Origin: Lachnospiraceae bacterium
GTDB taxonomy: Bacteria > Bacillota > Clostridia > Lachnospirales > Lachnospiraceae
Direction of reading: 5' to 3'
Length of the DNA: 64,000 nucleotides
Assembly: GCA_017472605.1 (NCBI GenBank)
Contig: JAFUPV010000048.1
Location: forward strand, 56,185 to 120,184
The position numbers and the translations under genes are program-made. Under the pieces are notes generated by a model. That model ran no database searches. It saw nothing but the letters and a program-made list of their open reading frames with translations, and was not told the origin of the DNA. This document shows, one piece after another, positions 1 through 64,000 of this stretch. Position 1 is the stretch's first letter; every line of letters begins with the position of its first letter.

Positions 1-635
1 ACGGCAATGAACAGAGCAACCGTTGCAAATACCGGCTTGCACAGCGGAGCAATGATGCGGACAAAAATGGTCAGATATCCGGCTCCGTCCAGCTGAGCCG
101 ACTCCTGGAGGCTGTCCGGCAGACCGTTCATGTAGGTTCTCATAACCAGCATATTAAAAGCACTGACTGCGCCCGGAATCACATAAACCCAGAAGCTGTT
201 CGTCAGTCCCAGCTCCTTGTAGACCAGAAACGTGGGGATCAGACCGCCGCTGACATACATGGTGACCACATAGAAGAAGGAAATGTGTTTTGCGAAAATG
301 TAATCCTTCTGCGTCAGAACATAGGCCAGAAGTGCTGTCACAGACAGATGGATCACCGTAGCCAGCACGGTACGCAGAACCGTGATCTTTGCACCGGTCA
401 GCAGGGAATCCTTCGCCAGTACCGTGGAATAGTTCTGAAGTGTGAACATGCGCGGCCAGAGATAAATTCCTCCGCGAAGAGCGTCCAGACCGTCGTTAAA
501 CGAGATTGCTACCGTATTGATGATCGGGTATAGTGTGATGACAACAAATGCTGTCAGGATCAGCGTATTGGCGATTGTGAATGCAATATCACCTTTGGAG
601 CGCTTCATGCAATGACGTTTTTTTGTAAGACTCAT
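1..635 (-). CDS. Carbohydrate ABC transporter permease, LplC/YtcP type (partial, runs off the left edge)
   Basis: This is one of the two membrane subunits of an oligosaccharide importer. About 211 codons are visible and the C-terminal end lies outside the window. The protein starts MSLTKKRHCMKRSKGD and has a first membrane segment followed by the MYVSGGLIP motif typical of LplC-type permeases. The conserved cytoplasmic EAA-like loop (SLQESAQLDGAG) contacts the ATPase. I chose the ATG at 635 because a GGAGGT ribosome site sits nine bases before it; an in-frame ATG at 608 is the alternative. It follows the partner permease by 15 bases, so it belongs to the SBP-permease-permease operon that starts at 3408. 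No ATPase gene is present, as usual for this family, which shares a multitask MsmK-like ATPase. Confidence 0.9.
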   Translation of the reverse strand, partial: MSLTKKRHCMKRSKGDIAFTIANTLILTAFVVITLYPIINTVAISFNDGLDALRGGIYLWPRMFTLQNYSTVLAKDSLLTGAKITVLRTVLATVIHLSVTALLAYVLTQKDYIFAKHISFFYVVTMYVSGGLIPTFLVYKELGLTNSFWVYVIPGAVSAFNMLVMRTYMNGLPDSLQESAQLDGAGYLTIFVRIIAPLCKPVFATVALFIA

Positions 636-650
636 TCTCTGCTCACCTCC

Positions 651-1595
651 CTAGAACATGCGCTCTTCTCCGGCAGCCTTCGCCGCGGAGTTTGCAAGCC
701 AGATCAGAATGATGCTGACCAGGCTCTTAAAGATACCAGCCGCCGTACCAAGAGAATAATCGCCCTGGCTGATACCCCACTTCAGGACATAAATGTCAAT
801 GGTCTGGGATACACTCTGAACCAGTCCGTTTCCCAGAAGATACTGCACCTCAAATCCGGCATTCAGCACATTTCCGATGTTGATCAGAAGCAGAATGAAA
901 ATGGTCGGCTTGATACCAGGCAATGTGATGTGCCAGATCTTGCGGAGCCGTCCCGCTCCATCCATCGCTGCCGCTTCGTAAAGATCCGGGCTGATGGAAG
1001 TAATCGCCGACAGGTAGATGATGCTGCCCCATCCGGTTTCCTTCCATACATTGGAAAAACCGACGATCCACCAGAAATATTTCGGGTACGCAAACCAGTT
1101 GATCGGCTTCTCCAATATATGCAACGCAACCAGAACCTGGTTGATGATACCGTTTTCCAGCGATAAAACATCGTGCACAATTCCTGTAACAATGATCCAT
1201 GAAAGGAAATGCGGCAGATAGGAAACCGTCTGAACAAATTTCTTTGCACTGCGGATCCGTACCTCGTTCAGCAGGATCGCAAACAGAATTGAAAAGAAGA
1301 AACTTAATACCAGGTTAATGATACCCATGCAGAGGGTATTGCGGATCACCTTAATAAAATTCGGATCGGAAAAGAGCCGTTCAAATTTCTGCAGACCGAC
1401 AAACGGCGATTCCCAGAGTCCATATTTGGGTTTATAGTTCTGAAATGCCATTACCCAGCCGGCAAGCGGCACATAGTAGAAGATAATTCCATAGATCACA
1501 AAAGGAATGGAGATCAGGATCAATTCTTTCTGTTTGATGATCTGTTTCAGCGTTATCTTCTGTTTCTGTCTTGTTTTTTTTGCACGTTTCGCCAT
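651..1595 (-). CDS. Carbohydrate ABC transporter permease, LplB type
   Basis: This is the first permease subunit of importer 1, 314 residues. It has a basic N-terminus (MAKRAKKTRQKQK), about six membrane helices, the family motif FYYVPLAGWVMAFQNYKP after the first helix, and an EAA loop (YEAAAMDGAGRLRKIWHITLP) that docks on the ATPase. An upstream in-frame extension to 1706 is open, but the ATG at 1595 has an AAAGGTG ribosome site and the N-terminus expected for the family. It lies 160 bases downstream of the solute-binding protein gene and 15 bases ahead of the LplC partner. The substrate is probably a plant-derived oligosaccharide; the sequence does not say which. Confidence 0.92.
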   Translation of the reverse strand: MAKRAKKTRQKQKITLKQIIKQKELILISIPFVIYGIIFYYVPLAGWVMAFQNYKPKYGLWESPFVGLQKFERLFSDPNFIKVIRNTLCMGIINLVLSFFFSILFAILLNEVRIRSAKKFVQTVSYLPHFLSWIIVTGIVHDVLSLENGIINQVLVALHILEKPINWFAYPKYFWWIVGFSNVWKETGWGSIIYLSAITSISPDLYEAAAMDGAGRLRKIWHITLPGIKPTIFILLLINIGNVLNAGFEVQYLLGNGLVQSVSQTIDIYVLKWGISQGDYSLGTAAGIFKSLVSIILIWLANSAAKAAGEERMF

Positions 1596-1755
1596 GTTCT
1601 CACACCTTTCTGCGCGGATATCCCAAACCATGCCGCCGTCATGTCTTCGGAATGGTTCCGGGGCAGCTGTACAAAGCTTTGCTTTCTCACAGCTGCCCCT
1701 TTCCATCTGCTTTTTATCAGGACCGGCTGACGCCGGTCCCTTTCTTCAGAGGAAC

Positions 1756-3408
1756 TTACTCAGCAGTCTCTCCGCTTGCAACCGCGATGCGGCGATGAAG
1801 CTCTTCCTCGATTTCGCCCAGGAATGCCTCGATATCACAGCGATCATTGTAAACACCAAGATACTCTTCCCATGCTGCCTCAAAATCTTCGGCCATGCAA
1901 ACCTTCGGCAGGTACTCATGCTTTACTTCAGCCATGTTTGTCCATGCCATTCCGCCAGGAGTCTCTGTTGTCATGTTGTTGGAGAAGGACCACATCGGGA
2001 ACCACGGCTGGTTCTCCTCAGACGGATTCAGCATCTCAACATAAGTCTCTGCGCCGTATGCTGCCAGACATTCCTTCACATCCTCGGAAAGGCTCTCATA
2101 GAACTCAGTCGGCTGATAGTCCGGTGACCACGCGTTGATTCCATCCAGATTCATACCTTCATACTGCGGGAAGTAGCTGTAATCACAGCGGTTTGCAACC
2201 TTGTACTCTGTGCTGGTTGCATTTGCTCTCTGCTCCTCGGTGCGATAGAACAGACCGTTCTCATCTACTTCATAGTCAACGCCTTCAATACCCCAGAAAC
2301 GAAGGGTCTGAACTTCCTGACTCAGAAGATCATTGACAAACTGCAGAGCGCCTTCCACATCATCACAGCCGATGGTGATTCCAAGACCATTGGAAACATC
2401 CAGAGCGGATGCGCTGTGGTAATGCTCTTCGATACCCTCTTCAATTACAAGACCAAGCGGTACGTAAGTGCAGTCATCCAGTCCCTGCTGCTTGATTGCC
2501 TCTTCACCGGTCTGGAAATCCCAGTGCTGGTCACACATACCAAGAACACGTCCAGTGGAAAGCTTTGCAATGTACTGGTCATAGGTCTGCGTGAAGGATT
2601 CCGGATCAACGATTCCCTTGTGGAACTCTTCGTTCAGCTTTGCGAAATATTCCTTCGCAGTTTCCGTTGTATTATAATCAATTACTTCCAGTGTTTCCGG
2701 ATCGATGATAACACATCCGTCGTTTGGATAACCATCCAGGAAGAACGGTGCATTCTCAAGACAGAAATATCTCCAGTCCTCGCAGAGAATTGTGTAGCCG
2801 ATGTTCGGTGTTCCATCTTCCATGGTCGGATTTGCTTCGATATACTCTTCGATCACATTGAAGTAATCCTCAAGAGTTACGATGTCCGGATATCCTGCCC
2901 ACTTCAGAACTCTTGTCTGAATCCAGAATGCCTCATCGTTATGTACGGTGCTTGTATCATGACCGTTGATAATTCCGAACTGCGGAATGATGTAGATATG
3001 TCCGTCCTCTGCTCTTACCTTGTTCCACTCGGACTCGGACAGATAGTTCTTGATGTTCGGATAGTTGTCCCAATACTCATCAATGGCGATATATGCGCCT
3101 GCATCCATCATCATGGAATGTCCGGTGGACGCCGTCATGAAATCCGGATATTCTTCGGAAGCAATGATCATTCCAACTGCTTCCTCTGCTGTCTGTCCGG
3201 TCAGCCAGGTGTCCTTACACTTTGCGCCGATCAAGGCTGCGATTGCATCCTGACATACATTGTCATCGTTGATCTCCGTTCCCGGTACTGCGTGGAATGC
3301 AGTGAATTCTTTTACTTCCTGTTCTTCTGCTGCAGCAGGCATTACGCTGAGTCCCATGGATGCGGCCATTGTCAGGGCCATTGTCAATGATAACGTTCTT
3401 CTTTTCAT
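1756..3408 (-). CDS. Extracellular solute-binding protein of importer 1 (LplA-like)
   Basis: This 550-residue protein captures sugar for the adjacent permeases. It begins with a signal peptide (MKRRTLSLTMALTMAASMG) ending near VMPAAAEE. There is no cysteine in that stretch, so it has no lipobox, which is unusual for a Gram-positive binding protein that must stay at the membrane. The mature part is acidic and tryptophan/tyrosine rich, as in family 1 sugar-binding proteins of about 500-560 residues. The ATG at 3408 follows AGGGAGGT; the longer reading to 3438 has no such site. It is the first gene of its operon, whereas the binding proteins of importers 2 and 3 are last. A candidate operator and promoter lie at 3498-3568. 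Confidence 0.93.
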   Translation of the reverse strand: MKRRTLSLTMALTMAASMGLSVMPAAAEEQEVKEFTAFHAVPGTEINDDNVCQDAIAALIGAKCKDTWLTGQTAEEAVGMIIASEEYPDFMTASTGHSMMMDAGAYIAIDEYWDNYPNIKNYLSESEWNKVRAEDGHIYIIPQFGIINGHDTSTVHNDEAFWIQTRVLKWAGYPDIVTLEDYFNVIEEYIEANPTMEDGTPNIGYTILCEDWRYFCLENAPFFLDGYPNDGCVIIDPETLEVIDYNTTETAKEYFAKLNEEFHKGIVDPESFTQTYDQYIAKLSTGRVLGMCDQHWDFQTGEEAIKQQGLDDCTYVPLGLVIEEGIEEHYHSASALDVSNGLGITIGCDDVEGALQFVNDLLSQEVQTLRFWGIEGVDYEVDENGLFYRTEEQRANATSTEYKVANRCDYSYFPQYEGMNLDGINAWSPDYQPTEFYESLSEDVKECLAAYGAETYVEMLNPSEENQPWFPMWSFSNNMTTETPGGMAWTNMAEVKHEYLPKVCMAEDFEAAWEEYLGVYNDRCDIEAFLGEIEEELHRRIAVASGETAE

Positions 3409-3497
3409 AGTTACCTCCCTTTCCTGTGAAAACCGCACAGTTTCTCCGTTCTTCTGCGGTTCTCATTTGTTCATGTTTTTGTGTTTTCTGTGACTTA

Positions 3498-3526
3498 AAT
3501 TTACCATTTTCCGGCCATTTTCACAA
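3498..3526 (-). promoter_or_regulatory. Sigma-A promoter for the importer 1 operon
   Basis: On the minus strand the sequence reads TTGTGA, then 17 bases, then TAAATT. It lies about 90 bases upstream of the binding protein start codon. The hexamers are imperfect, as expected for an activator-dependent promoter, and the tandem repeat at 3532-3568 ends five bases before the -35 hexamer. Confidence 0.55.
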
Positions 3527-3531
3527 CTGGG

Positions 3532-3568
3532 CAAACTATAGGTTTTATCAGGTCAAACTATAGGTTTT
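3532..3568 (-). promoter_or_regulatory. Tandem 15-bp operator repeat, candidate YesN-type binding site
   Basis: Two identical copies of CAAACTATAGGTTTT occur at 3532-3546 and 3554-3568 (plus-strand reading). They are in the same orientation, 22 bp apart, about two helical turns. AraC-type regulators bind such direct repeats with two HTH motifs per monomer. The repeats abut the -35 element of the importer 1 promoter, a classic activator position. The AraC-domain response regulator encoded just upstream (3722-4570) is the obvious candidate ligand. That assignment is inference. Confidence 0.6.
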
Positions 3569-3654
3569 CCCCTTTTCTCCTGCTGCAGGACAATTTTGAT
3601 CCTGCATTTTCCCGCCCTGGATTCACTGCCGCAGCGAAAAGAACCTCGCTGCAC

Positions 3655-3690
3655 GAAAAAAACCGGATTGGCTCTCTGTCCAATCCGGTT
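3655..3690 (-). terminator. Intrinsic terminator after the two-component operon
   Basis: An 11-bp perfect stem (AACCGGATTGG paired with CCAATCCGGTT) with an eight-base loop is followed on the minus strand by a run of T. It lies 31 bases beyond the stop codon of the response regulator and separates it from the importer 1 operon. Confidence 0.9.
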
Positions 3691-3721
3691 CCTGTTTCTG
3701 TCGCAGATAACTGAAACATTT

Positions 3722-4570
3722 CTATCCTCTCACCTGTTTTCGGTATTTTGACGGGGTACAGCCCTTCATTGTCACAAATTTGTCGATGTAGTAATCCAGA
3801 TCATGGTATCCGACTGCCTGGGCAATTTCATAAATGCGGTCATTGGTCTCCTCCAGCAGACGCACCGACTGCTCGATTCGGATCCGGTTCAGATAATTCT
3901 TGAACGATTCACCAAACTGTTTCCTGAACAGTTGTCCAAGATATGCGCTGTTCATGTAATACTTCTCACTTAACGATTTCAGACTGATATCTTCATGGTA
4001 ATGTTCCAGAATCTCCTGTTCAATGTCTGCCATAATCCCATAAGCAGCGCTTCCTGGATTCTGCTCCCCTTCGCTGTCACCGGAAACCGCTCCTGCATCG
4101 GTACCTTGCGCCAGTTCTTCTGTCACCGGACCATTTACCGGATAATCCGACTGGGTTTTGGACATGGATGCTGTCCATTTCGCACTCCGTTCCTCCTGCT
4201 CCCGTTTCAGTTTTCTAAGCAATTCCAGCAGTTCCGATTTCTGTACCGGTTTCAGAATATAATCAGCACACTGATAGTGAATCGCATATTTCGCAAATTT
4301 GAATTCAAAAAAGCCGCTGACAATCACAAAGGAGGCATCCGACAGCTTCTGCTCACGAACGGTCTTCAACAGCTCCATTCCGTCCATTTCCGGCATCTTA
4401 ATGTCTGCAAAAATTACATCAACCGGATTTGCCCGAAGAAAATCAATCGCCTCCAGCCCATTGGACGCGGTTCCCGCAATCTCATACCCCTCGCTGTTCC
4501 AGTCAATCAGAACCGACAATCCTTTTGTGATAAATGGTTCATCGTCCACCAGCAATACCTTCCGCATCAT
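3722..4570 (-). CDS. Response regulator with AraC-type DNA-binding domain (YesN-like)
   Basis: This 282-residue regulator is the output partner of the histidine kinase encoded just upstream. Residues 1-120 form a receiver domain: acidic pair VDDEP, phospho-acceptor D56 in VIFADIKMPEMDG, and conserved lysine K107 in YILKPV. Residues about 180-282 carry two AraC HTH motifs, with the family ending GCTPSKYRKQVRG. The protein is short for a YesN protein, many of which have a long helical middle region. Its ATGATG start overlaps the kinase stop codon, with GGAGG upstream, so the two are translationally coupled. It probably activates the importer 1 operon through the repeats at 3532-3568. Confidence 0.93.
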   Translation of the reverse strand: MMRKVLLVDDEPFITKGLSVLIDWNSEGYEIAGTASNGLEAIDFLRANPVDVIFADIKMPEMDGMELLKTVREQKLSDASFVIVSGFFEFKFAKYAIHYQCADYILKPVQKSELLELLRKLKREQEERSAKWTASMSKTQSDYPVNGPVTEELAQGTDAGAVSGDSEGEQNPGSAAYGIMADIEQEILEHYHEDISLKSLSEKYYMNSAYLGQLFRKQFGESFKNYLNRIRIEQSVRLLEETNDRIYEIAQAVGYHDLDYYIDKFVTMKGCTPSKYRKQVRG

Positions 4571-6357
4571 CTCATTTCCTCCCCATTCTCCCAGACAGCA
4601 GGAATCCGGATCGAAATCGTTGTTCCCACCTTTTCTTCACTTTCCAGCTCAAACCGTGCCTGATTCCCACTGAACATCCGAAGGCGCAGACAGGCATTCA
4701 GAATTCCGATAGACTCGCTCTGTTCCAGAGTTTCGATGTTCATGTTCTGCATCTTTTCCTGCAGCTGGATCCGGTAATCTTCCGCAATCCCGGTTCCGGT
4801 GTCTTCTACCTCAATGCAGATTTCCTCTTCCCGTTTTTTCACGCTGATAAACACCCAGCCGGACCGGCTGCTGTTCTCCAGTCCATGGACACAGGAATTT
4901 TCCACAAACGTCACTATCGTAAGCTTCGGAATCCTGCACATCAGGCATTCCTCATCTATTTCAAACCGATAGGACAATTTCTCGCCGAACCGGTATTTCT
5001 GCAGCTTCAGATAAGCCTGAACAAAGGTCATCTCCTCACGGATGGTGATGTTATCCATTCCCCATTCCACGGATTTCCTCATCAGGATCGCCAGATCCTC
5101 CAGCACATCGGCTGTTTCATGTTCCCCTTTCAGCAGACTGTGCATGCGAATGCTCTCCATGGCATTAAACATGAAATGCGGATTGACCTGACTGTGCAGC
5201 GCAAGAAGCTCCGCACGCTGTCTCGCCATGTCGATATCCTGACGCTTCAGTTTTTCCAGATATACCTCTTCGATCAGCTGACGGATCCTTGTAATCATCT
5301 TGTTATAGTCTCTCGTCAGATCGCCGATCTCATCTTTTCCACGCACCTCAATTGTCTCCAGATGCTCGTTATCGGCTCTGCTGAACGCTTCCCTGAGGGC
5401 AAACAGACGCCTTGTCAGGGAGCGGTTGATCATCAGCATGGGAAAAAGCGGAAACAGCAGAGAAACTGCCAGGATTACCAGCAGATAGGGATACATCTGC
5501 GACAGACGATCCAGAATGCTCACCTGCGATTCCATGACATAAATATCAAAGCACTGACCATACAGCGAAATCTGCGACTGATAACCAACCGTTCCCTCCG
5601 CAGCGGCCCAGCTTCCGAAATCATTATTTCCCACCGTATCCTTCACATTGGAAAACAGGATTTTATCTCCGAAACAGACATAAACACTGTTGCTGTATCC
5701 CGCATTGAGAAAATCGCGTGACAGTGCGTTGTAGTCGATATCCAGCTTAATGATATGCTCCCAGCCCGGACTGTAAAGTCCCATCCGCCGGATCAGAGAA
5801 ATTCTTCTCTTACTGTTGATTGCGAACGTCAGATCCAGTCGATCATTGAAATATGGATACAGGAGCACTTCACGCCCGGAGTTGATAAAGGCCTGATACC
5901 ATTCCTCATTTTCTACCAGTTTCTGACTTGCAATATCACCGCCTGAGACAAGTGTCTCATTACTGCTGAAGATCATCAGATCCGCACTGTTTCCCAAACC
6001 TCTGCACCGAAACATTCCTGACATCAGCAGAGAATAATATTCCGCATAGTATTTCACATTATTTTCGTAGGAGGTATTCAAAAACCGGTTAATTGTTTTA
6101 TTTGTACTGACGTCAACCGTTACATTCACTGCTGTCTCAACGGTACTGGTCAGATCATAGCTTACCGCCGTTGCAATGTTCTCCATCTGCCTCCGCTGCG
6201 TCATCGTATCATAGGATACCACAAGGTACAGCATCATCGAATCAATCAGCACCACAGGAAGAAGCATGCAGATCACATAGAGAAACATCATTTTATGTTT
6301 CCATTTCCGGTCATCCAGCCAACTGCTGATCCGTTTCACCAATCCCCACCGCTTCAC
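4567..6357 (-). CDS. Sensor histidine kinase, YesM family
   Basis: This membrane kinase, about 596 residues, senses an extracellular signal, probably a sugar or a loaded binding protein, and phosphorylates the adjacent regulator. A first membrane helix (FLYVICMLLPVVLIDSMM) is followed by an extracellular sensor of about 230 residues, a second helix (YLLVILAVSLLFPLFPML), a HAMP-like segment, the His_kinase phospho-site (HSQVNPHFMFNAMESI) and an HATPase domain with ENSCVHG and DTGTGI. I prefer the GTG start at 6357, because GAGGTG lies six bases before it. ATG at 6375 and TTG at 6387 are in-frame alternatives. Confidence 0.92.
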   Translation of the reverse strand: MKRWGLVKRISSWLDDRKWKHKMMFLYVICMLLPVVLIDSMMLYLVVSYDTMTQRRQMENIATAVSYDLTSTVETAVNVTVDVSTNKTINRFLNTSYENNVKYYAEYYSLLMSGMFRCRGLGNSADLMIFSSNETLVSGGDIASQKLVENEEWYQAFINSGREVLLYPYFNDRLDLTFAINSKRRISLIRRMGLYSPGWEHIIKLDIDYNALSRDFLNAGYSNSVYVCFGDKILFSNVKDTVGNNDFGSWAAAEGTVGYQSQISLYGQCFDIYVMESQVSILDRLSQMYPYLLVILAVSLLFPLFPMLMINRSLTRRLFALREAFSRADNEHLETIEVRGKDEIGDLTRDYNKMITRIRQLIEEVYLEKLKRQDIDMARQRAELLALHSQVNPHFMFNAMESIRMHSLLKGEHETADVLEDLAILMRKSVEWGMDNITIREEMTFVQAYLKLQKYRFGEKLSYRFEIDEECLMCRIPKLTIVTFVENSCVHGLENSSRSGWVFISVKKREEEICIEVEDTGTGIAEDYRIQLQEKMQNMNIETLEQSESIGILNACLRLRMFSGNQARFELESEEKVGTTISIRIPAVWENGEEMR

Positions 6358-6461
6358 GTTCTTCACCTCTTCCATTCCCAACGGCAATTAATACAGCCAT
6401 CTGCACCGCCATTTATTCCGTCATTTTCATAACTTTTGCACGTTACAACATCGTTATGTAA

Positions 6462-6490
6462 AGTATAACAACAGAACGACGCATCGTCAA
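6462..6490 (-). promoter_or_regulatory. Sigma-A promoter of the kinase/regulator operon
   Basis: The minus strand reads TTGACG, 17 bases, TATACT, close to consensus with ideal spacing, about 100 bases upstream of the kinase start. No second gene lies between, so this should drive the two-component pair. Confidence 0.7.
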
Positions 6491-6572
6491 GTGACTATTT
6501 TTGCCGAAAAATCTTCCAAAACGAGAAAGGAAAGAAAGGATTTCAATGCGGCTTCATTGGGAAGAAATTCGC

Positions 6573-6606
6573 AAAAAATCCCGGGACAGATTTCTCTGTC
6601 CCGGGA
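6573..6606 (-). terminator. Intrinsic terminator of the importer 2 operon
   Basis: A perfect 12-bp stem (TCCCGGGACAGA and its complement) with loop TTTC is followed by a T run on the minus strand. It lies 63 bases after the stop codon of the importer 2 binding protein and isolates it from the kinase promoter. Confidence 0.93.
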
Positions 6607-6668
6607 CTGCATTTACTTATTCACTTTTGTACGTGAAAATCTGGTTATGCAATTGTTTTCTGATCGGA

Positions 6669-8291
6669 TTACTCGTAGATCGGCAGCTTTGTGGTGTTAC
6701 CAGCCTCATAAGCTTCAAGTCTCTCATCGATAACTGCCTGATAACCAGCATCAAGGTATTCCTGAGCATACTGCTCATACAGAGCATCGAACTCTTCCGG
6801 AGCACACATGGTCAGGTTGTCACGATACTCTTTGTACAGTTCCTGAAGAGTTGTCAGATACTCAGACTGAGCCTCAATCGGAACGGAGAACTGACAGTCA
6901 GACGGACCATAACCCTGAGCAGCAAGCTCTACACGGTCATAGTAGAACTGAATGATGTCTTCAGTGAAGTTCTGCGGCAGATCCTGAGGAGTGTTAGCCT
7001 CTACTACCTGCTCGATGGTACCAGCTTCCTTGGACTCGATTACGATACACCAGTAGTCCTTGGAGCTGTTGTATCCCTGCTTGTACTCGCCGTCATAGTC
7101 ACTTACTGCAACCGGAAGACCAGTCTCAGCGTCATAGTTGAAGTTCTCGCCTTCGATACCCCACTGGAAGGTGAACAGGTTCTCTTCCTGAGACAGCCAC
7201 TCCATGTACATCCATGCAGCCTTAATCTCATCTTCGCTTGCGAAGGAGGAGAATCCAACGATCATACCAAACGGGTTCTCAGCACGCCATGCCGGAACTT
7301 CTGCAGAAGTAGCGCCAGCCGGAACGATTGCCAGCTCAGCATCCGGGTTTGCCTCGTAGAAAGCGGTCAGAGTGTCCATAACCGGTCCGATGTAATCGGA
7401 GTAGGAATAGCACTTGCCGTTAACGAAGTTAGCCTTTGCATCTTCCTGAGTTGTGATATAGTACTCAGGATTGGTGATTCCTGCATTGTAGTCAGCATTC
7501 GCACTCTTCAAAAGCTTGTAGTTCGGCTCCCATCCCAGCGGAAGAATGTTATAATCACCATGAATTGCCCACTCGGTCTCATCCATCGGATATGTTCTCC
7601 ACGGCTGAGTCTGGTCAGAACCATTACCAATCATGAAGCCGCCGCCCGGATACTCGCAGATGCCAGCTTCCTTAATCTTTGTCATCGCGTCAACCCACTC
7701 TTCACGGGTCTCCGGAACGTGATCATAACCAACTTCTCTCAGCCAGTCCATACGAACCCATGTCTGATATCTGTAGGTGGTGTTGTAGTATGGTCTCTCA
7801 GCCATTGCAAAATAAGTTTCATCACCAAGAGCAGTGTAAATCAGCTGGTTGTTGTCAACCATGCTCTGATAGTAGGTTGGAGCAACCTTTGCAAACTCAT
7901 CCAGGTCGATGGTGGTCAGATAACCGTCTGCTGCCCACTGAGCAACCTTCGGGTAGTCATACTCCATCAGTACGGTCGGCAGATCTTCTGCTGCTGCAAG
8001 AAGAGCATAGTCAGTCATAACATCAGATCTTGTGATCGGAACGAAAGTAACGTTGATGTTGTACTGATCACCAAAGTTCTCCTGGATCCACTGGGTCCAG
8101 TAGTTGTTGCTTACATCCGGAACACCTTCTGCACCTCTGTCATAAACCGGGATAGCCAGCTCAACGGTCTCCTCGAACGCGGTCCAGGAATCCATTCCTG
8201 TTGCTTCTTCTGCTGCGAATGCAGAAACGGTGCCAGCCATCATAGCTCCGGTAAGTGCAAGCGCAAATACTCTCTGAAGATTCTTTCTCAT
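6669..8291 (-). CDS. Extracellular solute-binding protein of importer 2
   Basis: This 540-residue secreted sugar-binding protein is the last gene of its permease-permease-SBP operon. The signal peptide (MRKNLQRVFALALTGAMMAG) ends near VSAFAAEE and contains no cysteine, so it is not a lipoprotein by sequence. The mature protein has many tyrosines and tryptophans and the pattern ESIAWMY/WMYMEWLSQEEN typical of family 1 binding proteins near the hinge. The ATG at 8291 is preceded by AAGGAGG. It starts 72 bases after the second permease. The substrate is unknown. Its codons appear smoother and more uniform than its neighbours', consistent with high expression. Confidence 0.93.
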   Translation of the reverse strand: MRKNLQRVFALALTGAMMAGTVSAFAAEEATGMDSWTAFEETVELAIPVYDRGAEGVPDVSNNYWTQWIQENFGDQYNINVTFVPITRSDVMTDYALLAAAEDLPTVLMEYDYPKVAQWAADGYLTTIDLDEFAKVAPTYYQSMVDNNQLIYTALGDETYFAMAERPYYNTTYRYQTWVRMDWLREVGYDHVPETREEWVDAMTKIKEAGICEYPGGGFMIGNGSDQTQPWRTYPMDETEWAIHGDYNILPLGWEPNYKLLKSANADYNAGITNPEYYITTQEDAKANFVNGKCYSYSDYIGPVMDTLTAFYEANPDAELAIVPAGATSAEVPAWRAENPFGMIVGFSSFASEDEIKAAWMYMEWLSQEENLFTFQWGIEGENFNYDAETGLPVAVSDYDGEYKQGYNSSKDYWCIVIESKEAGTIEQVVEANTPQDLPQNFTEDIIQFYYDRVELAAQGYGPSDCQFSVPIEAQSEYLTTLQELYKEYRDNLTMCAPEEFDALYEQYAQEYLDAGYQAVIDERLEAYEAGNTTKLPIYE

Positions 8292-8363
8292 TAGATAATC
8301 CTCCTTAAAATTATTTATTTCATCGGTTGCCCGATATCATAACAAAATCAATTGAGCGGAACA

Positions 8364-9287
8364 TCAGCCCTTTACAGCGCCAACCATAACGCCCTTAACA
8401 AAATACTTCTGCACAAACGGATAAATGCAGATAATCGGAATGGTTACGAACATGATACATGCGGCCTGTAATACTTCCGGTGTACTTGTTACTGCCTGAG
8501 CCTCTGAAAGCTGAGCAGTCTGCGCCTCTGATGCAGAAGAAACAAGCTGAGACAGCTTATACTGAATCATCTTCAGGCCCTCTGAACGAATATAGTATTT
8601 GTTGTCCGCATAAGCATTCCATCGTCCCACTGCGTAGAAAAGAGACAGCGTTGCGATAATCGGCTTAGAAAGCGGAAGTACCACCTGAAACAGAATCTGG
8701 AAATTGGATGCACCATCCAGAAACGCGGCTTCCTCCAGGCTGTCCGGAATACTGCTCTGGAAGAAGGTCTTCATGATCAGCATGTTGTACGGTGAATAGA
8801 TCAGCGGAAGAATCAGAACCCACATGGTGTCCAGAAGATTTAACTGTTTGAAGAGCAAATATGACGGAATCAGACCAGCTCCAAAATACATTGGGAACAT
8901 CAGAATAAAGGTAAAGAAAGATCTTCCCTTCAAACGCCTTTTTGAAAGCGGATAAGCTGCACAGGTACATACAACCATACCCAGTACGGTAAAGATCAGC
9001 GTAACCATGACACTAAAGCCCATTGAACGCACCATTGAGCCATCACTGAAAATAGACTCATAAGCTTCCAATGTAAAACCAATTGGATAAAGTGTTACCC
9101 GTTTTGCCAGAACAGCCGTGTCGCTGGAAACAGATTTCGCAGCCAAATGGAGGAACGGCAGTACACAGGTCGCACACAGGATGGCAACAATCGCCATCAT
9201 AACTGCATCGCTGATACGAAATTTATTAATTGCGCGACTGCCGTCCGTAATTACTTCATTTTCCTGATTTTTCTTAAATTTAGCCAT
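8364..9287 (-). CDS. Carbohydrate ABC transporter permease of importer 2, LplC type
   Basis: This 307-residue inner-membrane subunit has six predicted helices. The EAA loop reads SLEEAAFLDGASNFQILF, and the C-terminus FVQKYFVKGVMVGAVKG is the hallmark ending of this family. The start is the ATG at 9287, with GGAGGTG centred seven bases upstream; the GTG at 9296 lies inside that ribosome site. It lies 13 bases after the LplB-type partner. Importer 2 has no regulator gene next to it in this window. Confidence 0.93.
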   Translation of the reverse strand: MAKFKKNQENEVITDGSRAINKFRISDAVMMAIVAILCATCVLPFLHLAAKSVSSDTAVLAKRVTLYPIGFTLEAYESIFSDGSMVRSMGFSVMVTLIFTVLGMVVCTCAAYPLSKRRLKGRSFFTFILMFPMYFGAGLIPSYLLFKQLNLLDTMWVLILPLIYSPYNMLIMKTFFQSSIPDSLEEAAFLDGASNFQILFQVVLPLSKPIIATLSLFYAVGRWNAYADNKYYIRSEGLKMIQYKLSQLVSSASEAQTAQLSEAQAVTSTPEVLQAACIMFVTIPIICIYPFVQKYFVKGVMVGAVKG

Positions 9288-9300
9288 TGTTAGCACCTCC

Positions 9301-10251
9301 TTAAATCAAGCCGTCTTCGCCAAGGGCTTTGGCAACACGGTCTGCAATAAGAACGAGACACAGACCAACAACAGACTGGAACAGACCTACCGCAGTCGCC
9401 ATACTGAACTTACTGCCTGCAAGACCCTTATCGTAGATGTAAACAGCTAACTGGTACTGGAAGTCCTTAACCTGCGTATTTCCGAACTGATCCAGACGCT
9501 CATAGTTACTGTTCATTACCTTACCAAGATTCATGATCAGTAAGGTTACAACAGTTCCCTTAATACCAGGAAGAGTGATGTGCCACATGCGCTGCCAGCG
9601 GCTTGCACCATCAATCATTGCTGCTTCATAAAGCTCTCCACTGATGCTGGTGATCGCGGCAAGATAGATGATGGTTCCCCATCCCATACTTTGCCAAACA
9701 CCGATTAACAAATATGTAACCGCCCAGTGCCATTTCTCTGTCAGGAACGGAATTCCTTTATCAATCAGCCCCCAGTTCATCATCACGATATTCACAATGC
9801 CGGAATTCGGACGAAACAGCTGATAGGCAACACTTCCAATAATTACCCAAGACAGGAAATGAGGCAAATAAAGAATTGTCTGCGTAACTTTTTTAAATCT
9901 GGGGAACTTCAACTCGTTGAGAATTAAAGCCAGAATAATCGGCATCGGGAAGCCAACCGCAAGATCAAGCAGGTTGAACACGATTGAGTTTCTTAATGAG
10001 CGGTGGAAGTCTTTATCCCTAAACACTTTTTCAAATGTTCCAAGACCAACCCACTTACTTCCGTCATAGCCCTTGGCCGGTTTGTAATCCATGAAAATCA
10101 TTCGCAGGCCGGGATAGGAAGCATAGTTGAAAACAACCACCATGATTACCGGAAACAATAGAAGAAGATAAAGCTGCCAGTCTCTTGCCAATGCTTTTCT
10201 CCAGGTAGTATGTACCTTCAGTCCCGGCGTCTTCGATTTACCAAATGCCAT
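9301..10251 (-). CDS. Carbohydrate ABC transporter permease of importer 2, LplB type
   Basis: This 316-residue membrane subunit is the first gene of the importer 2 operon. It has a basic N-terminus, about six helices, SYPGLRMIFMDYKPAKGYDG after helix 1, and the EAA loop YEAAMIDGASRWQRMWHITLPG. The start codon is the ATG at 10251 with AGGAGG eight bases before it; the TTG at 10257 is less likely. The upstream 380 bases carry a candidate operator but no gene. The ending ALGEDGLI resembles that of the other two LplB-type proteins in the window, so the three importers are paralogues. Confidence 0.93.
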   Translation of the reverse strand: MAFGKSKTPGLKVHTTWRKALARDWQLYLLLLFPVIMVVVFNYASYPGLRMIFMDYKPAKGYDGSKWVGLGTFEKVFRDKDFHRSLRNSIVFNLLDLAVGFPMPIILALILNELKFPRFKKVTQTILYLPHFLSWVIIGSVAYQLFRPNSGIVNIVMMNWGLIDKGIPFLTEKWHWAVTYLLIGVWQSMGWGTIIYLAAITSISGELYEAAMIDGASRWQRMWHITLPGIKGTVVTLLIMNLGKVMNSNYERLDQFGNTQVKDFQYQLAVYIYDKGLAGSKFSMATAVGLFQSVVGLCLVLIADRVAKALGEDGLI

Positions 10252-10344
10252 AAACAATTCCTCCTTTTACAGGTTTTGTCAGGTAGTTTGTACAAATGGT
10301 GCGTTTCATTCTTTTTAACATATTGAATCATTCCAGCACCATTT

Positions 10345-10370
10345 TGCAATTGTTGATAGTATAAATTGCA
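10345..10370. promoter_or_regulatory. Inverted repeat TGCAATT-N12-AATTGCA, candidate operator of importer 2
   Basis: The 7-bp arms at 10345-10351 and 10364-10370 are perfect. The spacer contains TATACT on the minus strand (10358-10363), a possible -10 hexamer, about 95 bases before the importer 2 start. A dimeric repressor here would block the promoter. No good -35 was found, so the promoter part is uncertain. Confidence 0.4.
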
Positions 10371-10632
10371 CAACAACATCATGGCATAAGTATCTCACAA
10401 ATTACCATTCGTTTTCAACGTTCATTCTTTCTAATTCTATGCAAAAACAACCATTTATTTTCTTTTTTATGCATATTTGATAACGAAAACGATTAAACCA
10501 TCCACGTCCTTTATTCGTTTCTTCCATCGTTTCTGTGTTTCCCGGCAATTCCTTCCCGGTTTGCCCTGACAGCACACATCGTCATTTTCACGGAAGCCTG
10601 ATGAGCGCAAAGTCCCTATGACTCATCGCCAC
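10371..10632. other. Intergenic region upstream of importer 2, no gene seen
   Basis: This is an AT-rich stretch without a credible open reading frame. It contains two loosely related segments (around 10300-10316 and 10419-10436, both close to CGTTCATTCTTTCTAA) and a LacI/CcpA-like half-conserved sequence AACGAAAACGATTAA near 10483. A weak TTGAAA-N18-GATACT promoter on the minus strand is possible. None is firm. Confidence 0.4.
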
Positions 10633-10664
10633 AAAAAAAGGGGAATCCGATTCGGATTCCCCCC
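10633..10664 (-). terminator. Intrinsic terminator of the importer 3 operon
   Basis: A stem built from GGGGAATCCGA and its complement is followed on the minus strand by seven T residues. It lies about 40 bases past the stop codon of the importer 3 binding protein. Confidence 0.92.
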
Positions 10665-10704
10665 TGTGATCAGTTAAACTGATCTCTTATTCTTTTCAGA
10701 AAAA

Positions 10705-12348
10705 TTACTCAGCAGATGCAGTGTTCTGAGCGATCTTGCCAGCGATGAACTCGGTCATACCAGCGTTTGCATCCTCAAGGCCATTATCCTTGAACTCTTC
10801 CTGCATAGCATCCCATGCAGCGTCGAAGTCTTCCGGAGCACCGTTAACCATGTTGATCAGAGCCGGCCATGCGATCTCGTCAAGGATAGCGATGGTGTCA
10901 GACAGCTCGGTCGGATACTGGTAAGCCCAGATTGCGGAGTAAGGCATGATCTCGAAATCACTTGCCTGCGGGAAGATGTCAGCCAGAGACTCAACGCCCC
11001 ATGCTGCTACTGCTTCCTTCTCGATGTCGTTGTACTCAGCGATCAGAGATTCCTTGGTGGATCTTGTTACAGGCTGTCCGGTAGCATCCAGAACGCCGTT
11101 GGAGTAACGCGGCCAACCATTACCTACATAGTAGCCGATACCAGTGTTCTTGTTGTAGTCAGGATCAGTCTGGCTTGCGAGGATCTCTTCCTCGGTACGA
11201 TAACGGTTTCCGTCCTCATCGTAGAAGTAGTGAGTTCCCTCAATACCCCAGTTGATCAGAACCTGACCTTCGTCGGTACACAGATAGTCAAGGAACTTGA
11301 TGGCAGCAACCGGATCTTCACAATCCTTGGTGATACCAACGCCCCAGCCTACGCCCATGCCCTGATACTGCAGGGATGCGCACTGCTGGTCAGCAGACAG
11401 AGTTACAGGAAGAGCTGCATAGGTCTGCTCCATCTTGCCGTCAGCAAGCAGAACAGTCTCAGCCTCAGCATAGTCCCATGCTGCGTCCATGATCGCTACA
11501 ACGCGGCCGGAAGAGATCTTTGCGATGTAGTCCTCATGAGTCTGAGTGGACCAGTTCGGATCCAGGATGCCTTCGTTGTACATGCGGTTCAGCCATCTGT
11601 AGTACTCTTTCTCGTTCTCAGTGGTGTGCTTGTACATGCAGTTGTACTCTTCATCAACGAACCACTGTCCGTTATCCGGATGAGCGTCAGCGATGAAACC
11701 AGCCGGGTTGGACAGAGTGATGTACCAGTGCCAGTCTGCAGCAGACAGGGAGATACCGATCATTTCCTGACCATCCTCAGTTGTCGGATGAGCCTCAAGA
11801 TACTTCTTGATCAGAGCCTCGTACTCTTCCAGAGTAGTCGGATATACCCAGTCGTTCTCCTTCAGAGCAGCGTACTGGATCTGGCAGGTACCGGAAGTCT
11901 CAAGAGCGGAGTTACCAATTTCATAGTAGGACAGCTGATAAATGCCTGTGTCCTCAGCGGACCATCTCAGCTTGTTGTACTCTTCGCCGTAGAACTCTTT
12001 GATGTTCGGAGCGTACTCGTCGATCAGCGGCTCCATGTCGATGAATGCGCCAGCGTCATACAGACTTCCTGCATTACCCTTTGCAAAGATCATGTCCGGA
12101 TACTCGTCATCAGCGATCATCAGAGCGATGGACTCAGCATCGGAAGTTACCGGATACTGAAGCTCGATCTTCACGCCAGTTGCCTCAGTCAGAGCGGTTG
12201 CAACCGGATTGGTCCACGGATCTTCTTCTTTTCCGTCAGAATTGAAATAGGTAAGGGTTACAACCTCATCCTCAGCAGCGATTGCCGGAATGCAGGTTGC
12301 CATCATAGCCATACCCAGGGTCAGAGCTACTACTTGTCTCTTCTTCAT
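10705..12348 (-). CDS. Extracellular solute-binding protein of importer 3
   Basis: This 547-residue secreted sugar-binding protein is the last gene of the importer 3 operon. The signal peptide MKKRQVVALTLGMAMMATCI contains one cysteine (C19), but the preceding residues (MAT) do not form a lipobox, and cleavage after AIAA is more likely. The sequence resembles the importer 1 binding protein: both have NPTMEDG/HPTTEDGQE, FQTGEEA/WDYAEAE and LLINWGIEGTHY-like blocks. Importers 1 and 3 are therefore closer to each other than to importer 2. The start at 12348 has GGAGG seven bases upstream. Confidence 0.93.
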   Translation of the reverse strand: MKKRQVVALTLGMAMMATCIPAIAAEDEVVTLTYFNSDGKEEDPWTNPVATALTEATGVKIELQYPVTSDAESIALMIADDEYPDMIFAKGNAGSLYDAGAFIDMEPLIDEYAPNIKEFYGEEYNKLRWSAEDTGIYQLSYYEIGNSALETSGTCQIQYAALKENDWVYPTTLEEYEALIKKYLEAHPTTEDGQEMIGISLSAADWHWYITLSNPAGFIADAHPDNGQWFVDEEYNCMYKHTTENEKEYYRWLNRMYNEGILDPNWSTQTHEDYIAKISSGRVVAIMDAAWDYAEAETVLLADGKMEQTYAALPVTLSADQQCASLQYQGMGVGWGVGITKDCEDPVAAIKFLDYLCTDEGQVLINWGIEGTHYFYDEDGNRYRTEEEILASQTDPDYNKNTGIGYYVGNGWPRYSNGVLDATGQPVTRSTKESLIAEYNDIEKEAVAAWGVESLADIFPQASDFEIMPYSAIWAYQYPTELSDTIAILDEIAWPALINMVNGAPEDFDAAWDAMQEEFKDNGLEDANAGMTEFIAGKIAQNTASAE

Positions 12349-12437
12349 AATGTTCCTCCTTATTTTTTGTCCGGTTTTACCGGAACAGGGTTTCTCCTAA
12401 CGACTGCAGTTATGCAGTTCCAGGAAAGTTATATCCA

Positions 12438-12459
12438 CAGCCTGCTGTACGGCAGGCTG
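12438..12459 (-). other. Intergenic hairpin between permease and binding-protein genes of importer 3
   Basis: A perfect 8-bp stem (CAGCCTGC with GCAGGCTG) and six-base loop lie directly after the permease stop codon, with no T run. Such structures protect or partly separate mRNA segments and allow more binding protein than permease to be made. That role is inference from position. Confidence 0.5.
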
Positions 12460-12465
12460 CCAATA

Positions 12466-13359
12466 TCAGTCTTTAACAGCACCGAGTGTCATGCCGCCTA
12501 CAAAGTATTTCTGCAGGAACGGATAAACAATCAGAATCGGTACGGTTGCAATGATGGTAACCGCCATGCGCACAGAAATCGGGGTTACCGTTCTTCCGGT
12601 TGTTGCCTGCGCACTGTGGGGGTCGATCTTCTGAGTTGCCTGCTGCATGATCGCATAGAGCTTATACTGCAGGGTCTGAAGCTTCGGGGCGTAGAGATAG
12701 GTATCCATGAAAGAGTTCCACTGTCCTACTGCATAGAACAGAGCAACGGTTGCATTAACCGGCTTACACAGCGGAACAACGATTCTTGCCCAGATGTAGG
12801 CATCGTTTGCGCCGTCAATCTTTGCCGCCTCCTGCAGAGCCATCGGAAGACCTTCGATGTAGGAACGAACGAGGATTACGTTGTAAACCCAGATCATTCC
12901 GGGGATGATGTAAACAAGGAAATTGTTTCCAAGATTCAGAGTACGCTTGATCAGAAGATACTCAGGAATCAGTCCGCCGCTGACATACATGGTCAGAACG
13001 AACAGAATGGTAAACAGCTTGTTGAAGTAGAAATCCTTGCGGCTGAGAACATAAGCCAGCATAGAGGTACAAACCATACTTACTACCGTTCCGACAAGAG
13101 TTCTTGCAACAGAAATTACGAACGGCTCGATGATGTTGTTCTCTTCGAACACGTAAACGTAGTTCTGCCAGGTAAACTTACGCGGAATGATGAAGTTGAT
13201 GTTGCGGACTGTATCAAGGGAGTCGTTTAACGAAATTGCAAGTACGTTAAGGAACGGATACAGCGTGATTACAAGCATGAAGATGAAGAAAATGAGAAGG
13301 AAGATATCAAATCCCTGAATCTTCGTCCTGTTCATTACTTTTGTTGAATTCTTTGCCAT
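12466..13359 (-). CDS. Carbohydrate ABC transporter permease of importer 3, LplC type
   Basis: This 297-residue membrane subunit has six predicted helices, MYVSGGLIPEYLLIKRTL, the EAA loop LQEAAKIDGANDAYIWARIV, and the family C-terminus FLQKYFVGGMTLGAVKD. The start at 13359 has GGAGGTG six bases upstream. It follows the LplB partner by 12 bases and precedes the binding-protein gene by 117 bases. Its N-terminal half closely matches the partial permease at 1-635, again linking importers 1 and 3. Confidence 0.93.
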   Translation of the reverse strand: MAKNSTKVMNRTKIQGFDIFLLIFFIFMLVITLYPFLNVLAISLNDSLDTVRNINFIIPRKFTWQNYVYVFEENNIIEPFVISVARTLVGTVVSMVCTSMLAYVLSRKDFYFNKLFTILFVLTMYVSGGLIPEYLLIKRTLNLGNNFLVYIIPGMIWVYNVILVRSYIEGLPMALQEAAKIDGANDAYIWARIVVPLCKPVNATVALFYAVGQWNSFMDTYLYAPKLQTLQYKLYAIMQQATQKIDPHSAQATTGRTVTPISVRMAVTIIATVPILIVYPFLQKYFVGGMTLGAVKD

Positions 13360-13371
13360 ACTGCCACCTCC

Positions 13372-14310
13372 TTAAATCAGCTTGCTCTCGCCGATGAGCG
13401 AAGCAAACTTATTCGCAATCAGCAGCAGGACAACGCCTACCAGAGACTGGAACATACCGATCGCGGTACCAAGACCATAGTTATTTCTTCCGATACCACG
13501 CTCATAGGAGAACCAGGAAAGAACCATGGTGTGCTCCTGTACAACCGGCACACTCAGAAGCATCTGACGTTCCATACCAACGCTCAGTACACTTCCGATG
13601 CTCATGATTGTGAGAACAACGGCAGTCGGCTTGATTCCCGGAAGGGTGATGTGCCAGATGCGCTGGAAACGGTTTGCACCGTCAACCTTGGCTGCCTCGT
13701 AAAGTCCGGTATCAATTCCGGCGATGGCAGACAGGTAGATGATCGCATTCCATCCCATCTCTTTCCAGATGTCGATCAGAACGATCACAAGCCAGATCTG
13801 AGGTGAGTTGGTGCTCATCAGCTTAAAGCTCTTGTTAAACATGGTATCAATTACGCCGCCGTCATTGAAGAAGTTCTTCGCGATGCTGGCGATGATAACC
13901 CAGGATACAAAGTGAGGCAGATAGGAAACGGTCTGCGTGATTTTTTTGAAACGAATGAAAGTCAGTTCATTCAGAAGCACTGCAAAAACAATAGAAGAAA
14001 GTGTTCCGAGAACGATTCCGAGAAAACTGATTCCGATGGTATTGATCATGGTCTGATCAAACAGACGGTCATTGAACGCGGTAATGAAGTTGTCAAATCC
14101 GACAAACTCACGCTCAAAGAAGGGAAGCGAGAACGTTGCCGGTTTTACCTCCTGGAACGCCATCGTCCAGCCCCACAGCGGTATGTACTTAAAAATGATA
14201 AGCCAGATGAGGAACGGCACAGACATCAATAACAGGTATCTCTGCTTCCACATCAGCTGCAGGCTGAATTTCTGTTTTACATGAACTTCTTTTTGCTTCT
14301 TTGCAGCCAT
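13372..14310 (-). CDS. Carbohydrate ABC transporter permease of importer 3, LplB type
   Basis: This 312-residue membrane subunit is the first gene of the importer 3 operon. It has a lysine-rich N-terminus (MAAKKQKEVHVKQK), six helices, FKYIPLWGWTMAFQEVKP after helix 1, and the EAA loop YEAAKVDGANRFQRIWHITLPG. The ATG at 14310 follows AAAGGGG; the TTG at 14316 is a weaker choice. The gene is divergent from the AraC regulator at 14556, which probably controls it. Confidence 0.93.
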   Translation of the reverse strand: MAAKKQKEVHVKQKFSLQLMWKQRYLLLMSVPFLIWLIIFKYIPLWGWTMAFQEVKPATFSLPFFEREFVGFDNFITAFNDRLFDQTMINTIGISFLGIVLGTLSSIVFAVLLNELTFIRFKKITQTVSYLPHFVSWVIIASIAKNFFNDGGVIDTMFNKSFKLMSTNSPQIWLVIVLIDIWKEMGWNAIIYLSAIAGIDTGLYEAAKVDGANRFQRIWHITLPGIKPTAVVLTIMSIGSVLSVGMERQMLLSVPVVQEHTMVLSWFSYERGIGRNNYGLGTAIGMFQSLVGVVLLLIANKFASLIGESKLI

Positions 14311-14368
14311 CTTCAATCCCCTTTCCTGACCTGTTTCCAGATCTGATTACTTTTAAAAACATGTAAAT

Positions 14369-14400
14369 ATTATACACTGGATATTCTGTTTACGCACTGG
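14369..14400 (-). promoter_or_regulatory. Candidate promoter and half-sites of the importer 3 operon
   Basis: A TATAAT hexamer on the minus strand (14369-14374) lies about 60 bases before the first permease. CCAGTG occurs twice in the same orientation with a 20-bp period (14375-14380 and 14395-14400), one copy abutting the -10. No good -35 is visible, which would fit a promoter needing an activator. The divergent AraC protein is the candidate. Confidence 0.4.
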
Positions 14401-14441
14401 TTAATTTTAATACCTATATCTATCATTTTTTAATAAATCGC

Positions 14442-14470
14442 TTGTTTTCTGCCGTTTCTTATGATATAAT
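14442..14470 (+). promoter_or_regulatory. Sigma-A promoter of the AraC regulator gene
   Basis: TTGTTT, 17 bases, then a perfect TATAAT lies about 85 bases upstream of the regulator start codon on the plus strand. Confidence 0.65.
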
Positions 14471-14555
14471 GTGCCATGCTTAATCGTTTTAGCTGATTTG
14501 ATTTTTAAACATTTTGCCCATAACGTTTCGCTCTAAGCAAAGGAGTTAGTGACCG

Positions 14556-15608
14556 ATGAACCAGAATATGCTGATCCAGTATTTGAGAAATAATAACACA
14601 GAAGAGCAGTTTTTTTCCGAACTGAGCAAAAAGTATACCACCCCGGAGGAACTGACTTCCTGTCTGCGGTCCATGGATCCGGACAGGCTCCACCAGCTGA
14701 GCATGACCACGTATCACATGCTGACAGATGATCCGCCTGTCATGGCGATGAACTATGATCTGGAGGAGAACTCTCCTCTGCGCACCGTGCGGATTTTCAA
14801 GCACTGGCGCTTTGTTCCTGCCATTGAACACAGCCATGATCATTTTGAAATTGACTATGTTCTGGAAGGCACCTGCGAACACCGGATCAATCAGCAGGTT
14901 CACGAAATGAAAGCCGGCGACCTCTGTTTCCTTTCCCCTGCCTCCAGGCACTCCATCACCACAAATCCGGATACCGTCCTTCTCTGCATCCTGATCAGCC
15001 GCAGTACCATCGAAAATCTGTTTTCCAATGCGCTTGGCGGCAGTGATGTGATTTCGGAATTTCTTCAGAACTCCTTCTTCCTCAAGGACTACGCCTCCCA
15101 TCTGATTTTCCACACGGAAGGGGACGATGAGATCCGTGACCAGATCCTGAACATGTTCATGGAAGAGTTTCAGGTGGATGAATATGCAGACCGCATCGTC
15201 AGTCACATGGCGGTTGTCTTTCTGATTAAGATCATCCGGAAATACAAAAAAATGGCGGAAGGTCCGGCGCCCCACCGCAGTGCAAACGGTGACACGTCAC
15301 GGATCCTCCGCTACATTCAGGAGAACTATGCAACCGCATCGCTGGGAGAAGTTGCTCAGATGCTGAATTACTCGATTCCCTACTGCTCCAAGTATATCAA
15401 GCTCTACACCGGTCAGAGCTTTACGGAGCTGCAGAAACGAATCCGGTTTCAGAAAGCAACCGATTTCCTTTTGAACACCTCCATGAGCGTTGAACGGATC
15501 AGCGAGCGGATCGGCTATGCCAATCCGGAGAATTTCATGCGGATGTTCAAGAAGGAATACGGCGTTTCCCCCACCCAGTTTCGTACAGGCAGCCGAAATA
15601 AGGTATGA
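14556..15608 (+). CDS. AraC-family transcriptional regulator with N-terminal cupin sensor
   Basis: This 350-residue cytoplasmic regulator senses a sugar through a cupin-like barrel and binds DNA with two C-terminal HTH motifs. After a helical extension of about 75 residues the barrel shows HSHDHFEIDYVLEGTCEH and MKAGDLCFLSPASRHSI (residues about 95-135). The DNA-binding part is residues about 247-345 (ILRYIQENYATASLGEVAQM ... SVERISERIGYANPENFMRM, then the FKKEYGVSPTQFR ending). AAGGAG lies nine bases before the start. It is divergent from importer 3 and convergent with the SGNH hydrolase. It most likely activates importer 3; the ligand is unknown. Confidence 0.92.
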   Translation: MNQNMLIQYLRNNNTEEQFFSELSKKYTTPEELTSCLRSMDPDRLHQLSMTTYHMLTDDPPVMAMNYDLEENSPLRTVRIFKHWRFVPAIEHSHDHFEIDYVLEGTCEHRINQQVHEMKAGDLCFLSPASRHSITTNPDTVLLCILISRSTIENLFSNALGGSDVISEFLQNSFFLKDYASHLIFHTEGDDEIRDQILNMFMEEFQVDEYADRIVSHMAVVFLIKIIRKYKKMAEGPAPHRSANGDTSRILRYIQENYATASLGEVAQMLNYSIPYCSKYIKLYTGQSFTELQKRIRFQKATDFLLNTSMSVERISERIGYANPENFMRMFKKEYGVSPTQFRTGSRNKV

Positions 15609-15647
15609 GCAGTTTTGTCCGAACGATTCCACAGGTGCAGACGGTAT

Positions 15648-16817
15648 TTATTCTTCTTCCGTTTTGTCTTCCATCACCTCATCCAGATAAGGATTCAGAA
15701 CTTCCGCAATTACAGCATATCCATCCAGATTGGGATGCAGTCCGTCAATCATCAGCTCCGGCATGGCGTATCCATCCTCGCCTACAAACGAAGAATGGCA
15801 GTCCACATAGGTGACATTTTCATGCTTGTTTGCCAGAAACTTCAGCTGGGCATTCAGATTGGTGATCAGATACTGTGTCCCTTTGAAATAATCGTCCGTC
15901 GTCGGAAGAATACTGATTACAAAGATTTGGATATCCGGATTTTCCTCCTTCAGAGCCAGAAACATCGTTTCAAAGTTTCCGGTAATATCCCAGTTCATTC
16001 TTCCGCTTCCCAGATCATTGATTCCGCAGAGGATCACCACTGCAGAATAATCTTTTCCCGCAATCTCCTCAATCCTTGCCGCACATTCTCTCGTCGTCTG
16101 ACTGCCGATTCCATAGTTCACGCAGTCATCCCGATCCAGAATTCCGTTCCAGTCCTTTTTTTTCAGATGCGCCCCTTCAATCTTCGGGTTATGGACAATG
16201 CTGTCACCAAGAAACGCAATGCCTTCGGAAGGACAGTCCCAGATGCCGTCTCCATCATCGACCGGATCCCCTTCCCCTTCAAAATAGGCAACCCGTTTTA
16301 ACGTCACAGAGCCGTCCCCTGCCCCATAGACCTGAATCAGATCCAGATGGGAGAATTCCGTTCCAAACACATCTGCAAAATTATCATAGGAATAGATGGC
16401 ATATTCCCGTCCATTCTCCGTTGTTCCTGTCTCATCCGCATAGACCGCTGCCCATTCCGTTGCTCCGGATACACTGGACAGCGCCAGATAAACTCCGTCC
16501 TCATCTCCCTCATATTCTGCATAGAGCCAGCTTCCTTCATTAATTAAGGAAGCATTCCATTTTCCGCCGACATGTTCGGTAAAAATGGTCGTAATGTAAC
16601 TATTTTTACCACTTCCTGTTTTCGATCCGTCAAAGAGCATCGCAGACTCTCCCATGACGGATTCACAGGGCTCCGTTTCCGTTACCGTCTCATTCTCCTC
16701 AGCCTGCACTCCGCTCCTGGTATTGCTATGGTTATCTGTACCTGCACACACCATTTCTGCCGCTGCCGCCAGAAACAGAATTCCACCAATAACTGCCGAC
16801 GCCAGATTCCTTTTCAT
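15648..16817 (-). CDS. Secreted SGNH/GDSL-type esterase with N-terminal carbohydrate-binding-like domain
   Basis: This 389-residue protein probably removes acyl (acetyl) groups from polysaccharide outside the cell. It begins with a signal peptide (MKRNLASAVIGGILFLAAAA); C24 is present but in a poor lipobox (MVC). Residues about 58-182 look like a beta-sandwich module. Residues about 198-385 are the SGNH domain: FLGDS with S206, GSQTT, CGINDLG, and the C-terminal DGLHPN supplying Asp and His. The start at 16817 follows GGGAGG; the reading to 16862 includes the promoter. It is convergent with the AraC gene, 39 bases apart, and downstream of the GH3 gene, so it may serve the same glycan. Confidence 0.88.
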   Translation of the reverse strand: MKRNLASAVIGGILFLAAAAEMVCAGTDNHSNTRSGVQAEENETVTETEPCESVMGESAMLFDGSKTGSGKNSYITTIFTEHVGGKWNASLINEGSWLYAEYEGDEDGVYLALSSVSGATEWAAVYADETGTTENGREYAIYSYDNFADVFGTEFSHLDLIQVYGAGDGSVTLKRVAYFEGEGDPVDDGDGIWDCPSEGIAFLGDSIVHNPKIEGAHLKKKDWNGILDRDDCVNYGIGSQTTRECAARIEEIAGKDYSAVVILCGINDLGSGRMNWDITGNFETMFLALKEENPDIQIFVISILPTTDDYFKGTQYLITNLNAQLKFLANKHENVTYVDCHSSFVGEDGYAMPELMIDGLHPNLDGYAVIAEVLNPYLDEVMEDKTEEE

Positions 16818-16850
16818 CGCTCTGTCATCCTCCCTTTTGTCTGATACCTT

Positions 16851-16879
16851 ATCATACCACAACGCACCGCCCGCCGCAA
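16851..16879 (-). promoter_or_regulatory. Sigma-A promoter of the SGNH esterase gene
   Basis: The minus strand reads TTGCGG, 17 bases, TATGAT, with an extended TGG just before the -10. It lies about 35 bases upstream of the start codon, leaving a short leader. Confidence 0.55.
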
Positions 16880-17039
16880 TCAGGGAAATCCGGTTTTCTC
16901 CTCTCCCATCTCTGCAGCAGACAGTGCGCTCTTACCAACAACGATTTAACAAATCCAGCAGCAGATTCCTCTGCAAATCGACTGGTATCAATGATTCCAG
17001 TCAGTGACCCGGATCCATGTCATCGAACAATGACTCCGG

Positions 17040-19913
17040 TCAGCAAAACTGAAACGCTGCAATTTTCACATCACCGACAAGCTCAAACGTGACGTCCGTG
17101 TTTCCGGATTCACAAGCAGGTATGCAGCCGCAAATGACAGTCACGTTTGTAAATCCGTCCGTTGCGCCCTTCCAGGAAGCCACTTCCTGTCCGTTGACAA
17201 GCACATGAACTTCTCCTTCCTCTGCTGCTTCCAAAACCATTTCCAGATCGTCTCCCTCTTCCAGCGTTTCCCAGTCACGGTAACAAATCCAGGCAGCTTC
17301 TTCCTTCGTTCCCTTGTATGCGCAGCAGCTTTCACAGTCTTCTTCCACATTCGGACCTTTGCCAAGAATCACATTGTTATAGTCATCCCAGTGATCCACA
17401 GAAACAATCTTTCCCTTTGCGCGTAACTGTGTTTTCTCTCCTGCAACAAAGATCTCCTGTGTCAGACGGATGTCTGTGCTGGATGCACCGGCTTCCACCA
17501 CGTAAATTCCCTCTTCGATCATAAAATCTCCGCGAACGACATCATAGCAGCAAAGTTCCTTCCTGGGAACAGTAATTGTTACAGCACGGCTCTCACCCGG
17601 CTTTACATCATGGAGACGTTCAAATCCAACCAGCTGACGGTTTGGCTTCTGTGTTCTTCCTGCCGGCGCTTTCACATAGATCTGAACCACATCATCACTG
17701 GTTATCTTCCCCTGATTCGTAACTGTCAGCGTAACGGTCAGACTGTCTTCCTTGCTGCAGACATTCAGATTCTCATACACAAATGTGCTGTAGGTAAGTC
17801 CATGTCCAAAGGAAAAGAGCGGCTTCTGATCAAAGAAGCGGTAGGTTCGCTTCGTTTTGACGATATCATAATCATCCATATCCGGTGCTTCCAGATTGCC
17901 CGGATACCAGGTCATGTTCAGACGGCCTGCCGGTGCGCAGTCTCCAAACAGAGCGCCTGCAATGGCAGTACCCATGTCCTGGCTTCCTGTTGCAGACATG
18001 AGGATTGCCGGAATGTGTTCGGCTTCCCAGTCAAGCGCATAGGGATAGTTTGTCAACAGCACAAGAACTGTGTTGGGATTTGCTGCAAGAACAGCCTGCG
18101 CCAGTGCACGCTGGGCCGGTGGGAAAACAATTGACGGACGCTCCGCATCCTCTTTTCCATTGATCATCGGGCAGCTTCCCAGATTCAGCACCACCACATC
18201 CGATTTTTTTGCCAGCTCCACGGCACGGGAAATTCCGTCCGAAACGACTTCCAGCGTGATTTTCACCGGTTTCTTTTCCAGCTTTGCTCCACGCTCATTT
18301 TCCGGAAGATCCTCCGTCTGGGGAACACCGATCTTCAGCTCCTCTACCGTCTTCTCGGTGCAGAAAAATCCATCATTTCTGACACAGAACCGCGCATGGT
18401 ACCAGGTGTTCAGGTATCCATCGGACCAGTTGAAACATTCTTTTACAAACCAGCCGAACGGAATTTCCATGTCGGCAGCAAGCAGTCCATCCTCATGGAA
18501 GCTGAGGTACTTCCTGATCCGCGGCACATAGAAGGTGATGCTATTATCGCCCCAGTCCTGCACGCAGAAGCGTTCCGCCAGCTCCTTCTCCTTCACCAGA
18601 ATCAGCACATGGTTCTCATCCAGCGCCGCATAGCCATCCTCACAGCAGATCAGCACCTCATCCAGCCCGCGTTCCATCTCCACGGCTCTGCCCAGAACTT
18701 CTTCCATACCGAAACGGACATCCTTCCGGTAAATCGGTTCGCCTCCGTACCAGTCCTGGAACCATTGATCGCTCAGCGGTCCGATCAGACTTACTCTGGC
18801 ATCCTTTGAAAGCGGCAGAAGTCCGTCATTCTTCATCAGAACAAGCGATTCTTCAGCCAGTTTCAGGCTTACCTCACGGCATTGGGGCGAGTCCAGCTCT
18901 TCCTCACCTACATGGTTCCATGGATTGGTATCATATGCATCATAAAAACCAAGACGAAGCTTTGTCGAGAAGGAATGGCGCAGTGCGCGGTCCACATCCT
19001 CCTCTGTGATCCAGCCATTCTCATAGGCTTCTTTTGCCGCAGCAGCAACCATTTCCTGATCATCTGTCATGCAGTCTACTCCTGCTTTCAGGGAACGGGC
19101 AACCGTTTCTGCATGGGATGCGGTTTCTTTGCGGACGTTATGCACCAGAGACACTGCACCTCCGTCACTTACAATGTGGCCATCAAATCCCCACTTGCCG
19201 CGGATCAGCTGATCACAGCGGTGATCCAGCATACCGGTCACTTCATTTACCGCGTTATAGGCGGTCATCAGAGAGGTGGCTCCTCCTTCCTGGATCACAC
19301 GGCGGAACGGTTCATAGTAATATTCATTCCGGTTTCTTGCATCCAGACCGGAAGATTTCCATGCTCTTCCGTTTTCCACATTATTGGCAAAGAAGTGCTT
19401 CAGCGCAGAGGAAATCAGCAGATGATCCGGATCATCGCCCTGCATTCCCTGTACATAGCCGGAGGCCATCTTTCCGGTCAGGAACGGATCCTCACCATAG
19501 CCTTCCTCATTTCTTCCCCAGCGGGGATCACGCTCCATGTCGACGGTAGGCGCCCAGCGGAACAGTCCTCCCACCGGTGTGCGCTGATAGAGTACTCTCG
19601 CTTCTTTTCCTACCACATGTCCCGCACGCTTTAACAGCTCCGGATCCCATGACGCACTCATGCCGATCGGCTGAGGGAACGATGTCGTCGGTTCCGGATC
19701 TCTTTTATGTCCCTGATCATGTCTCGCTTCTACGCCATGAGCTGCTTCGCTGCCGATGAACTGACGGGTGATTCCAAGCCTGGGCAGTTCAGGTGTTCCC
19801 GTTCCCAAAAAGGTCAGCTTCTCCTCGATTGTCATTTCTGACAGCAGGTAGTCAATGCGCTCCTTAATCGAAAGCCGGCTGTCCCACAGTGGTGTTTTCT
19901 TAAAATCTTCCAT
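17040..19913 (-). CDS. Glycoside hydrolase family 3, beta-glucosidase/xylosidase type
   Basis: This 957-residue enzyme removes beta-linked sugars from the non-reducing end of oligosaccharides. It has no signal peptide, so it acts in the cytoplasm on imported material. The N-terminal barrel (residues about 25-320) shows RWGRNEEGYGEDP, LKHFFANN and the nucleophile D250 in GHIVSDGGAV. Residues about 420-545 (EDGYAALDENHVLILV to EELKIG) form an insertion resembling a fascin/trefoil-like fold. The GH3 C-terminal domain follows (VVLNLGSCPMINGKEDAERP), then a fibronectin-III-like domain (TSDDVVQIYVKAPAGRTQ) and a C-terminal beta module of about 130 residues. Such multidomain GH3 enzymes act on xylan or related hemicellulose. 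The start has AAAGGAG nine bases upstream. Confidence 0.93.
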   Translation of the reverse strand: MEDFKKTPLWDSRLSIKERIDYLLSEMTIEEKLTFLGTGTPELPRLGITRQFIGSEAAHGVEARHDQGHKRDPEPTTSFPQPIGMSASWDPELLKRAGHVVGKEARVLYQRTPVGGLFRWAPTVDMERDPRWGRNEEGYGEDPFLTGKMASGYVQGMQGDDPDHLLISSALKHFFANNVENGRAWKSSGLDARNRNEYYYEPFRRVIQEGGATSLMTAYNAVNEVTGMLDHRCDQLIRGKWGFDGHIVSDGGAVSLVHNVRKETASHAETVARSLKAGVDCMTDDQEMVAAAAKEAYENGWITEEDVDRALRHSFSTKLRLGFYDAYDTNPWNHVGEEELDSPQCREVSLKLAEESLVLMKNDGLLPLSKDARVSLIGPLSDQWFQDWYGGEPIYRKDVRFGMEEVLGRAVEMERGLDEVLICCEDGYAALDENHVLILVKEKELAERFCVQDWGDNSITFYVPRIRKYLSFHEDGLLAADMEIPFGWFVKECFNWSDGYLNTWYHARFCVRNDGFFCTEKTVEELKIGVPQTEDLPENERGAKLEKKPVKITLEVVSDGISRAVELAKKSDVVVLNLGSCPMINGKEDAERPSIVFPPAQRALAQAVLAANPNTVLVLLTNYPYALDWEAEHIPAILMSATGSQDMGTAIAGALFGDCAPAGRLNMTWYPGNLEAPDMDDYDIVKTKRTYRFFDQKPLFSFGHGLTYSTFVYENLNVCSKEDSLTVTLTVTNQGKITSDDVVQIYVKAPAGRTQKPNRQLVGFERLHDVKPGESRAVTITVPRKELCCYDVVRGDFMIEEGIYVVEAGASSTDIRLTQEIFVAGEKTQLRAKGKIVSVDHWDDYNNVILGKGPNVEEDCESCCAYKGTKEEAAWICYRDWETLEEGDDLEMVLEAAEEGEVHVLVNGQEVASWKGATDGFTNVTVICGCIPACESGNTDVTFELVGDVKIAAFQFC

Positions 19914-20071
19914 CCTGTATTACTCCTTTCCAGTCTTATGTTATCGAAATCATTTTTCAGATGAATATTACGTTCATTTTCATATATTTTCCTCTTTTTG
20001 TATAGGGTATTTTGCAGCTTCTTTAGCTGTCATTTTTTGCCCTCTCCCATAAAATAATTCTTCCGTCTTTC
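19914..20071. other. Intergenic region between GH3 and the membrane protein gene
   Basis: This AT-rich divergent region must contain the GH3 promoter on the minus strand. I could not assign clear hexamers for it. No gene is seen. Confidence 0.4.
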
Positions 20072-20100
20072 TTGACACGATTTTCCCATACTGCTATAAT
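20072..20100 (+). promoter_or_regulatory. Consensus sigma-A promoter
   Basis: TTGACA, 17 bases, TATAAT: a perfect match to the vegetative consensus at the ideal spacing. It lies about 50 bases before the membrane protein start codon. A promoter this strong normally needs a repressor, and a palindrome follows at 20110-20123. Confidence 0.9.
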
Positions 20101-20109
20101 AATCTCAAG

Positions 20110-20123
20110 CGAAAACGTTTTCG
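20110..20123. promoter_or_regulatory. Palindromic operator CGAAAACGTTTTCG
   Basis: This 14-bp perfect palindrome has a central CG, the pattern bound by LacI/GalR-family repressors and related to catabolite-responsive elements. It sits where transcription would start from the consensus promoter at 20072-20100, so binding would block it. No LacI-type gene is present in the window. Confidence 0.7.
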
Positions 20124-20148
20124 TAATTTCATAAAAAGGGGATAAGTT

Positions 20149-21231
20149 ATGAAAAAACTGAGAAACAAAAGCATGAAATCCATGATTGTAATCATCCTTA
20201 CAATCCTCATCTGCGGCATCGTCATGCTCTGCGCCGCCGTTCTGCCGCTGTCCACAGTAATCCGCGGACCGCAGGACCTGACAGCCATTGATGTCGCTTC
20301 CGATCTGGACGGTGTTTATGTAACCACGACGCTGTATCAGAACTATGGCTGTTACTGTGAGGAAACAGAGAATGGGAAAGTAAAAGCCAGATACTATGGA
20401 ATTGATGCCGGTCCTGATTCTCTTTACATGGTCGGCATGAAGGCTTCCGGCAGCAAGATGGACAAGGCAGACGCTCTGGCAGATGCAACAGATCAGTACT
20501 ACAATTACGAAATCACGGAAAGTGAGCTGGATTCTTACTGCTATGAGGTAACCGGTACCTTAAAGAAAATGAATTCCGAGGATCTCCGCTATTACCATCA
20601 GGCAATCGGCTACTCTTCCTTAAGTGAAGAAGAACAGGAAATTTATCTTCCTTATTACCTGGAAGTTGGCGCAATCGGCGACCATAATCTCTTCTCTCTC
20701 ATTGCGTTTCTTGTTCTTTCCGCAGTCATGATCATCGCGGCGATTGTTCTCTTCATCCGCTGTCTTGGCGGCGCGTATCAGAAATCGGTGAAACGCTACA
20801 TTGAGTCCAGCAGCAATGCCATGGTGGCAGAGGAAAAGGTGAATAATTTCCTTAATAATACAGAACCAGTCTATGGACTGCAGTTTAACCGGGATTTCAT
20901 CTGCGGCCAGAATGGTGCCAACACCATGTTCGGTGAAACCGGCAAGCTGGTCTGGGCTTACATGCAGACCACAACTCATAAACGCTACTTCATCACGGTT
21001 GGAAAAACCTACCAGCTGGCCCTTGTCTTTACTGACGGCTCCCGTCAGTTTGTTTCTGTAAAGAAAAAGGAATTCTGTGAAGAGCTCCTTGCCAGACTGA
21101 AACCGCTTTGTCCGCGTGCAATCATCGGTTATGATGAGCGAATCGACAAGCTGTATCAGAAAAACTTCCGCAGTCTGCTGGAACTGAAGTACTACGCTCA
21201 GGAAACTGCCGCTTCGGAACCAACTGAATAA
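20149..21231 (+). CDS. Membrane protein of unknown function with two transmembrane helices
   Basis: This 360-residue protein is not assigned to a family with confidence. Helix 1 (residues about 12-35, MIVIILTILICGIVMLCAAV) is followed by an extracellular region of about 145 residues containing several cysteines and many tyrosines. Helix 2 (LIAFLVLSAVMIIAAIVLFI, about 185-205) is followed by a cytoplasmic domain of about 150 residues with a PH-like pattern of beta strands (TTTHKRYFITVGKTYQLALV). The start has AAAGGGG seven bases upstream. It is a single gene between its own consensus promoter with operator and its own terminator, so it is tightly regulated, presumably by a sugar or stress signal. 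Confidence 0.8.
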   Translation: MKKLRNKSMKSMIVIILTILICGIVMLCAAVLPLSTVIRGPQDLTAIDVASDLDGVYVTTTLYQNYGCYCEETENGKVKARYYGIDAGPDSLYMVGMKASGSKMDKADALADATDQYYNYEITESELDSYCYEVTGTLKKMNSEDLRYYHQAIGYSSLSEEEQEIYLPYYLEVGAIGDHNLFSLIAFLVLSAVMIIAAIVLFIRCLGGAYQKSVKRYIESSSNAMVAEEKVNNFLNNTEPVYGLQFNRDFICGQNGANTMFGETGKLVWAYMQTTTHKRYFITVGKTYQLALVFTDGSRQFVSVKKKEFCEELLARLKPLCPRAIIGYDERIDKLYQKNFRSLLELKYYAQETAASEPTE

Positions 21232-21244
21232 CAAGTCTCAAAGA

Positions 21245-21289
21245 AGAGAAACGCTCTGCTTACCAATGGCAGACTGTTTCTCTTTTTTT
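21245..21289 (+). terminator. Intrinsic terminator after the membrane protein gene
   Basis: A stem of about 13 pairs (AGAGAAAC...TCTGC with its near-complement) is followed by seven T residues on the plus strand, 14 bases after the stop codon. Confidence 0.88.
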
Positions 21290-21421
21290 ACGGCGGTAAA
21301 CGCGTACCGTATCATTGTTACATACTGTTTTTTATTCGTATCATACTGCACGAAACACAGTTATGATCTGCCCGAATTTTTCGTACTTTCAGAAAAATTT
21401 CAGGAACGGTGCGAGAAACAC

Positions 21422-21449
21422 TTGATTTTCTTTTGAGATTAGATATAAT
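21422..21449 (+). promoter_or_regulatory. Sigma-A promoter of carB
   Basis: TTGATT, 16 bases, TATAAT, about 75 bases upstream of the carB start codon. The short leader shows no recognisable riboswitch or PyrR-type site. Confidence 0.65.
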
Positions 21450-21525
21450 AAAGTCGTATGATTCCGGAGTTTGGCTGTTTTGCGTTGACAGCCCCCGCAA
21501 TCACTCACGAGAGGAGGAGCATTCT

Positions 21526-24500
21526 ATGCCACAAAGAACTGATATTCATAAAGTACTCATCATTGGCTCCGGTCCGATCATTATCGGTCAGGCCTGTGAG
21601 TTTGACTATTCCGGCACTCAGGCCTGCAAGGCGCTGAAGAAACTCGGTTACGAAATCGTGCTTGTCAACTCCAATCCGGCAACGATCATGACTGACCCGG
21701 AAACCGCTGATGTTACTTACATCGAACCGTTGAATGTAGAACGTCTGGAACAGATCATCGCAAAAGAGCGTCCGGATGCCCTGCTGCCAAACCTTGGCGG
21801 ACAGTCCGGTCTTAATCTTTGTTCCGAACTGGCCAAGGCAGGTGTGCTTGACAAATATAATGTACAGGTTATCGGCGTTCAGGTCGATGCCATCGAGCGC
21901 GGTGAGGACCGTATCGAATTCAAGAATGCCATGAACGCACTTGGCATTGAGATGGCACGAAGTGAAGTTGCTTACAGTGTGGAGGAAGCACTGGAGATCG
22001 CTGATCGTCTGAATTACCCGGTTGTTCTTCGCCCGGCTTATACCATGGGTGGTGCCGGCGGCGGACTGGTATATAATAAAGAAGAGCTGAAGGTTGTCTG
22101 CGCACGCGGTCTTCAGGCCAGCCTTGTAGGTCAGGTTCTTGTTGAGGAGTCCATCCTCGGCTGGGAAGAGCTGGAGCTGGAGGTTGTCCGTGACAAGGAC
22201 GGTAACATGATCACCGTCTGCTTCATCGAGAACATCGATCCCCTTGGTGTTCACACCGGCGACTCTTTCTGTGCAGCTCCCATGCTGACCATTTCCGAAG
22301 AATGCCAGAAGCGTCTTCAGGAGCAGGCTTACAAGATTGTTGAATCCGTTGAAGTAATCGGCGGTACCAACGTTCAGTTTGCCCATGATCCGGTTACTGA
22401 CCGAATCGTCGTTATCGAAATCAATCCGCGTACGTCCCGCTCGTCCGCACTTGCTTCCAAGGCTACCGGTTTCCCGATCGCTCTTGTTTCCGCAATGCTG
22501 GCTACCGGTCTGACTCTGAAAGATATTCCGTGCGGCAAGTACGGTACGCTTGACAAGTACGTTCCGGATGGAGACTATGTCGTAATTAAGTTTGCCCGCT
22601 GGGCATTTGAAAAGTTCAAGGGCGTTGAGGATAAGCTGGGTACCCAGATGCGCGCTGTCGGCGAAGTTATGAGCATCGGTAAGACCTACAAGGAAGCCTT
22701 CCAGAAAGCAATCCGCAGCCTGGAGACCGGACGCTATGGCCTTGGTCATGCCAAGAACTTCGATACCCTCTCCAAAGAGGAGCTGCTGAAGATGCTGATC
22801 ACCGCATCCAGCGAGCGTCACTTTGTAATGTATGAAGCTCTCCGCAAGGGTGCAACCGTTGATGAGATTTTCGAACTGACCAAGGTAAAGAGATACTTCA
22901 TCGAGCAGATGAAGGAGCTTGTTGAGGAAGAGGAAGCTCTTCTGAAGAACAAAGGCGCTCTTCCGTCTGATGAGGCGCTGATCAGCGCAAAGAAGAACGG
23001 CTTTGCCGATAAATATCTGAGCCAGATCCTGGCTGTTCCGGAGGATGATATCCGCAGCCGCAGAATCGAGCTTGGACTGGAAGAGACCTGGGAAGGTGTC
23101 CATGTAAGCGGTACTGAAAACAACGCTTACTACTACTCCACCTACAACGGAACCGACAAGAATCCGATCAATACCGAAAAGCCGAAGATCATGATCCTCG
23201 GCGGCGGTCCGAACCGTATCGGTCAGGGTATTGAGTTTGACTACTGCTGTGTTCATGCCGCTCAGGCGCTTAAAAAGCTGGGCTTTGAGACCATCATTGT
23301 CAACTGTAACCCGGAAACCGTTTCCACCGACTATGATACCTCCGATAAGCTGTACTTTGAGCCGCTGACTCTTGAGGATGTTTTAAGCATCTACAAGAAG
23401 GAAAAGCCGCTTGGTGTAATTGCTCAGTTTGGCGGACAGACGCCTCTGAACCTTGCAGCTGATCTGGAGAAGAATGGTGTTAAGATTCTTGGAACCTCTC
23501 CTTCTGTCATCGACCTGGCTGAGGACCGTGACCTGTTCCGTGCAATGATGGACAAGCTTGAGATTCCGATGCCTGAGTCCGGAATGGCTACCACTGCTGA
23601 GGAAGCGCTTGAAATTGCAAAGCGCATCGGCTATCCGGCAATGGTTCGTCCGTCCTACGTTCTTGGCGGACGCGGCATGGAGGTCGTTTACGATGACGCA
23701 AGCATGGTCAACTACATGAACGCAGCTGTCGGCGTTACACCGGACCGCCCGATTCTGATTGACCGTTTCCTGAATCACGCAACTGAGTGTGAAGCAGATG
23801 CAATCAGCGATGGTACCCATGCATTCGTTCCGGCTGTCATGGAGCACATCGAGCTTGCCGGTGTTCACTCCGGTGACTCCGCCTGCATCCTTCCTTCCGT
23901 TCACATTTCCCCGGAAAATCTGGAGACCATCAAGGATTACACCAGAAGAATCGCAGAGGAAATGGGCGTACGCGGTCTGATGAACATGCAGTATGCAATT
24001 GAGAACGGCAAGGTTTATGTCCTTGAGGCAAACCCGAGAGCATCCCGTACCGTTCCGCTGGTATCCAAGGTCTGCAACATCCGCATGGTGCCGCTGGCAA
24101 CTGAGATCATTACCTCCGAACTGACCGGCAAGCCGTCACCGGTACCGGCTCTGAAGGAGCAGGAAATCCCCAACTACGGTGTAAAGGAAGCTGTTTTCCC
24201 GTTCAACATGTTCCCGGAGGTTGACCCGATCCTTGGACCGGAGATGCGTTCCACCGGTGAAGTTCTCGGACTCTCCCGCTCCTACGGCGAGGCGTTCTTC
24301 AAGTCTCAGGAAGCAACACAGCTGAAGCTGCCGTTAGAAGGAACTGTTCTGATTTCCGTAAACCGCAAGGATAAAGAGGAAGTTGTTGAAGTTGCAAGAA
24401 GCTTTGCAGAGGATGGTTTCCGAATTCTCGCTACAAGCGGAAACTATGATGCAATCACTGCTGCAGGAATCCCGGCTGAGAAAGTGAAGAAGCGTTCCGA

Positions 24501-24750
24501 GGGCCGTCCGAACGTGCTTGACCTGATCACCAACGGCGATATCCAGATTGTGATCAATTCCCCTGCCGGTAAGGAAAGCGTAAGCGATGACAGCTATTTA
24601 AGAAAGGCTACCATCAAAGCGAAGATTCCTTACATGACCACCGTTGCTGCTGCCAAGGCTGCCGCTGATGGTATTCACTACCTGAAGACTCACGGCGCAA
24701 GCGAGGTTAAATCTCTGCAGGAGCTGCACAGTGAGATCCACGATAAATAA
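21526..24750 (+). CDS. carB: Carbamoyl-phosphate synthase, large subunit
   Basis: This 1,074-residue enzyme makes carbamoyl phosphate from bicarbonate, ammonia (from the small subunit's glutaminase) and two ATP, feeding pyrimidine and arginine synthesis. The two homologous halves are clear: N-terminal carboxyphosphate domain (SGPIIIGQACEFDYSGTQAC, NSNPATIMTDP) and carbamate domain (GGGPNRIGQGIEFDYCCVHA, NCNPETVSTDYD). Each has an ATP-grasp fold with metal-binding INPRTSRSS or ANPRASRTV. The C-terminal MGS allosteric domain (residues about 930-1074) binds UMP or ornithine. I chose the ATG at 21526, behind GAGGAGG, over the longer frame from 21409 that contains the promoter. No carA gene adjoins it, which is unusual. 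Confidence 0.98.
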   Translation: MPQRTDIHKVLIIGSGPIIIGQACEFDYSGTQACKALKKLGYEIVLVNSNPATIMTDPETADVTYIEPLNVERLEQIIAKERPDALLPNLGGQSGLNLCSELAKAGVLDKYNVQVIGVQVDAIERGEDRIEFKNAMNALGIEMARSEVAYSVEEALEIADRLNYPVVLRPAYTMGGAGGGLVYNKEELKVVCARGLQASLVGQVLVEESILGWEELELEVVRDKDGNMITVCFIENIDPLGVHTGDSFCAAPMLTISEECQKRLQEQAYKIVESVEVIGGTNVQFAHDPVTDRIVVIEINPRTSRSSALASKATGFPIALVSAMLATGLTLKDIPCGKYGTLDKYVPDGDYVVIKFARWAFEKFKGVEDKLGTQMRAVGEVMSIGKTYKEAFQKAIRSLETGRYGLGHAKNFDTLSKEELLKMLITASSERHFVMYEALRKGATVDEIFELTKVKRYFIEQMKELVEEEEALLKNKGALPSDEALISAKKNGFADKYLSQILAVPEDDIRSRRIELGLEETWEGVHVSGTENNAYYYSTYNGTDKNPINTEKPKIMILGGGPNRIGQGIEFDYCCVHAAQALKKLGFETIIVNCNPETVSTDYDTSDKLYFEPLTLEDVLSIYKKEKPLGVIAQFGGQTPLNLAADLEKNGVKILGTSPSVIDLAEDRDLFRAMMDKLEIPMPESGMATTAEEALEIAKRIGYPAMVRPSYVLGGRGMEVVYDDASMVNYMNAAVGVTPDRPILIDRFLNHATECEADAISDGTHAFVPAVMEHIELAGVHSGDSACILPSVHISPENLETIKDYTRRIAEEMGVRGLMNMQYAIENGKVYVLEANPRASRTVPLVSKVCNIRMVPLATEIITSELTGKPSPVPALKEQEIPNYGVKEAVFPFNMFPEVDPILGPEMRSTGEVLGLSRSYGEAFFKSQEATQLKLPLEGTVLISVNRKDKEEVVEVARSFAEDGFRILATSGNYDAITAAGIPAEKVKKRSEGRPNVLDLITNGDIQIVINSPAGKESVSDDSYLRKATIKAKIPYMTTVAAAKAAADGIHYLKTHGASEVKSLQELHSEIHDK

Positions 24751-24760
24751 TTAATTTGTT

Positions 24761-24800
24761 ATCCGACCGAACGTGTCACTGACACGTTCGTCTGGATGCA
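24761..24800 (+). repeat. Dispersed palindromic repeat, copy 1
   Basis: An imperfect palindrome of about 40 bp runs from ATCCGACCGAACGTG through a TCACTGA centre to CACGTTCGTCTGGAT. Related copies occur at 28109, 30054, 34188 and 36612. This copy lies between the carB stop codon and its terminator. Confidence 0.8.
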
Positions 24801-24810
24801 GAAGCGATAT

Positions 24811-24862
24811 AGCCAAAACCCCGATGGAATTCGAATGAATCCGCCGGGGTTTTGGCTGTTTT
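24811..24862 (+). terminator. Intrinsic terminator of carB
   Basis: A perfect 13-bp stem (AGCCAAAACCCCG with its complement) and a loop of about 21 bases are followed by a T-rich tail. It follows the dispersed repeat, about 60 bases after the carB stop codon. Confidence 0.88.
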
Positions 24863-24985
24863 CTGTATTCCCGGATTTTCCCCCTGCACTCCGGGCACAC
24901 TTTCTGTCAACTTATTTTTCTCCTATGAAACCATTAATACTTTCTTAATCTTAATTGACAACCACTTAACTCTATTTTAACCCCA

Positions 24986-25014
24986 TTGACTTTCCTTTTT
25001 TCGCGAATTAAGAT
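24986..25014 (+). promoter_or_regulatory. Candidate promoter of the glycosyltransferase gene
   Basis: TTGACT, 17 bases, TAAGAT lies about 115 bases before the gene. The -10 hexamer is inside an inverted repeat (TTCGCG at 24999-25004 and CGCGAA at 25021-25026), a possible operator. A second TTGACA at 24955 has no matching -10. Confidence 0.45.
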
Positions 25015-25130
25015 GCAATTACGCGAAATCAATCAACGTTTCACGGATTGTTCGGAAACTTTATGATTCCGTTTTCAGCCACACATGGTCCGCTGGTTCC
25101 ATCGCAGTGACGTATATAAGGGGGAGTTCT

Positions 25131-26432
25131 ATGAGTGAAATCAAAATGATCTGCAGCATTCTGCTGATGCTGCTTTCTGTCATGTATCTATACACCGGCA
25201 TCTATGTAATCGTGGGATTTTTTACAACCAGAAAATTTCCGAAAGCGAAAAAAAATCACCGATATGGCATCGTCATCGCAGCACGCAACGAATCTGCTGT
25301 TATCGGCGATCTTCTTGCCAGCATCCGGGCTCAATCTTATCCCGGTGAACAGATCGCAACCTTTGTTGTCGCTGACAACTGCACGGACAACACGGCGGAA
25401 ATTGCCCGGTCATGCGGTGCCGTCTGCTATGAACGGTTTCATCCTTCCAAAAAAACAAAAGGATACGCGCTTCAATATCTGTTCGAGCAGATCCGCCGCG
25501 ACTATGGCATAGAAGCGTTTGAAGGTTATCTGATTCTGGATGCCGATAATCTTTTAAAACCAGATTACATCGAACAGATGAACAAAGCCTTCGACAGCGG
25601 GGAAAAGATCATTGCTTCCTATCGGAACACGAGAAACCTCGGAGACGGCTGCATTGCTGCCTCTTACGCACTTCACTGGATGCGTACGGTTCGTCTGGAG
25701 CACCGGGCACGTTCCTTCTTTGGCCTTGCCACAAGACTGCAGGGAACCGGCATTCTTTTTTCCAGCGAACTGGTTCGGGATGGCTGGCATTATACACAGC
25801 TGACCGAAGACCGTGCCTTCTGTGCCGATGCGGTGGCCCGCGGATACTCCATCTCCTATCAGGATGAGGCTGAGTTTTTCGATGAGCAGCCAACCAGCCT
25901 TCGGATTGCCATGCGTCAGCGGATCCGCTGGTCAAAAGGACATCTGCAGGCGTTCTCGCAATACAGTCCCCAGCTCTTTTTGCACATGTTCACAGCCAGG
26001 TCTCTGAAATTGCGGTTTATGTCCTATGATATGCTTCTGATTACGCTTCCGCGCGTTCTGATCCGCTTCGGGCTGAATGCCACAGGTACGCTGATGTCCC
26101 TTCTCCTCTTATTCCAGGCTCCCGGACAGCCGCTGACTGAAGGAACGTGGATGCGGACGGCCGCCCTCTCTTTTCTGACCTCCCTTCTCATCCAGTATCT
26201 CTGGCAAACCTGTACTGCCGGATACGTTCTTCTGATGGAGCGAAAACGGCTGGAGCCGATGAGCAGAAAACGCATGGTGTGGTATGCCATGACGTTTTTC
26301 CTGTTTGATTCCATCGGCTCCCTCTCCTACTTCATTGCAGCCGTCAGCAAGGTAGAATGGAAACCAATTCCCCACCATGGATCCGTGAAGAAAAGAGAAC
26401 AGAAACCGTCGGTTATGGTGTCACCCGATTGA
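25131..26432 (+). CDS. Membrane-anchored family 2 glycosyltransferase
   Basis: This 433-residue enzyme transfers a sugar from a nucleotide donor, probably to a cell-surface polysaccharide or lipid. It has an N-terminal membrane helix (ILLMLLSVMYLYTGIYVIVG), then a GT-A domain at residues about 40-280: YGIVIAARNESAVIGDLLAS, the DxD-type metal site LDADN, TEDRAFCADAV, and the QRIRWSKG motif of processive enzymes. Two or three C-terminal helices (RVLIRFGLNATGTLMSLLLL and later) follow. The Q..RW signature places it near cellulose- and hyaluronan-synthase-like enzymes. The start at 25131 has AAGGGGGAG upstream. Its 3' end overlaps the convergent aspS by 20 bases. Confidence 0.9.
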   Translation: MSEIKMICSILLMLLSVMYLYTGIYVIVGFFTTRKFPKAKKNHRYGIVIAARNESAVIGDLLASIRAQSYPGEQIATFVVADNCTDNTAEIARSCGAVCYERFHPSKKTKGYALQYLFEQIRRDYGIEAFEGYLILDADNLLKPDYIEQMNKAFDSGEKIIASYRNTRNLGDGCIAASYALHWMRTVRLEHRARSFFGLATRLQGTGILFSSELVRDGWHYTQLTEDRAFCADAVARGYSISYQDEAEFFDEQPTSLRIAMRQRIRWSKGHLQAFSQYSPQLFLHMFTARSLKLRFMSYDMLLITLPRVLIRFGLNATGTLMSLLLLFQAPGQPLTEGTWMRTAALSFLTSLLIQYLWQTCTAGYVLLMERKRLEPMSRKRMVWYAMTFFLFDSIGSLSYFIAAVSKVEWKPIPHHGSVKKREQKPSVMVSPD

Positions 26433-27798
26433 TGTCACGGGGAAACAGTGACGCATAGCGAACGTTATCCTTTTCCAGCAGTCTTGCTGTCAGCCGCTCC
26501 AGACCGAGCCCAAGACCTCCATGGGGCGGCATGCCATATTTATGCATCATCAGATAGCTTTCAAAATTCCCGATGTTCATTCCCCGGCTCTTCATTTTCT
26601 TCACCTGTTCCTCATAGGAATGGATCCGCTGACCTCCTGTTGTTATTTCAAGTCCGCGAAACAGCAGGTCAAAGCTCAATGTCTCTTCCGGATTCTCCTG
26701 ACTGTCCATGGCATAGAAGGGACGCTTTTTTCCCGGGTAGTGCGTGACAAACACAAACTCACTGCCCGTTTCCTTTTGGATCCGTTCACAGAGAAGCTTC
26801 TCCTCCTCCGGCTCAAAATCATCCGGATCATGAATTTCCCTTCCATACGCTTCTGCAATCCACTTTTTTGCTTCCCGAAAGCGAATTGCGGGAATTCCAT
26901 TGATTTCCGGAAGCTTCACCTGCAGCAGAGCCAGTTCTTTCCCGCAGGTTTTCTTCAGCTCTTCCATGGCTGCCTGCAGCATTGCCGTCTCCATTTCCAT
27001 GATTGTTTCAAATCCGGAAATGTATCCCATTTCAAAGTCTACACTGGTATATTCGTTCAGATGTCTCGACGTATCATGCTTTTCCGCACGAAACACAGGA
27101 CCGATTTCAAATACCCGTTCAAACACACCGACCATCATCTGCTTATAAAACTGAGGGCTCTGTGCCAGAAATGCTTCTTTCCCGAAATAGTTCAGGCGGA
27201 AGATGTTTGCTCCTCCTTCTGCCCCTTCTGCAACAATTTTGGGAGAATGAATCTCTGTAAACTGCTCATTTTCCAGAAATCTGCGAAATCCTCTGCACAG
27301 ACCTTCCTGAATTTTGAAACTTGCACGCTCCCGCTCATTCCTGAGAGTCAGCGGTCGGTAATCCAGCAGATGTTCCAGCCCGGTATCCACTCTCTTCTGG
27401 TTGATCACAATCGGAGCCGGTTCTGCCGGACGGGACAAAATTTCCACCTGCCGCAGAACAAAGTCATACCCGGTCCGCGAACGCTCCTCTTTCACAACAC
27501 GTCCTTTTGCCCGGACGCAGCATTCTTCCTGCAATTCCTCCAGAGAAAACTCAGCTTCTTCGTTGTATATGCACTGAATAACCATTTCTCTTGTCCGGAT
27601 CAGCACGAAAGCAAAACCGCTCATTTTACGAATCTTATATATACTTCCCTGGATTATTGCCGTTTCTCCGATATGCGCTGCAAGTTCTTCTGCCGGTGTC
27701 ACCTTTTTTCCTCCGATATCAGAAACTTCCACCTCATTTTTCGGCTGTATCAATTTCAGCTGCGTAAATCCCTGATTCTTATATCCTGCACTCTTCAT
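26413..27798 (-). CDS. aspS: Aspartyl-tRNA synthetase, archaeal (non-discriminating) type
   Basis: This 461-residue class II synthetase charges tRNA-Asp and, in the non-discriminating form, also mischarges tRNA-Asn for later amidation. It has an N-terminal OB-fold (residues about 40-130), class II motif 2 (FRAEKHDTSRHLNEYTSVDF) and motif 3 (GLGLGLERLTARLL). It lacks the GAD insertion and is about 130 residues shorter than the usual bacterial AspRS, as in archaeal enzymes. Many Clostridia carry such a second aspS. I prefer the ATG at 27798, with AAGGA about 12 bases upstream; a GTG at 27834 is in frame. A housekeeping bacterial-type aspS and gatCAB would be elsewhere. Confidence 0.93.
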   Translation of the reverse strand: MKSAGYKNQGFTQLKLIQPKNEVEVSDIGGKKVTPAEELAAHIGETAIIQGSIYKIRKMSGFAFVLIRTREMVIQCIYNEEAEFSLEELQEECCVRAKGRVVKEERSRTGYDFVLRQVEILSRPAEPAPIVINQKRVDTGLEHLLDYRPLTLRNERERASFKIQEGLCRGFRRFLENEQFTEIHSPKIVAEGAEGGANIFRLNYFGKEAFLAQSPQFYKQMMVGVFERVFEIGPVFRAEKHDTSRHLNEYTSVDFEMGYISGFETIMEMETAMLQAAMEELKKTCGKELALLQVKLPEINGIPAIRFREAKKWIAEAYGREIHDPDDFEPEEEKLLCERIQKETGSEFVFVTHYPGKKRPFYAMDSQENPEETLSFDLLFRGLEITTGGQRIHSYEEQVKKMKSRGMNIGNFESYLMMHKYGMPPHGGLGLGLERLTARLLEKDNVRYASLFPRDINRVTP

Positions 27799-27834
27799 CT
27801 TTTCTTTGATTCCTTTCCTATCCTGTTTTAACAC

Positions 27835-28108
27835 TTTCGCGTTTTATATTTCTGTACTCGATTCCTATTCACCATATCAATCAGGACATCATCCTTATGT
27901 CCCATATGATCACAACCTTTCCGAAAGAAGAAAACTGGATGCATAAACAATACAAAAAGACCACATCAGCGTCATTCCATGGCTGCAAAACTGCCATAGA
28001 CTGTTCCTACCAATGTGGTCTTTCTTTCTGAATCCGTTTCTGATCTGTCTTCCCACACAGGCACAACCGACTTCATTCATTGCCCGCATCCTGACGGATG
28101 CATAAGCA
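27835..28108. other. Intergenic region upstream of aspS
   Basis: No credible gene. It holds an inverted repeat GGACAT-N8-ATGTCC (27883-27902), the large hairpin at 27954-28024 and a fragment of the dispersed repeat (about 28085-28102). T-box landmarks (GGGTGGNACCGCG, AG bulge) were looked for and are absent. Confidence 0.5.
27954..28024 (-). terminator. Terminator-like hairpin upstream of aspS
   Basis: A perfect 11-bp outer stem (AAAGACCACAT-type arms) encloses an inner hairpin around CATGGCTGC/GCCATAG, with a T run following on the minus strand. It lies about 160 bases before aspS with no minus-strand gene upstream. It could be an attenuator for aspS, or a terminator from an unseen small transcript. 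Confidence 0.5.
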
Positions 28109-28148
28109 ATCCGACCGAACGTGTCACTGGCACGTTCGTCTGGATGCA
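28109..28148 (+). repeat. Dispersed palindromic repeat, copy 2
   Basis: It differs from copy 1 by about one base in the centre (CACTGGC instead of CACTGAC). A shorter related fragment (GCATCC-TGAC-GGATGC) lies just before it at about 28085-28102. Confidence 0.8.
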
Positions 28149-28162
28149 TAAGCAACATGAAC

Positions 28163-28201
28163 AGCGTTTGCACCTGTGAAACTTACACAGCTGCAAACGC
28201 T
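28163..28201. repeat. Long perfect hairpin next to the dispersed repeat
   Basis: The outer arms AGCGTTTGCA and TGCAAACGCT are perfect, and the inner arms CTGTG and CACAG continue the stem to a seven-base loop, with one unpaired base per side. There is no T run on either side, so it is not a simple terminator. Confidence 0.65.
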
Positions 28202-28582
28202 ATCGATCGTCGTCCCTGTTCATCTGGAAAAACTGAAACATTTTCATCCGGATTCCTCTTTCCTTTTCTTTTACAGCATCTTCCTTTCCAATACAAAATT
28301 CTGAACTGGAATTGGATTCAGAGAATCATCTCCTGTTTTTGCTATTTCTGCGATTATACTCTTATCCCTTACAAAAAGCAAGTCTTTTCTGTAAAACTTT
28401 ATCAACCTCAAATGAGTACCTCTGATATCTCACAAAAATATTTATTGTATTCTTGCAAATATCACTTGCAAAACACATTTTCTCATGGTATACTTTTTCT
28501 ATACATGTGCTCTGTAATGTTTCCTGACATTTCATGTCAGATTCCGTGGTATTTTCTCTGTTTGTATACGGGGGTTTCTATC

Positions 28583-29949
28583 ATGAAACATTCAGATTTC
28601 AACCGAAGAAAAAAGAACGAAACTTCCAAAAGAAAAAAAGAGAATCAATCGAAAAAGAGAACTTCCCGATGTACTTCCAGGAACAAATCCGGAAATGCAT
28701 CAAACTCTTCTTCAAACATCTCTCAAAAGAATACCAACCGACAAAATGCCAATTCAGACGCAAATGAAGAACAAAAAAAAGCGGTCGATCCGGTGAAGAA
28801 CGCGTCTCTGCATGCCAGAAACGCCAACAGCCGGAAGATATTGAAGATGTAACCGAAAAATATCAGGCATATCTTGGAATTGAATTCGAATCCGATACAG
28901 TAAAACGTATCCGTGTCGAAATCGACAACAAGGAAGAGTCCATTTATGTGATTCCGCTGATTGAACACAAGAGCAATGTAGACTATGATGTCTCCATGCA
29001 GCTGCTCCGCTACATGTCCATCATCTGGTATGAATACAAGCGTGAAAGAAACGAAAAGAAGGAAGGTTCCAGCCGTAAGAAAAGCTTCCGTTACCCGCTG
29101 ATTCTGCCCATTGTCTACTATGAAGGAAGCAGTAACTGGACTGCAGATCTCCATCTCAGAGATCGAATCAGTCACTGGGAACTTGCTTCGGAGTTTGTTC
29201 CTGATTTTACATACCGTGTGATTCGGGCACATGACTATACAAACGATGAACTGAAAAACAAAGATGACGAGATTTCTCTTGCCATCCTGATTAATAAAGT
29301 ACAAACGGTGAAAGACTATACCGAGTTCCTTGAATCATCCAGGGACTTTGTGAAACGAATCTATGCCAATGCTCCGGAAGATGTCCAGAAGATCTTTCAG
29401 GATATCCTGTGGGCATTACTAATGAAAATGAACGTCCCAACAGACGAAGCACAAAAGATGGTAAAAGATATGGAGGCGGACAGTATGGGTTATCTCTTTG
29501 AAAACATGGAAAAAATGGATATTCAAGCAGAACGCCGGAACACAATGAACGCAAGAAAAGAAGCCGAAGAAGCGAAAAAGAAAGCCGAAGAAGCAGAAAA
29601 GAAGGCGGAAGATGCCGAAAAGAAGGCGGAAGATGCCGAAAAGAAGGCAGAAGATGCCGAAAAGAAGGCAGAAGATGCCAAAAAGAAGGCACATGACGCT
29701 GTCGCAAAAGCGCAGGATGCGGTTGCAAAAGCACAGGAAGATTTGGAAATGCTCCGGAAAGAATCCGATTTAATCCGCGTACGTGCAGATTCCAAACTGA
29801 ACGATACCATCAATCAGATTCTCATTCCGCTGATTTCTCAATGCCAAATGGAACACCTTACCAGAGAGGAAACGATCAAAAAGCTAAGGGATGTCTTTAA
29901 GATTCCGGAAGCGAATATTTTCGTCGCAATCGATAACTATTGGAAATAA
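28583..29949 (+). pseudogene. Rpn-family recombination-promoting nuclease/transposase, N-terminal part frameshifted
   Basis: The intact reading frame from 28948 (333 residues) encodes the typical family body. It includes PD-(D/E)XK catalytic ExK in YVIPLIEHKS, LRYMSIIWYEYKRERNEK, YPLILPIVYYEG, a long lysine/glutamate coiled coil, and the C-terminal helical REETIKKLRDVFKIPEAN. Homologous sequence continues upstream in the same frame (EDIEDVTEKYQAYLGIEFES) but is cut by stop codons near 28768. The natural start (MKHSDFNRRKK at 28583) is in another frame that ends at 28852. The N-terminal 80-100 codons, with the first catalytic acid, therefore look decayed. These proteins are mobile-element-like and occur in many copies in Lachnospiraceae. 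The intact 3' part may still be translated. Confidence 0.75.
29578..29682 (+). repeat. 21-bp tandem repeat coding a KKAEDAE heptad
   Basis: Five consecutive 21-bp units (29578, 29599, 29620, 29641, 29662) differ at one to four bases. Each encodes one coiled-coil heptad of the Rpn-family protein. Unit number can change by slippage without breaking the frame. Confidence 0.9.
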
Positions 29950-29997
29950 CAGATCAGACAACACAGGAAAATTCCCAACAGACACATGTATCAAATC

Positions 29998-30050
29998 AGC
30001 CAGTCACCTCTGCAGTAAAACACACAGATGGTGGCTGGCTTTTCCGTTTT
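29998..30050 (+). terminator. Intrinsic terminator after the Rpn-family gene
   Basis: AGCCAG-TCACC-TCTG pairs with CAGA-TGGTG-GCTGGCT, followed by TTTTCCGTTTT, 48 bases after the stop codon. Confidence 0.75.
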
Positions 30051-30053
30051 CTG

Positions 30054-30096
30054 CGCATCCAGACAAACATGTCCATGATACATTCGTCAGCTTCGC
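30054..30096 (-). repeat. Dispersed palindromic repeat, copy 3 (degenerate)
   Basis: GCATCCAGACAAACATGTCC followed by a TGATACATTCGTC arm matches the reverse complement of copy 1 with several substitutions. It lies between the convergent Rpn-family and GNAT genes. Confidence 0.6.
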
Positions 30097-30121
30097 ATAA
30101 CCTTCCCCTCACCGGTTCTAT

Positions 30122-30796
30122 TTAAATAAAATCAGGAAGCAAACACTGATTTTCTCCACCTTCCCAAACCCGAACCTTCCGTGCATAAATTTCCGGTGAA
30201 AACATGATGTGATACAAAAGCTCCAGGCGTTCCCGGATCACAATCCCGTTTTGCGGCTCCATCTTGCCCATATCCGGCCTGTTTTCCATCTCTGTCTCCT
30301 CATCCGTTCGAATCATCGGCAAATAGAGGATAGTGTAGTCCACATCCCAGACACATGCCTCCAATCCGGTAAACAGGCAGCCATTTTTCTGATAAAAAGC
30401 GATTCGTCTTGATCGGATTCCATAATCTTCTTCATTTTCTGCGGAACGGATTCTCTCACTTTCCAGAAGAATTCCTCCACAGTCTGCCAGCTCTCTTCTC
30501 ATTCGCTGCAGAAACAGGCTTCCATATCCATGGCTGCGGTACGGTTGGCAGACTGCGTAGTAATCAAGAAGCCAGATGCCTCCTGCCGTTGCTTCCTTCA
30601 CAAAAAACGCATAGGCTTTTATTTCCTTCCCATCCTTCAGCCCATATGCCGTATATTGCTCCAGATCAAGCATTTGTTTGATGTTTTTCCACGGCTTCAG
30701 CTCTGCCGGCGGAAAATCATGCCCCATATGTGTCATGTATATTGACTGCATTTCCGCTTCTGTCAGCGGTACCATCTGCATTTCTGTCTGATTCAA
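30122..30796 (-). CDS. GNAT-family N-acetyltransferase
   Basis: This 224-residue enzyme transfers an acetyl group from acetyl-CoA; the acceptor is unknown. The GNAT core spans residues about 55-170. It shows YAFFVKEATAGGIWLLDYYAV as the central strands and YRSHGYGSLFLQRMRR as the acetyl-CoA loop (R/Q-x-x-G-x-G), then SRRIAFYQKNGCLFTGL, the common C-terminal motif. About 50 extra residues follow the core. The start is the TTG at 30796, because AAGGGA lies six bases before it; ATG codons at 30781 and 30775 lack such a site. Confidence 0.87.
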   Translation of the reverse strand: MNQTEMQMVPLTEAEMQSIYMTHMGHDFPPAELKPWKNIKQMLDLEQYTAYGLKDGKEIKAYAFFVKEATAGGIWLLDYYAVCQPYRSHGYGSLFLQRMRRELADCGGILLESERIRSAENEEDYGIRSRRIAFYQKNGCLFTGLEACVWDVDYTILYLPMIRTDEETEMENRPDMGKMEPQNGIVIRERLELLYHIMFSPEIYARKVRVWEGGENQCLLPDFI

Positions 30797-30922
30797 AATC
30801 GTTCCCTTCTTTCCTTATTCTTGATCCACAGTGAATCCATTTGATCCAAATGTCCTGTCAGCCTCTGCATTCAAACCGCAATTGATTCCAACTGCAATTA
30901 ATTCAAACTGCAGTTCCGTTCA

Positions 30923-31792
30923 TCACGTTTCCCGCCGTTTCCTGTATTCGGACGGTGTCATTCCCGTAATCTCAATAAATTTTCGATTAAAATAGCTGAT
31001 TGTATTATATCCACACTGCATGGCAATCTCGCTGACTGTCTGATCCGTCTCCCGCAGCATCGAGCATCCATGGAGAATTCTGCATCGATTCAGGTAATGG
31101 AACGGTGTCATATTCGTCACCGTTTTGAATAACCGGCAAAACTGTCCTTCACTGACATGAGCAAGCGCAGCCAGCTGTCCCAGAGTCAGGTCACTGGAAT
31201 ATTGCTCGTGCATCATGCGGATTGCTTCCGCAAGCTGATCCTGCACCTTTTCGTTTCTCTGATCACTGACAAACAAGCTGACATGGTGATCATAGCACAT
31301 CTGCCAGATCATCATCATGCTTCCACGAATGAACAGTCCCTGTTCTGCCAGCTGCTCCGCTGGAAGCTTCATGATCGCTCCGAGCATCTGAAGGACCGAA
31401 TTCTGCCAGCTGCAGGCAGGCTTCAGAACGAGAGCAAGAGCAGGAAGGCTGCTGCACACAGGCTTCATGTACTTCTGCCAGAGATTTTCCGATCTTGCCG
31501 ACGTAATCCATTCCGTATCCGCAACAATCGCCTGAAAGCTTCCCCGCTCTTTTGCCGCGGCACGATGGAGCAGATAAGGCGGAATAAAAATCCCCTCCCC
31601 CTCCTGAAGAACAAAGACCTGTTCCTCCACAATGAATTCCAGCTCCCCTTCTGTCACCAGCAGAAATTCCAGTTCTGGATGCCAATGGAGATAAAGCGCG
31701 TCCGGAGGCAGAAAAACAGTCTGGTGAATCGAAAACGGCATTGTCTGCGTCTGATGAAAAATCGATTCTTTCAGCTGCTTTTTCGGATCCAT
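30923..31792 (-). CDS. AraC-family transcriptional regulator with cupin sensor
   Basis: This 289-residue regulator is divergent from the GH31 gene and probably controls it. An N-terminal cupin (LHWHPELEFLLVTEGELEFI, then LQEGEGIFIPPYLLHRA) would bind a sugar. The C-terminal 100 residues hold the two HTH motifs (LTLGQLAALAHVSEGQFCRL, then VSEIAMQCGYNTISYFNRKF) and the ending GMTPSEYRKRRE. The start at 31792 follows GGAGAGGGTGGAG. The 270-base divergent region lacks a good -35 for GH31, consistent with activation by this protein. Confidence 0.92.
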   Translation of the reverse strand: MDPKKQLKESIFHQTQTMPFSIHQTVFLPPDALYLHWHPELEFLLVTEGELEFIVEEQVFVLQEGEGIFIPPYLLHRAAAKERGSFQAIVADTEWITSARSENLWQKYMKPVCSSLPALALVLKPACSWQNSVLQMLGAIMKLPAEQLAEQGLFIRGSMMMIWQMCYDHHVSLFVSDQRNEKVQDQLAEAIRMMHEQYSSDLTLGQLAALAHVSEGQFCRLFKTVTNMTPFHYLNRCRILHGCSMLRETDQTVSEIAMQCGYNTISYFNRKFIEITGMTPSEYRKRRET

Positions 31793-32022
31793 AGCTCCAC
31801 CCTCTCCTGTTCCTTCTCTCTGTTCCTGTCAAACAGATACCGTTTCTTATCCTTCACCTGATCGTTAACCTGTGATGATCCGATTCCTGCAAGACCGCTT
31901 CCTGTATATGATAACACAAACCGGAAATTCTGAAAACTGTTTTTGCCTGATCCTGACTTAATTTGCGCAAAATTGTGTTAATCTCCATTAAAATAATGGA
32001 AGATTTTCCGCTCCGGCAGCAA

Positions 32023-32028
32023 TATAAT
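32023..32028 (+). promoter_or_regulatory. -10 element of the GH31 gene with activator-type upstream region
   Basis: A perfect TATAAT lies about 35 bases before the GH31 start, but the -35 position (32000-32005) reads AAGATT. Upstream, TTAATTTGCGCAAAATTGTGTTAA (31959-31982) contains the palindrome TTTGCGCAAA, a candidate operator for the divergent AraC protein. Confidence 0.5.
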
Positions 32029-32062
32029 AGAAGCATCGATAACATGCAAAGGAGAGATGCAT

Positions 32063-34084
32063 ATGAACACCATGCGACAGCAGGGAAATGCCCTGATCTA
32101 TGAAAATGACGGTGAGCTGCTGCAGATCGAACCATGGGGAGCAAACAGCTTCCGTGTACGCTCCGTCATGCTCGGCGAGCTTCTTGACAGTGATTTTGCG
32201 CTGCTTCCGCTTAATGAAGCACAAATCGCTGAGATTCACGTCGAAGAATATCATGCTTCCATCACCAACGGAAACATTCGTGCGGAGTTTGTAATCAATG
32301 GCTGGAATCATGAATGTACCATTTCCTATTACAACCAGCACGGTCATCTGCTTCTGAAAGAGACAGGCAGCGGCGGTGCGCTGAATAAGCCCAGCAGACG
32401 TTTTCGTGGAATTCCCGGCGGTGATTATCGGCTCCATGTTTCATTCTCATCCAATCCCGATGAAAAGCTCTATGGAATGGGTCAGTACCAGCAGGATCTT
32501 CTTGACCTGAAATACACTACCCTGGAACTGGCTCACCGAAACTCTCAGGCAAGCGTTCCTTTTGTTCTGTCCAGTCTGGGCTACGGATTCCTCTGGCACA
32601 ACCCGGCCATTGGACAGGTAACCTTTGGAAAGAATGTGACCGAATGGTACGCCTCAAGCACAAAGCAGATGGATTACTGGATCACTGCGGGGGATACGCC
32701 GGATGAAATTGAACAGGCCTTTGGAAAAGCAGTGGGAACCGCTCCGGTTATGCCGGAATATGGTCTCGGCTTCTGGCAGTGCAAGCTGCGCTACTGGAAT
32801 CAGGAACAGCTTCTTCAGGTTGCCAGAACCTATCACGAGAAGAACATACCGGTTGATGTAATCGTCTGTGACTTCTTCCACTGGCCAAAAATGGGTGACT
32901 TCCGTTTTGAAGACGAATTCTTCCCGGATCCGGAGGCCATGGCAAAAGAGCTGAAGGAAATGGGCATGGAACTGATGGTTTCCGTCTGGCCGCAGATTGA
33001 CACCACCAGCGAAAATTTCCGTGAGATGAAGCAGAAGGGTCTTCTTGTCAAAACAGAACATGGAGTGGAAGTCTGCATGCGCTTCGGCGGCGAAAGTGTT
33101 TTCTTTGACGCAACCAACCCAAGAGCGCGCAGCTATGTCTGGGATAAGTGCAGACAGAATTACTATGAAAAAGGAATCAAAGTCTTCTGGCTGGACGAGG
33201 CGGAACCGGAATATACCGGCTATGATTTTGAAAACTACCGCTATTTCATGGGGCCAAACGTTCAGATTGGCAACATCTACCCCCAACAGTTCTCCCGCAC
33301 CTTCTACGAGGGCATGCAGAACGAGGGACAAAAAGAAATCGTCAATCTGGTTCGCTGTGCCTGGGCCGGCAGTCAGCGTTACGGCGCTCTTGTCTGGTCC
33401 GGCGACATCCACAGTGACTGGGAAACCTTCCGCCGTCAGATCTGTGCCGGTCTGAACATGGGCATCGCCGGAATCTCCTGGTGGACAACCGATATCGGCG
33501 GCTTCTCCGGCGGACGGCCAGAGGATGAAGCGTTCCGCGAGCTTCTGGTTCGCTGGTTTGAGTGGGGTACCTTCTGTCCGGTTATGCGGCTCCACGGTGA
33601 TCGGGAATGTGATAACCGCCGTGTATTCCGAAAGGATGGCAGCCAGGCACTGTTTACCGGCGGCGATAACGAAATCTGGAGCTATGGGGAAGAGAACGAG
33701 AAAATCCTCACCCGCTACATCCATCTCCGTGAAGCAATGAGACCTTATACAAGGATGTTGATGGATGAAGCGCACCAATATGGCCGTCCTGTCATGCGTC
33801 CCATGTTCTATGAATTCCCACAGGAAGAAATCTGCTGGGATCTGAAAGAACAGTACATGTTCGGTCCGGATCTTCTGGTTGCTCCCGTCATGTATCCGGG
33901 CATGAAGGAATGCCGCATCTGGCTGCCTGCCGGATGCAGCTGGACAAGCCTCCATGACCAGCGGGTATATGAGGGTGGACAGACGATTTCTGTCGACGTT
34001 CCGCTGGATGTGATTCCCGTGTTTATCCGGGATGGACGGCAGCCCGAGCTGATTGAAGCCTGGCAGAAGCTTCTCGCCAGATAA
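32063..34084 (+). CDS. Glycoside hydrolase family 31, alpha-xylosidase/alpha-glucosidase type
   Basis: This 673-residue cytoplasmic enzyme removes alpha-linked sugars from the non-reducing end of imported oligosaccharides. An N-terminal beta-sandwich (residues 1-225) is followed by the catalytic barrel (about 230-570). The nucleophile is D378 in KVFWLDEAEPE, and the probable acid/base is D448 in LVWSGDIHSDW. The segment GISWWTTDIGGFSGG is the conserved +1 region. A C-terminal beta domain (PDLLVAPVMYPGM onward) completes the fold. The layout matches YicI-like alpha-xylosidases, which would fit xyloglucan breakdown, but specificity cannot be read from motifs alone. The ATG at 32063 is eight bases after GGAG; the ATG at 32057 is too close. 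Confidence 0.93.
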   Translation: MNTMRQQGNALIYENDGELLQIEPWGANSFRVRSVMLGELLDSDFALLPLNEAQIAEIHVEEYHASITNGNIRAEFVINGWNHECTISYYNQHGHLLLKETGSGGALNKPSRRFRGIPGGDYRLHVSFSSNPDEKLYGMGQYQQDLLDLKYTTLELAHRNSQASVPFVLSSLGYGFLWHNPAIGQVTFGKNVTEWYASSTKQMDYWITAGDTPDEIEQAFGKAVGTAPVMPEYGLGFWQCKLRYWNQEQLLQVARTYHEKNIPVDVIVCDFFHWPKMGDFRFEDEFFPDPEAMAKELKEMGMELMVSVWPQIDTTSENFREMKQKGLLVKTEHGVEVCMRFGGESVFFDATNPRARSYVWDKCRQNYYEKGIKVFWLDEAEPEYTGYDFENYRYFMGPNVQIGNIYPQQFSRTFYEGMQNEGQKEIVNLVRCAWAGSQRYGALVWSGDIHSDWETFRRQICAGLNMGIAGISWWTTDIGGFSGGRPEDEAFRELLVRWFEWGTFCPVMRLHGDRECDNRRVFRKDGSQALFTGGDNEIWSYGEENEKILTRYIHLREAMRPYTRMLMDEAHQYGRPVMRPMFYEFPQEEICWDLKEQYMFGPDLLVAPVMYPGMKECRIWLPAGCSWTSLHDQRVYEGGQTISVDVPLDVIPVFIRDGRQPELIEAWQKLLAR

Positions 34085-34126
34085 CGGGAGCCATAAGCGG
34101 GCAAATGCAACTGTAAAGCGATGATA

Positions 34127-34170
34127 AAAAGGATATGAATCCATCCATATCGGATTCATATCCTTTTTTT
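34127..34170. terminator. Bidirectional terminator between GH31 and the AlaX-type gene
   Basis: A perfect 16-bp stem (AAAAGGATATGAATCC and its complement) is followed by seven T residues on the plus strand; the minus strand also ends in a T run. It serves two convergent genes. Confidence 0.92.
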
Positions 34171-34187
34171 CGTTTATACCACCTTAT

Positions 34188-34222
34188 ACATCCAGGCAGC
34201 ATGCCTGTGCCACGTTGGTCTG
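34188..34222 (-). repeat. Dispersed palindromic repeat, copy 4 (degenerate)
   Basis: ACATCCAGGCAGCATGCCTG with the arm GCCACGTTGGTCTG matches the reverse complement of the family, close to copy 5. It lies between the terminator and the AlaX-type gene's stop codon. Confidence 0.6.
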
Positions 34223-34261
34223 CTTTCATAGGCAGCGTATCTCGTCTCTTTCTGAAGCGAT

Positions 34262-35425
34262 TTACAACTCGTCAAAAAAGCGCTGGATTTCTTCCCGCTT
34301 CGCGTCCGTCTTTCCCTGAACCATCTCTCTGCTGCCGCCGCCTTTTGCGCCAAGAGCTGCACGCATTCCTGCTGCCAGTTCTCTGGAATCCAGCGTGCCG
34401 CTTCCCGCGTTGTAGCGGTATCCATGTGCATCATCGCCAACAAACACACCGACAAACCCGTCAAAGCGCTTTACCATCGCATTGTATCCGTTCTTAACAG
34501 TTACCGGTGAACTCTCTCTTTCTACAAAAATACACACATTACGTTTCTCAGGCAATTCATTGATTGTGCGCATCAGCTCCCGCTCTGCCGCCTGTGCCAG
34601 CTGGCCTCGAAGCACTCCCAGCTCCTCCTTCTGATTTGCCACAATCGTCATCACCTGCTCCGGCCTTGTTGACAGACTGGCTGCCAGGCTGCTCATCAGC
34701 TGAAGCTGTTCCCGGTAATGCAGAAGCGCACGCATTCCACAGAGAATACTGATGCGGATTCCACCCTTATGATTCTGCAAACCAACGATTTTTATCAGAC
34801 CAATCTCGCCTGTTTTTGCCACATGAGGCGCACAACAAGCACAGGTATCCACACCTTCCACCGTGATCAGGCGAACCTGTCCCTCAATTTCAATCTTACT
34901 GCGGTAGCTCAGTGATTTCAGCTCCTCTTTGGTCGGGTAGCTGTCAATCACCGGAAGATTCCGATAAATCACTTCATTGGCAAGTGTCTCCATCTCCATT
35001 GCCTGCTCCCAGGTAAGTGTACCATTGAGATCCAGCGTCACCGGTGCGTCATCGCTGAGATGGAAGCCAACATTGTCATATCCATAGCGGTTGTGGATCA
35101 GTCCGGTCAGAACATGCTCACCGGTATGCTGCTGCATGCGCATGTAGCGCGGTTCCCAGTCCAGAACACAGGTCGCCTCTGTCCCTTTTGGAATCTCCTG
35201 TTCCACTTCGTAGCGGATCTGTCCGTCTGCGATCTCTCCATTTACTACACGTACCCGCATATCTGACGTCTGCAGCCATCCCGTATCTGCATACTGACCG
35301 CCTTCTTCCGGGAAGAAAACGCTCTCGGTCAATGTTACATAAATTTTCCCCTGCTCCTTCACGCAGGATTCCACTATCGTTCTGCACTCTTTTCGATTGC
35401 TTTGTTTCTCGTAATATTTAATCAT
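34262..35425 (-). CDS. Alanyl-tRNA editing protein, AlaX-type with DHHA1 domain
   Basis: This 387-residue enzyme hydrolyses tRNA-Ala wrongly charged with serine or glycine. It resembles AlaRS without its catalytic core. An N-terminal beta-barrel (FFPEEGGQYADTG) is followed by the zinc-binding editing site HTGEHVLTG and CACCAPHVAKTGEI (HxxxH plus CxxxH). The central helices lead to a C-terminal DHHA1 domain ending GAKGGGSREMVQGK. The start at 35425 has GGAG seven bases upstream; the longer frame to 35596 runs into the neighbouring gene. It lies downstream of the DUF1062 gene on the same strand. Confidence 0.92.
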   Translation of the reverse strand: MIKYYEKQSNRKECRTIVESCVKEQGKIYVTLTESVFFPEEGGQYADTGWLQTSDMRVRVVNGEIADGQIRYEVEQEIPKGTEATCVLDWEPRYMRMQQHTGEHVLTGLIHNRYGYDNVGFHLSDDAPVTLDLNGTLTWEQAMEMETLANEVIYRNLPVIDSYPTKEELKSLSYRSKIEIEGQVRLITVEGVDTCACCAPHVAKTGEIGLIKIVGLQNHKGGIRISILCGMRALLHYREQLQLMSSLAASLSTRPEQVMTIVANQKEELGVLRGQLAQAAERELMRTINELPEKRNVCIFVERESSPVTVKNGYNAMVKRFDGFVGVFVGDDAHGYRYNAGSGTLDSRELAAGMRAALGAKGGGSREMVQGKTDAKREEIQRFFDEL

Positions 35426-35502
35426 AATATCTCCACTCTGTTTTCCACTGTTCACATGTCTTACTGTTCTCCGCGTACCTTCGGTACACACATATCTTAC
35501 CA

Positions 35503-36084
35503 TTATCCCCGTAATTTTTCCAGACAATTCCGAAGAATTATGCAAATCTGTTTTCCTGTGCTCTGAATCTCCAGCATATCCTGTTCCATCAGGCACTGTA
35601 CGCGGCTCCTCGACACACCAAGCAGATCAGCCGCCAGTTTTTCTCTTCGAATCCGGATTCCAAATTCGTTATCGATAAAAACCCGGTCACCGGGAATCCA
35701 GTCAATTTCTTTCAAAGCAACGCTCTTCCCCTCCCCGTCTTCATAATGCCAGCGGATTGTTTCCTCGTCAATCATTACCCGATTCTGACCGAGAAATCCA
35801 AAATCCATGCCATACCGTTCTGCTAATGCTTCATCATTCGCAAGAAATTTCCGATACTCCTCTTTTGAAATCCGTTTTGCGCTCTGTCGTTCGTAAATCG
35901 TCAGGTTCTTTGTATGCTTGCATTTTTCGCACTGATAAATCAGCCACACATCAATCCTGTTTCCGTTCGCATTCACTCGAAATCGTCCTGTATTAATAAA
36001 CCGCCTCCGGACATTACACCCGGAACAATGATATAAAATTCCAAACGATCCGTCAGGAACCATTCTCAGCTTCCGTTCTTCCAT
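35503..36084 (-). CDS. DUF1062 family protein
   Basis: This 193-residue protein of unknown function matches the DUF1062 pattern. A zinc-ribbon-like N-terminus has CSGCNVRRRF and, about 35 residues on, CEKCKHTKNLTIYER, separated by the conserved FRVNANGNRIDVWLIY. The C-terminal half contains LLGVSRSRVQCLMEQ, a DNA-binding-like helix pair, so a regulatory role is possible. The ATG at 36084 has GGTGGG seven bases upstream; the ATG at 36105 is an alternative. It lies 77 bases upstream of the AlaX-type gene and may be co-transcribed with it. Confidence 0.85.
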   Translation of the reverse strand: MEERKLRMVPDGSFGILYHCSGCNVRRRFINTGRFRVNANGNRIDVWLIYQCEKCKHTKNLTIYERQSAKRISKEEYRKFLANDEALAERYGMDFGFLGQNRVMIDEETIRWHYEDGEGKSVALKEIDWIPGDRVFIDNEFGIRIRREKLAADLLGVSRSRVQCLMEQDMLEIQSTGKQICIILRNCLEKLRG

Positions 36085-36229
36085 CGTTCTGCCCACCTGT
36101 CTCATTATTTTATTTCTGTCGAATATTTTGTCTGTATCCTGCTTTACTATATCAGTTCAATCCACTCAATTCCACCTCACTCTCTTTTCGAAAAAACATG
36201 GGGCAGACGACTTTCTATTTTCCAACACG

Positions 36230-36283
36230 CAAAAAACGTTCTGTCCTCGAATGATATGCTCATGAAAGGACAGAACGTTTTTT
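36230..36283 (-). terminator. Intrinsic terminator abutting the CD3324-family gene
   Basis: A perfect 16-bp stem (AAAAAACGTTCTGTCC and its complement) starts at the stop codon and ends in a T run on the minus strand. It is symmetric enough to work in both directions. Confidence 0.9.
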
Positions 36284-36554
36284 ACTTGTTTCCCCATTCC
36301 CGAATGATCCGCTGAATGCTTTTCGGCGACAGGAAATATGTTTTTGCCAGCTGTTCCACGCGCATCCCTGCCTGATAGTCTCTGCAGATGTTCTGATTTC
36401 GTTCCTGCACTTCCTGTCTGGCTGTTGTGGATGCACCCCACTCCTGACGGTTTTCTTCTTTTCTCGGTATGTAGATGCTTGTTCCATCCACATACTGCTG
36501 TATTAATTCTACGATTTCAATCGGCAGAATCTCTTCTGCTTTTTTATAGCCCAT
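36282..36554 (-). CDS. CD3324-family small DNA-binding protein
   Basis: This 90-residue protein matches the CD3324 family: MGYKKAEEILPIEIVELIQQ, then YVDGTSIYIPRKEENRQEWG, then a C-terminal helix-turn-helix (GMRVEQLAKTYFLSPKSIQR) related to the Mor activator fold. It is probably a transcription factor; targets are unknown. The ATG at 36554 follows GGGAGG; the ATG at 36575 is weaker. It is a single gene with its own terminator. Confidence 0.87.
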   Translation of the reverse strand: MGYKKAEEILPIEIVELIQQYVDGTSIYIPRKEENRQEWGASTTARQEVQERNQNICRDYQAGMRVEQLAKTYFLSPKSIQRIIREWGNK

Positions 36555-36887
36555 GACTGCCTCCCTAAGACGCACAGGATCTCTGAATGATCCTGCTCCA
36601 GATCATTTATACATCCAGACGGACATGCCCGTGGCACGTTTAGTCGGATTGATTATACATCCTGGAACAGCAATGGCTATGACAACTGATCATCGTTTGA
36701 CGCACTCACTGCGCAAAACATTTTTTCTGATTGCAATAGCCAATGCTATGCAGTCATTACATAACGATTCATATAATATTCCTCCTGAAATTTTCTGTAT
36801 TGAGCCATTCTGCTCTGGTTCCTATTGTACCAGATACCATCTGCTTTTCCCGCTCAATCTTGTTTCGAAAAAAAACCTGTTCCCAAT
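36555..36887. other. Intergenic region upstream of the CD3324-family gene
   Basis: It contains dispersed repeat copy 5 (36612-36649). It also has a long-loop inverted repeat, AGCAATGGCTAT (about 36669) against ATAGCCAATGCT (about 36738) with one mismatch. No gene seen. Confidence 0.5.
36612..36649 (-). repeat. Dispersed palindromic repeat, copy 5
   Basis: CATCCAGACGGACATGCCCG with arm GGCACGTTTAGTCGGAT is the reverse complement of copies 1 and 2 with a few changes. It is flanked by TATACATC on one side and TATACATCC on the other. Confidence 0.75.
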
Positions 36888-37532
36888 TTACACAATCAGG
36901 ATCGGATCGATCACAATAAAATTGTTTCCTCCAGCCTTTTCCCGGTCAAAATGGCTTTCCGGATCCACTGCCATCCATCCGTCGATCACAGTCGACGGCG
37001 TATCCTCATCGCCAGTCAGGTTTACATTGTGACGTGGCTCCTCAAAATAGGAAAACAGAATGTTCTCGTGAAGTGAAATGTATTGATATTTATCGCCCAT
37101 TAACAGTCCCTCCTGCACAATCGCGTAATGCCAGTATGTGTAGGAAAACAGCTTTTCCGGCTTCAGAAAAGCGATTCTTCCGATGCGGGTCGTGTTTGTT
37201 TTCCGTTCCTCTACCCAGCTTTCCGGATCCTGTGGCACGCTGTGATAATAAATTTCATACATCAAAGCCCATGGCGTCCGTCCGTTTTCCTCCGGCCACA
37301 GCTCCAGACAGGGCGATAATTCTCCCAAAATTTCATCGACAGAAATCGTCTCATCCAGCAGCTCCAGATAAGCAAACACCATGTTCTGATGACGGTACAC
37401 ACATGCGGTCAGAAGTCTTCCTGTCTCCTGCAGACGGCTCGCTGCTGCCTTTGCGTCCGCCAGCAGTATCTCCAGATTCTCCTGCGCAAATCCTGACTTA
37501 ATACATCCCCGATATTCCTTTCTGATTATCAT
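36888..37532 (-). CDS. Uncharacterised cytoplasmic protein, 214 residues
   Basis: I do not recognise this family. The protein has no signal peptide or membrane segment. Its N-terminus (MIIRKEYRGCIKSGFAQENL) and LLTACVYRHQNMVFAYLELL suggest a ferredoxin-like dimeric alpha/beta fold, but this is weak. It is rich in aromatic residues (YEIYYHSVPQDPESWVEE, YTYWHYAIVQEG). GGGAGGAG precedes the ATG at 37532; the longer frame to 37589 has no ribosome site. It lies 95 bases downstream of the polysaccharide deacetylase gene, in a run of co-directional carbohydrate genes (41009 to 36888), so a role in sugar metabolism is a reasonable guess. Confidence 0.75.
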   Translation of the reverse strand: MIIRKEYRGCIKSGFAQENLEILLADAKAAASRLQETGRLLTACVYRHQNMVFAYLELLDETISVDEILGELSPCLELWPEENGRTPWALMYEIYYHSVPQDPESWVEERKTNTTRIGRIAFLKPEKLFSYTYWHYAIVQEGLLMGDKYQYISLHENILFSYFEEPRHNVNLTGDEDTPSTVIDGWMAVDPESHFDREKAGGNNFIVIDPILIV

Positions 37533-37627
37533 CTGTAACTCCTCCCTGTTTCTTCTGCAATCCTGTTCCTGCAGCCCTGTCTCTCTCATTCATCAAAACC
37601 GATTTCCAACGGTTTCACATTCTCGGC

Positions 37628-38305
37628 TTACCCCAGCAGTACCTCACTGTTCGTCCCGTAGAAAATGTCCTCGCGACCTGCCAGGCGGCGGCAGATTTCT
37701 TCGATCCGATCCCAGTTTCGATTTACCTCGAACTCATAGCTGTGTCCCCAGATGTAAAGCAGCTGCGGAGTCTCCGGTTCCATTTCCACAAAACGGTCAA
37801 TCATTTCCAGCAGATCCGGACGATTATGGTGCGCACTTGCTTTCAGCGCAAGGAGATTTTCACTGATTGAAAAATCACCGGTTTCAATGACTGTTCTTGC
37901 ATAGTGGATTCCGCAGTCAGCAACGATCCGCATCACGCGCTCGTCAAAGGTTCCATAGGGATAAGCCATGCCTTTGATTTCCTGACCGAAGATCCGCTCC
38001 AGATTGGCTTTGTCCTGAAGTATTTCGTTATAAATCGTCGCATCATCAAACTTCGGCAGATTTGCATGAGTCAGACAATGAACAGCGATCTCATGACCCG
38101 CATAGAGCGCTGGCAGCCCTTCCACATTCATTCGACGAATCAGAACATCCTTATTCTGAAACGAATTGGCACTGGTCTGAATTCCACTGTTCAGGTTAAA
38201 GGTTGCTTTCATTCCATAGCGGTTAAAGATTTCCACCAGACGGCGGTCCATTTCCACACCGTCATCATAGCTGAATGTTACTGCCTTCCTTTTTCCATTC
38301 CACAT
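37628..38305 (-). CDS. Polysaccharide deacetylase family protein (carbohydrate esterase 4)
   Basis: This 225-residue protein has the NodB homology fold: the catalytic base motif TFSYDDGVE, the metal-binding HCLTHANLPKF (HxxxH), and GMAYPYGTFDERVMRI. It would remove N- or O-acetyl groups from a saccharide. There is no signal peptide, so it acts in the cytoplasm, which suggests a small imported substrate rather than cell-wall peptidoglycan. AGGAGG lies before the ATG at 38305. It sits between the alpha/beta hydrolase and the unknown gene. Confidence 0.9.
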   Translation of the reverse strand: MWNGKRKAVTFSYDDGVEMDRRLVEIFNRYGMKATFNLNSGIQTSANSFQNKDVLIRRMNVEGLPALYAGHEIAVHCLTHANLPKFDDATIYNEILQDKANLERIFGQEIKGMAYPYGTFDERVMRIVADCGIHYARTVIETGDFSISENLLALKASAHHNRPDLLEMIDRFVEMEPETPQLLYIWGHSYEFEVNRNWDRIEEICRRLAGREDIFYGTNSEVLLG

Positions 38306-38428
38306 AATTATCCTCCTTCTTGACAGCGGATTTCCTCCCGCTCCCGCGTCTTCAACTGTCTTATTTTTATAGGTATTTATCCATTTGCATCAGCAGCTTC
38401 CGGAAAAGAGGAAGCCGTAAAACATCAT

Positions 38429-39433
38429 TCACTCCAGTCCGCACTTCTCCTCCAGAAATCCAAACACGGTCTCCCAGTATTTCGCCGGATCTGTGCTCAA
38501 TGCGCCGGCATGTCCAGCACCTTCCACTACATAGAGCTCCTTCTCGCAGCTCGCCGCCTCATAAACTTCATATACCATGTCTGTCGGAACAAAATCATCC
38601 TCTGCTCCATGAATAAACAGCATCGGACGTTCATTCATTGCCACCTGCTTTTGAGCCGATGCCTCCTTCAGGTCATATCCGACAAACAGTTTTGCGTAGA
38701 GAGAGCTGATATCCAGCACGGGAAAGGTTGGCAGAGAAAAACGAAGTTTCAGCTCCTTGGCAAAAATATCCCAGACTGACGTGTATCCGCAGTCTTCCAC
38801 ATAACCCACAACCTGTTTGGAAACATCCTCATCCCCGGAAAGCATCATCACCGTCGCGCCTCCCATGGAAACACCGTGAAGCACGATTTGGGCTTCCGGA
38901 TCCTTTTCAATCAGCCACTGGATCCACAGCTTGATGTCCTCTTTGTCCAGCCATCCCATGCCTATGTACTCGCCCTCACTTTCTCCGTGGGTGCGGTTAT
39001 CCGGCAGAAGCACATGATATCCGTTCTTTTCATAAGTCATCGCATAGGTTTCCATGGACTGACGGTTTGACATGTAACCATGAATCAGAATTGCCCACTG
39101 ATGGCTGTCCTCCTTCGCCGCATATTCCGCCTTCAGCGTCAGATTGTCCTTCGATGTGATTGAAACCACTTCCATTTCTGTCTCTTCCAGCCACCGATCC
39201 TTCTCTTCATTCAGCTCCTTCCAGTATCCACTGCCAAGCAGCGCATCGATTTCTGCCTGATCCTCCGGATCGGAACTTCCTTCACTGAGAACAATCTCAT
39301 TTCGCTTCAGCGCATAGCTGACAAAAAAATCCCCGACTGCGTAGCATGCGGCAGCAGCTCCAATCAGCAGGACACCGCCTGCAATTACCAGACGTTTCCA
39401 CGTTCTTTTCTTCTTTTCGTTTTGTTTTTTCAC
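38429..39433 (-). CDS. Alpha/beta hydrolase with N-terminal membrane anchor
   Basis: This 334-residue serine hydrolase has a lysine-rich start and one membrane helix (LVIAGGVLLIGAAAACYAVG), so the enzyme domain is outside the cell. Catalytic signatures are ILIHGYMSNRQSM (oxyanion hole), the nucleophile elbow HGVSMGGATVM, HGAEDDFVPTD (acid) and EGAGHAG (histidine). It resembles the YqkD/FrsA-like lipase-esterase group; the substrate is unknown. The start is a GTG at 39433 with GAGGAG seven bases upstream. It follows GH4 by 91 bases on the same strand. Confidence 0.88.
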   Translation of the reverse strand: MKKQNEKKKRTWKRLVIAGGVLLIGAAAACYAVGDFFVSYALKRNEIVLSEGSSDPEDQAEIDALLGSGYWKELNEEKDRWLEETEMEVVSITSKDNLTLKAEYAAKEDSHQWAILIHGYMSNRQSMETYAMTYEKNGYHVLLPDNRTHGESEGEYIGMGWLDKEDIKLWIQWLIEKDPEAQIVLHGVSMGGATVMMLSGDEDVSKQVVGYVEDCGYTSVWDIFAKELKLRFSLPTFPVLDISSLYAKLFVGYDLKEASAQKQVAMNERPMLFIHGAEDDFVPTDMVYEVYEAASCEKELYVVEGAGHAGALSTDPAKYWETVFGFLEEKCGLE

Positions 39434-39524
39434 TTTTTTTCTCCTCAGGCAAAACTCCCTGTCTGGAAGCTCCGCCCGCTTTCACAGGAAACACGCATTT
39501 CGCATTTGCCTGTCTTACATCTGT

Positions 39525-41009
39525 TTATTTCACATTCTCCTTCGCTGCCGCAGAAGCCATCTCACGATATTTGTTCTTTTCCTCGGCCATCTCCTCAACT
39601 GTCTTCTCCTTCAGCGTGAAGCCCTTGACCGGACGGTATGGAACCTTCTTATCCTGCAGACGCACTTTCGCCTTCGCAATTTCCTCCGCATACTGAGGCA
39701 GAAGGTCTTCACAGGCAACCAGCATCTCGTCCACCATCTGAATGATCTCATCCGGTGTGCAGACAGCTCCTGTCAGCGGATCCATCATAGCGGCCTGGCG
39801 AAGCAGGGTGATGTCTCCGTGAACAGCTGCTTCCACAGCCAGCTTCTGAACCCAGACACTCTGAGAACAGATAGCAGCACAGCCAAGCGGCAGATCTCCA
39901 ACCTTCGGAACGGAAATGCCATTGCCGTCCACATAGCATGGAACCTCAACAACACACTCGTCCGGCAGATTTGTAATGGTACCATTGTTCATGATGTTGA
40001 AATGGCCGCGGTACACACGTCCTGTTTCCAGGCCTTCAATGATGTAGCTTCCATGCTCACTGGAGCGCTTCTCCGGTACAAACTGGTTGGCCGGTTCGTT
40101 GAGCCAGTTGGGGAAATCGGTCTCAAACCAGTTGCGGCTCTCCTTGCAGACGCGCAGATAGCCTGCTGTCTCACCCTGGATCCAGCTGCTGTAGTTGATC
40201 CATTTTTCCATGTCTTCCGGGCGTTTGCGGTACCACATCAGATACTCGGACAGATGGCCGTTGGACTCGGTGGAATAGTATCCAAAGTGCTTCATCACAT
40301 CAAGGCGGATGTTCTCGTCCTTTGCAAATTCCGCCTGCTGCATCAACTCATAGAGCTCCGGTTTCTTCTCCTCACCGTCAACCTTCACACTGATGTACCA
40401 GGTCTGATGATTCAGTCCGGCACAGATGATGTCAACATCCTTCTGTTCCCGGCCAAGTGCCTTCGCAATCTGGTGATGACCATGCTGTACGCCGTGACAG
40501 AGTCCGTAAGTTTTCACCTTACCGTACTTGTTGCATGCCCAGGTCACCATGGCATTGGGATTGGAATAGTTCAGCAGAATGCAGCCCGGCGCAGCCACCT
40601 CGCGAATGTCTTTGCAGAAGCCAAGCATTGCCGCAATGCCTCTCTGACCATACATGATGCCGCCAATGCAAAGCGTATCGCCCACACACTGGTCCACACC
40701 ATATTTCAGCGGAATCTCCACGTCGGTCGCAAACGCATCCAGCATGCCGATCCGCACACAGTTAATGACATATTTGGCGTCGCGGAATGCCTCACGGCGG
40801 TCCAGCGTTGCCTGAATTTTGATGGAAAGACCATTTTCATTGATGTCACGCTGGCACAGTTCTGTTACCATCCGCAGATTGTCCGGATTAATGTCAGTAA
40901 AAGCCACCTCAATCTCTGCAAACTCCGGGACGGTCAGCAGGTCTGCCAACAGTCTTCTTGTAAATCCGATGCTTCCGGCGCCGATAAACGCCACTTTGAA
41001 TTTTTTCAT
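39525..41009 (-). CDS. Glycoside hydrolase family 4 (alpha-galactosidase/alpha-glucosidase type)
   Basis: This 494-residue cytoplasmic enzyme cleaves glycosides by an unusual NAD- and Mn-dependent oxidation-elimination mechanism. It has the Rossmann start KVAFIGAGSIGFTRRLL, LLNYSNPNAMVTWACNKY, and the metal-binding CHGVQHGHH with its cysteine and histidine. MelA-type alpha-galactosidases and some alpha-glucosidases have this CHG(V/N) motif; specificity is not decided here. The start at 41009 has GAGAGGA six bases upstream. It is the first gene of the 41009-36888 co-directional run. Confidence 0.92.
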   Translation of the reverse strand: MKKFKVAFIGAGSIGFTRRLLADLLTVPEFAEIEVAFTDINPDNLRMVTELCQRDINENGLSIKIQATLDRREAFRDAKYVINCVRIGMLDAFATDVEIPLKYGVDQCVGDTLCIGGIMYGQRGIAAMLGFCKDIREVAAPGCILLNYSNPNAMVTWACNKYGKVKTYGLCHGVQHGHHQIAKALGREQKDVDIICAGLNHQTWYISVKVDGEEKKPELYELMQQAEFAKDENIRLDVMKHFGYYSTESNGHLSEYLMWYRKRPEDMEKWINYSSWIQGETAGYLRVCKESRNWFETDFPNWLNEPANQFVPEKRSSEHGSYIIEGLETGRVYRGHFNIMNNGTITNLPDECVVEVPCYVDGNGISVPKVGDLPLGCAAICSQSVWVQKLAVEAAVHGDITLLRQAAMMDPLTGAVCTPDEIIQMVDEMLVACEDLLPQYAEEIAKAKVRLQDKKVPYRPVKGFTLKEKTVEEMAEEKNKYREMASAAAKENVK

Positions 41010-41100
41010 AGGAATCCTCTCTTTCTGTCTTTTAATCTTTTCATGTTACATTGTTTCTGTTATCGTTCATGCAGAAATCCGATCACGGTTTCTTACATCC

Positions 41101-41129
41101 ATTTTACACACCACAGGCCAAACAGGCAA
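41101..41129 (-). promoter_or_regulatory. Candidate sigma-A promoter of the GH4 gene
   Basis: The minus strand reads TTGCCT, 17 bases, TAAAAT, about 90 bases before the GH4 start codon. Confidence 0.5.
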
Positions 41130-41222
41130 TACGAAATCTCTGATATAACGGGGATTTTTAATCAAAGCCTTCTCCGGAATTCGCGAGGGAACTGGAAATA
41201 CCTCCAGGATACGCCCGGCAGC

Positions 41223-43250
41223 TTAATTCAGAAACAGATTTTCCCCCTCCAACGCTTCTGTTATGATCTGATATTCCGGATCATCCAGTTCATAGAGCAC
41301 CCGGATTTCCTGTTCAAGAAGCTCAAAGACTTCCCGCCTGGTCTCCTCTGCGGAAGCACCCACAATCTGGTTGACGAAACCAATGATCTTTTCCTGCACG
41401 ACTCTGTCCGTTTTTGGAATTGGGATTTGCTCAATCTGTGAACGCAGGATTTTTAACGAATGAAACTTCCTGCTGAAATAGAACTGGGCTGCCCGGGAAT
41501 TCAGCACAGCCATGATGTACTTCATGTCCAGGTCTTCGATCTGTGGAATCACGATGTTTGCACTGTTCAGCGTGAGCCTCTGACTATCATCGAAGGCAAA
41601 CACCAGCTGATTGCAGATAAATCGGTACACCAGCTTCTCCTTCGCCCGATAGCATTCCACCGGTGCCGTCTGCTGGAAACGCTCCGGACAAAACTGCAGA
41701 AAATGATCGGATGGAGTTATTCGAAATTTATGCAGATCTGCTCCGCGCAGGACAACTTCATTCTCCTGTGTCTTTACAGAAGAAACATGTTCCCTGTTAT
41801 TTCCTGTTACAATTCCCATCGCAAACACTGCATGTCCAAGAAGTCTCACATGGCTTCTGTTTTCTTCTATTTTTTTCATTATTCGATGTTCTTCATCCGT
41901 ACAGAAAAGACTCAGGTGTTCCGCATCCAGTTTTCTGCTTCTGCTTATGATGTATTCGCGTTTTTTCTCTTTCACCACGCAATCGGACGCTGTGCTTTCT
42001 CCGTTTTCCCCTTTGACCGTCATCTGCAGAATCACGCACGGGCACTGCACGCCTTCAAACGCCTCTCCCAGGAATTCCGCATACTGAAAGGAACAGGAAG
42101 CAAGCATGATTCCGCGAATTGCCTGATGAGATCCTGTTGTCAAAACGGCCTCCGGCAGGATGAAGGACAGAACGCCTCCTTCTTTCAGATTCCGGATTGC
42201 CTGCTCGATGAACACGTCATAGGACTCTACTCCAGCGCCTTGAGCTGAAGTATAGTTTTCCTTCAGTCTTCTTTTCTGTTCTTCGCAAAACGAACAGCCC
42301 CACGGCGGGTTTCCGATGATATAGTCGAACTTCTTTTCCCGGTCAAAGGCCAGATAGTCACACTCTGTTATGTGGGTACAGATTTTTTCTGCATCGGTAA
42401 TCCCATATTTCAGCGCATAATTAATTCTGGCAATCCGAACGCTCAGCGGATCCACGTCATTTCCATATACATGATCACTGTCGATTTCCTTCGGAAGCTG
42501 CAGCAGAAAACTGCCGGTTCCGCAGCATGGATCAAACACATCCTTCTGCCCCGGCGGGTTCATGAAAAACAGACTTTGACACAGCTTCTTTGCCAGTTTC
42601 GCCGGTGTGTAGTAGGAACCGGTCGATTTTTTTCGTCCTGTGCTTCGCATGGACAGATAGAGAAGCCCCAGCACATCCTCCCTCTCTTCATAAACATAGG
42701 AAAAGCGAAACAGTTCCGGATAGGCGTCTATGACTTCTTTCACACGGGCATTTCCATGAATCAGATCATCAATCAGAAAGCCAAGTTTCCCGGCATCCAC
42801 GTCCCCGGTCAGATACTTCCGCAGACAATCGCCTTCCATTTCCCTTCCATCTTTGCTTCGAATCAGCTGGAGCGCCGCCTCCGCGGCAGCAGCCCACAGA
42901 AGCTCGTCTGTAATTGTAATCTGCCGCTCCTTCAGCCAATCCACAACTGCCTGCACCGTCACCAGATTTTTCGAATTTCCGTTCACATAGGACGGAAGAA
43001 ACCGGTTTCCTGATATATGCTTCTTGTTGCGCCGGCTTTTCAGGGCAGCGTTCGTTCCGTCTGTCAGCTCCTCCTTCAGTCTCTCCACATCCTGTTTTGC
43101 GAAAACTGGTGTCTTTCCGCTGCCCGCTGCAGGAACCAGCTTTCCTGTTCGAATCCAATTGCGTCCGGTGGCCGGTGATATTGACAGTTCCCTGCATAAT
43201 TCCGTCAGCGTTAGCTTCTCTTTTGTTTGTCCTGTTTCCGACAGCTGCAT
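41223..43250 (-). CDS. N6-adenine DNA methyltransferase with N-terminal helix-turn-helix
   Basis: This protein of about 675 residues methylates adenine in DNA. A MerR-like HTH (LTELCRELSISPATGRNWIR) is at residues 15-60. The catalytic domain at about 195-440 has the SAM motif DPCCGTGSF (240-248), GNDVDPLSVRIARINYAL, and the catalytic NPPW (314-317). The C-terminal 230 residues look like a TaqI-type specificity domain, with YIMAVLNSRAAQFYFSRKFH and SQIEQIPIPK as in type I S and type IIG target recognition. No nuclease domain or restriction gene is beside it, so it is an orphan, or a type II enzyme whose nuclease was lost. I chose the ATG at 43250, behind GAGAGG; the ATG at 43280 is possible. 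Confidence 0.87.
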   Translation of the reverse strand: MQLSETGQTKEKLTLTELCRELSISPATGRNWIRTGKLVPAAGSGKTPVFAKQDVERLKEELTDGTNAALKSRRNKKHISGNRFLPSYVNGNSKNLVTVQAVVDWLKERQITITDELLWAAAAEAALQLIRSKDGREMEGDCLRKYLTGDVDAGKLGFLIDDLIHGNARVKEVIDAYPELFRFSYVYEEREDVLGLLYLSMRSTGRKKSTGSYYTPAKLAKKLCQSLFFMNPPGQKDVFDPCCGTGSFLLQLPKEIDSDHVYGNDVDPLSVRIARINYALKYGITDAEKICTHITECDYLAFDREKKFDYIIGNPPWGCSFCEEQKRRLKENYTSAQGAGVESYDVFIEQAIRNLKEGGVLSFILPEAVLTTGSHQAIRGIMLASCSFQYAEFLGEAFEGVQCPCVILQMTVKGENGESTASDCVVKEKKREYIISRSRKLDAEHLSLFCTDEEHRIMKKIEENRSHVRLLGHAVFAMGIVTGNNREHVSSVKTQENEVVLRGADLHKFRITPSDHFLQFCPERFQQTAPVECYRAKEKLVYRFICNQLVFAFDDSQRLTLNSANIVIPQIEDLDMKYIMAVLNSRAAQFYFSRKFHSLKILRSQIEQIPIPKTDRVVQEKIIGFVNQIVGASAEETRREVFELLEQEIRVLYELDDPEYQIITEALEGENLFLN

Positions 43251-43370
43251 CCTTTCCTCTCCCATCTGCTCCTGAGGCATTTCTGCCGTTGAGCCTGTTT
43301 ACCGAATTTTCATCCGCTTCTCTTTTGTAATAGTACCAGATAAATCACTTTTTCGCAATGAAATTCCGTA

Positions 43371-43399
43371 TTGACCACAATTCCACGTAAAGCTATAAT
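43371..43399 (+). promoter_or_regulatory. Sigma-A promoter of mnmA or of the leader RNA
   Basis: TTGACC, 17 bases, TATAAT, near consensus. It lies 166 bases upstream of mnmA and directly before the structured leader at 43409-43505. Confidence 0.8.
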
Positions 43400-43408
43400 A
43401 GGATGCGG

Positions 43409-43505
43409 GGACAAAAGGTATTTTGCTCCCAATGATACCGGGTTACTTCCCACGAGGTGCCACTGGTCTCATGATATGATGTAATGGGGCAAGCGTTTTT
43501 TGTCC
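43409..43505 (+). ncRNA. Structured leader or small RNA upstream of mnmA
   Basis: Immediately after the promoter an imperfect inverted repeat spans about 97 bases. The outer arms are GGACAAAA and TTTTGTCC; next, TTGCTCCC pairs with GGGGCAA. The inner part has GATACC/GGTCTC-like pairing. The 3' arm ends in GCG-TTTTTT, which looks like an intrinsic terminator. It may be an attenuating leader of mnmA or a free RNA of about 100 nt. It is not SRP RNA (no GGAAGGAAGCAG-type motif), and I do not recognise the family. Confidence 0.45.
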
Positions 43506-43564
43506 TCAGGATACATGGATTTTCCGCACTTCGTGCCCGTAAAATCTGAAATCAAGGAGTCTGT

Positions 43565-44713
43565 ATGGAGAAGAAAAAAGCAATTATCGCCATGAGCGGC
43601 GGTGTAGACAGTTCGGTTTCTGCATTTCTGATGCAGCAGGCCGGCTATGAATGCATTGGTGCTACCATGAAGCTGTTTCATAATGAGGATCTGAAAGAAG
43701 AGGGCGAAAAGGAAGATAAGACCTGCTGTTCTCTGAACGATGTGGAGGATGCGCGGGCGGTTGCCTTTCGCCTTGGCATGCCTTTTTATGTGTTTAATTT
43801 CTCGGCTGATTTTAATCATGCTGTGATCGACCGCTTTGTTGAGGATTATCAGAAGGGCCGCACACCGAACCCCTGCATCGAGTGTAACCGGTGCCTGAAG
43901 TTCGAGAAGCTGTACCGCCGGATGCAGGAACTGAACATGGATTTCATTGTCACCGGTCACTATGCACGGATCAGCTTCGACGAGGAGAGCGGACGCTGGC
44001 AGCTGAAGAAGGCGGTAGATTCCAACAAGGATCAGAGCTACGTTCTCTACATGCTGACTCAGGAGCAGCTGGCCCACATCATCTTCCCCCTTGGCGGCAT
44101 GACAAAACCGGAGGTTCGCGCTCTTGCCGAGGAGCACGGCTTCATCAACGCCAGAAAGCATGACAGCCAGGACATCTGCTTTGTGCCGGACGGAGACTAT
44201 GCCGGATTCATTGAACGGTATACCGGAACAAAACCGGTTCCCGGAAATTACGTCAATCCCCAGGGCGAGGTTCTTGGTACCCACAAGGGAATCATTCACT
44301 ACACCATCGGTCAGCGAAAAGGCCTGGGAATTGCCCTCGGCGCTCCGGCTTACGTCACCGACATGAACCCGGAGAAGAACACGGTTACGCTGGGAACCAA
44401 TGACCAGCTGTTTTCCCGCGGACTGATCGCAGACCAGGTGAACCTGATTTCCTGCGCTTCCCTGGCAGTACCGAAACGTGTTTCCGCCAAGGTCCGCTAC
44501 CGCCAAACAGAGCAGCCAGCCATGGCCTGGCAGACGGAGGACGGCCGGCTCCATGTCCGCTTCGATGAGCCGCAGCGCGCCATCACAAAGGGACAGGCGG
44601 TTGTGCTGTATGATGGAGAGCTTGTCGTTGGTGGGGGGACGATTGTTGAATTGGCGGAGGAAGAGGTGCCGATTGAGCCAAATGAACTTGCACCGTCCTC
44701 GGTTCAACCATAA
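43565..44713 (+). CDS. mnmA: tRNA-specific 2-thiouridylase
   Basis: This 382-residue cytoplasmic enzyme thiolates U34 of tRNA-Lys, -Glu and -Gln using ATP and persulfide sulfur. It shows the PP-loop SGGVDSS (11-17), the catalytic cysteine C104 in NPCIECNR, the second cysteine C205 in HDSQDICFVPDG, and the C-terminal beta-barrels (YTIGQRKGLGIALG). Length and motifs are normal for the family. AAGGAG lies eight bases before the start. It is a single gene with a leader at 43409-43505 and a terminator at 44774. Confidence 0.97.
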   Translation: MEKKKAIIAMSGGVDSSVSAFLMQQAGYECIGATMKLFHNEDLKEEGEKEDKTCCSLNDVEDARAVAFRLGMPFYVFNFSADFNHAVIDRFVEDYQKGRTPNPCIECNRCLKFEKLYRRMQELNMDFIVTGHYARISFDEESGRWQLKKAVDSNKDQSYVLYMLTQEQLAHIIFPLGGMTKPEVRALAEEHGFINARKHDSQDICFVPDGDYAGFIERYTGTKPVPGNYVNPQGEVLGTHKGIIHYTIGQRKGLGIALGAPAYVTDMNPEKNTVTLGTNDQLFSRGLIADQVNLISCASLAVPKRVSAKVRYRQTEQPAMAWQTEDGRLHVRFDEPQRAITKGQAVVLYDGELVVGGGTIVELAEEEVPIEPNELAPSSVQP

Positions 44714-44773
44714 GTTATATATCGGATATACAGAGAAATTATTTCATAACTCAAATTGAATATGACATGTTTT

Positions 44774-44815
44774 AGGCAGATTGAAAGCGAATCATCGCGA
44801 TCAATCTGCCTTTTT
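44774..44815 (+). terminator. Intrinsic terminator of mnmA
   Basis: An 11-bp stem AGGCAGATTGA/TCAATCTGCCT is extended by inner pairs and followed by TTTTT on the plus strand. Its sequence is clearly related to the hairpin at 62668-62715, beyond the trailing end of array 2. Confidence 0.88.
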
Positions 44816-44857
44816 CGTTGTCATCCGGATTCATTCATGTAAGAAGAATCATCTTGA

Positions 44858-45835
44858 GATTTTATGCTTTTCATTTCGAGCCACCACTGCAATCTGATAG
44901 TTGTCGCAGATGAAATCAGACACCATTTACAGTTTCAATGCCTTTCATCTCAGGCTACCACTGCAACTATGTTAAACGTTAATTTTATGTCCAAGTCCGC
45001 AACTGTTTCAATGCCTTTCATCTCAGGCTACCACTGCAACTGAAAAAAATGGGCGACAATGCGGGCGAATTAATCAGTTTCAATGCCTTTCATCTCAGGC
45101 TACCACTGCAACAAAAATACGAAAAAGGTAGTTATGGCTACCGTAGTGTTTCAATGCCTTTCATCTCAGGCTACCACTGCAACTGGAAAATGAATTCGGT
45201 TTGCATCTTTAAATGCATAGTTTCAATGCCTTTCATCTCAGGCTACCACTGCAACAGTATATTGAAACGGCAGATCCCAAAGAAGCAAAGTGGTTTCAAT
45301 GCCTTTCATCTCAGGCTACCACTGCAACCGGGGGTAATGGCAACCAATGTCAGTCAAGTCAAACTGTTTCAATGCCTTTCATCTCAGGCTACCACTGCAA
45401 CAGCAGCAACTCGGAGACGCAGCATGACTGTGTATAGTGGTTTCAATGCCTTTCATCTCAGGCTACCACTGCAACGATGTAATTATAATCAATTCTTTAG
45501 ATTAAGTCAATGTTTCAATGCCTTTCATCTCAGGCTACCACTGCAACATGGAAAAAGACTTCAAAAAAGAATTTGCAAACATCAGTTTCAATGCCTTTCA
45601 TCTCAGGCTACCACTGCAACAGAAGAAGCTTGTAAAGTTGTGGAAGATCAGCACGGTTTCAATGCCTTTCATCTCAGGCTACCACTGCAACGAAGAACTG
45701 GATGGATTTTCCGCACAGCGTGGGAAGCGTTTCAATGCCTTTCATCTCAGGCTACCACTGCAACAGAGTATATGAGAATGCTTATATACAAGAATCTATG
45801 TTTCAATGCCTTTCATCTCAGGCTACCACTGCAAC
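44858..45835 (-). CRISPR. CRISPR array 1 (14 repeats, 13 spacers)
   Basis: Thirteen near-identical 36-bp repeats begin at 44932, 45005, 45077, 45148, 45220, 45293, 45366, 45440, 45512, 45585, 45656, 45729 and 45800. A degenerate copy at 44858-44893 marks the trailing end. On the plus strand the repeat begins GTTTCAATGCC and ends CCACTGCAAC. Spacers are 35-38 bp and all differ. The transcribed strand is the minus strand: the repeat then ends ATTGAAAC, the well-known type III crRNA 5' handle. The degenerate repeat is far from, and the leader (45836-46196) next to, the newest spacer. The repeat can form a small GCCT/AGGC hairpin for processing. No cas6 is in the window. Confidence 0.98.
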
Positions 45836-46196
45836 AGTCCCTCTCTGAACCCCTTATTTTACAAGGCTTTCAGAGGTCATTTTTGCGGTGGATTTATTTT
45901 GGGTCCACTTTTGTGTTTCAAAAGCTTCTGTTGCAGGAAAAATCGCAACTGTACCTTCTCAAAAACCTTGATTTTACAAGGTTTTTGAGAAATTACGCTG
46001 GATTCCTCGGAATTCAGCTCTCAAAACAAATTGTCAGACGCAAAAAACATCGTATTTTCAATGCTTTCTGGGCTTTCATCATTAAGTTGTTTGTGCTGCA
46101 GTGTAAGTTTAGCGCAATAACTGACAATTCAAATTCGTCATCGGCTAATCTAAGTATAACACAGTCTTCTGTTCCATTCAACTACTTTTTCTTCCG
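45836..46196 (-). promoter_or_regulatory. Leader of CRISPR array 1
   Basis: These 361 bases lie between the stop codon of the RT-primase gene and the first repeat. They contain a promoter (46153-46181) and two related inverted repeats. One is CTCTGAAAGCCTT/AAGGGGTTCAGAG, about eight bases from the array. The other is CTCAAAAACCTTG/CAAGGTTTTTGAG, about 120 bases upstream of the array. Both share the loop GTAAAAT. These are candidate sites for Cas1-Cas2 docking or for a host factor. Confidence 0.75.
46153..46181 (-). promoter_or_regulatory. Promoter of CRISPR array 1
   Basis: The minus strand reads TTGAAT, 17 bases, TATACT. It begins 16 bases after the stop codon of the RT-primase gene, so the array need not depend on the operon transcript. 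Confidence 0.7.
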
Positions 46197-48617
46197 TTAA
46201 ACCAATCGAATGTAAATTCCGCTCTCATCAAAAATGAATTCTTTCTGTATGTTCTCCTCCTTCTTCTCTCCATCCTTGATCAACAATTCCAGCTCGTGGC
46301 GGCATGTTTCAATATCCTGTTCCAGTTTTCGTTTCTGCTCGCCTAATTCGGTCAGAATTGTCTTCAACTCGTCAATTCGATTCGGTTGTAAACATTCCTG
46401 CAGATGTTTCTTACATTCTGCATTATTAACATAATCAGGTTTTGTCACTTCTTCCGGATTTTTCCGAATCGCATGGATTACAGGAGACGGATAGTAAAGA
46501 GGATACTCCCTAAATTCACATTTTGTACAGGGCAGCTCCGGAAACCGTTTGGTAAGTTTTTCGCAGCTGACCGGGAACTCCCGAATCCGATCCAGATATT
46601 TCTGTGTAATTTCCTGACTATAGTTAATCGTTTCCCTCATCAATTGATGTAAACAGGAATGTCCGCTCGGACCTAAATGACCATATACATATAAGAGTGC
46701 ATTTCTTTCATAATGTGTCAGATAATGGATTCTTTTTGCTTTATCTGACAATGCACGTACTACCGCACATCCTTGATATACAGAATCCGTAAGTTCACGA
46801 CTATCTACTCTCCCACCTTTTCCTGGTTCCTTCTCCTCATCAATCTGCACCTTGTCATAATCCGCTTTCGTTCCCCAAAGTGCGCCCAGCAACTCGTTCC
46901 GATTCATCTGAATTGCTTTCATAAACCGAATCTGATCAACGGTATCTTCCTCTAATGTAATGAATTGTGCCCGCCTCCGACTGTGCATGTGAATTGACAA
47001 CGGAAGTTTGATCAGTTCCTCTCCTGAAAAAGGGATTCTTTCCAGATGACATCCAGATGGAAGATTCAGCTTCTGAAGCACAGGATCAGCCGCATTCCAG
47101 AACTTTTCCACGGAAATCCGTTCTTCCCAAAACAGCCATACATGAAACCCTTTATAGCCGCTGTCTTCCACATAAGATACGATTTTCGCATCCTGAAACA
47201 ATTTCTGCAAGGTGAAAGCCACGGTACGTAAGCGCAGCTTTAATTGCTGAATTGCCTGATAATCTTCTCCATGTTCCAGGAGTAAACGTTTATCAATATC
47301 CAAATCAATCACATACAAATCGCTTTCTCCCTTCCTGCATGGATTGATTGCCAGACATAATCCATCCTCAAGCAAAGACCTGCATCTGGATTTGTCAAGC
47401 AATTCTTCATATTCATGAATTCCATATGCATCTATCGTTCCATGATACAATTGATATTCTTCTTTCAGAAACAATCTTCGGTACTCCTCACAAATATCGT
47501 TTTCCGTAGTCTCTCCTTCTGATTCACGCAAACTCTCAGGAAAAGAATCCAGCAGTAAATACAAGCCGTTCCGAAGCATATATTCCGTCAATTGATTTTC
47601 CGTTTCGTTCCTTACCTTTCCGTTCGACAAAATCTTCAATAATTCTGTCTTGTGCCTGTCCTTTGCAGAGCAATTTAGATAGTTAAAATACTCTGTTTTC
47701 CATTCCTGCACATTCTTCCATTGCCCTGTCCCTTCGCAGCCCTTTTTTTTCTCATACCCGCTGGTATAAACTTTCACATTTCGATCCTTTTCGGCGCAGG
47801 ATTCCCGTACAGAATTTCGAAAGACATGACCGAGAAATGTGAAGGATTGTTTTTCATCAATCGGTTTCGATTTTTGTTGATTAATAGACACTCCAACCAT
47901 CTCAAATTGACGATTTATCCACTCAAATTGTTCCGACGAAAGCGGTGTTTTCTCCAGAAAAATCATATCATCGGAATAACGGGCATAACCGGAAAACGCG
48001 GTTTCCAGATGCCGATCGGTTTCATACAAATACAGGTTACTCAATCCAGGCGACAGCGGACTTCCAAGAATCAATCCTTCCCCCGGCTCAATTCTTCCAT
48101 TGCGGTATACCGAAATCCGAATAAACTGCTCCATCAGTTCAAGAATTTTTCGATCCGTTATGTACGCAGATAACGTTTTCACCATTCGTTCGCGGTTAAT
48201 CGACGGAAAAAACGATCCAATATCACACCGATACCCATAGGGACACTCCGGTAACAGACTCTGAATGTAATCAATCGCCTGAAAAATTGACCTTCCTTCC
48301 AGATAGCCATAATTATGCGCAATCGAACAGGATGCTGTCAGCATGCGCAAATAATCAGCCAGACAATTTGCCACAATTTTGTCAGCGATCGTTACAAGTG
48401 CAATCTCTTTTTTCCCATGAATCATTTTTGCCGGCTGTACACGATAGATTCCATAATCTGCCTCAAATTGAATCCGTCTCAGGTTAGAAAGAAGATTTTG
48501 GTCAAATTCATGAATACTTTCCTGATCAATTCCAGGAGGCGTCCCATGGCGAACGACTGACTCCCACCCTTTTATCAGATTTTTTTCTGACAGCAACTCT
48601 TCATAACTCACCAACAT
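46197..48617 (-). CDS. Reverse transcriptase fused to an AEP primase-polymerase, CRISPR-associated
   Basis: This 806-residue two-enzyme protein combines an RT, which copies RNA to DNA, with a primase-polymerase. The RT spans residues about 10-280: VTIADKIVANCLADYLRML, first aspartate in YRCDIGSFFPSI (D132), GLILGSPLSPGLSNLYLY, and the catalytic YSDD at 214-217. The AEP primase spans about 400-600: DLDID metal site (438-442), SGYKGFHVW (486-494) and IKLPLSIH (536-543). A C-terminal cysteine cluster (C685, C697, C700, possibly C617 or C655) looks like a primase zinc or Fe-S site. I chose the ATG at 48617, with AGGAGGTG ten bases upstream. An IS110 element separates it from cas2. Both catalytic centres look intact. 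Role in spacer acquisition from RNA is inferred. Confidence 0.9.
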   Translation of the reverse strand: MLVSYEELLSEKNLIKGWESVVRHGTPPGIDQESIHEFDQNLLSNLRRIQFEADYGIYRVQPAKMIHGKKEIALVTIADKIVANCLADYLRMLTASCSIAHNYGYLEGRSIFQAIDYIQSLLPECPYGYRCDIGSFFPSINRERMVKTLSAYITDRKILELMEQFIRISVYRNGRIEPGEGLILGSPLSPGLSNLYLYETDRHLETAFSGYARYSDDMIFLEKTPLSSEQFEWINRQFEMVGVSINQQKSKPIDEKQSFTFLGHVFRNSVRESCAEKDRNVKVYTSGYEKKKGCEGTGQWKNVQEWKTEYFNYLNCSAKDRHKTELLKILSNGKVRNETENQLTEYMLRNGLYLLLDSFPESLRESEGETTENDICEEYRRLFLKEEYQLYHGTIDAYGIHEYEELLDKSRCRSLLEDGLCLAINPCRKGESDLYVIDLDIDKRLLLEHGEDYQAIQQLKLRLRTVAFTLQKLFQDAKIVSYVEDSGYKGFHVWLFWEERISVEKFWNAADPVLQKLNLPSGCHLERIPFSGEELIKLPLSIHMHSRRRAQFITLEEDTVDQIRFMKAIQMNRNELLGALWGTKADYDKVQIDEEKEPGKGGRVDSRELTDSVYQGCAVVRALSDKAKRIHYLTHYERNALLYVYGHLGPSGHSCLHQLMRETINYSQEITQKYLDRIREFPVSCEKLTKRFPELPCTKCEFREYPLYYPSPVIHAIRKNPEEVTKPDYVNNAECKKHLQECLQPNRIDELKTILTELGEQKRKLEQDIETCRHELELLIKDGEKKEENIQKEFIFDESGIYIRLV

Positions 48618-48689
48618 TTTCCACTTACACCTCCTCATATAATCAAGTCTTTTTTGTTGAAAAATCAAGGTTTTTGTACCCTGTATATC

Positions 48690-49090
48690 TCAGTGAATGA
48701 GCCTGTGTCATGGACTTTTCGGTGTATCAGGTACTGAAATAGCGGTTAAAAGGTATACGAAATAAAACGTCTTTGGTTTTCGCTTTACTGGCCTTGTGTA
48801 TACCCGTCCCTCTATGGCAGCTAACCTCCTATATCCACCAGGATCATCTCTGTCTCCAGAGGTCCTCACTTCCTTCGTCCTGCCTATCCATAACCAGGGT
48901 GTCAGCTTTGCTCCCTAACTGGGTCATGCCCTATGGAATAAATTCCTGTCGACTACCGGCTCATTCTTTGTTTTTTGATTACTGACCCGCTTCCTGTATC
49001 AGCACTGTTTCCAGTGGACGTTTTCTGCTACTTTCTGCGTTATACAGTGGCTACGCACTCCGTAGCCTCCTACATTGTTCCTGTGTCTGA
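48690..49090 (-). ncRNA. Candidate bridge/seek RNA region of the IS110 element
   Basis: About 400 bases downstream of the transposase stop codon have no credible gene. They contain a perfect hairpin GGCTACG-CACTC-CGTAGCC (about 49052-49070) and further purine-rich segments. IS110-family recombinases use a structured RNA from the non-coding end of the element to select target and donor DNA. The long 3' end makes this the likelier location here. The RNA's boundaries are not determined. Confidence 0.4.
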
Positions 49091-50380
49091 TTAAGCTGCC
49101 TGCAACATTCCCGGTCGTTTAATGTCCTCCAGCATCTTAGCCGGATTATAATCCACTCCCTTCGTAAGAATTGCATAAAACACTCTTATTGCCTTTGCTG
49201 CTACAGCCATCAGCGACTGCATCTTCTTTAATGGATTCTGCTTTCTGGTTGTATAATAATGGTGCAATTCACCAAACTCCGGATTCTTTCCCACAAGTGA
49301 CATCGCAACCTCGAATAACAAATATCTCAGCCTTTTTCTACCTCGTCTGCTGATTGTTGTCTCGCCCTTGTGTTTACCGGAACTATTCTCTACCAGTGCC
49401 AATCCTGCAAGCTTTTGCAGTTCTTTGGGATTGTCAAAGCGGCTGATATCGCCAACTTCGGCAAGGAATCCGGACACTGTCTTGATTCCTACTCCCTTGA
49501 TTTCCAACAGCTTTTCTGCCATCGGAATCTTCTTTACCAACTCTTCAATCAGAGTCATTACCTCCTGAAGACGGGCACTTCTGGACTCATAATCCTCTAT
49601 CAGCATTCTGATTTCCATTCGTGCTGATACCGCTCCTTCTTTGCTTCCAACGCTGTGCCCGGCAGCCTCCATCAGGGTCTTTGCCCTCTTAATTCCGACT
49701 GCTCTCAGTTTTGCATCACGCCAGATTTTATTGATACCATCGACACCCAACGTCAGAATGTCTTCCGGTAACGGAGCCTGCTTTAACACCATCATCCCGC
49801 TTATGGAATCCGTCTTTCCATACACCGTCTTGTATTCAGGAAAATATATACTGAACCAACGACTAATCCGGTTTTGAATCCTTGTCAGCTCCGACTGCAA
49901 CTGGAACCGCATGTTTGATGCCGTTCTCAAATCGGCATAAATCCCATCCGGCAGATACGGAATCATGTATCGTCCTTCTCTTACCAGACCTGCGATAACC
50001 TTCGGATCCTTACGGTCATTCTTTGTCGGATTGTTGTCATCGAGTTCTTTTGATTTCTTTACATGATGAGGATTTACCAGTACCGGCTTCATGTCATTAT
50101 CCTGCAAAAACTTCCCAAGATTAAACCAGTAGTGACCGGTTGGTTCCATTCCCGGAACAACCTTATCCTTCTCATGCATTTCCTTGATATCCGTTATCCA
50201 TGCTTTGAAGGCTGCGAAACCAGCCTCGTTGTTGCTGAACTTGAATGGCTTCTTTGAATACTCATACCCTCTGTGGTCAAATGCCCTTGCAAAGTGAGTC
50301 TCACTTCCCACATCGATACCGATTACCAAAGTTTTTTCTGTAATAGCTTCAATTTTTTTGTTTTGTGTGTTAGAATTCAT
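49091..50380 (-). CDS. IS110-family transposase (DEDD recombinase)
   Basis: This 429-residue recombinase moves the element with RNA guidance. The N-terminal RuvC-like DEDD domain shows IGIDVGSETHFARAFD (D), GMEPTGHYW (E) and KNDRKDPKVIAGL (D, D). The C-terminal Tnp20 domain includes the helix-hairpin-helix LLEIKGVGIKTVSGFLAEVG and SGKHKGETTISRRGRKRLRY with the conserved serine region. The full length suggests it is active. Its ribosome site GAGGT lies in the 3' arm of a large hairpin (50384-50455), so translation from incoming transcripts is probably blocked. Confidence 0.95.
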   Translation of the reverse strand: MNSNTQNKKIEAITEKTLVIGIDVGSETHFARAFDHRGYEYSKKPFKFSNNEAGFAAFKAWITDIKEMHEKDKVVPGMEPTGHYWFNLGKFLQDNDMKPVLVNPHHVKKSKELDDNNPTKNDRKDPKVIAGLVREGRYMIPYLPDGIYADLRTASNMRFQLQSELTRIQNRISRWFSIYFPEYKTVYGKTDSISGMMVLKQAPLPEDILTLGVDGINKIWRDAKLRAVGIKRAKTLMEAAGHSVGSKEGAVSARMEIRMLIEDYESRSARLQEVMTLIEELVKKIPMAEKLLEIKGVGIKTVSGFLAEVGDISRFDNPKELQKLAGLALVENSSGKHKGETTISRRGRKRLRYLLFEVAMSLVGKNPEFGELHHYYTTRKQNPLKKMQSLMAVAAKAIRVFYAILTKGVDYNPAKMLEDIKRPGMLQAA

Positions 50381-50383
50381 TTC

Positions 50384-50455
50384 AGATACCTCTTCTGTTC
50401 AATAAGATTTTTACTAACCGGCAAGTCAGTAGTCTTATTGTACTCTGAGGTATCT
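50384..50455 (-). promoter_or_regulatory. Hairpin sequestering the transposase ribosome binding site
   Basis: AGATACCTC and GAGGTATCT form the outer stem; AATAAGA and TCTTATT form an inner one around a TTACT/AGTA pairing. The 3' arm contains GAGGT, the transposase ribosome site. The complete structure would form only on transcripts entering from upstream, such as the cas operon. Confidence 0.65.
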
Positions 50456-50496
50456 TTCATTTTCAACTCTTACATTTTAATTATACAGGAAGCTCC

Positions 50497-50790
50497 CTAA
50501 ATCACATAATAGCTTTTTGATAAATCAATTTTTTTCCCGATTCGTTCTCTGCTCTGATAGCATCCACTGCAGTGCCGATACATCAGAATGCTGTCCGTCT
50601 GCTCATCCCACCCTGACAGTAACGTAACTTCGCCAATCCCTTTCCAGAATGCTTTCGCATTTGCTTCTGTCATATACCCTTCAAATACACTATACTGAAT
50701 CCGCTGCATGTAACTACTGCATACTTTCTCTGCTTTTCTTCGAACCTTATCGCTTGAAATATCATATACTACCGTGTACCAGGCTTTCAC
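50497..50790 (-). CDS. cas2: CRISPR-associated endoribonuclease Cas2
   Basis: This 97-residue structural partner of Cas1 forms the spacer-integration complex. It has the ferredoxin-like start WYTVVYDISSDKVRRKAEKV with the conserved aspartate, then MQRIQYSVFEGYMTEANAKA, and a C-terminal strand LSKSYYVI. Its start overlaps the cas1 stop codon by four bases (ATGA), so the two are translated together. It lies directly before the IS110 insertion. Confidence 0.95.
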   Translation of the reverse strand: MKAWYTVVYDISSDKVRRKAEKVCSSYMQRIQYSVFEGYMTEANAKAFWKGIGEVTLLSGWDEQTDSILMYRHCSGCYQSRERIGKKIDLSKSYYVI

Positions 50791-51752
50791 TCACAGTCCT
50801 CCTGTTTCTCTTCCATCATCCATTTCCTGATTTCAAGAATATTCTGCATAATTTTCTGGTTCCATGATTTTCCATCTTCAACCGTCTCATACATTTCCTG
50901 CTGAAACCAGATGCAAAATTGTTTCATCACATGTGGCAGTAGCCGCATTCCATCTTCATCCGTATAAAAATCATTTTTCTTAATCCGCTTCCGATTTAAA
51001 AGCATAATCACAAATCGGTCAGCAAAAATAGAGCGATATGGTTCCATAATATCCAATGCCAGGGATTCTCTTCCACTTCGGACCGTATGGTAAAAACCAA
51101 GTTGAACATCAAATGATAAACTGGTCAGGGCGGATACAATCTCATTTTTCAGAAATGTATATGTCAAATTCAGCAAGGCATTGACCGGATCAAATGCCGG
51201 TCTACGCTGTCGCTTTGTAAACTCATAGTCGGGAATCAGCAACTGAAAGCAGGAAAAATAGAGAGCAGCAGCTTTTCCTTCCAATCCAAGCAATTCACTG
51301 GATGCACATGCTGTCTGTACCTGTTCCTGCAAATGAAACAGTTGTATCTCTATCTCTTTCAGCTGCGAAATCTTTTTTCGATAGCGATAATTTTTTAACA
51401 CTTCACACTGATTCTGAATCTTCCGTGACACAATGTTCTTTGCAAAGGATAATCTGCTCGTTTCACAAAACCATTTATCATATTGAGCAATCCTCATCAG
51501 CACATGCTGTCCGATTCCGCTGCTTGCACGACCGCGGTATCTGCCGCCGGAAGATAAAAAAAGAATGTCAATCCCTTTGTCCAGAACCATCGCCAATGCC
51601 TGCGCTGTAATTTGTGTGTAGCCAAACAGAATAAGAGTTCGAACTTCATTCAGGCTAATATCCGCGACCTTTCCCTGGTTCTTTCTCACCGTCAGATAAT
51701 TTCCATTTTTATGAATTCTGCATTCAGCCTCACAAACATAGACATTTCTCAT
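50787..51752 (-). CDS. cas1: CRISPR-associated integrase Cas1
   Basis: This 321-residue metal-dependent integrase inserts new spacers at the leader end. The N-terminal beta domain (residues 1-80, including ILFGYTQITAQALAMVLDKG) is followed by the catalytic helical domain with E158 in LLGLEGKAA, H222 in GFYHTVRSGRES and D234 in LALDIMEPYR. It is a stand-alone Cas1 here, whereas many RT-linked systems fuse RT to Cas1. The ATG at 51752 has AAAGG nine bases upstream and overlaps the RNase HIII stop by four bases; the TTG at 51758 is an alternative. Confidence 0.97.
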   Translation of the reverse strand: MRNVYVCEAECRIHKNGNYLTVRKNQGKVADISLNEVRTLILFGYTQITAQALAMVLDKGIDILFLSSGGRYRGRASSGIGQHVLMRIAQYDKWFCETSRLSFAKNIVSRKIQNQCEVLKNYRYRKKISQLKEIEIQLFHLQEQVQTACASSELLGLEGKAAALYFSCFQLLIPDYEFTKRQRRPAFDPVNALLNLTYTFLKNEIVSALTSLSFDVQLGFYHTVRSGRESLALDIMEPYRSIFADRFVIMLLNRKRIKKNDFYTDEDGMRLLPHVMKQFCIWFQQEMYETVEDGKSWNQKIMQNILEIRKWMMEEKQEDCE

Positions 51753-52702
51753 CTGCAATACCTTTTCATGATTTCATTCGTCGTTCGAAAATGAATTTTC
51801 GCATATTCAGGCAACGCACTCCTGCCAACCTTGTCAAGAAGCAATTCAGCCTGATGTTTCACATCATTTCCACATCCCTTTGGAAGAATCATTCCCAACT
51901 GATCGGATGCCTGTTCCATCCACTTCAGATACTCATTTCGTGCCAGAATGCTTGCCGCTGCAACTGCCGCATATTTTTCTGCATGTGGTACAATTTTCAG
52001 CTTCGGAATCTGCGCATCTTCGTTTCCTCCATTGGTTTTCCCGCCTTCATAGAAGGCAATGCTCGCTCTGATTTTCTCTTCATCCGCAAACTGATCCGTA
52101 ATAATTAACGATAGTTCCGGCCGTTTCTGTAATGCCGCACAAATGATCTGGCCATGGGCAGTAGCCAGAATCTGATCCGAGCGTTTTCCTTCCACAAGAT
52201 AGGAAGAATACAGCTGATTATAGACCTTGGGTTCCAAACTGCAGATCACACAACAATCTTTATAATTCGTCAAAAGATACTCCGCATAGTTTCTGATTTC
52301 CTGATCCGCTATTTTCTTGCTGTCACGAATTCCTTCCTCCAAAAGGATCCTGTCTGTTTTCTCATCTGAAATGAAAGCTGCTGCTGCAAGCGGACCAAAG
52401 TAATCACCTTTTCCCGATTCATCGGTACCTACATACCATTCCTTAATTATATCGGATCCCATGATTAATTCAGTACAGATAGTGTTCAGCGGCCCGCTGA
52501 TGCTGGTTGTCTGGTCTGATATTACAAAGGAAAGTCCTTTCTTTGACTGATAGAAATTCACCTTCACCAGTTCATACCGATCACTTTCCAACAGATACTG
52601 ACTCCCATAAGGAAGCTTTCTTTCTCCAATCACGCGAATTCCTTCCCTCGCAACCCGCTGCAAAAAACTGCGTTTCGTTTCATCCAGCATTTTCTCAGTC
52701 AT
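51749..52702 (-). CDS. rnhC: Ribonuclease HIII in the adaptation operon
   Basis: This 317-residue enzyme cuts the RNA strand of RNA-DNA hybrids. The N-terminal TBP-like domain (residues about 1-85) marks type HIII. The catalytic domain shows VGTDESGKGDYFGPL with D94 and E95, GIRDSKKI, and D203 in ITDQFAD, so the key acidic residues are present. rnhC is normally a housekeeping gene away from cas genes. Here it is first in a translationally coupled rnhC-cas1-cas2 unit. With an RT-primase downstream, it probably removes the RNA template from cDNA before integration. That function is inferred. GGAGGG lies six bases before the start. Confidence 0.93.
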   Translation of the reverse strand: MTEKMLDETKRSFLQRVAREGIRVIGERKLPYGSQYLLESDRYELVKVNFYQSKKGLSFVISDQTTSISGPLNTICTELIMGSDIIKEWYVGTDESGKGDYFGPLAAAAFISDEKTDRILLEEGIRDSKKIADQEIRNYAEYLLTNYKDCCVICSLEPKVYNQLYSSYLVEGKRSDQILATAHGQIICAALQKRPELSLIITDQFADEEKIRASIAFYEGGKTNGGNEDAQIPKLKIVPHAEKYAAVAAASILARNEYLKWMEQASDQLGMILPKGCGNDVKHQAELLLDKVGRSALPEYAKIHFRTTNEIMKRYCR

Positions 52703-52823
52703 CGTTTTCCCTCCTCATTTGCAAGAATGCAGTCCTCCTGCTGTGAAATAGGGCGAACTTTTTTACTTTTTCTCATTTTCTGACCGCGCTGCGCTATCGC
52801 ATTTTCTTTTCCGGGTTCTCCGT

Positions 52824-52900
52824 AAAAAAACTCTCATCAATCCATTCCCATTCTCCTGACATCAATGTCAGTTTTCATGAATGAACCAATAAGAGTTTTT
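52824..52900 (-). terminator. Terminator of the CRISPR effector operon
   Basis: AAAAACTCTTAT pairs with ATGAGAGTTTTT (one G-U pair) around a long loop that itself contains CTGACATTGATGTCAG. A seven-T run follows on the minus strand. It starts four bases after the stop codon of the membrane protein and separates effector from adaptation genes. Confidence 0.75.
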
Positions 52901-52904
52901 CTTC

Positions 52905-54176
52905 TTAAAGCAGAATCCCCTCCTGCTTTGCCTGATCGATTTGATTTTGATATTTCGTTTCGTCATTTAAGCGCCGCCTGCATTCCATCAGCAGCTTTTT
53001 CTGTCTGGCTTCATATTCCTCGTAATTGATCATCTTATTTTCATAGAGAATCATGTCCAGATACAATTCCTTTATTTCTTTCTCATAGAACGAGGAACGG
53101 AAGGTCGAATCATCAACTACTAATACCGCTTTCAGCATCCGGTACAGTACGCTTCCTGATGTGTTTGTGACCGAAAGACCACAGGGCAGATGAAACGTTC
53201 CGCTATATAGTCCATTCTCACTGAACAGATACTGTGGAAACAATTCTTCGAATTCTTTGGCAATTGGCTCCAACCCAATCTCCACATATTCCTGATCCAC
53301 ATCCGGTTCCACGCGTTTTTCATAGCGCATGACTCTGTTATCTTCCAACGGCCAGCTAAAGCATTCTGCATCACGTCGCAGCGGGTACACATACAGCCAT
53401 TCCTCATCGACCCACGCAATTCCCGGACATTCACGGATATCCGTCAGCTGCATGTTTTCTATCATAATCTTTTGATAGTTTACCTGAAGTTTTCTGTGAT
53501 ATAAAAACGATTTCACGGAGCGAAAGTATGTCCCCTCCTCATCTGGTTCCATCTCTTCGTCTTCCTGGTAAAAATCGCGGGATTCGTCTGATGCAGGAAT
53601 CGCATTGCTAACCTCTCCCTTATTTTCAATCACCTCGTCCGGAATATTATCTTCTATCTGTACCTTTTCCGCACCGCAAATTTTCCGAATATGTGCTTCC
53701 AACTGTTGATATCGCATTTCAAATACATCATTATCCGGAACTGATACCGCCTCTATCGTCCGTCTGCTTTCTCCGGTTTCCTGATGAGCCATCCCATCTT
53801 TTCTTGCAGAGATATTCAGCCTTTTTTCGGAATCATTCCTTTCCTTTTCTTTGGAATATCCATCCCCTTCTTTTTGTGGATGATCCTTTTCTTTTTTACC
53901 GGAATTCATCAGAGCAATTACGATAAGGATTCCAATCGCGAAAAGAAACACGAATCCAAGTATGCCCAGTGCATCCTCACCGGATACTCCAGCGTTAGCC
54001 AGAATACAAAGAAAGGCAAAAACACCAACAATTCCCCATGCAATTGCGCGGACTGCCGGATTATCCGAAGAGAACAGCGCTCCCAGGAGTAGTATAATCA
54101 GTACAAACAATCCGCCTAAACATCCAAAATCATCTCCGTTTCTTCTGGAGCGCCGATGTACATGTCTCCTTGCCAT
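52905..54176 (-). CDS. CRISPR-linked membrane protein, three helices plus SHOCT-like C-terminus
   Basis: I do not recognise a characterised family. The 423-residue protein has a basic start (MARRHVHRRSRRNGD) and three membrane segments (about 17-38 FGCLGGLFVLIILLLGALF, 42-60 and 68-90). A charged lysine/glutamate linker follows to about residue 150, then a soluble domain of about 270 residues. Its end (LDMILYENKMINYEEYEARQ) resembles a SHOCT oligomerisation motif. It is the last gene of the type III effector operon, the position often held by cyclic-oligoadenylate effectors. No CARF or SAVED motif is evident. It may be a membrane effector or anchor. GGGAGGAG precedes the start. Confidence 0.8.
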   Translation of the reverse strand: MARRHVHRRSRRNGDDFGCLGGLFVLIILLLGALFSSDNPAVRAIAWGIVGVFAFLCILANAGVSGEDALGILGFVFLFAIGILIVIALMNSGKKEKDHPQKEGDGYSKEKERNDSEKRLNISARKDGMAHQETGESRRTIEAVSVPDNDVFEMRYQQLEAHIRKICGAEKVQIEDNIPDEVIENKGEVSNAIPASDESRDFYQEDEEMEPDEEGTYFRSVKSFLYHRKLQVNYQKIMIENMQLTDIRECPGIAWVDEEWLYVYPLRRDAECFSWPLEDNRVMRYEKRVEPDVDQEYVEIGLEPIAKEFEELFPQYLFSENGLYSGTFHLPCGLSVTNTSGSVLYRMLKAVLVVDDSTFRSSFYEKEIKELYLDMILYENKMINYEEYEARQKKLLMECRRRLNDETKYQNQIDQAKQEGILL

Positions 54177-54218
54177 ATGATCTCCTCCCTTGTTGCTAAG
54201 TTAACGATTTCTTCCCAG

Positions 54219-54890
54219 TTACATACATGGGTAAATTGGATTAACCAGATAATCCGGATTTGCTGCTGCATGTCTGTCTCCATCCAGCGCTGCCAGTACA
54301 TATTTATTTAACCGTATCATGTAGTTTTTCATATTCTGCCCGAATCCCCATTCCGGGAACATGATCTGCAGATAGCGTTCCAGCTGCATCATAAAGCGCA
54401 TATGAGACCGGATGAATCCCATTGTCATCGAAAGGCGTTCTCCGTCATTACCGGCCATTGAACTGAAAAGAATCCAGAACACCGCGCAATCCGGATCAGC
54501 GATTCCAAAACAGTGATTCATATATTGATAATACGAATCATTTGTGTTCATGTATGTAAAGTGTGACATTGCGTCCATTGGGTTCTCAACATGAAAGGCA
54601 TCCAGCAGCAAATCCAGTACCTTTGCTTTCTGTGTCCGGTTCATCACGCAAAAGTCCAGCTGTTTTGCAAGATAGTAAAGCCAGAAATCTTTTCCCATTT
54701 GCCTGTTATCCATCATATCTCGAAATCCGCTCTCTGTTGAGCAAATTTCAAACCAGCTGTCCATCTGATTTTTTCGATTTATCAACAACCGTAGTATATC
54801 GTCAATACTTTTTCCCTGAATTTCATCCAGACCAAACGCATCGTTTTCCTGTCCTGCAGATTTCCTGTACACACGCATCCCCCCTTCCAT
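54219..54890 (-). CDS. Uncharacterised protein in the type III-D effector operon, 223 residues
   Basis: The family is not recognised. The protein looks mostly helical and is rich in methionine and aromatic residues (SYYQYMNHCFGIADPDCAVF, MRFMMQLERYLQIMFPEWGF). It has no RAMP glycine-rich loop, no HD, HEPN RxxxxH or CARF signature, and no signal peptide. It lies between the large RAMP gene (78 bases upstream) and the membrane protein gene (42 bases downstream). It might be a small subunit (Cas11-like, helical) of the effector complex, but it is larger than typical Cas11. The start at 54890 has AGGA upstream; the ATG at 54878 is an alternative. Confidence 0.72.
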   Translation of the reverse strand: MEGGMRVYRKSAGQENDAFGLDEIQGKSIDDILRLLINRKNQMDSWFEICSTESGFRDMMDNRQMGKDFWLYYLAKQLDFCVMNRTQKAKVLDLLLDAFHVENPMDAMSHFTYMNTNDSYYQYMNHCFGIADPDCAVFWILFSSMAGNDGERLSMTMGFIRSHMRFMMQLERYLQIMFPEWGFGQNMKNYMIRLNKYVLAALDGDRHAAANPDYLVNPIYPCM

Positions 54891-54968
54891 TCTCTTTTCC
54901 TGCTCACCAGCATATCTGGCAGAAAGATGCCTGATATGCTGGCTTTATTCACATGCAGCAGTCGTCTG

Positions 54969-56984
54969 TTATCGGGATTTGATTATCTCTTTAATCTTTG
55001 GCAGTGCCGCTCTTCCACTTACACGATTCTGATACTCCTTCTTATCGATAGACATGTATCTGGTCTTCGATGCATCCGGTATTTTCTCACTGTTCTTCAT
55101 TAAAAAGAAATCCATGATTTCCGGAACCTGACTGATTGGTTTTCCAAGCCATTTGCTGATTTCCGTTTGATAGCTGGAAATGAACGGTTCCTTCTCCGCC
55201 TGCTCAAACGGATGAAATTCGAACGCTTCCATGTCATATGCTTTTGCTTCATTGAAAAGTTCCACTCCGGTTACCTGAATCTTCACTCTTCCATAGCCAT
55301 ATGCCTTTGCCTTACCGATATTCTGTTCCGATTCCTGATTCAGTTCCAGACTCCAGATCAGCAAACCCAGTTCATCTTTGGACAGATTTTTAAACACAAT
55401 TTTCCCCTGAAATACTGTTCCTGCTGGAAGCGGTCGGATCTGACTTCCAACCTTTTTCTCAGCCAGCTCCCCTGGACTGCAACCGCAATCTGCACGTTGT
55501 TTTAGCCAATACTGTTTTCTTCCACGCAGACGGAAGTTGTCATTGTATGTAGCAATCTTTGTTTTATCGGTTGCGTGTTCCAGGTAATCCAGATAACTGG
55601 TTGGCTTCGGCGAACCAAGAACCAGTGTCACCGGACTCATTTCCTTTTCTGCATTCGTGCAGGCATTCACGAACGAAAGTCTCGATTTGTAGCTCTGATT
55701 TTTCTCTGCAGTTCCAAACAATGCCTTGCAGTAATCAATCGCTGTTTCTTTCTGAACAAGTCCTTCTTTGATGGTTTTCTCATAGAACAGACGAAGTCTT
55801 GGGGTAAAGCCGAAATACAGTCTTCCATCCAGTTCAATGTAAAATACCGGTTTCACTTCCCCATTCTCTGGTAGTGCATAGAAGTCCGCATTTTTTCCAA
55901 GCTGATTCTTCTTTCCCTCAAAATCACGCTTATAGGCATCCACATCAGAAGGGCTGATTGGATAGAAGGAGGTCTCGTCCATAGACGGAATCAGATAAAT
56001 TGCTTTCTTTTCATTCATTGCTCCAGAGCTTAATAAATATCCATTTTGATACCCTTGTCTCTTATTACCCGGAGCCGCAATTGCCTGTACATTTTTCTCA
56101 TTGTGAATTTTGAAAGACACCTCACAATAGTACGGCTGATAGGATCCTCCCTGTCTTCCATTAAATGACCGTTTGTCTGTCGGTTTATAATGAACGCGTC
56201 CTCTATCCACCTCTCTGTTAAAAACAGCCCTCGGACTATAAAGTGTATCATGTCCAAATTCTCTTGAAAACAGATAAGAATACAATGATTTTTCCCTGTT
56301 TTTCCGATAATCCTCAATGATCGTTCGTTCACTTGCAACATAATAATTCATCTCACCAAGTGCTCCATTAATTTTCGAAAGCACCGTTCGATAAATCCGA
56401 TACTGGTTTCCTTCCTTTGTAATATATCCGGCTTTTACATTTTTCAAAACCGTTATATTTTTACCGGAAGGTGTTGGAACCGGTTTATTGCCAAGAATCG
56501 TTCCATACTTGTCCTTTTCCGCTCCATTCGCCACGTTTCGATACATTAGACGATAATCGTCAATATCGTCATGAACAGAGGAAAAGCCGAGAATCTGTGC
56601 ATTGCTTCGCACCAGCCCGCGAATTGAACTTCCCGGTATTGCGAAGTTTCCAGAAGAATCCCGGTAAAAAGAATCTGCCGCTTCATTCGTTTCCGATTTT
56701 TTTCCAGCTCCCACAAAGACAGGGGTTTTCGCTGTTATTTTATAATAAATCTGTCCGGAATACAAATCGGTTCGGATCTGATCATGGGATGGGCGTTCTT
56801 TTTTCTGCTGTGCATAATCAAACGTCTTTTCCGAAATTGGAACAAAATTGTACGGTGCTCCTAAATATCCGCCTTCATAATTCAGATTCAGTTTCCTGTT
56901 GTCTGTCTTCTCCCGACTCTGCCTTCCATCAAACCGATGATTCCTGTCTTTTGCATAGCCGTTTGAATGTCCATAATACCCCAT
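54969..56984 (-). CDS. RAMP-superfamily protein of type III-D systems (TIGR03986-like)
   Basis: This 671-residue crRNA-binding subunit has an N-terminal disordered, basic segment of about 75 residues. A Cas7-like RRM domain follows (YYKITAKTPVFVGAGKKSET, then IPGSSIRGLVRSNAQIL, the conserved loop after the first helix). A large insertion and a second half end with the glycine-rich loop NIGKAKAYGYGRVKIQV. This arrangement matches the TIGR03986 RAMP found in III-D loci. The start at 56984 has GGAGG six bases upstream; the GTG at 56990 is less likely. It lies 11 bases after csx19. Confidence 0.88.
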   Translation of the reverse strand: MGYYGHSNGYAKDRNHRFDGRQSREKTDNRKLNLNYEGGYLGAPYNFVPISEKTFDYAQQKKERPSHDQIRTDLYSGQIYYKITAKTPVFVGAGKKSETNEAADSFYRDSSGNFAIPGSSIRGLVRSNAQILGFSSVHDDIDDYRLMYRNVANGAEKDKYGTILGNKPVPTPSGKNITVLKNVKAGYITKEGNQYRIYRTVLSKINGALGEMNYYVASERTIIEDYRKNREKSLYSYLFSREFGHDTLYSPRAVFNREVDRGRVHYKPTDKRSFNGRQGGSYQPYYCEVSFKIHNEKNVQAIAAPGNKRQGYQNGYLLSSGAMNEKKAIYLIPSMDETSFYPISPSDVDAYKRDFEGKKNQLGKNADFYALPENGEVKPVFYIELDGRLYFGFTPRLRLFYEKTIKEGLVQKETAIDYCKALFGTAEKNQSYKSRLSFVNACTNAEKEMSPVTLVLGSPKPTSYLDYLEHATDKTKIATYNDNFRLRGRKQYWLKQRADCGCSPGELAEKKVGSQIRPLPAGTVFQGKIVFKNLSKDELGLLIWSLELNQESEQNIGKAKAYGYGRVKIQVTGVELFNEAKAYDMEAFEFHPFEQAEKEPFISSYQTEISKWLGKPISQVPEIMDFFLMKNSEKIPDASKTRYMSIDKKEYQNRVSGRAALPKIKEIIKSR

Positions 56985-56995
56985 ACACACCCTCC

Positions 56996-57382
56996 TTACT
57001 GCAATCCGACAAGCCTGGTCAGCGCGGTATATGCCTGACCATCCTCATCAAATCCAATGTACTCTTTTACCAGCAGCTCGCTCCATCCCAGTTTTCTATA
57101 CCTGTCTTCCAATTTTCTGCACCGGACAATCGACTCGCATTCCTGTTTTCCATCATCTGAAACAAGAACTGCCCGATACTCTCCATTGAATTCAAAGATA
57201 TGAAGTTCATGTTCCTGACTGAAGAAGCGTGCTTCGATACATTCTTCCCAGATGATCTGGTCACTCATCTGGTCAATTGAACCAAGAAGTACAGACTCCA
57301 GCTGATATACCAATGCATATTGAAATCCATTTATCTGTTTTTTCGCTTCCTCAATGGAAAGGAACTGTTTCTTATATGCCAT
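56996..57382 (-). CDS. csx19: Type III-D CRISPR-associated protein Csx19
   Basis: This 128-residue protein is specific to III-D loci, with an undefined role, possibly a small structural subunit. The pattern ECIEARFFSQEHELHIFEFN followed by GEYRAVLVSDDG and a C-terminal WSELLVKEYIGFDEDGQAYT is what I recall for Csx19/TIGR03984 proteins. I could not check by profile search. GAAAGGAG lies before the start, which overlaps the double-Cas7 gene by 11 bases, indicating coupled translation. Confidence 0.78.
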   Translation of the reverse strand: MAYKKQFLSIEEAKKQINGFQYALVYQLESVLLGSIDQMSDQIIWEECIEARFFSQEHELHIFEFNGEYRAVLVSDDGKQECESIVRCRKLEDRYRKLGWSELLVKEYIGFDEDGQAYTALTRLVGLQ

Positions 57383-58727
57383 CTCTTTGCTCCTTTCTGT
57401 TCTTCAATTCGTTCATGCAACGTCTCAATAATCCCGAATCATCATTTACTTTCTTTTCCTGGAAATCCAATTCACACAGATTTCCTGCCCGATCAACAAT
57501 CTCCAGCCTGTGAATTTTTACATAGCCTTTTCCCACACTGCAGCCACTTCCCAGCGTCATCTGTCTTTCTGCCATGTCACGGAAAACAAAAGCAAGCAAT
57601 GCGCAGGCTGCCGCTGAATGCTCTCCTTCCAGAACACCAGCGTGGAACATTACGGAACCGGAGACATTTTTCTCACTGAATAGAGCAGAATCCATCACAC
57701 CGCCGGTAAATTTATCCACATGGATTCTTCTTCTCAGTTCTGCCTGATCATTCGCCTCCTGATCGCCTACAATCACATCATAAAACCGAAGAATTCCCAT
57801 CTTCCCCTGCGCTGTTTCTGTCGCAGCCGCGCCAAAGACAGAATCAATGAATGATTCTTTGATATCAAGGTGGCTGCATATCATTTTCATCCTGCTCCGA
57901 ATTGCCCCTTTGACAGAACTTCCTGGAATGATGTAATCGTTATTTCCATTCTGAATATTCATTACATCCGGCGCATTCTTCCCGTAATCGGTTACTGCAA
58001 TTCCCTTTACCAGTAATTCACCGTCTGTTTCTCCATAAACATTCAAATCAAATGCACGGAATTTTAATGAAACTGGCAAACGATCCGGCAAAATGGGAAC
58101 GGCTTCGGAATCCATGCCTTCATCCTCACAGAACCAGGCTTCCCGGTCTTTGCTGTCGGTTAAACTATAATGTCTGTGAGCGATTGCTTTCATTGCAAAA
58201 TAACCGCATCCATTGCTCTTTTGTCCGCCAAACTGCACATATCCGGAATGGATGTCACCAAGACATGTCAGAAAGCGTTCTTTATCCTCCTTATTCCAAT
58301 CCAGCGCATAAACGGTAAACTTCATTTCGGCGCCGGCTGCAACATATTGTATCTCAAATTTCTGTCCAGACTGCTGTTCGCTGCCGACAGTTCCGGTTGC
58401 CGCATCGATGCGAATCCTGGGACGAAGCTCCATCTTTACCGTCTTCATGTCAAATCTTCCGTCGCTGAAGCGAATTCGGCTTTCTTCCTGCTGCTCACTT
58501 CCGGAACTGCCAAAGATTTTTGCTGCATATCCCTTTCCGTATGCATTTTCATAATAGCCGCGAAACGCTCCGGCGAGACTGGAAGCCTGCAAAAACGGTT
58601 CCTCTTCAACCGGATGGATCAAAACCTCTTCCACTCCTCCGTTCGCGCTTCCTGTGTGAAGAGGCTGAGTACATGTAACCTGAATCAGAAACTTATCAAT
58701 TTGACTATATCGTGCTTTCTGTGTCAT
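57372..58727 (-). CDS. Fused double Cas7 (Csm3-like) RAMP protein
   Basis: This 451-residue protein contains two consecutive Cas7-type domains, each expected to occupy one position in the backbone of the effector. Domain 1 (about 10-195) has HTGSANGGVEEVL, ASSLAGAFRGYYE and GYVQFGGQKSNGCGYF. Domain 2 (about 205-430) has DYIIPGSSVKGAIRSRM, HVDKFTGGVMDSALF and LGSGCSVGKGYVKI. In Csm3 an aspartate in the loop before PGSSLKG cuts target RNA. Domain 2 keeps a candidate (KNAPDVMN), whereas domain 1 has only glutamates there (VEEVLIHPVEEE). Cas7 fusions are known steps toward single-protein III-E effectors. It overlaps csx10 by four bases. Confidence 0.88.
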   Translation of the reverse strand: MTQKARYSQIDKFLIQVTCTQPLHTGSANGGVEEVLIHPVEEEPFLQASSLAGAFRGYYENAYGKGYAAKIFGSSGSEQQEESRIRFSDGRFDMKTVKMELRPRIRIDAATGTVGSEQQSGQKFEIQYVAAGAEMKFTVYALDWNKEDKERFLTCLGDIHSGYVQFGGQKSNGCGYFAMKAIAHRHYSLTDSKDREAWFCEDEGMDSEAVPILPDRLPVSLKFRAFDLNVYGETDGELLVKGIAVTDYGKNAPDVMNIQNGNNDYIIPGSSVKGAIRSRMKMICSHLDIKESFIDSVFGAAATETAQGKMGILRFYDVIVGDQEANDQAELRRRIHVDKFTGGVMDSALFSEKNVSGSVMFHAGVLEGEHSAAACALLAFVFRDMAERQMTLGSGCSVGKGYVKIHRLEIVDRAGNLCELDFQEKKVNDDSGLLRRCMNELKNRKEQRDGI

Positions 58728-60283
58728 TCCTCAATCCCCTTTCTGTTATCCAACTGAATCATGGAAATCAGCAGCTGAAGCTGAAATTTCATTTTTTCGT
58801 CCTCAGCAAGCAGCTGATTTACCGGAATTCCCATAACTTCCTGATTCTTCACATAAGATTCACCAATATAACGCTGCAGATATGGATTCAGCAGTGTTTC
58901 CGGCGCTGAATCAAGCACATTTCGGATAAATCCGGCAACCGATACACGTTTCAGCCGGTTCGTATGCTTTTTTGTTGTTTCGTCCTTTTCTACCGCATGA
59001 TCCAGATATGCCAGCAATTTTTCTTTTGCTTCCAGTGGCTGATACATCAATTTCTGTATGTAGGATCGAATTGTACCCAACTGACTCGATGGGAGTTTTT
59101 GTCCGGGGAATGTGTTTTCCACAAGATACTGCATTTTTGCCTGTTCCAGACAGTCTTTATAATAGCCTTTCGCCGCAATTCTTAATACCTGTTTTTCTTC
59201 TTCTGTTAATTCCGAATTCACAGAATCAACGGTTTTCTTAAAATCTGCTTTCTGTTTATATTGAATCTGTTCATAGCGATCCAGAATCAATACATTACCA
59301 AATCCCTCATTTCTGCGAACCCCAATTCCGTCACGGCACAATGCATCTATTTTCTCTTTTTTCAGCGTTCCCCTGAATTCCAGTTTGAAAACGCTTCCCA
59401 TCTCATACATAGGAACACATGGTGTTTTTGAATTCCAGATGCGATTGTATCCTCGAACCAGAACCGTCGAAGTGGAACAGAAAGCGATTTTCAAATCTTC
59501 TACACCAAGCTTTTTCTCCAATGCTTTTACGTCAATGCCGGTATATTCTCCTTCTTCCGAGCGCATTGCCGTATTTGAAGCCAGGTATAAATATACATGT
59601 CCCAACCGATCTCCATCTGGTAGGTATTTCCCATAGGGAATTTCATCGGTCAATTCCATTTTTACAATCTGGCATTCTCCATAGCCTGATGTACGGCTGT
59701 TTCCAAGATACCACTTTTTATCTTCAAAAATAGTACAAATCGATCTCAGCAGATTTTCATCCCTGACTTCAATGTAACCGCAAAACAGCTGTCCGGGCAC
59801 GAGATAACTGCTTCGGAACATGTTCTTTTTTTCATTCTCCTGATATCCAATGTTTATCCGGAGATCGCTTCCTAATTCCGGACTCATGTAAAACAGAACA
59901 TTATCACTCAGGCAGCAATTTTTTCCAATTCCAGCCCGCTTATTTCCCGGAGTTATTTCTCCGTCTGCGACTACATTCTCAATTTGTTTTTTTCCTTCGG
60001 TTATCTCTTTGCTTTCATAAAACCCTTTTAATGAGGGAATCATTTCTTCCTCGCGATCTTCTATATGAATTACCGGATATGCATTGAGATACCGAACCTG
60101 ATCGGAAAATAACCCGGTTTTCAGTTTATCGAACTGCGGTGTCAGCGCAAGTCTGTTAATGACGACTCCGCGAACTGTACTTCCCGGTATATAGGACAGC
60201 GTCTCTGACTGTTCATTCTGACTGCTGCTGTCATCTGTAATCCGGATCTTACTCACATTCTTTAACAAATAACGAATATACAT
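58724..60283 (-). CDS. csx10: Type III-D RAMP protein Csx10
   Basis: This 519-residue Cas5-like subunit is the signature of subtype III-D and probably holds the crRNA 5' handle. It has the RAMP loop SYIPGSTVRGVVINRLAL near the N-terminus and a second glycine-rich loop, YLGNSRTSGYGECQIVKM. The C-terminal half contains IGVRRNEGFGNVLILDRY, then a helical tail of about 170 residues (GYYKDCLEQAKMQYLVEN onward). Its start has AAGG upstream, 19 bases after the preceding cas7, and its stop overlaps the next gene. Confidence 0.85.
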   Translation of the reverse strand: MYIRYLLKNVSKIRITDDSSSQNEQSETLSYIPGSTVRGVVINRLALTPQFDKLKTGLFSDQVRYLNAYPVIHIEDREEEMIPSLKGFYESKEITEGKKQIENVVADGEITPGNKRAGIGKNCCLSDNVLFYMSPELGSDLRINIGYQENEKKNMFRSSYLVPGQLFCGYIEVRDENLLRSICTIFEDKKWYLGNSRTSGYGECQIVKMELTDEIPYGKYLPDGDRLGHVYLYLASNTAMRSEEGEYTGIDVKALEKKLGVEDLKIAFCSTSTVLVRGYNRIWNSKTPCVPMYEMGSVFKLEFRGTLKKEKIDALCRDGIGVRRNEGFGNVLILDRYEQIQYKQKADFKKTVDSVNSELTEEEKQVLRIAAKGYYKDCLEQAKMQYLVENTFPGQKLPSSQLGTIRSYIQKLMYQPLEAKEKLLAYLDHAVEKDETTKKHTNRLKRVSVAGFIRNVLDSAPETLLNPYLQRYIGESYVKNQEVMGIPVNQLLAEDEKMKFQLQLLISMIQLDNRKGIEE

Positions 60284-60302
60284 TCCGTTGTTACCCTTCC
60301 TT

Positions 60303-60869
60303 TCAAACCCGTTCCAATTTTACTTTTCCAAACCCTCTGTTCCTCATTGTGCCAACCCACTTTATGCAGGAAAGGATTTCCTCAACCATTGCCTCGTCGT
60401 CCGCCATGCAATTGATTTCTCCGTAGAAGATTAGACCGTTTTTCAGGCATCTCACATTTCTCAACGAACCTTTTTTTACCATTCCTTCCTCATCAAGTGC
60501 GGTAAAGGCACGAAGATAGGAAAATGCATGCTGTATCTGCTCCGGATTGTTTTTCATTTGTTGGTTCACAATTGCCTTTACTTTATCCGAAAGTGAAAAG
60601 TCCCGAAAACGAATTTTCTGTACTTCATTCAGATTACTGTCTCCGCTTTTTCCTAACCGGGTATTGATCCATGACGCGATCTCGCTTTCACTCTTTCCTT
60701 TCCAGTTCATCAGATTCTCCGCTTCCTCGCGAAAAACTCCCTTCAGTGAAGATGCCTTATAGTAGGGGAATCCTTCTTCATCTGTAATTACCGAAATATC
60801 TTCTCCGCCAGGGACACTGATTCCACTTCCAAACACAGCATCCGACAGTAATGTCATTTTGATTTTCAC
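60303..60869 (-). CDS. Cas7-like RAMP protein (Csm3 type, short)
   Basis: This 188-residue backbone subunit of the effector has a single Cas7 domain. It starts KIKMTLLSDAVFGSGISVPG with the charged loop GGEDISVITDEEG, which offers the candidate catalytic aspartate, then ASSLKGVFREEAENL and the ending GTMRNRGFGKVKLERV. I chose the GTG at 60869, because GGAGG lies seven bases upstream and the protein then begins at the first strand, as Csm3 proteins do. The ATG at 60890 overlaps the cas10 stop but has no usable ribosome site. Confidence 0.88.
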   Translation of the reverse strand: MKIKMTLLSDAVFGSGISVPGGEDISVITDEEGFPYYKASSLKGVFREEAENLMNWKGKSESEIASWINTRLGKSGDSNLNEVQKIRFRDFSLSDKVKAIVNQQMKNNPEQIQHAFSYLRAFTALDEEGMVKKGSLRNVRCLKNGLIFYGEINCMADDEAMVEEILSCIKWVGTMRNRGFGKVKLERV

Positions 60870-60886
60870 CTTGACTCCTCCTTCTC

Positions 60887-62407
60887 TCATCCTTCTACCA
60901 AAAGATATGTATCCATAATCTCAATTGCATCAAACAGCAATGCCCGTTTCTTTCCATCCGCTGTTTGTTCAAATACATTTCGCTCTGTTCGTTTTCCCTT
61001 TTTCACATTCTCGATGTCTGTTTCTGTTATGTCTTCCATTCTCGTATCCAGTACAAGGTCTTCCATTCGATTCACCTGCAAATAGTATTTCGATGCCTCC
61101 TCACCATTTCGCAGCTGAGCACGCATTTCTTTCAGTTTGCCTCTCGCATAATCCATCTCGTCACCTGTCAGCTTTAAAATCTGCTTTTTCAGATTCGCAT
61201 AGGTTCTGACCGGCTCGTTCATGTAATTCCTGGGATCAAGCACGATGTATGGGCGAAGCTCCAGATGGTTTCCATCCGAGGTTTTATACATTTCCCGAAT
61301 TTCTTCCAGGCTGTCTTTCATTTCTCCATATTCAATATGCCAGTCAATGGTACATACATTTCCGCTTGCTTCCGTTTTGTCTTGCGTCTGCGCATAGGTG
61401 GCAATGTAACGCTTCGCATTGCTGCACAAGTCTTCCGCCAGCTCGTAGGCACGATAAAAGGGATATTTCTGATGAACGATTGCCACACCTGCACATGCTG
61501 CATAGCCTTTATGATCTACATGGTTTACTCGTTCTGCCAGCTTTTTCAAAAACAAAACCGCACATTCAAGTCCAATTCTTCCTTCTGTGATGAAACAGAT
61601 GTCATCTCCTGCGGTAATTACGCGTCTGACCGGGAAAGCGTACTCTAACAGACTCATCTGTTCCAGTTTACCCGCAATCAATTGCTCCGCAACAATTTTT
61701 GTCATTTCGCGATAAGCCGCTTTAAAATCCTGATCAATTGCGTCACTGAACTCTCTCAAGACAAGCCGAAGTTCTTCCCAATCTTTTCCTTCCATTGCTC
61801 TTCGAAGCTCTTCTACCCGCTTTCCCATGTTGTTTCCGTCAATATGAATGATTGCTACAAAATTGGATTCGCCTTTTGTTCCACCAAGTTTCTCAAGCTG
61901 ATTCATCTGCTCGAACCCGTCAGGTGTCAGCTCCTGATCCAACCGAACATCCATCTCTGGCCTTTTCCAACTGTATTCCTGCACTGTTTTTTCTACGCCA
62001 AAACTTCTCTGGTGAAATGCAGATGCCCGCTTTGCTTTTTTCTCTTCAAGGGCTTTTGACAGCAGTTCCAAATCCCGACTTGTTATGTTATCCTCACACG
62101 GAAGTATTTTCGCAAACAGCTCCAGTCCTTCATAGCTCTTTCGAACTTCCAACGTCACTTTACTGATAAATTCTTTTGCAGTTTCCAAAGAATCAAATAC
62201 TAAAACGGTATGACCGCCTCCAGCATATACCAGATTTTTCTCTTCCGAATAAATCGCCGGATCACCTGTAATTGTCTCAAAAAAAACAGAACTTGTTACC
62301 CAGGCAATAATCGCAGAATTAATCACATTTTCTTTTAATTTGTTGCTGAAAAAAATGAATACCTGCTTTTGTGACACTTCCAGGATCGCTAAATATTTTT
62401 GATTCAT
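60887..62407 (-). CDS. cas10: Cas10 (Csm1-like) without HD domain
   Basis: This 506-residue large subunit of the type III effector is first in the operon. There is no N-terminal HD nuclease domain: the protein begins directly with the first palm, whose degenerate motif is YAGGGHTVLVF (61-71). A second palm follows with IIHIDGNNMGKRV (D190) and ITAGDDICFI, where the cyclase GGDD motif reads AGDD (266-269). Both aspartates remain, so cyclic oligoadenylate synthesis is still possible. The zinc-finger region is minimal. The C-terminal 120 residues are helical (Cas11-like D4). GGAAGGAG precedes the start. Target DNA cleavage by HD is not expected. Confidence 0.93.
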   Translation of the reverse strand: MNQKYLAILEVSQKQVFIFFSNKLKENVINSAIIAWVTSSVFFETITGDPAIYSEEKNLVYAGGGHTVLVFDSLETAKEFISKVTLEVRKSYEGLELFAKILPCEDNITSRDLELLSKALEEKKAKRASAFHQRSFGVEKTVQEYSWKRPEMDVRLDQELTPDGFEQMNQLEKLGGTKGESNFVAIIHIDGNNMGKRVEELRRAMEGKDWEELRLVLREFSDAIDQDFKAAYREMTKIVAEQLIAGKLEQMSLLEYAFPVRRVITAGDDICFITEGRIGLECAVLFLKKLAERVNHVDHKGYAACAGVAIVHQKYPFYRAYELAEDLCSNAKRYIATYAQTQDKTEASGNVCTIDWHIEYGEMKDSLEEIREMYKTSDGNHLELRPYIVLDPRNYMNEPVRTYANLKKQILKLTGDEMDYARGKLKEMRAQLRNGEEASKYYLQVNRMEDLVLDTRMEDITETDIENVKKGKRTERNVFEQTADGKKRALLFDAIEIMDTYLLVEG

Positions 62408-62498
62408 TCCAAACTCCTTCCTTTTTTTGCAAGTTCATCCGATTTTGATAATAGATATCACAATCCTTAACAGCAAAACATCTCTACTTTTGTCATTC

Positions 62499-62528
62499 AG
62501 TATATCATACATAAGTCTGTCATTTCAA
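62499..62528 (-). promoter_or_regulatory. Promoter of the CRISPR effector operon
   Basis: The minus strand reads TTGAAA, 18 bases, TATACT, with an extended -10 (TGA just before TATACT), about 90 bases upstream of the cas10 start codon. Confidence 0.65.
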
Positions 62529-62667
62529 CAGATTCACTAATTTTTTTCAAAATCAGCATCATTTTTATTTGTTTCGAAAAGTCCCTCCTCTCAATTCAAT
62601 ATAGGACGAATCATTCCTGCTTTTCTCAATTTTCCATTTCTTTCATGCCCCTCTTTTAGCGATATGA

Positions 62668-62715
62668 AAAACAGATTGAAAGCGGAATTGTTCCGTCAAT
62701 CAATCTGTTTTTCTT
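62668..62715. terminator. Terminator-like hairpin past the trailing end of array 2
   Basis: AAAACAGATTGA pairs with TCAATCTGTTTT, with an inner CGGAAT/GTTCCG pairing; T runs follow on both strands. It would end array 2 transcription before the cas10 promoter. Its sequence resembles the mnmA terminator at 44774-44815, which lies past the trailing end of array 1. Confidence 0.7.
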
Positions 62716-62855
62716 CTTTTCTGTTAAATCCCTTTTTGGCAGGTTGTTTCAATGTAATAACATGCTGGTTGTGCAGGATAATCCGCTGATGTTCCATTTT
62801 GTTTCCCAGATTTCCGTGCAGCGAAGCCCAATATGATACTGGAGAAGTTGTTATT

Positions 62856-64000
62856 ATGGGAGGAAAATTTTTTTCAGGTTACCAATGCAACAAGGAGAGA
62901 AGCTGCAGATCCTTATCAGTGATGGAGAGATGTTTTAATGCTTTTCATCTCAGGCTACCAATGCAACGGAAATCATCGAAGATCTACCGGATGATATACC
63001 GGTGGTTTCAATGCCTTTCATCTCAGGCTACCAATGCAACGTATCAAGGGGCTTTACGTTTGTTGACATGTCCGGTTTCAATGCCTTTCATCTCAGGCTA
63101 CCAATGCAACCGATAACTAAATTAAATTAAGAATACATATAAGGAGTTTCAATGCCTTTCATCTCAGGCTACCAATGCAACCGAGAGATCTATGCCGAGA
63201 GCGAAATCGGCAAATATGGTTTCAATGCCTTTCATCTCAGGCTACCAATGCAACTGGATACATCGGAAAATCAGATGGTATTCTCTATGTTTCAATGCCT
63301 TTCATCTCAGGCTACCAATGCAACATTGTCAAGTTGATATGGTGGCGGTTATTCGTCTTTCGGTTTCAATGCCTTTCATCTCAGGCTACCAATGCAACCA
63401 GATCATTGACAATACGGAATATGTGAATAGAACAGCGTTTCAATGCCTTTCATCTCAGGCTACCAATGCAACTTTGTAAATGCCGTATTTTATGAGCGTT
63501 GTGACATGGGTTTCAATACCTTTCATCTCAGGCTACCAATGCAACGAAATTTTAGTTAAGACAGAAAGTGCTGCTGATGCGTTTCAATGCCTTTCATCTC
63601 AGGCTACCAATGCAACAAAGACGGCGACGGCGTTTGTTTTGAGGTTGACGCGTTTCAATGCCTTTCATCTCAGGCTACCAATGCAACGGAAGAATTTTAT
63701 AATGATTTCTTGCGGCAGTTTATGGGTTTCAATGCCTTTCATCTCAGGCTACCAATGCAACAATTGTAACTAATAAAAATGGGGTTGTCAAGTGAAAGTT
63801 TCAATGCCTTTCATCTCAGGCTACCAATACAACAGAAAACAACTCTTATCTGAGTTAAGCGCGTGAAACGTTTCAATGCCTTTCATCTCAGGCTACCAAT
63901 GCAACCAGCGTGTGAGAATAAAAAGCTCATGCAGTACGCAGTTTCAATGCCTTTCATCTCAGGCTACCAATGCAACGGATGATGGAGATGAATCATGGTA
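62856..64000 (-). CRISPR. CRISPR array 2 (16 repeats visible, continues past the window)
   Basis: Repeats begin at 62932, 63005, 63075, 63146, 63219, 63289, 63363, 63437, 63510, 63581, 63652, 63726, 63798, 63870 and 63941. A degenerate copy at 62856-62891 keeps only its last 18 or so bases. The repeat is 36 bp and identical to that of array 1 except for CCAATGCAAC instead of CCACTGCAAC. Copies near the trailing end or inside carry single changes (62932, 63510, 63798). Spacers are 34-40 bp. Transcription on the minus strand gives the ATTGAAAC handle, so the leader lies beyond 64000. Confidence 0.98.

What the first reader, a model, noticed from the sequence alone, without database searches (positions are those of the whole stretch)
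46197..52702. RNase HIII, Cas1, Cas2 and an RT-primase fusion in one CRISPR adaptation module
Seen: rnhC, cas1 and cas2 overlap by four bases at each junction, and an 806-residue RT plus AEP-primase protein follows on the same strand, ending at the array 1 leader. Active-site motifs look intact in RNase HIII (D94, E95, D203), Cas1 (E158, H222, D234), RT (YSDD) and primase (DLDID). Established: RTs linked to type III loci can take spacers from RNA, and primase-polymerases linked to CRISPR loci are known. Inference: the module contains all steps of RNA-to-spacer conversion, namely primer synthesis, cDNA synthesis, RNA removal by RNase H, and integration. A dedicated RNase H in this pathway would be new to me.
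Basis: partly seen in the sequence, partly recalled or inferred. Interest (0 to 1): 0.92.

Follow-up and report, generated by a model that had tools for sequence, protein, structure and literature searches.

The report
CRISPR spacer-acquisition cassette with dedicated RNase H
In two different bacteria, the gene set that writes new CRISPR memories sits together with a reverse transcriptase-primase and an RNase H enzyme of a type otherwise rare in their kin, which suggests a built-in tool for turning RNA into DNA memories.

Summary
rnhC, cas1 and cas2 overlap by 4 bp at both junctions, an RT-AEP fusion follows on the same strand, and the named motifs are intact. The RT-primase fusion is already known (CART-CAPP). 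The new part is the RNase HIII-type gene. It is the only RNase HIII found in this genome, which has an RNase HII elsewhere. RNase HIII is rare in this family (2 of 397 genomes at the threshold used, this one included). The same four-gene cassette, without the IS, is in Candidatus Fimimorpha faecalis (47-58% identical proteins), again as its only RNase HIII found. The two form one long-stemmed clade (100/100). In Fimimorpha the cassette is on a different contig from the collinear III-D effector genes, which ties RNase HIII to adaptation. It was not detected at the 13 other loci of the same scan (several cut by contig ends). Best reading: a dedicated RNase H that removes RNA from RNA/cDNA hybrids during spacer acquisition; ribonucleotide-primer removal is the main rival. 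No activity is shown. A 2023 survey already mentions, in one sentence, adaptation modules linked with 'RNaseH', so this is a new variant, not a new kind.

The parts
51749..52702 (-). RNase HIII-type gene (317 aa), first gene of the cassette
   Evidence: PF01351 94.9 bits; TIGR00716 127.1 bits (below its 161.2 cut-off); no PADLOC match; D94/E95/D203/E242 present
50787..51752 (-). cas1 (321 aa), 4-bp overlap with rnhC; the only Cas1 found in the genome
   Evidence: PF01867 271 bits; E158/H222/D234
50497..50790 (-). cas2 (97 aa, GTG start), 4-bp overlap with cas1
   Evidence: PF09827 63 bits
49091..50380 (-). IS110-family transposase inserted between cas2 and the RT gene; not in the Fimimorpha cassette
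   Evidence: NF033542 239 bits; in Fimimorpha cas2 and the RT gene are 19 bp apart
46197..48617 (-). RT + AEP primase-polymerase + C-terminal domain (806 aa; CART-CAPP type)
   Evidence: RVT_1 and AEP-TOTE; NCBIfam PrimPol_Msp 148.5 bits, under its cut-off of 200; PADLOC RT 160.6 bits and 'adaptation polymerase' PrimPol 114.2 bits; YSDD, DLDID, SGYKGFH, KLPLSIH
44932..45835 (-). CRISPR array 1: 13 repeats of 36 bp, 12 spacers of 35-38 bp
45836..46196 (-). putative leader of array 1, between the newest repeat and the RT-primase stop
   Evidence: orientation inferred from repeat end ATTGAAAC on the - strand (handle rule recalled)
60887..62407 (-). Cas10 of type III-D (506 aa; palm domain matched, no HD family matched)
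   Evidence: PADLOC Cas10d 376.6 bits; Pfam palm2
54969..60890 (-). type III-D effector genes: Cas7-like 195 aa, Csx10-like 519 aa, Cas7 451 aa, Csx19 128 aa, Cas7 673 aa
   Evidence: NCBIfam and PADLOC matches, several below NCBIfam cut-offs; collinear 45-61% identical set in Fimimorpha
62932..64000 (-). CRISPR array 2: 15 repeats seen, runs to the end of the contig
   Evidence: window ends where contig C20 ends

Best explanation
This is a CART-CAPP type CRISPR adaptation cassette serving a type III-D system, with a dedicated RNase HIII-type enzyme that was most simply recruited once in the ancestor of this cassette lineage. Most likely work-flow: Cas1-Cas2 with the RT-primase capture RNA (or ssDNA) fragments. 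The RT domain starts and extends a DNA copy. The RNase HIII cuts the RNA strand of the resulting RNA/cDNA hybrid (before or after half-integration), so that the DNA copy can be made double-stranded (by RT, primase domain or host polymerase) and fixed in the array. Shown here: gene order, motifs, recurrence in a second organism, rarity of RNase HIII in the family, separate clade, location with adaptation rather than effector genes. Inferred: every biochemical step.
For: The same rnhC-cas1-cas2-RT-CAPP order is in Candidatus Fimimorpha faecalis (L129). Whole-length identities are RNase HIII 54%, Cas1 58%, RT-CAPP 47%; tblastn gives Cas2 57%. The two hosts are well apart: their RNase HIIs are 61% identical. 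This genome and the Fimimorpha genome each gave two RNase HII/HIII matches, one RNase HII and one RNase HIII, the HIII being the cassette copy (HII by tree). RNase HIII is otherwise rare nearby: with the rnhC model the best of 60 other relatives scored 34.1 bits against 124.5; 1 of 396 other family genomes (not CRISPR-linked in 19 kb); none of 144 other relatives of Fimimorpha. The two cassette HIIIs form a 100/100 clade on a stem of 1.95 and 1.76; their Cas1 and RT-CAPP proteins pair likewise (99/99 and 100/100). In Fimimorpha the cassette is on contig C132 and the collinear III-D effector on C122. Catalytic residues of HIII, Cas1, RT and PP are kept in both. A CART-CAPP RT domain primes and copies RNA in vitro, and an RT-Cas1 complex integrates cDNA made from RNA (PMC10415136, passages). 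RNase HIII is described as similar to RNase HI, while cutting at single ribonucleotides is ascribed to RNase HII (PMC11352351, passages).
Against: Only two genomes carry the linkage in all I searched, both draft assemblies, and they may represent one evolutionary event: cassette divergence (47-58%) is about that of a housekeeping gene of the two hosts (61%). 13 of 14 loci from the genome scan gave no hit to this RNase HIII, so it does not look needed for CART-CAPP adaptation in general; several of these contigs end close to the cas genes, so some absences are weak. For Marinomonas RT-Cas1, direct integration of dN-tailed RNA is reported, and the authors argue that an RNase H plus second-strand route does not fit their tails, while not fully excluding it (PMC11014452). 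The IS110 insertion separates the RT gene from the rnhC-cas1-cas2 block here. No spacer source was found, so RNA origin is untested. A host RNase HI was not searched for. The protein scores below the NCBIfam rnhC cut-off.
Confidence: 0.55

Rival explanations
1. Primer removal: the RT-primase starts prespacer strands with ribonucleotides, and the RNase H trims these 5' RNA ends so that Cas1-Cas2 receives all-DNA ends. The source could then be DNA only.
For: CAPPs need a 5' ribonucleotide (GTP preferred) to start primers (PMC8211822, passages). The primase motifs DxD, SG..GxH and (L/I)PxxxH are intact here and in Fimimorpha. RNase HIII acts on Okazaki RNA in B. subtilis (PMC11352351, passages).
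Against: A single 5' ribonucleotide is what RNase HII, already present in both hosts, is described as cutting. [quoted passage not shown] CAPP loci of the scan other than Fimimorpha's gave no hit to this RNase H.
Confidence: 0.2
2. The RNase HIII acts in interference or signalling (for example on R-loops or target RNA at the type III effector), and its place beside cas1 is only convenient.
For: In the window the effector operon lies just upstream on the same strand.
Against: In Fimimorpha the gene is with cas1-cas2-RT on one contig while the effector set is on another. In both genomes it is the first gene of the adaptation block and overlaps cas1.
Confidence: 0.1
3. Housekeeping or passenger gene: the host's only rnhC happens to sit next to cas1.
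For: It is the only RNase HIII found in the genome.
Against: The family mostly lacks rnhC; same linkage in a second organism; separate long-stemmed clade; 33 other RNase HIII loci checked gave no cas1 hit within about 1.2-1.5 kb on either side (29 of the 35 other places; 1; 3).
Confidence: 0.04
4. Cleaning of the array: RNase HIII removes RNA left in the array after direct integration of RNA or RNA/cDNA, during repair of the new repeat-spacer unit.
For: Direct integration of RNA and RNA/cDNA duplexes is reported for RT-Cas1 (PMC11014452).
Against: Nothing here separates this from removal before integration; host repair could do it.
Confidence: 0.11

Closest known systems
CART-CAPP (RT type of CAPP_A), Caloramator australicus CCJ33120 and Geobacillus lituanicus (PMC8211822, PMC10415136)
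   Same: N-terminal RT fused to AEP primase-polymerase and C-terminal domain, next to cas1-cas2 of type III systems
   Different: The word RNase does not occur in the main text of either paper. The window's pair is a divergent branch with a long stem.
[quoted passage not shown]
   Same: An RNase H gene linked to a CRISPR adaptation module; the legend of the figure cited there also lists RVT, AEP and PrimPol
   Different: One sentence and a legend seen; RNase H class, partners and host cannot be told from the text, so identity with this cassette is open.
RT-Cas1 / Cas6-RT-Cas1 of Marinomonas mediterranea (PMC11014452, PMC10415136)
   Same: RT-dependent acquisition from RNA with Cas1-Cas2
   Different: RT fused to Cas1 rather than to a primase; in the passages seen, neither paper describes a dedicated RNase H.
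RNase HIII (rnhC) of Bacillota
   Same: Catalytic residues D, E, D, E and aligned N-terminal region
   Different: Cassette lineage is a separate clade; scores below the NCBIfam equivalog cut-off; sits in a CRISPR cassette.
Type III-D CRISPR-Cas
   Same: Cas10d, Csx10-like, Csx19, multi-domain Cas7 genes
   Different: Adaptation cassette carries RT-primase and RNase HIII.

Membership tests
CART-CAPP | RT domain fused N-terminally to an AEP primase-polymerase domain | tested here: met
   RVT_1 at 89-282 and AEP-TOTE at 438-590 of one ORF; PrimPol_Msp at 453-791
CART-CAPP | linked to cas1 and cas2 of a type III system | tested here: met
   also in Fimimorpha, where the effector is on another contig
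CART-CAPP | intact RT and primase motifs | tested here: met
   YSDD, DLDID, SGYKGFH, KLPLSIH aligned with 8 other RT-CAPPs
CART-CAPP | de novo priming and cDNA synthesis | not testable with these tools
   needs biochemistry
NCBIfam NF040561 (CRISPR-associated primase-polymerase type A1 equivalog) | score over the curated cut-off 200 | tested here: not met
   148.5 bits; related, but not filed as type A1
RNase HIII | RNase HII/HIII catalytic domain with D-E-D-E residues | tested here: met
   PF01351 94.9 bits over cut-off 25.8; D94, E95, D203, E242
RNase HIII | N-terminal substrate-binding domain | tested here: inconclusive
RNase HIII | closer to RNase HIII than to RNase HII | tested here: met
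   split from the HII rows at 100/99; best PDB hit is RNase HIII 3asm
RNase HIII (NCBIfam TIGR00716 equivalog) | score over the curated cut-off 161.2 | tested here: not met
   127.1 bits; so I call it RNase HIII-type, not the housekeeping equivalog
Type III-D | Cas10d with Csx10/Csx19 and multi-domain Cas7 genes | tested here: met
RNA-spacer acquiring system | spacers acquired from RNA in an RT-dependent way | not testable with these tools
   no convincing protospacer in the phage collection, none for 4 of 26 spacers in viral contigs
UAS-3/UAS-45 (PMC10910872) | same genes as in that report | not testable with these tools
   figure and data files not held; text alone seen

The most novel reading that the evidence does not exclude
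A self-contained RNA-to-dsDNA spacer factory that resembles retroviral strand replacement: RT makes the first strand, a dedicated RNase HIII removes the RNA, the primase domain (with intact motifs here) primes or makes the second strand, and Cas1-Cas2 inserts dsDNA. The host family mostly lacks RNase HIII, so the cassette brings its own.
Probability: 0.3. Interest if true: 0.82.

Novelty: new variant of a known kind. Interest (0 to 1): 0.62.

Why it matters
How RNA becomes an integrated DNA spacer is unsettled. The passages that I saw differ on whether RNA goes in directly or as a DNA copy, and an RNase H step has been discussed without a dedicated enzyme. A cassette that carries its own RNase H gives a natural, minimal set (four genes) in which the fate of the RNA strand can be tested by deleting one gene or changing one active site. 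It could also supply a compact RNA-recording tool.

Tried and rejected
Housekeeping rnhC: rejected. General CART-CAPP partner: not supported, 13 of 14 loci of the scan gave no hit. Cas1 hits were seen in 11 of the 14; in L130 and L138 the contig ends inside cas1, and L132, L140 and L141 gave no cas1 hit. Pfam scans of 10 proteins near such loci gave Cas6, Csm6/CARF-type and Uma2 families but no RNase H (10 proteins chosen by me, not all neighbours).

Plasmid origin of RT-CAPP: no match at E 1e-20 in 72,556 plasmid records. Viral contigs: no relative of the RNase HIII pair or of the primase part.

Spacer sources: no convincing match in phages for either array (best E 0.3 and 0.09), nor exact matches of four spacer cores of 24-25 nt in viral contigs (4 of 26 spacers tried).

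Rfam over 42000-64000 at gathering scores: nothing. Promoter and terminator scan: 19 and 8 found against 14.4 and 5.1 in shuffles, so how the RT gene is expressed past the IS is open.

Structure prediction: not available.

Tree rows: one search used 6 of 7 intended RNase HII rows (one was not picked up). One search left out 6 rows (L074, L080, L085, L087, L090, L147) because of long branches or over-long open frames; both trees give the same clade. L129's RNase HIII was flagged for unusual letter make-up in both trees.

An earlier count said 30 phylum loci; the right number is 29.
Full report
Observation. The window holds, on the - strand, rnhC (51749-52702), cas1 (50787-51752), cas2 (50497-50790) and an RT + AEP primase fusion (46197-48617, 806 aa), with 4-bp overlaps at rnhC/cas1 and cas1/cas2. 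The stretch is single-copy in this draft assembly, so its mobility cannot be judged from copy number. Upstream lies a type III-D effector set with Cas10d, Csx10-like, Csx19 and Cas7 genes. Arrays of 13 and at least 15 repeats flank the locus. One Cas1 was found in the genome, which is 95% complete in 75 contigs.

What the RT-primase is. It is a CART-CAPP: an RT fused to a CRISPR-associated primase-polymerase. CAPP-RT proteins were described in PMC8211822 and characterised in PMC10415136 (both seen as passages). There the RT domain primes and copies DNA and RNA, the primase domain was inactive in two tested fusions, and the authors say it is unclear why it is kept. In nine RT-CAPPs aligned here, the window's included, the motifs DxD, SG..GxH and (L/I)PxxxH are kept in all nine, so these motifs alone do not explain that inactivity. 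In a search of 299 genomes of the phylum, only two besides this genome matched over the primase part; the other matches were to the RT part (E 1e-10, at most 3 candidates scored per genome). In 391 genomes of the class, the one match of comparable strength was G768 (162.6 bits; the next other genome 92.7).

Is rnhC really linked? In this genome it is the only RNase HIII found; a separate RNase HII is on contig C14. With the NCBIfam rnhC model, 36 of 60 other relatives gave weak matches, the best 34.1 bits against 124.5 for the window's gene, and none, the window's included, passed the cut-off (the model passes its cut-off in 2 of 14 control genomes). In 397 genomes of the family only the window's genome and one other match at E 1e-12 with the two-row model; the other copy has no hit to Cas1, Cas2 or the RT-primase in 19 kb. 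In 285 genomes of the order there are three others, none with a cas1 hit within 1.5 kb. In 398 genomes of the phylum, 34 others hold a match at 35 places; 29 of these were fetched and none has a cas1 hit within the 1.2-1.5 kb held on either side.

The second case. One scan of a collection of 84,980 species genomes with the primase and C-terminal part gave 14 loci. 11 of these give a cas1 hit, two of them cut by the contig end, and one, L129 (Candidatus Fimimorpha faecalis), carries rnhC-cas1-cas2-RT-CAPP in the same order and on one strand, with no IS. Whole-protein identities are RNase HIII 54%, Cas1 58%, RT-CAPP 47% and Cas2 57% by tblastn. rnhC runs 23 bp into cas1, and cas2 and the RT gene are 19 bp apart. 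The Fimimorpha genome also gave one RNase HII and one RNase HIII, the latter in the cassette, and 144 further relatives of it gave none. It has a III-D effector set collinear with six of the window's genes (45-61% identity) on another contig, with Cas6 and a weak CARF match nearby. No clear CRISPR array was found on the 11-kb cassette contig or in 19.9 kb of the effector contig, where one 49-nt repeat occurs twice. So rnhC goes with the adaptation genes, not with the effector genes; since both are draft contigs, I cannot say how far apart they lie.

Lineage. With 30 other RNase HIII rows and 6 RNase HII rows, the two cassette RNase HIIIs form a 100/100 clade on a stem of 1.95 changes per site. 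With six problem rows left out and the three from the order added, the result holds (100/100, stem 1.76). Cas1 and RT-CAPP of the two cassettes also pair (99/99 among 12 rows, 100/100 among 9 rows), as expected for one recruitment followed by joint descent. That is also a limit: the two cases may be one event, kept over a divergence similar to that of a host gene. The donor of the RNase HIII is not resolved.

Mechanism. The best-supported reading is that RNase HIII removes RNA from hybrids made by the RT during spacer acquisition. In its favour: the function of the family (RNase HIII described as similar to RNase HI, RNase HII as cutting at single ribonucleotides; PMC11352351, passages), the gene order, and the lack of another RNase HIII in both hosts. 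In PMC10415136 the DNA strand of a heteroduplex is integrated by the Marinomonas complex but RNA very inefficiently, which leaves a use for RNA removal. Against: PMC11014452 reports direct integration of dN-tailed RNA and argues that an RNase H and second-strand route does not fit its data, without excluding it. The chief rival is removal of the ribonucleotide with which CAPPs start primers (PMC8211822). Host RNase HI was not tested. No activity is shown.

Prior art. [quoted passage not shown] I cannot tell from the text whether either is this cassette. My library searches (listings) brought up no paper on RNase HIII with cas1 that I could recognise as such; the two that hold RNase HIII or ribonuclease HIII together with CRISPR terms, PMC4398514 and PMC2743648, do not concern such a link in the passages seen. 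The 2025 classification PMC12669027 has one RNase H passage, on DUF3800 in class 2 systems, and no mention of RNaseH or RNase HIII in its main text. Most subscription papers are not in that library.

Verdict. Real, present in two organisms, not a housekeeping gene of the family, and a new variant of a known kind of module. The dedicated RNase HIII is the point of interest. The claim that all steps of RNA-to-spacer conversion are encoded remains an inference, with the primase step the weakest.

Noticed in passing
window 48618-50496 (-): IS110-family element between cas2 and the RT gene, with 473 bp between the transposase stop and the RT start codon; a possible bridge-RNA region was not examined beyond an Rfam scan without hits.
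   Followed up: partly
G000:C69:83012-84277 (L159) and L161:8962-10593: A second Cas10d-like gene in both genomes, beside an FtsK/FHA protein in one and a protein kinase/Sel1 protein plus a RAMP-like gene in the other; no repeat like the window's was found there. May be a Cas10-derived signalling system.
   Followed up: partly
L126:7721-9625 (-) and L127:8218-9819 (+): RT proteins beside cas1 that match the CAPP C-terminal domain but give no match to the primase catalytic part: RT-CAPPs that seem to have lost the primase domain.
   Followed up: partly
L133:8311-11161 (Acetivibrio alkalicellulosi): RT-CAPP gene split into two reading frames.
   Followed up: no
window 52905-54176 and 54219-54890 (-): Two proteins (423 and 223 aa) between the effector genes and rnhC with no Pfam or PADLOC match and no match in the Fimimorpha loci held; the first has hydrophobic stretches near its start.
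   Followed up: partly
window 62932-64000: Array 2 runs off the contig end; its repeat differs from array 1 at one position (CCAATGCAAC against CCACTGCAAC). No cas6 was matched among the window proteins scanned, while Fimimorpha has one next to cas10.
   Followed up: no
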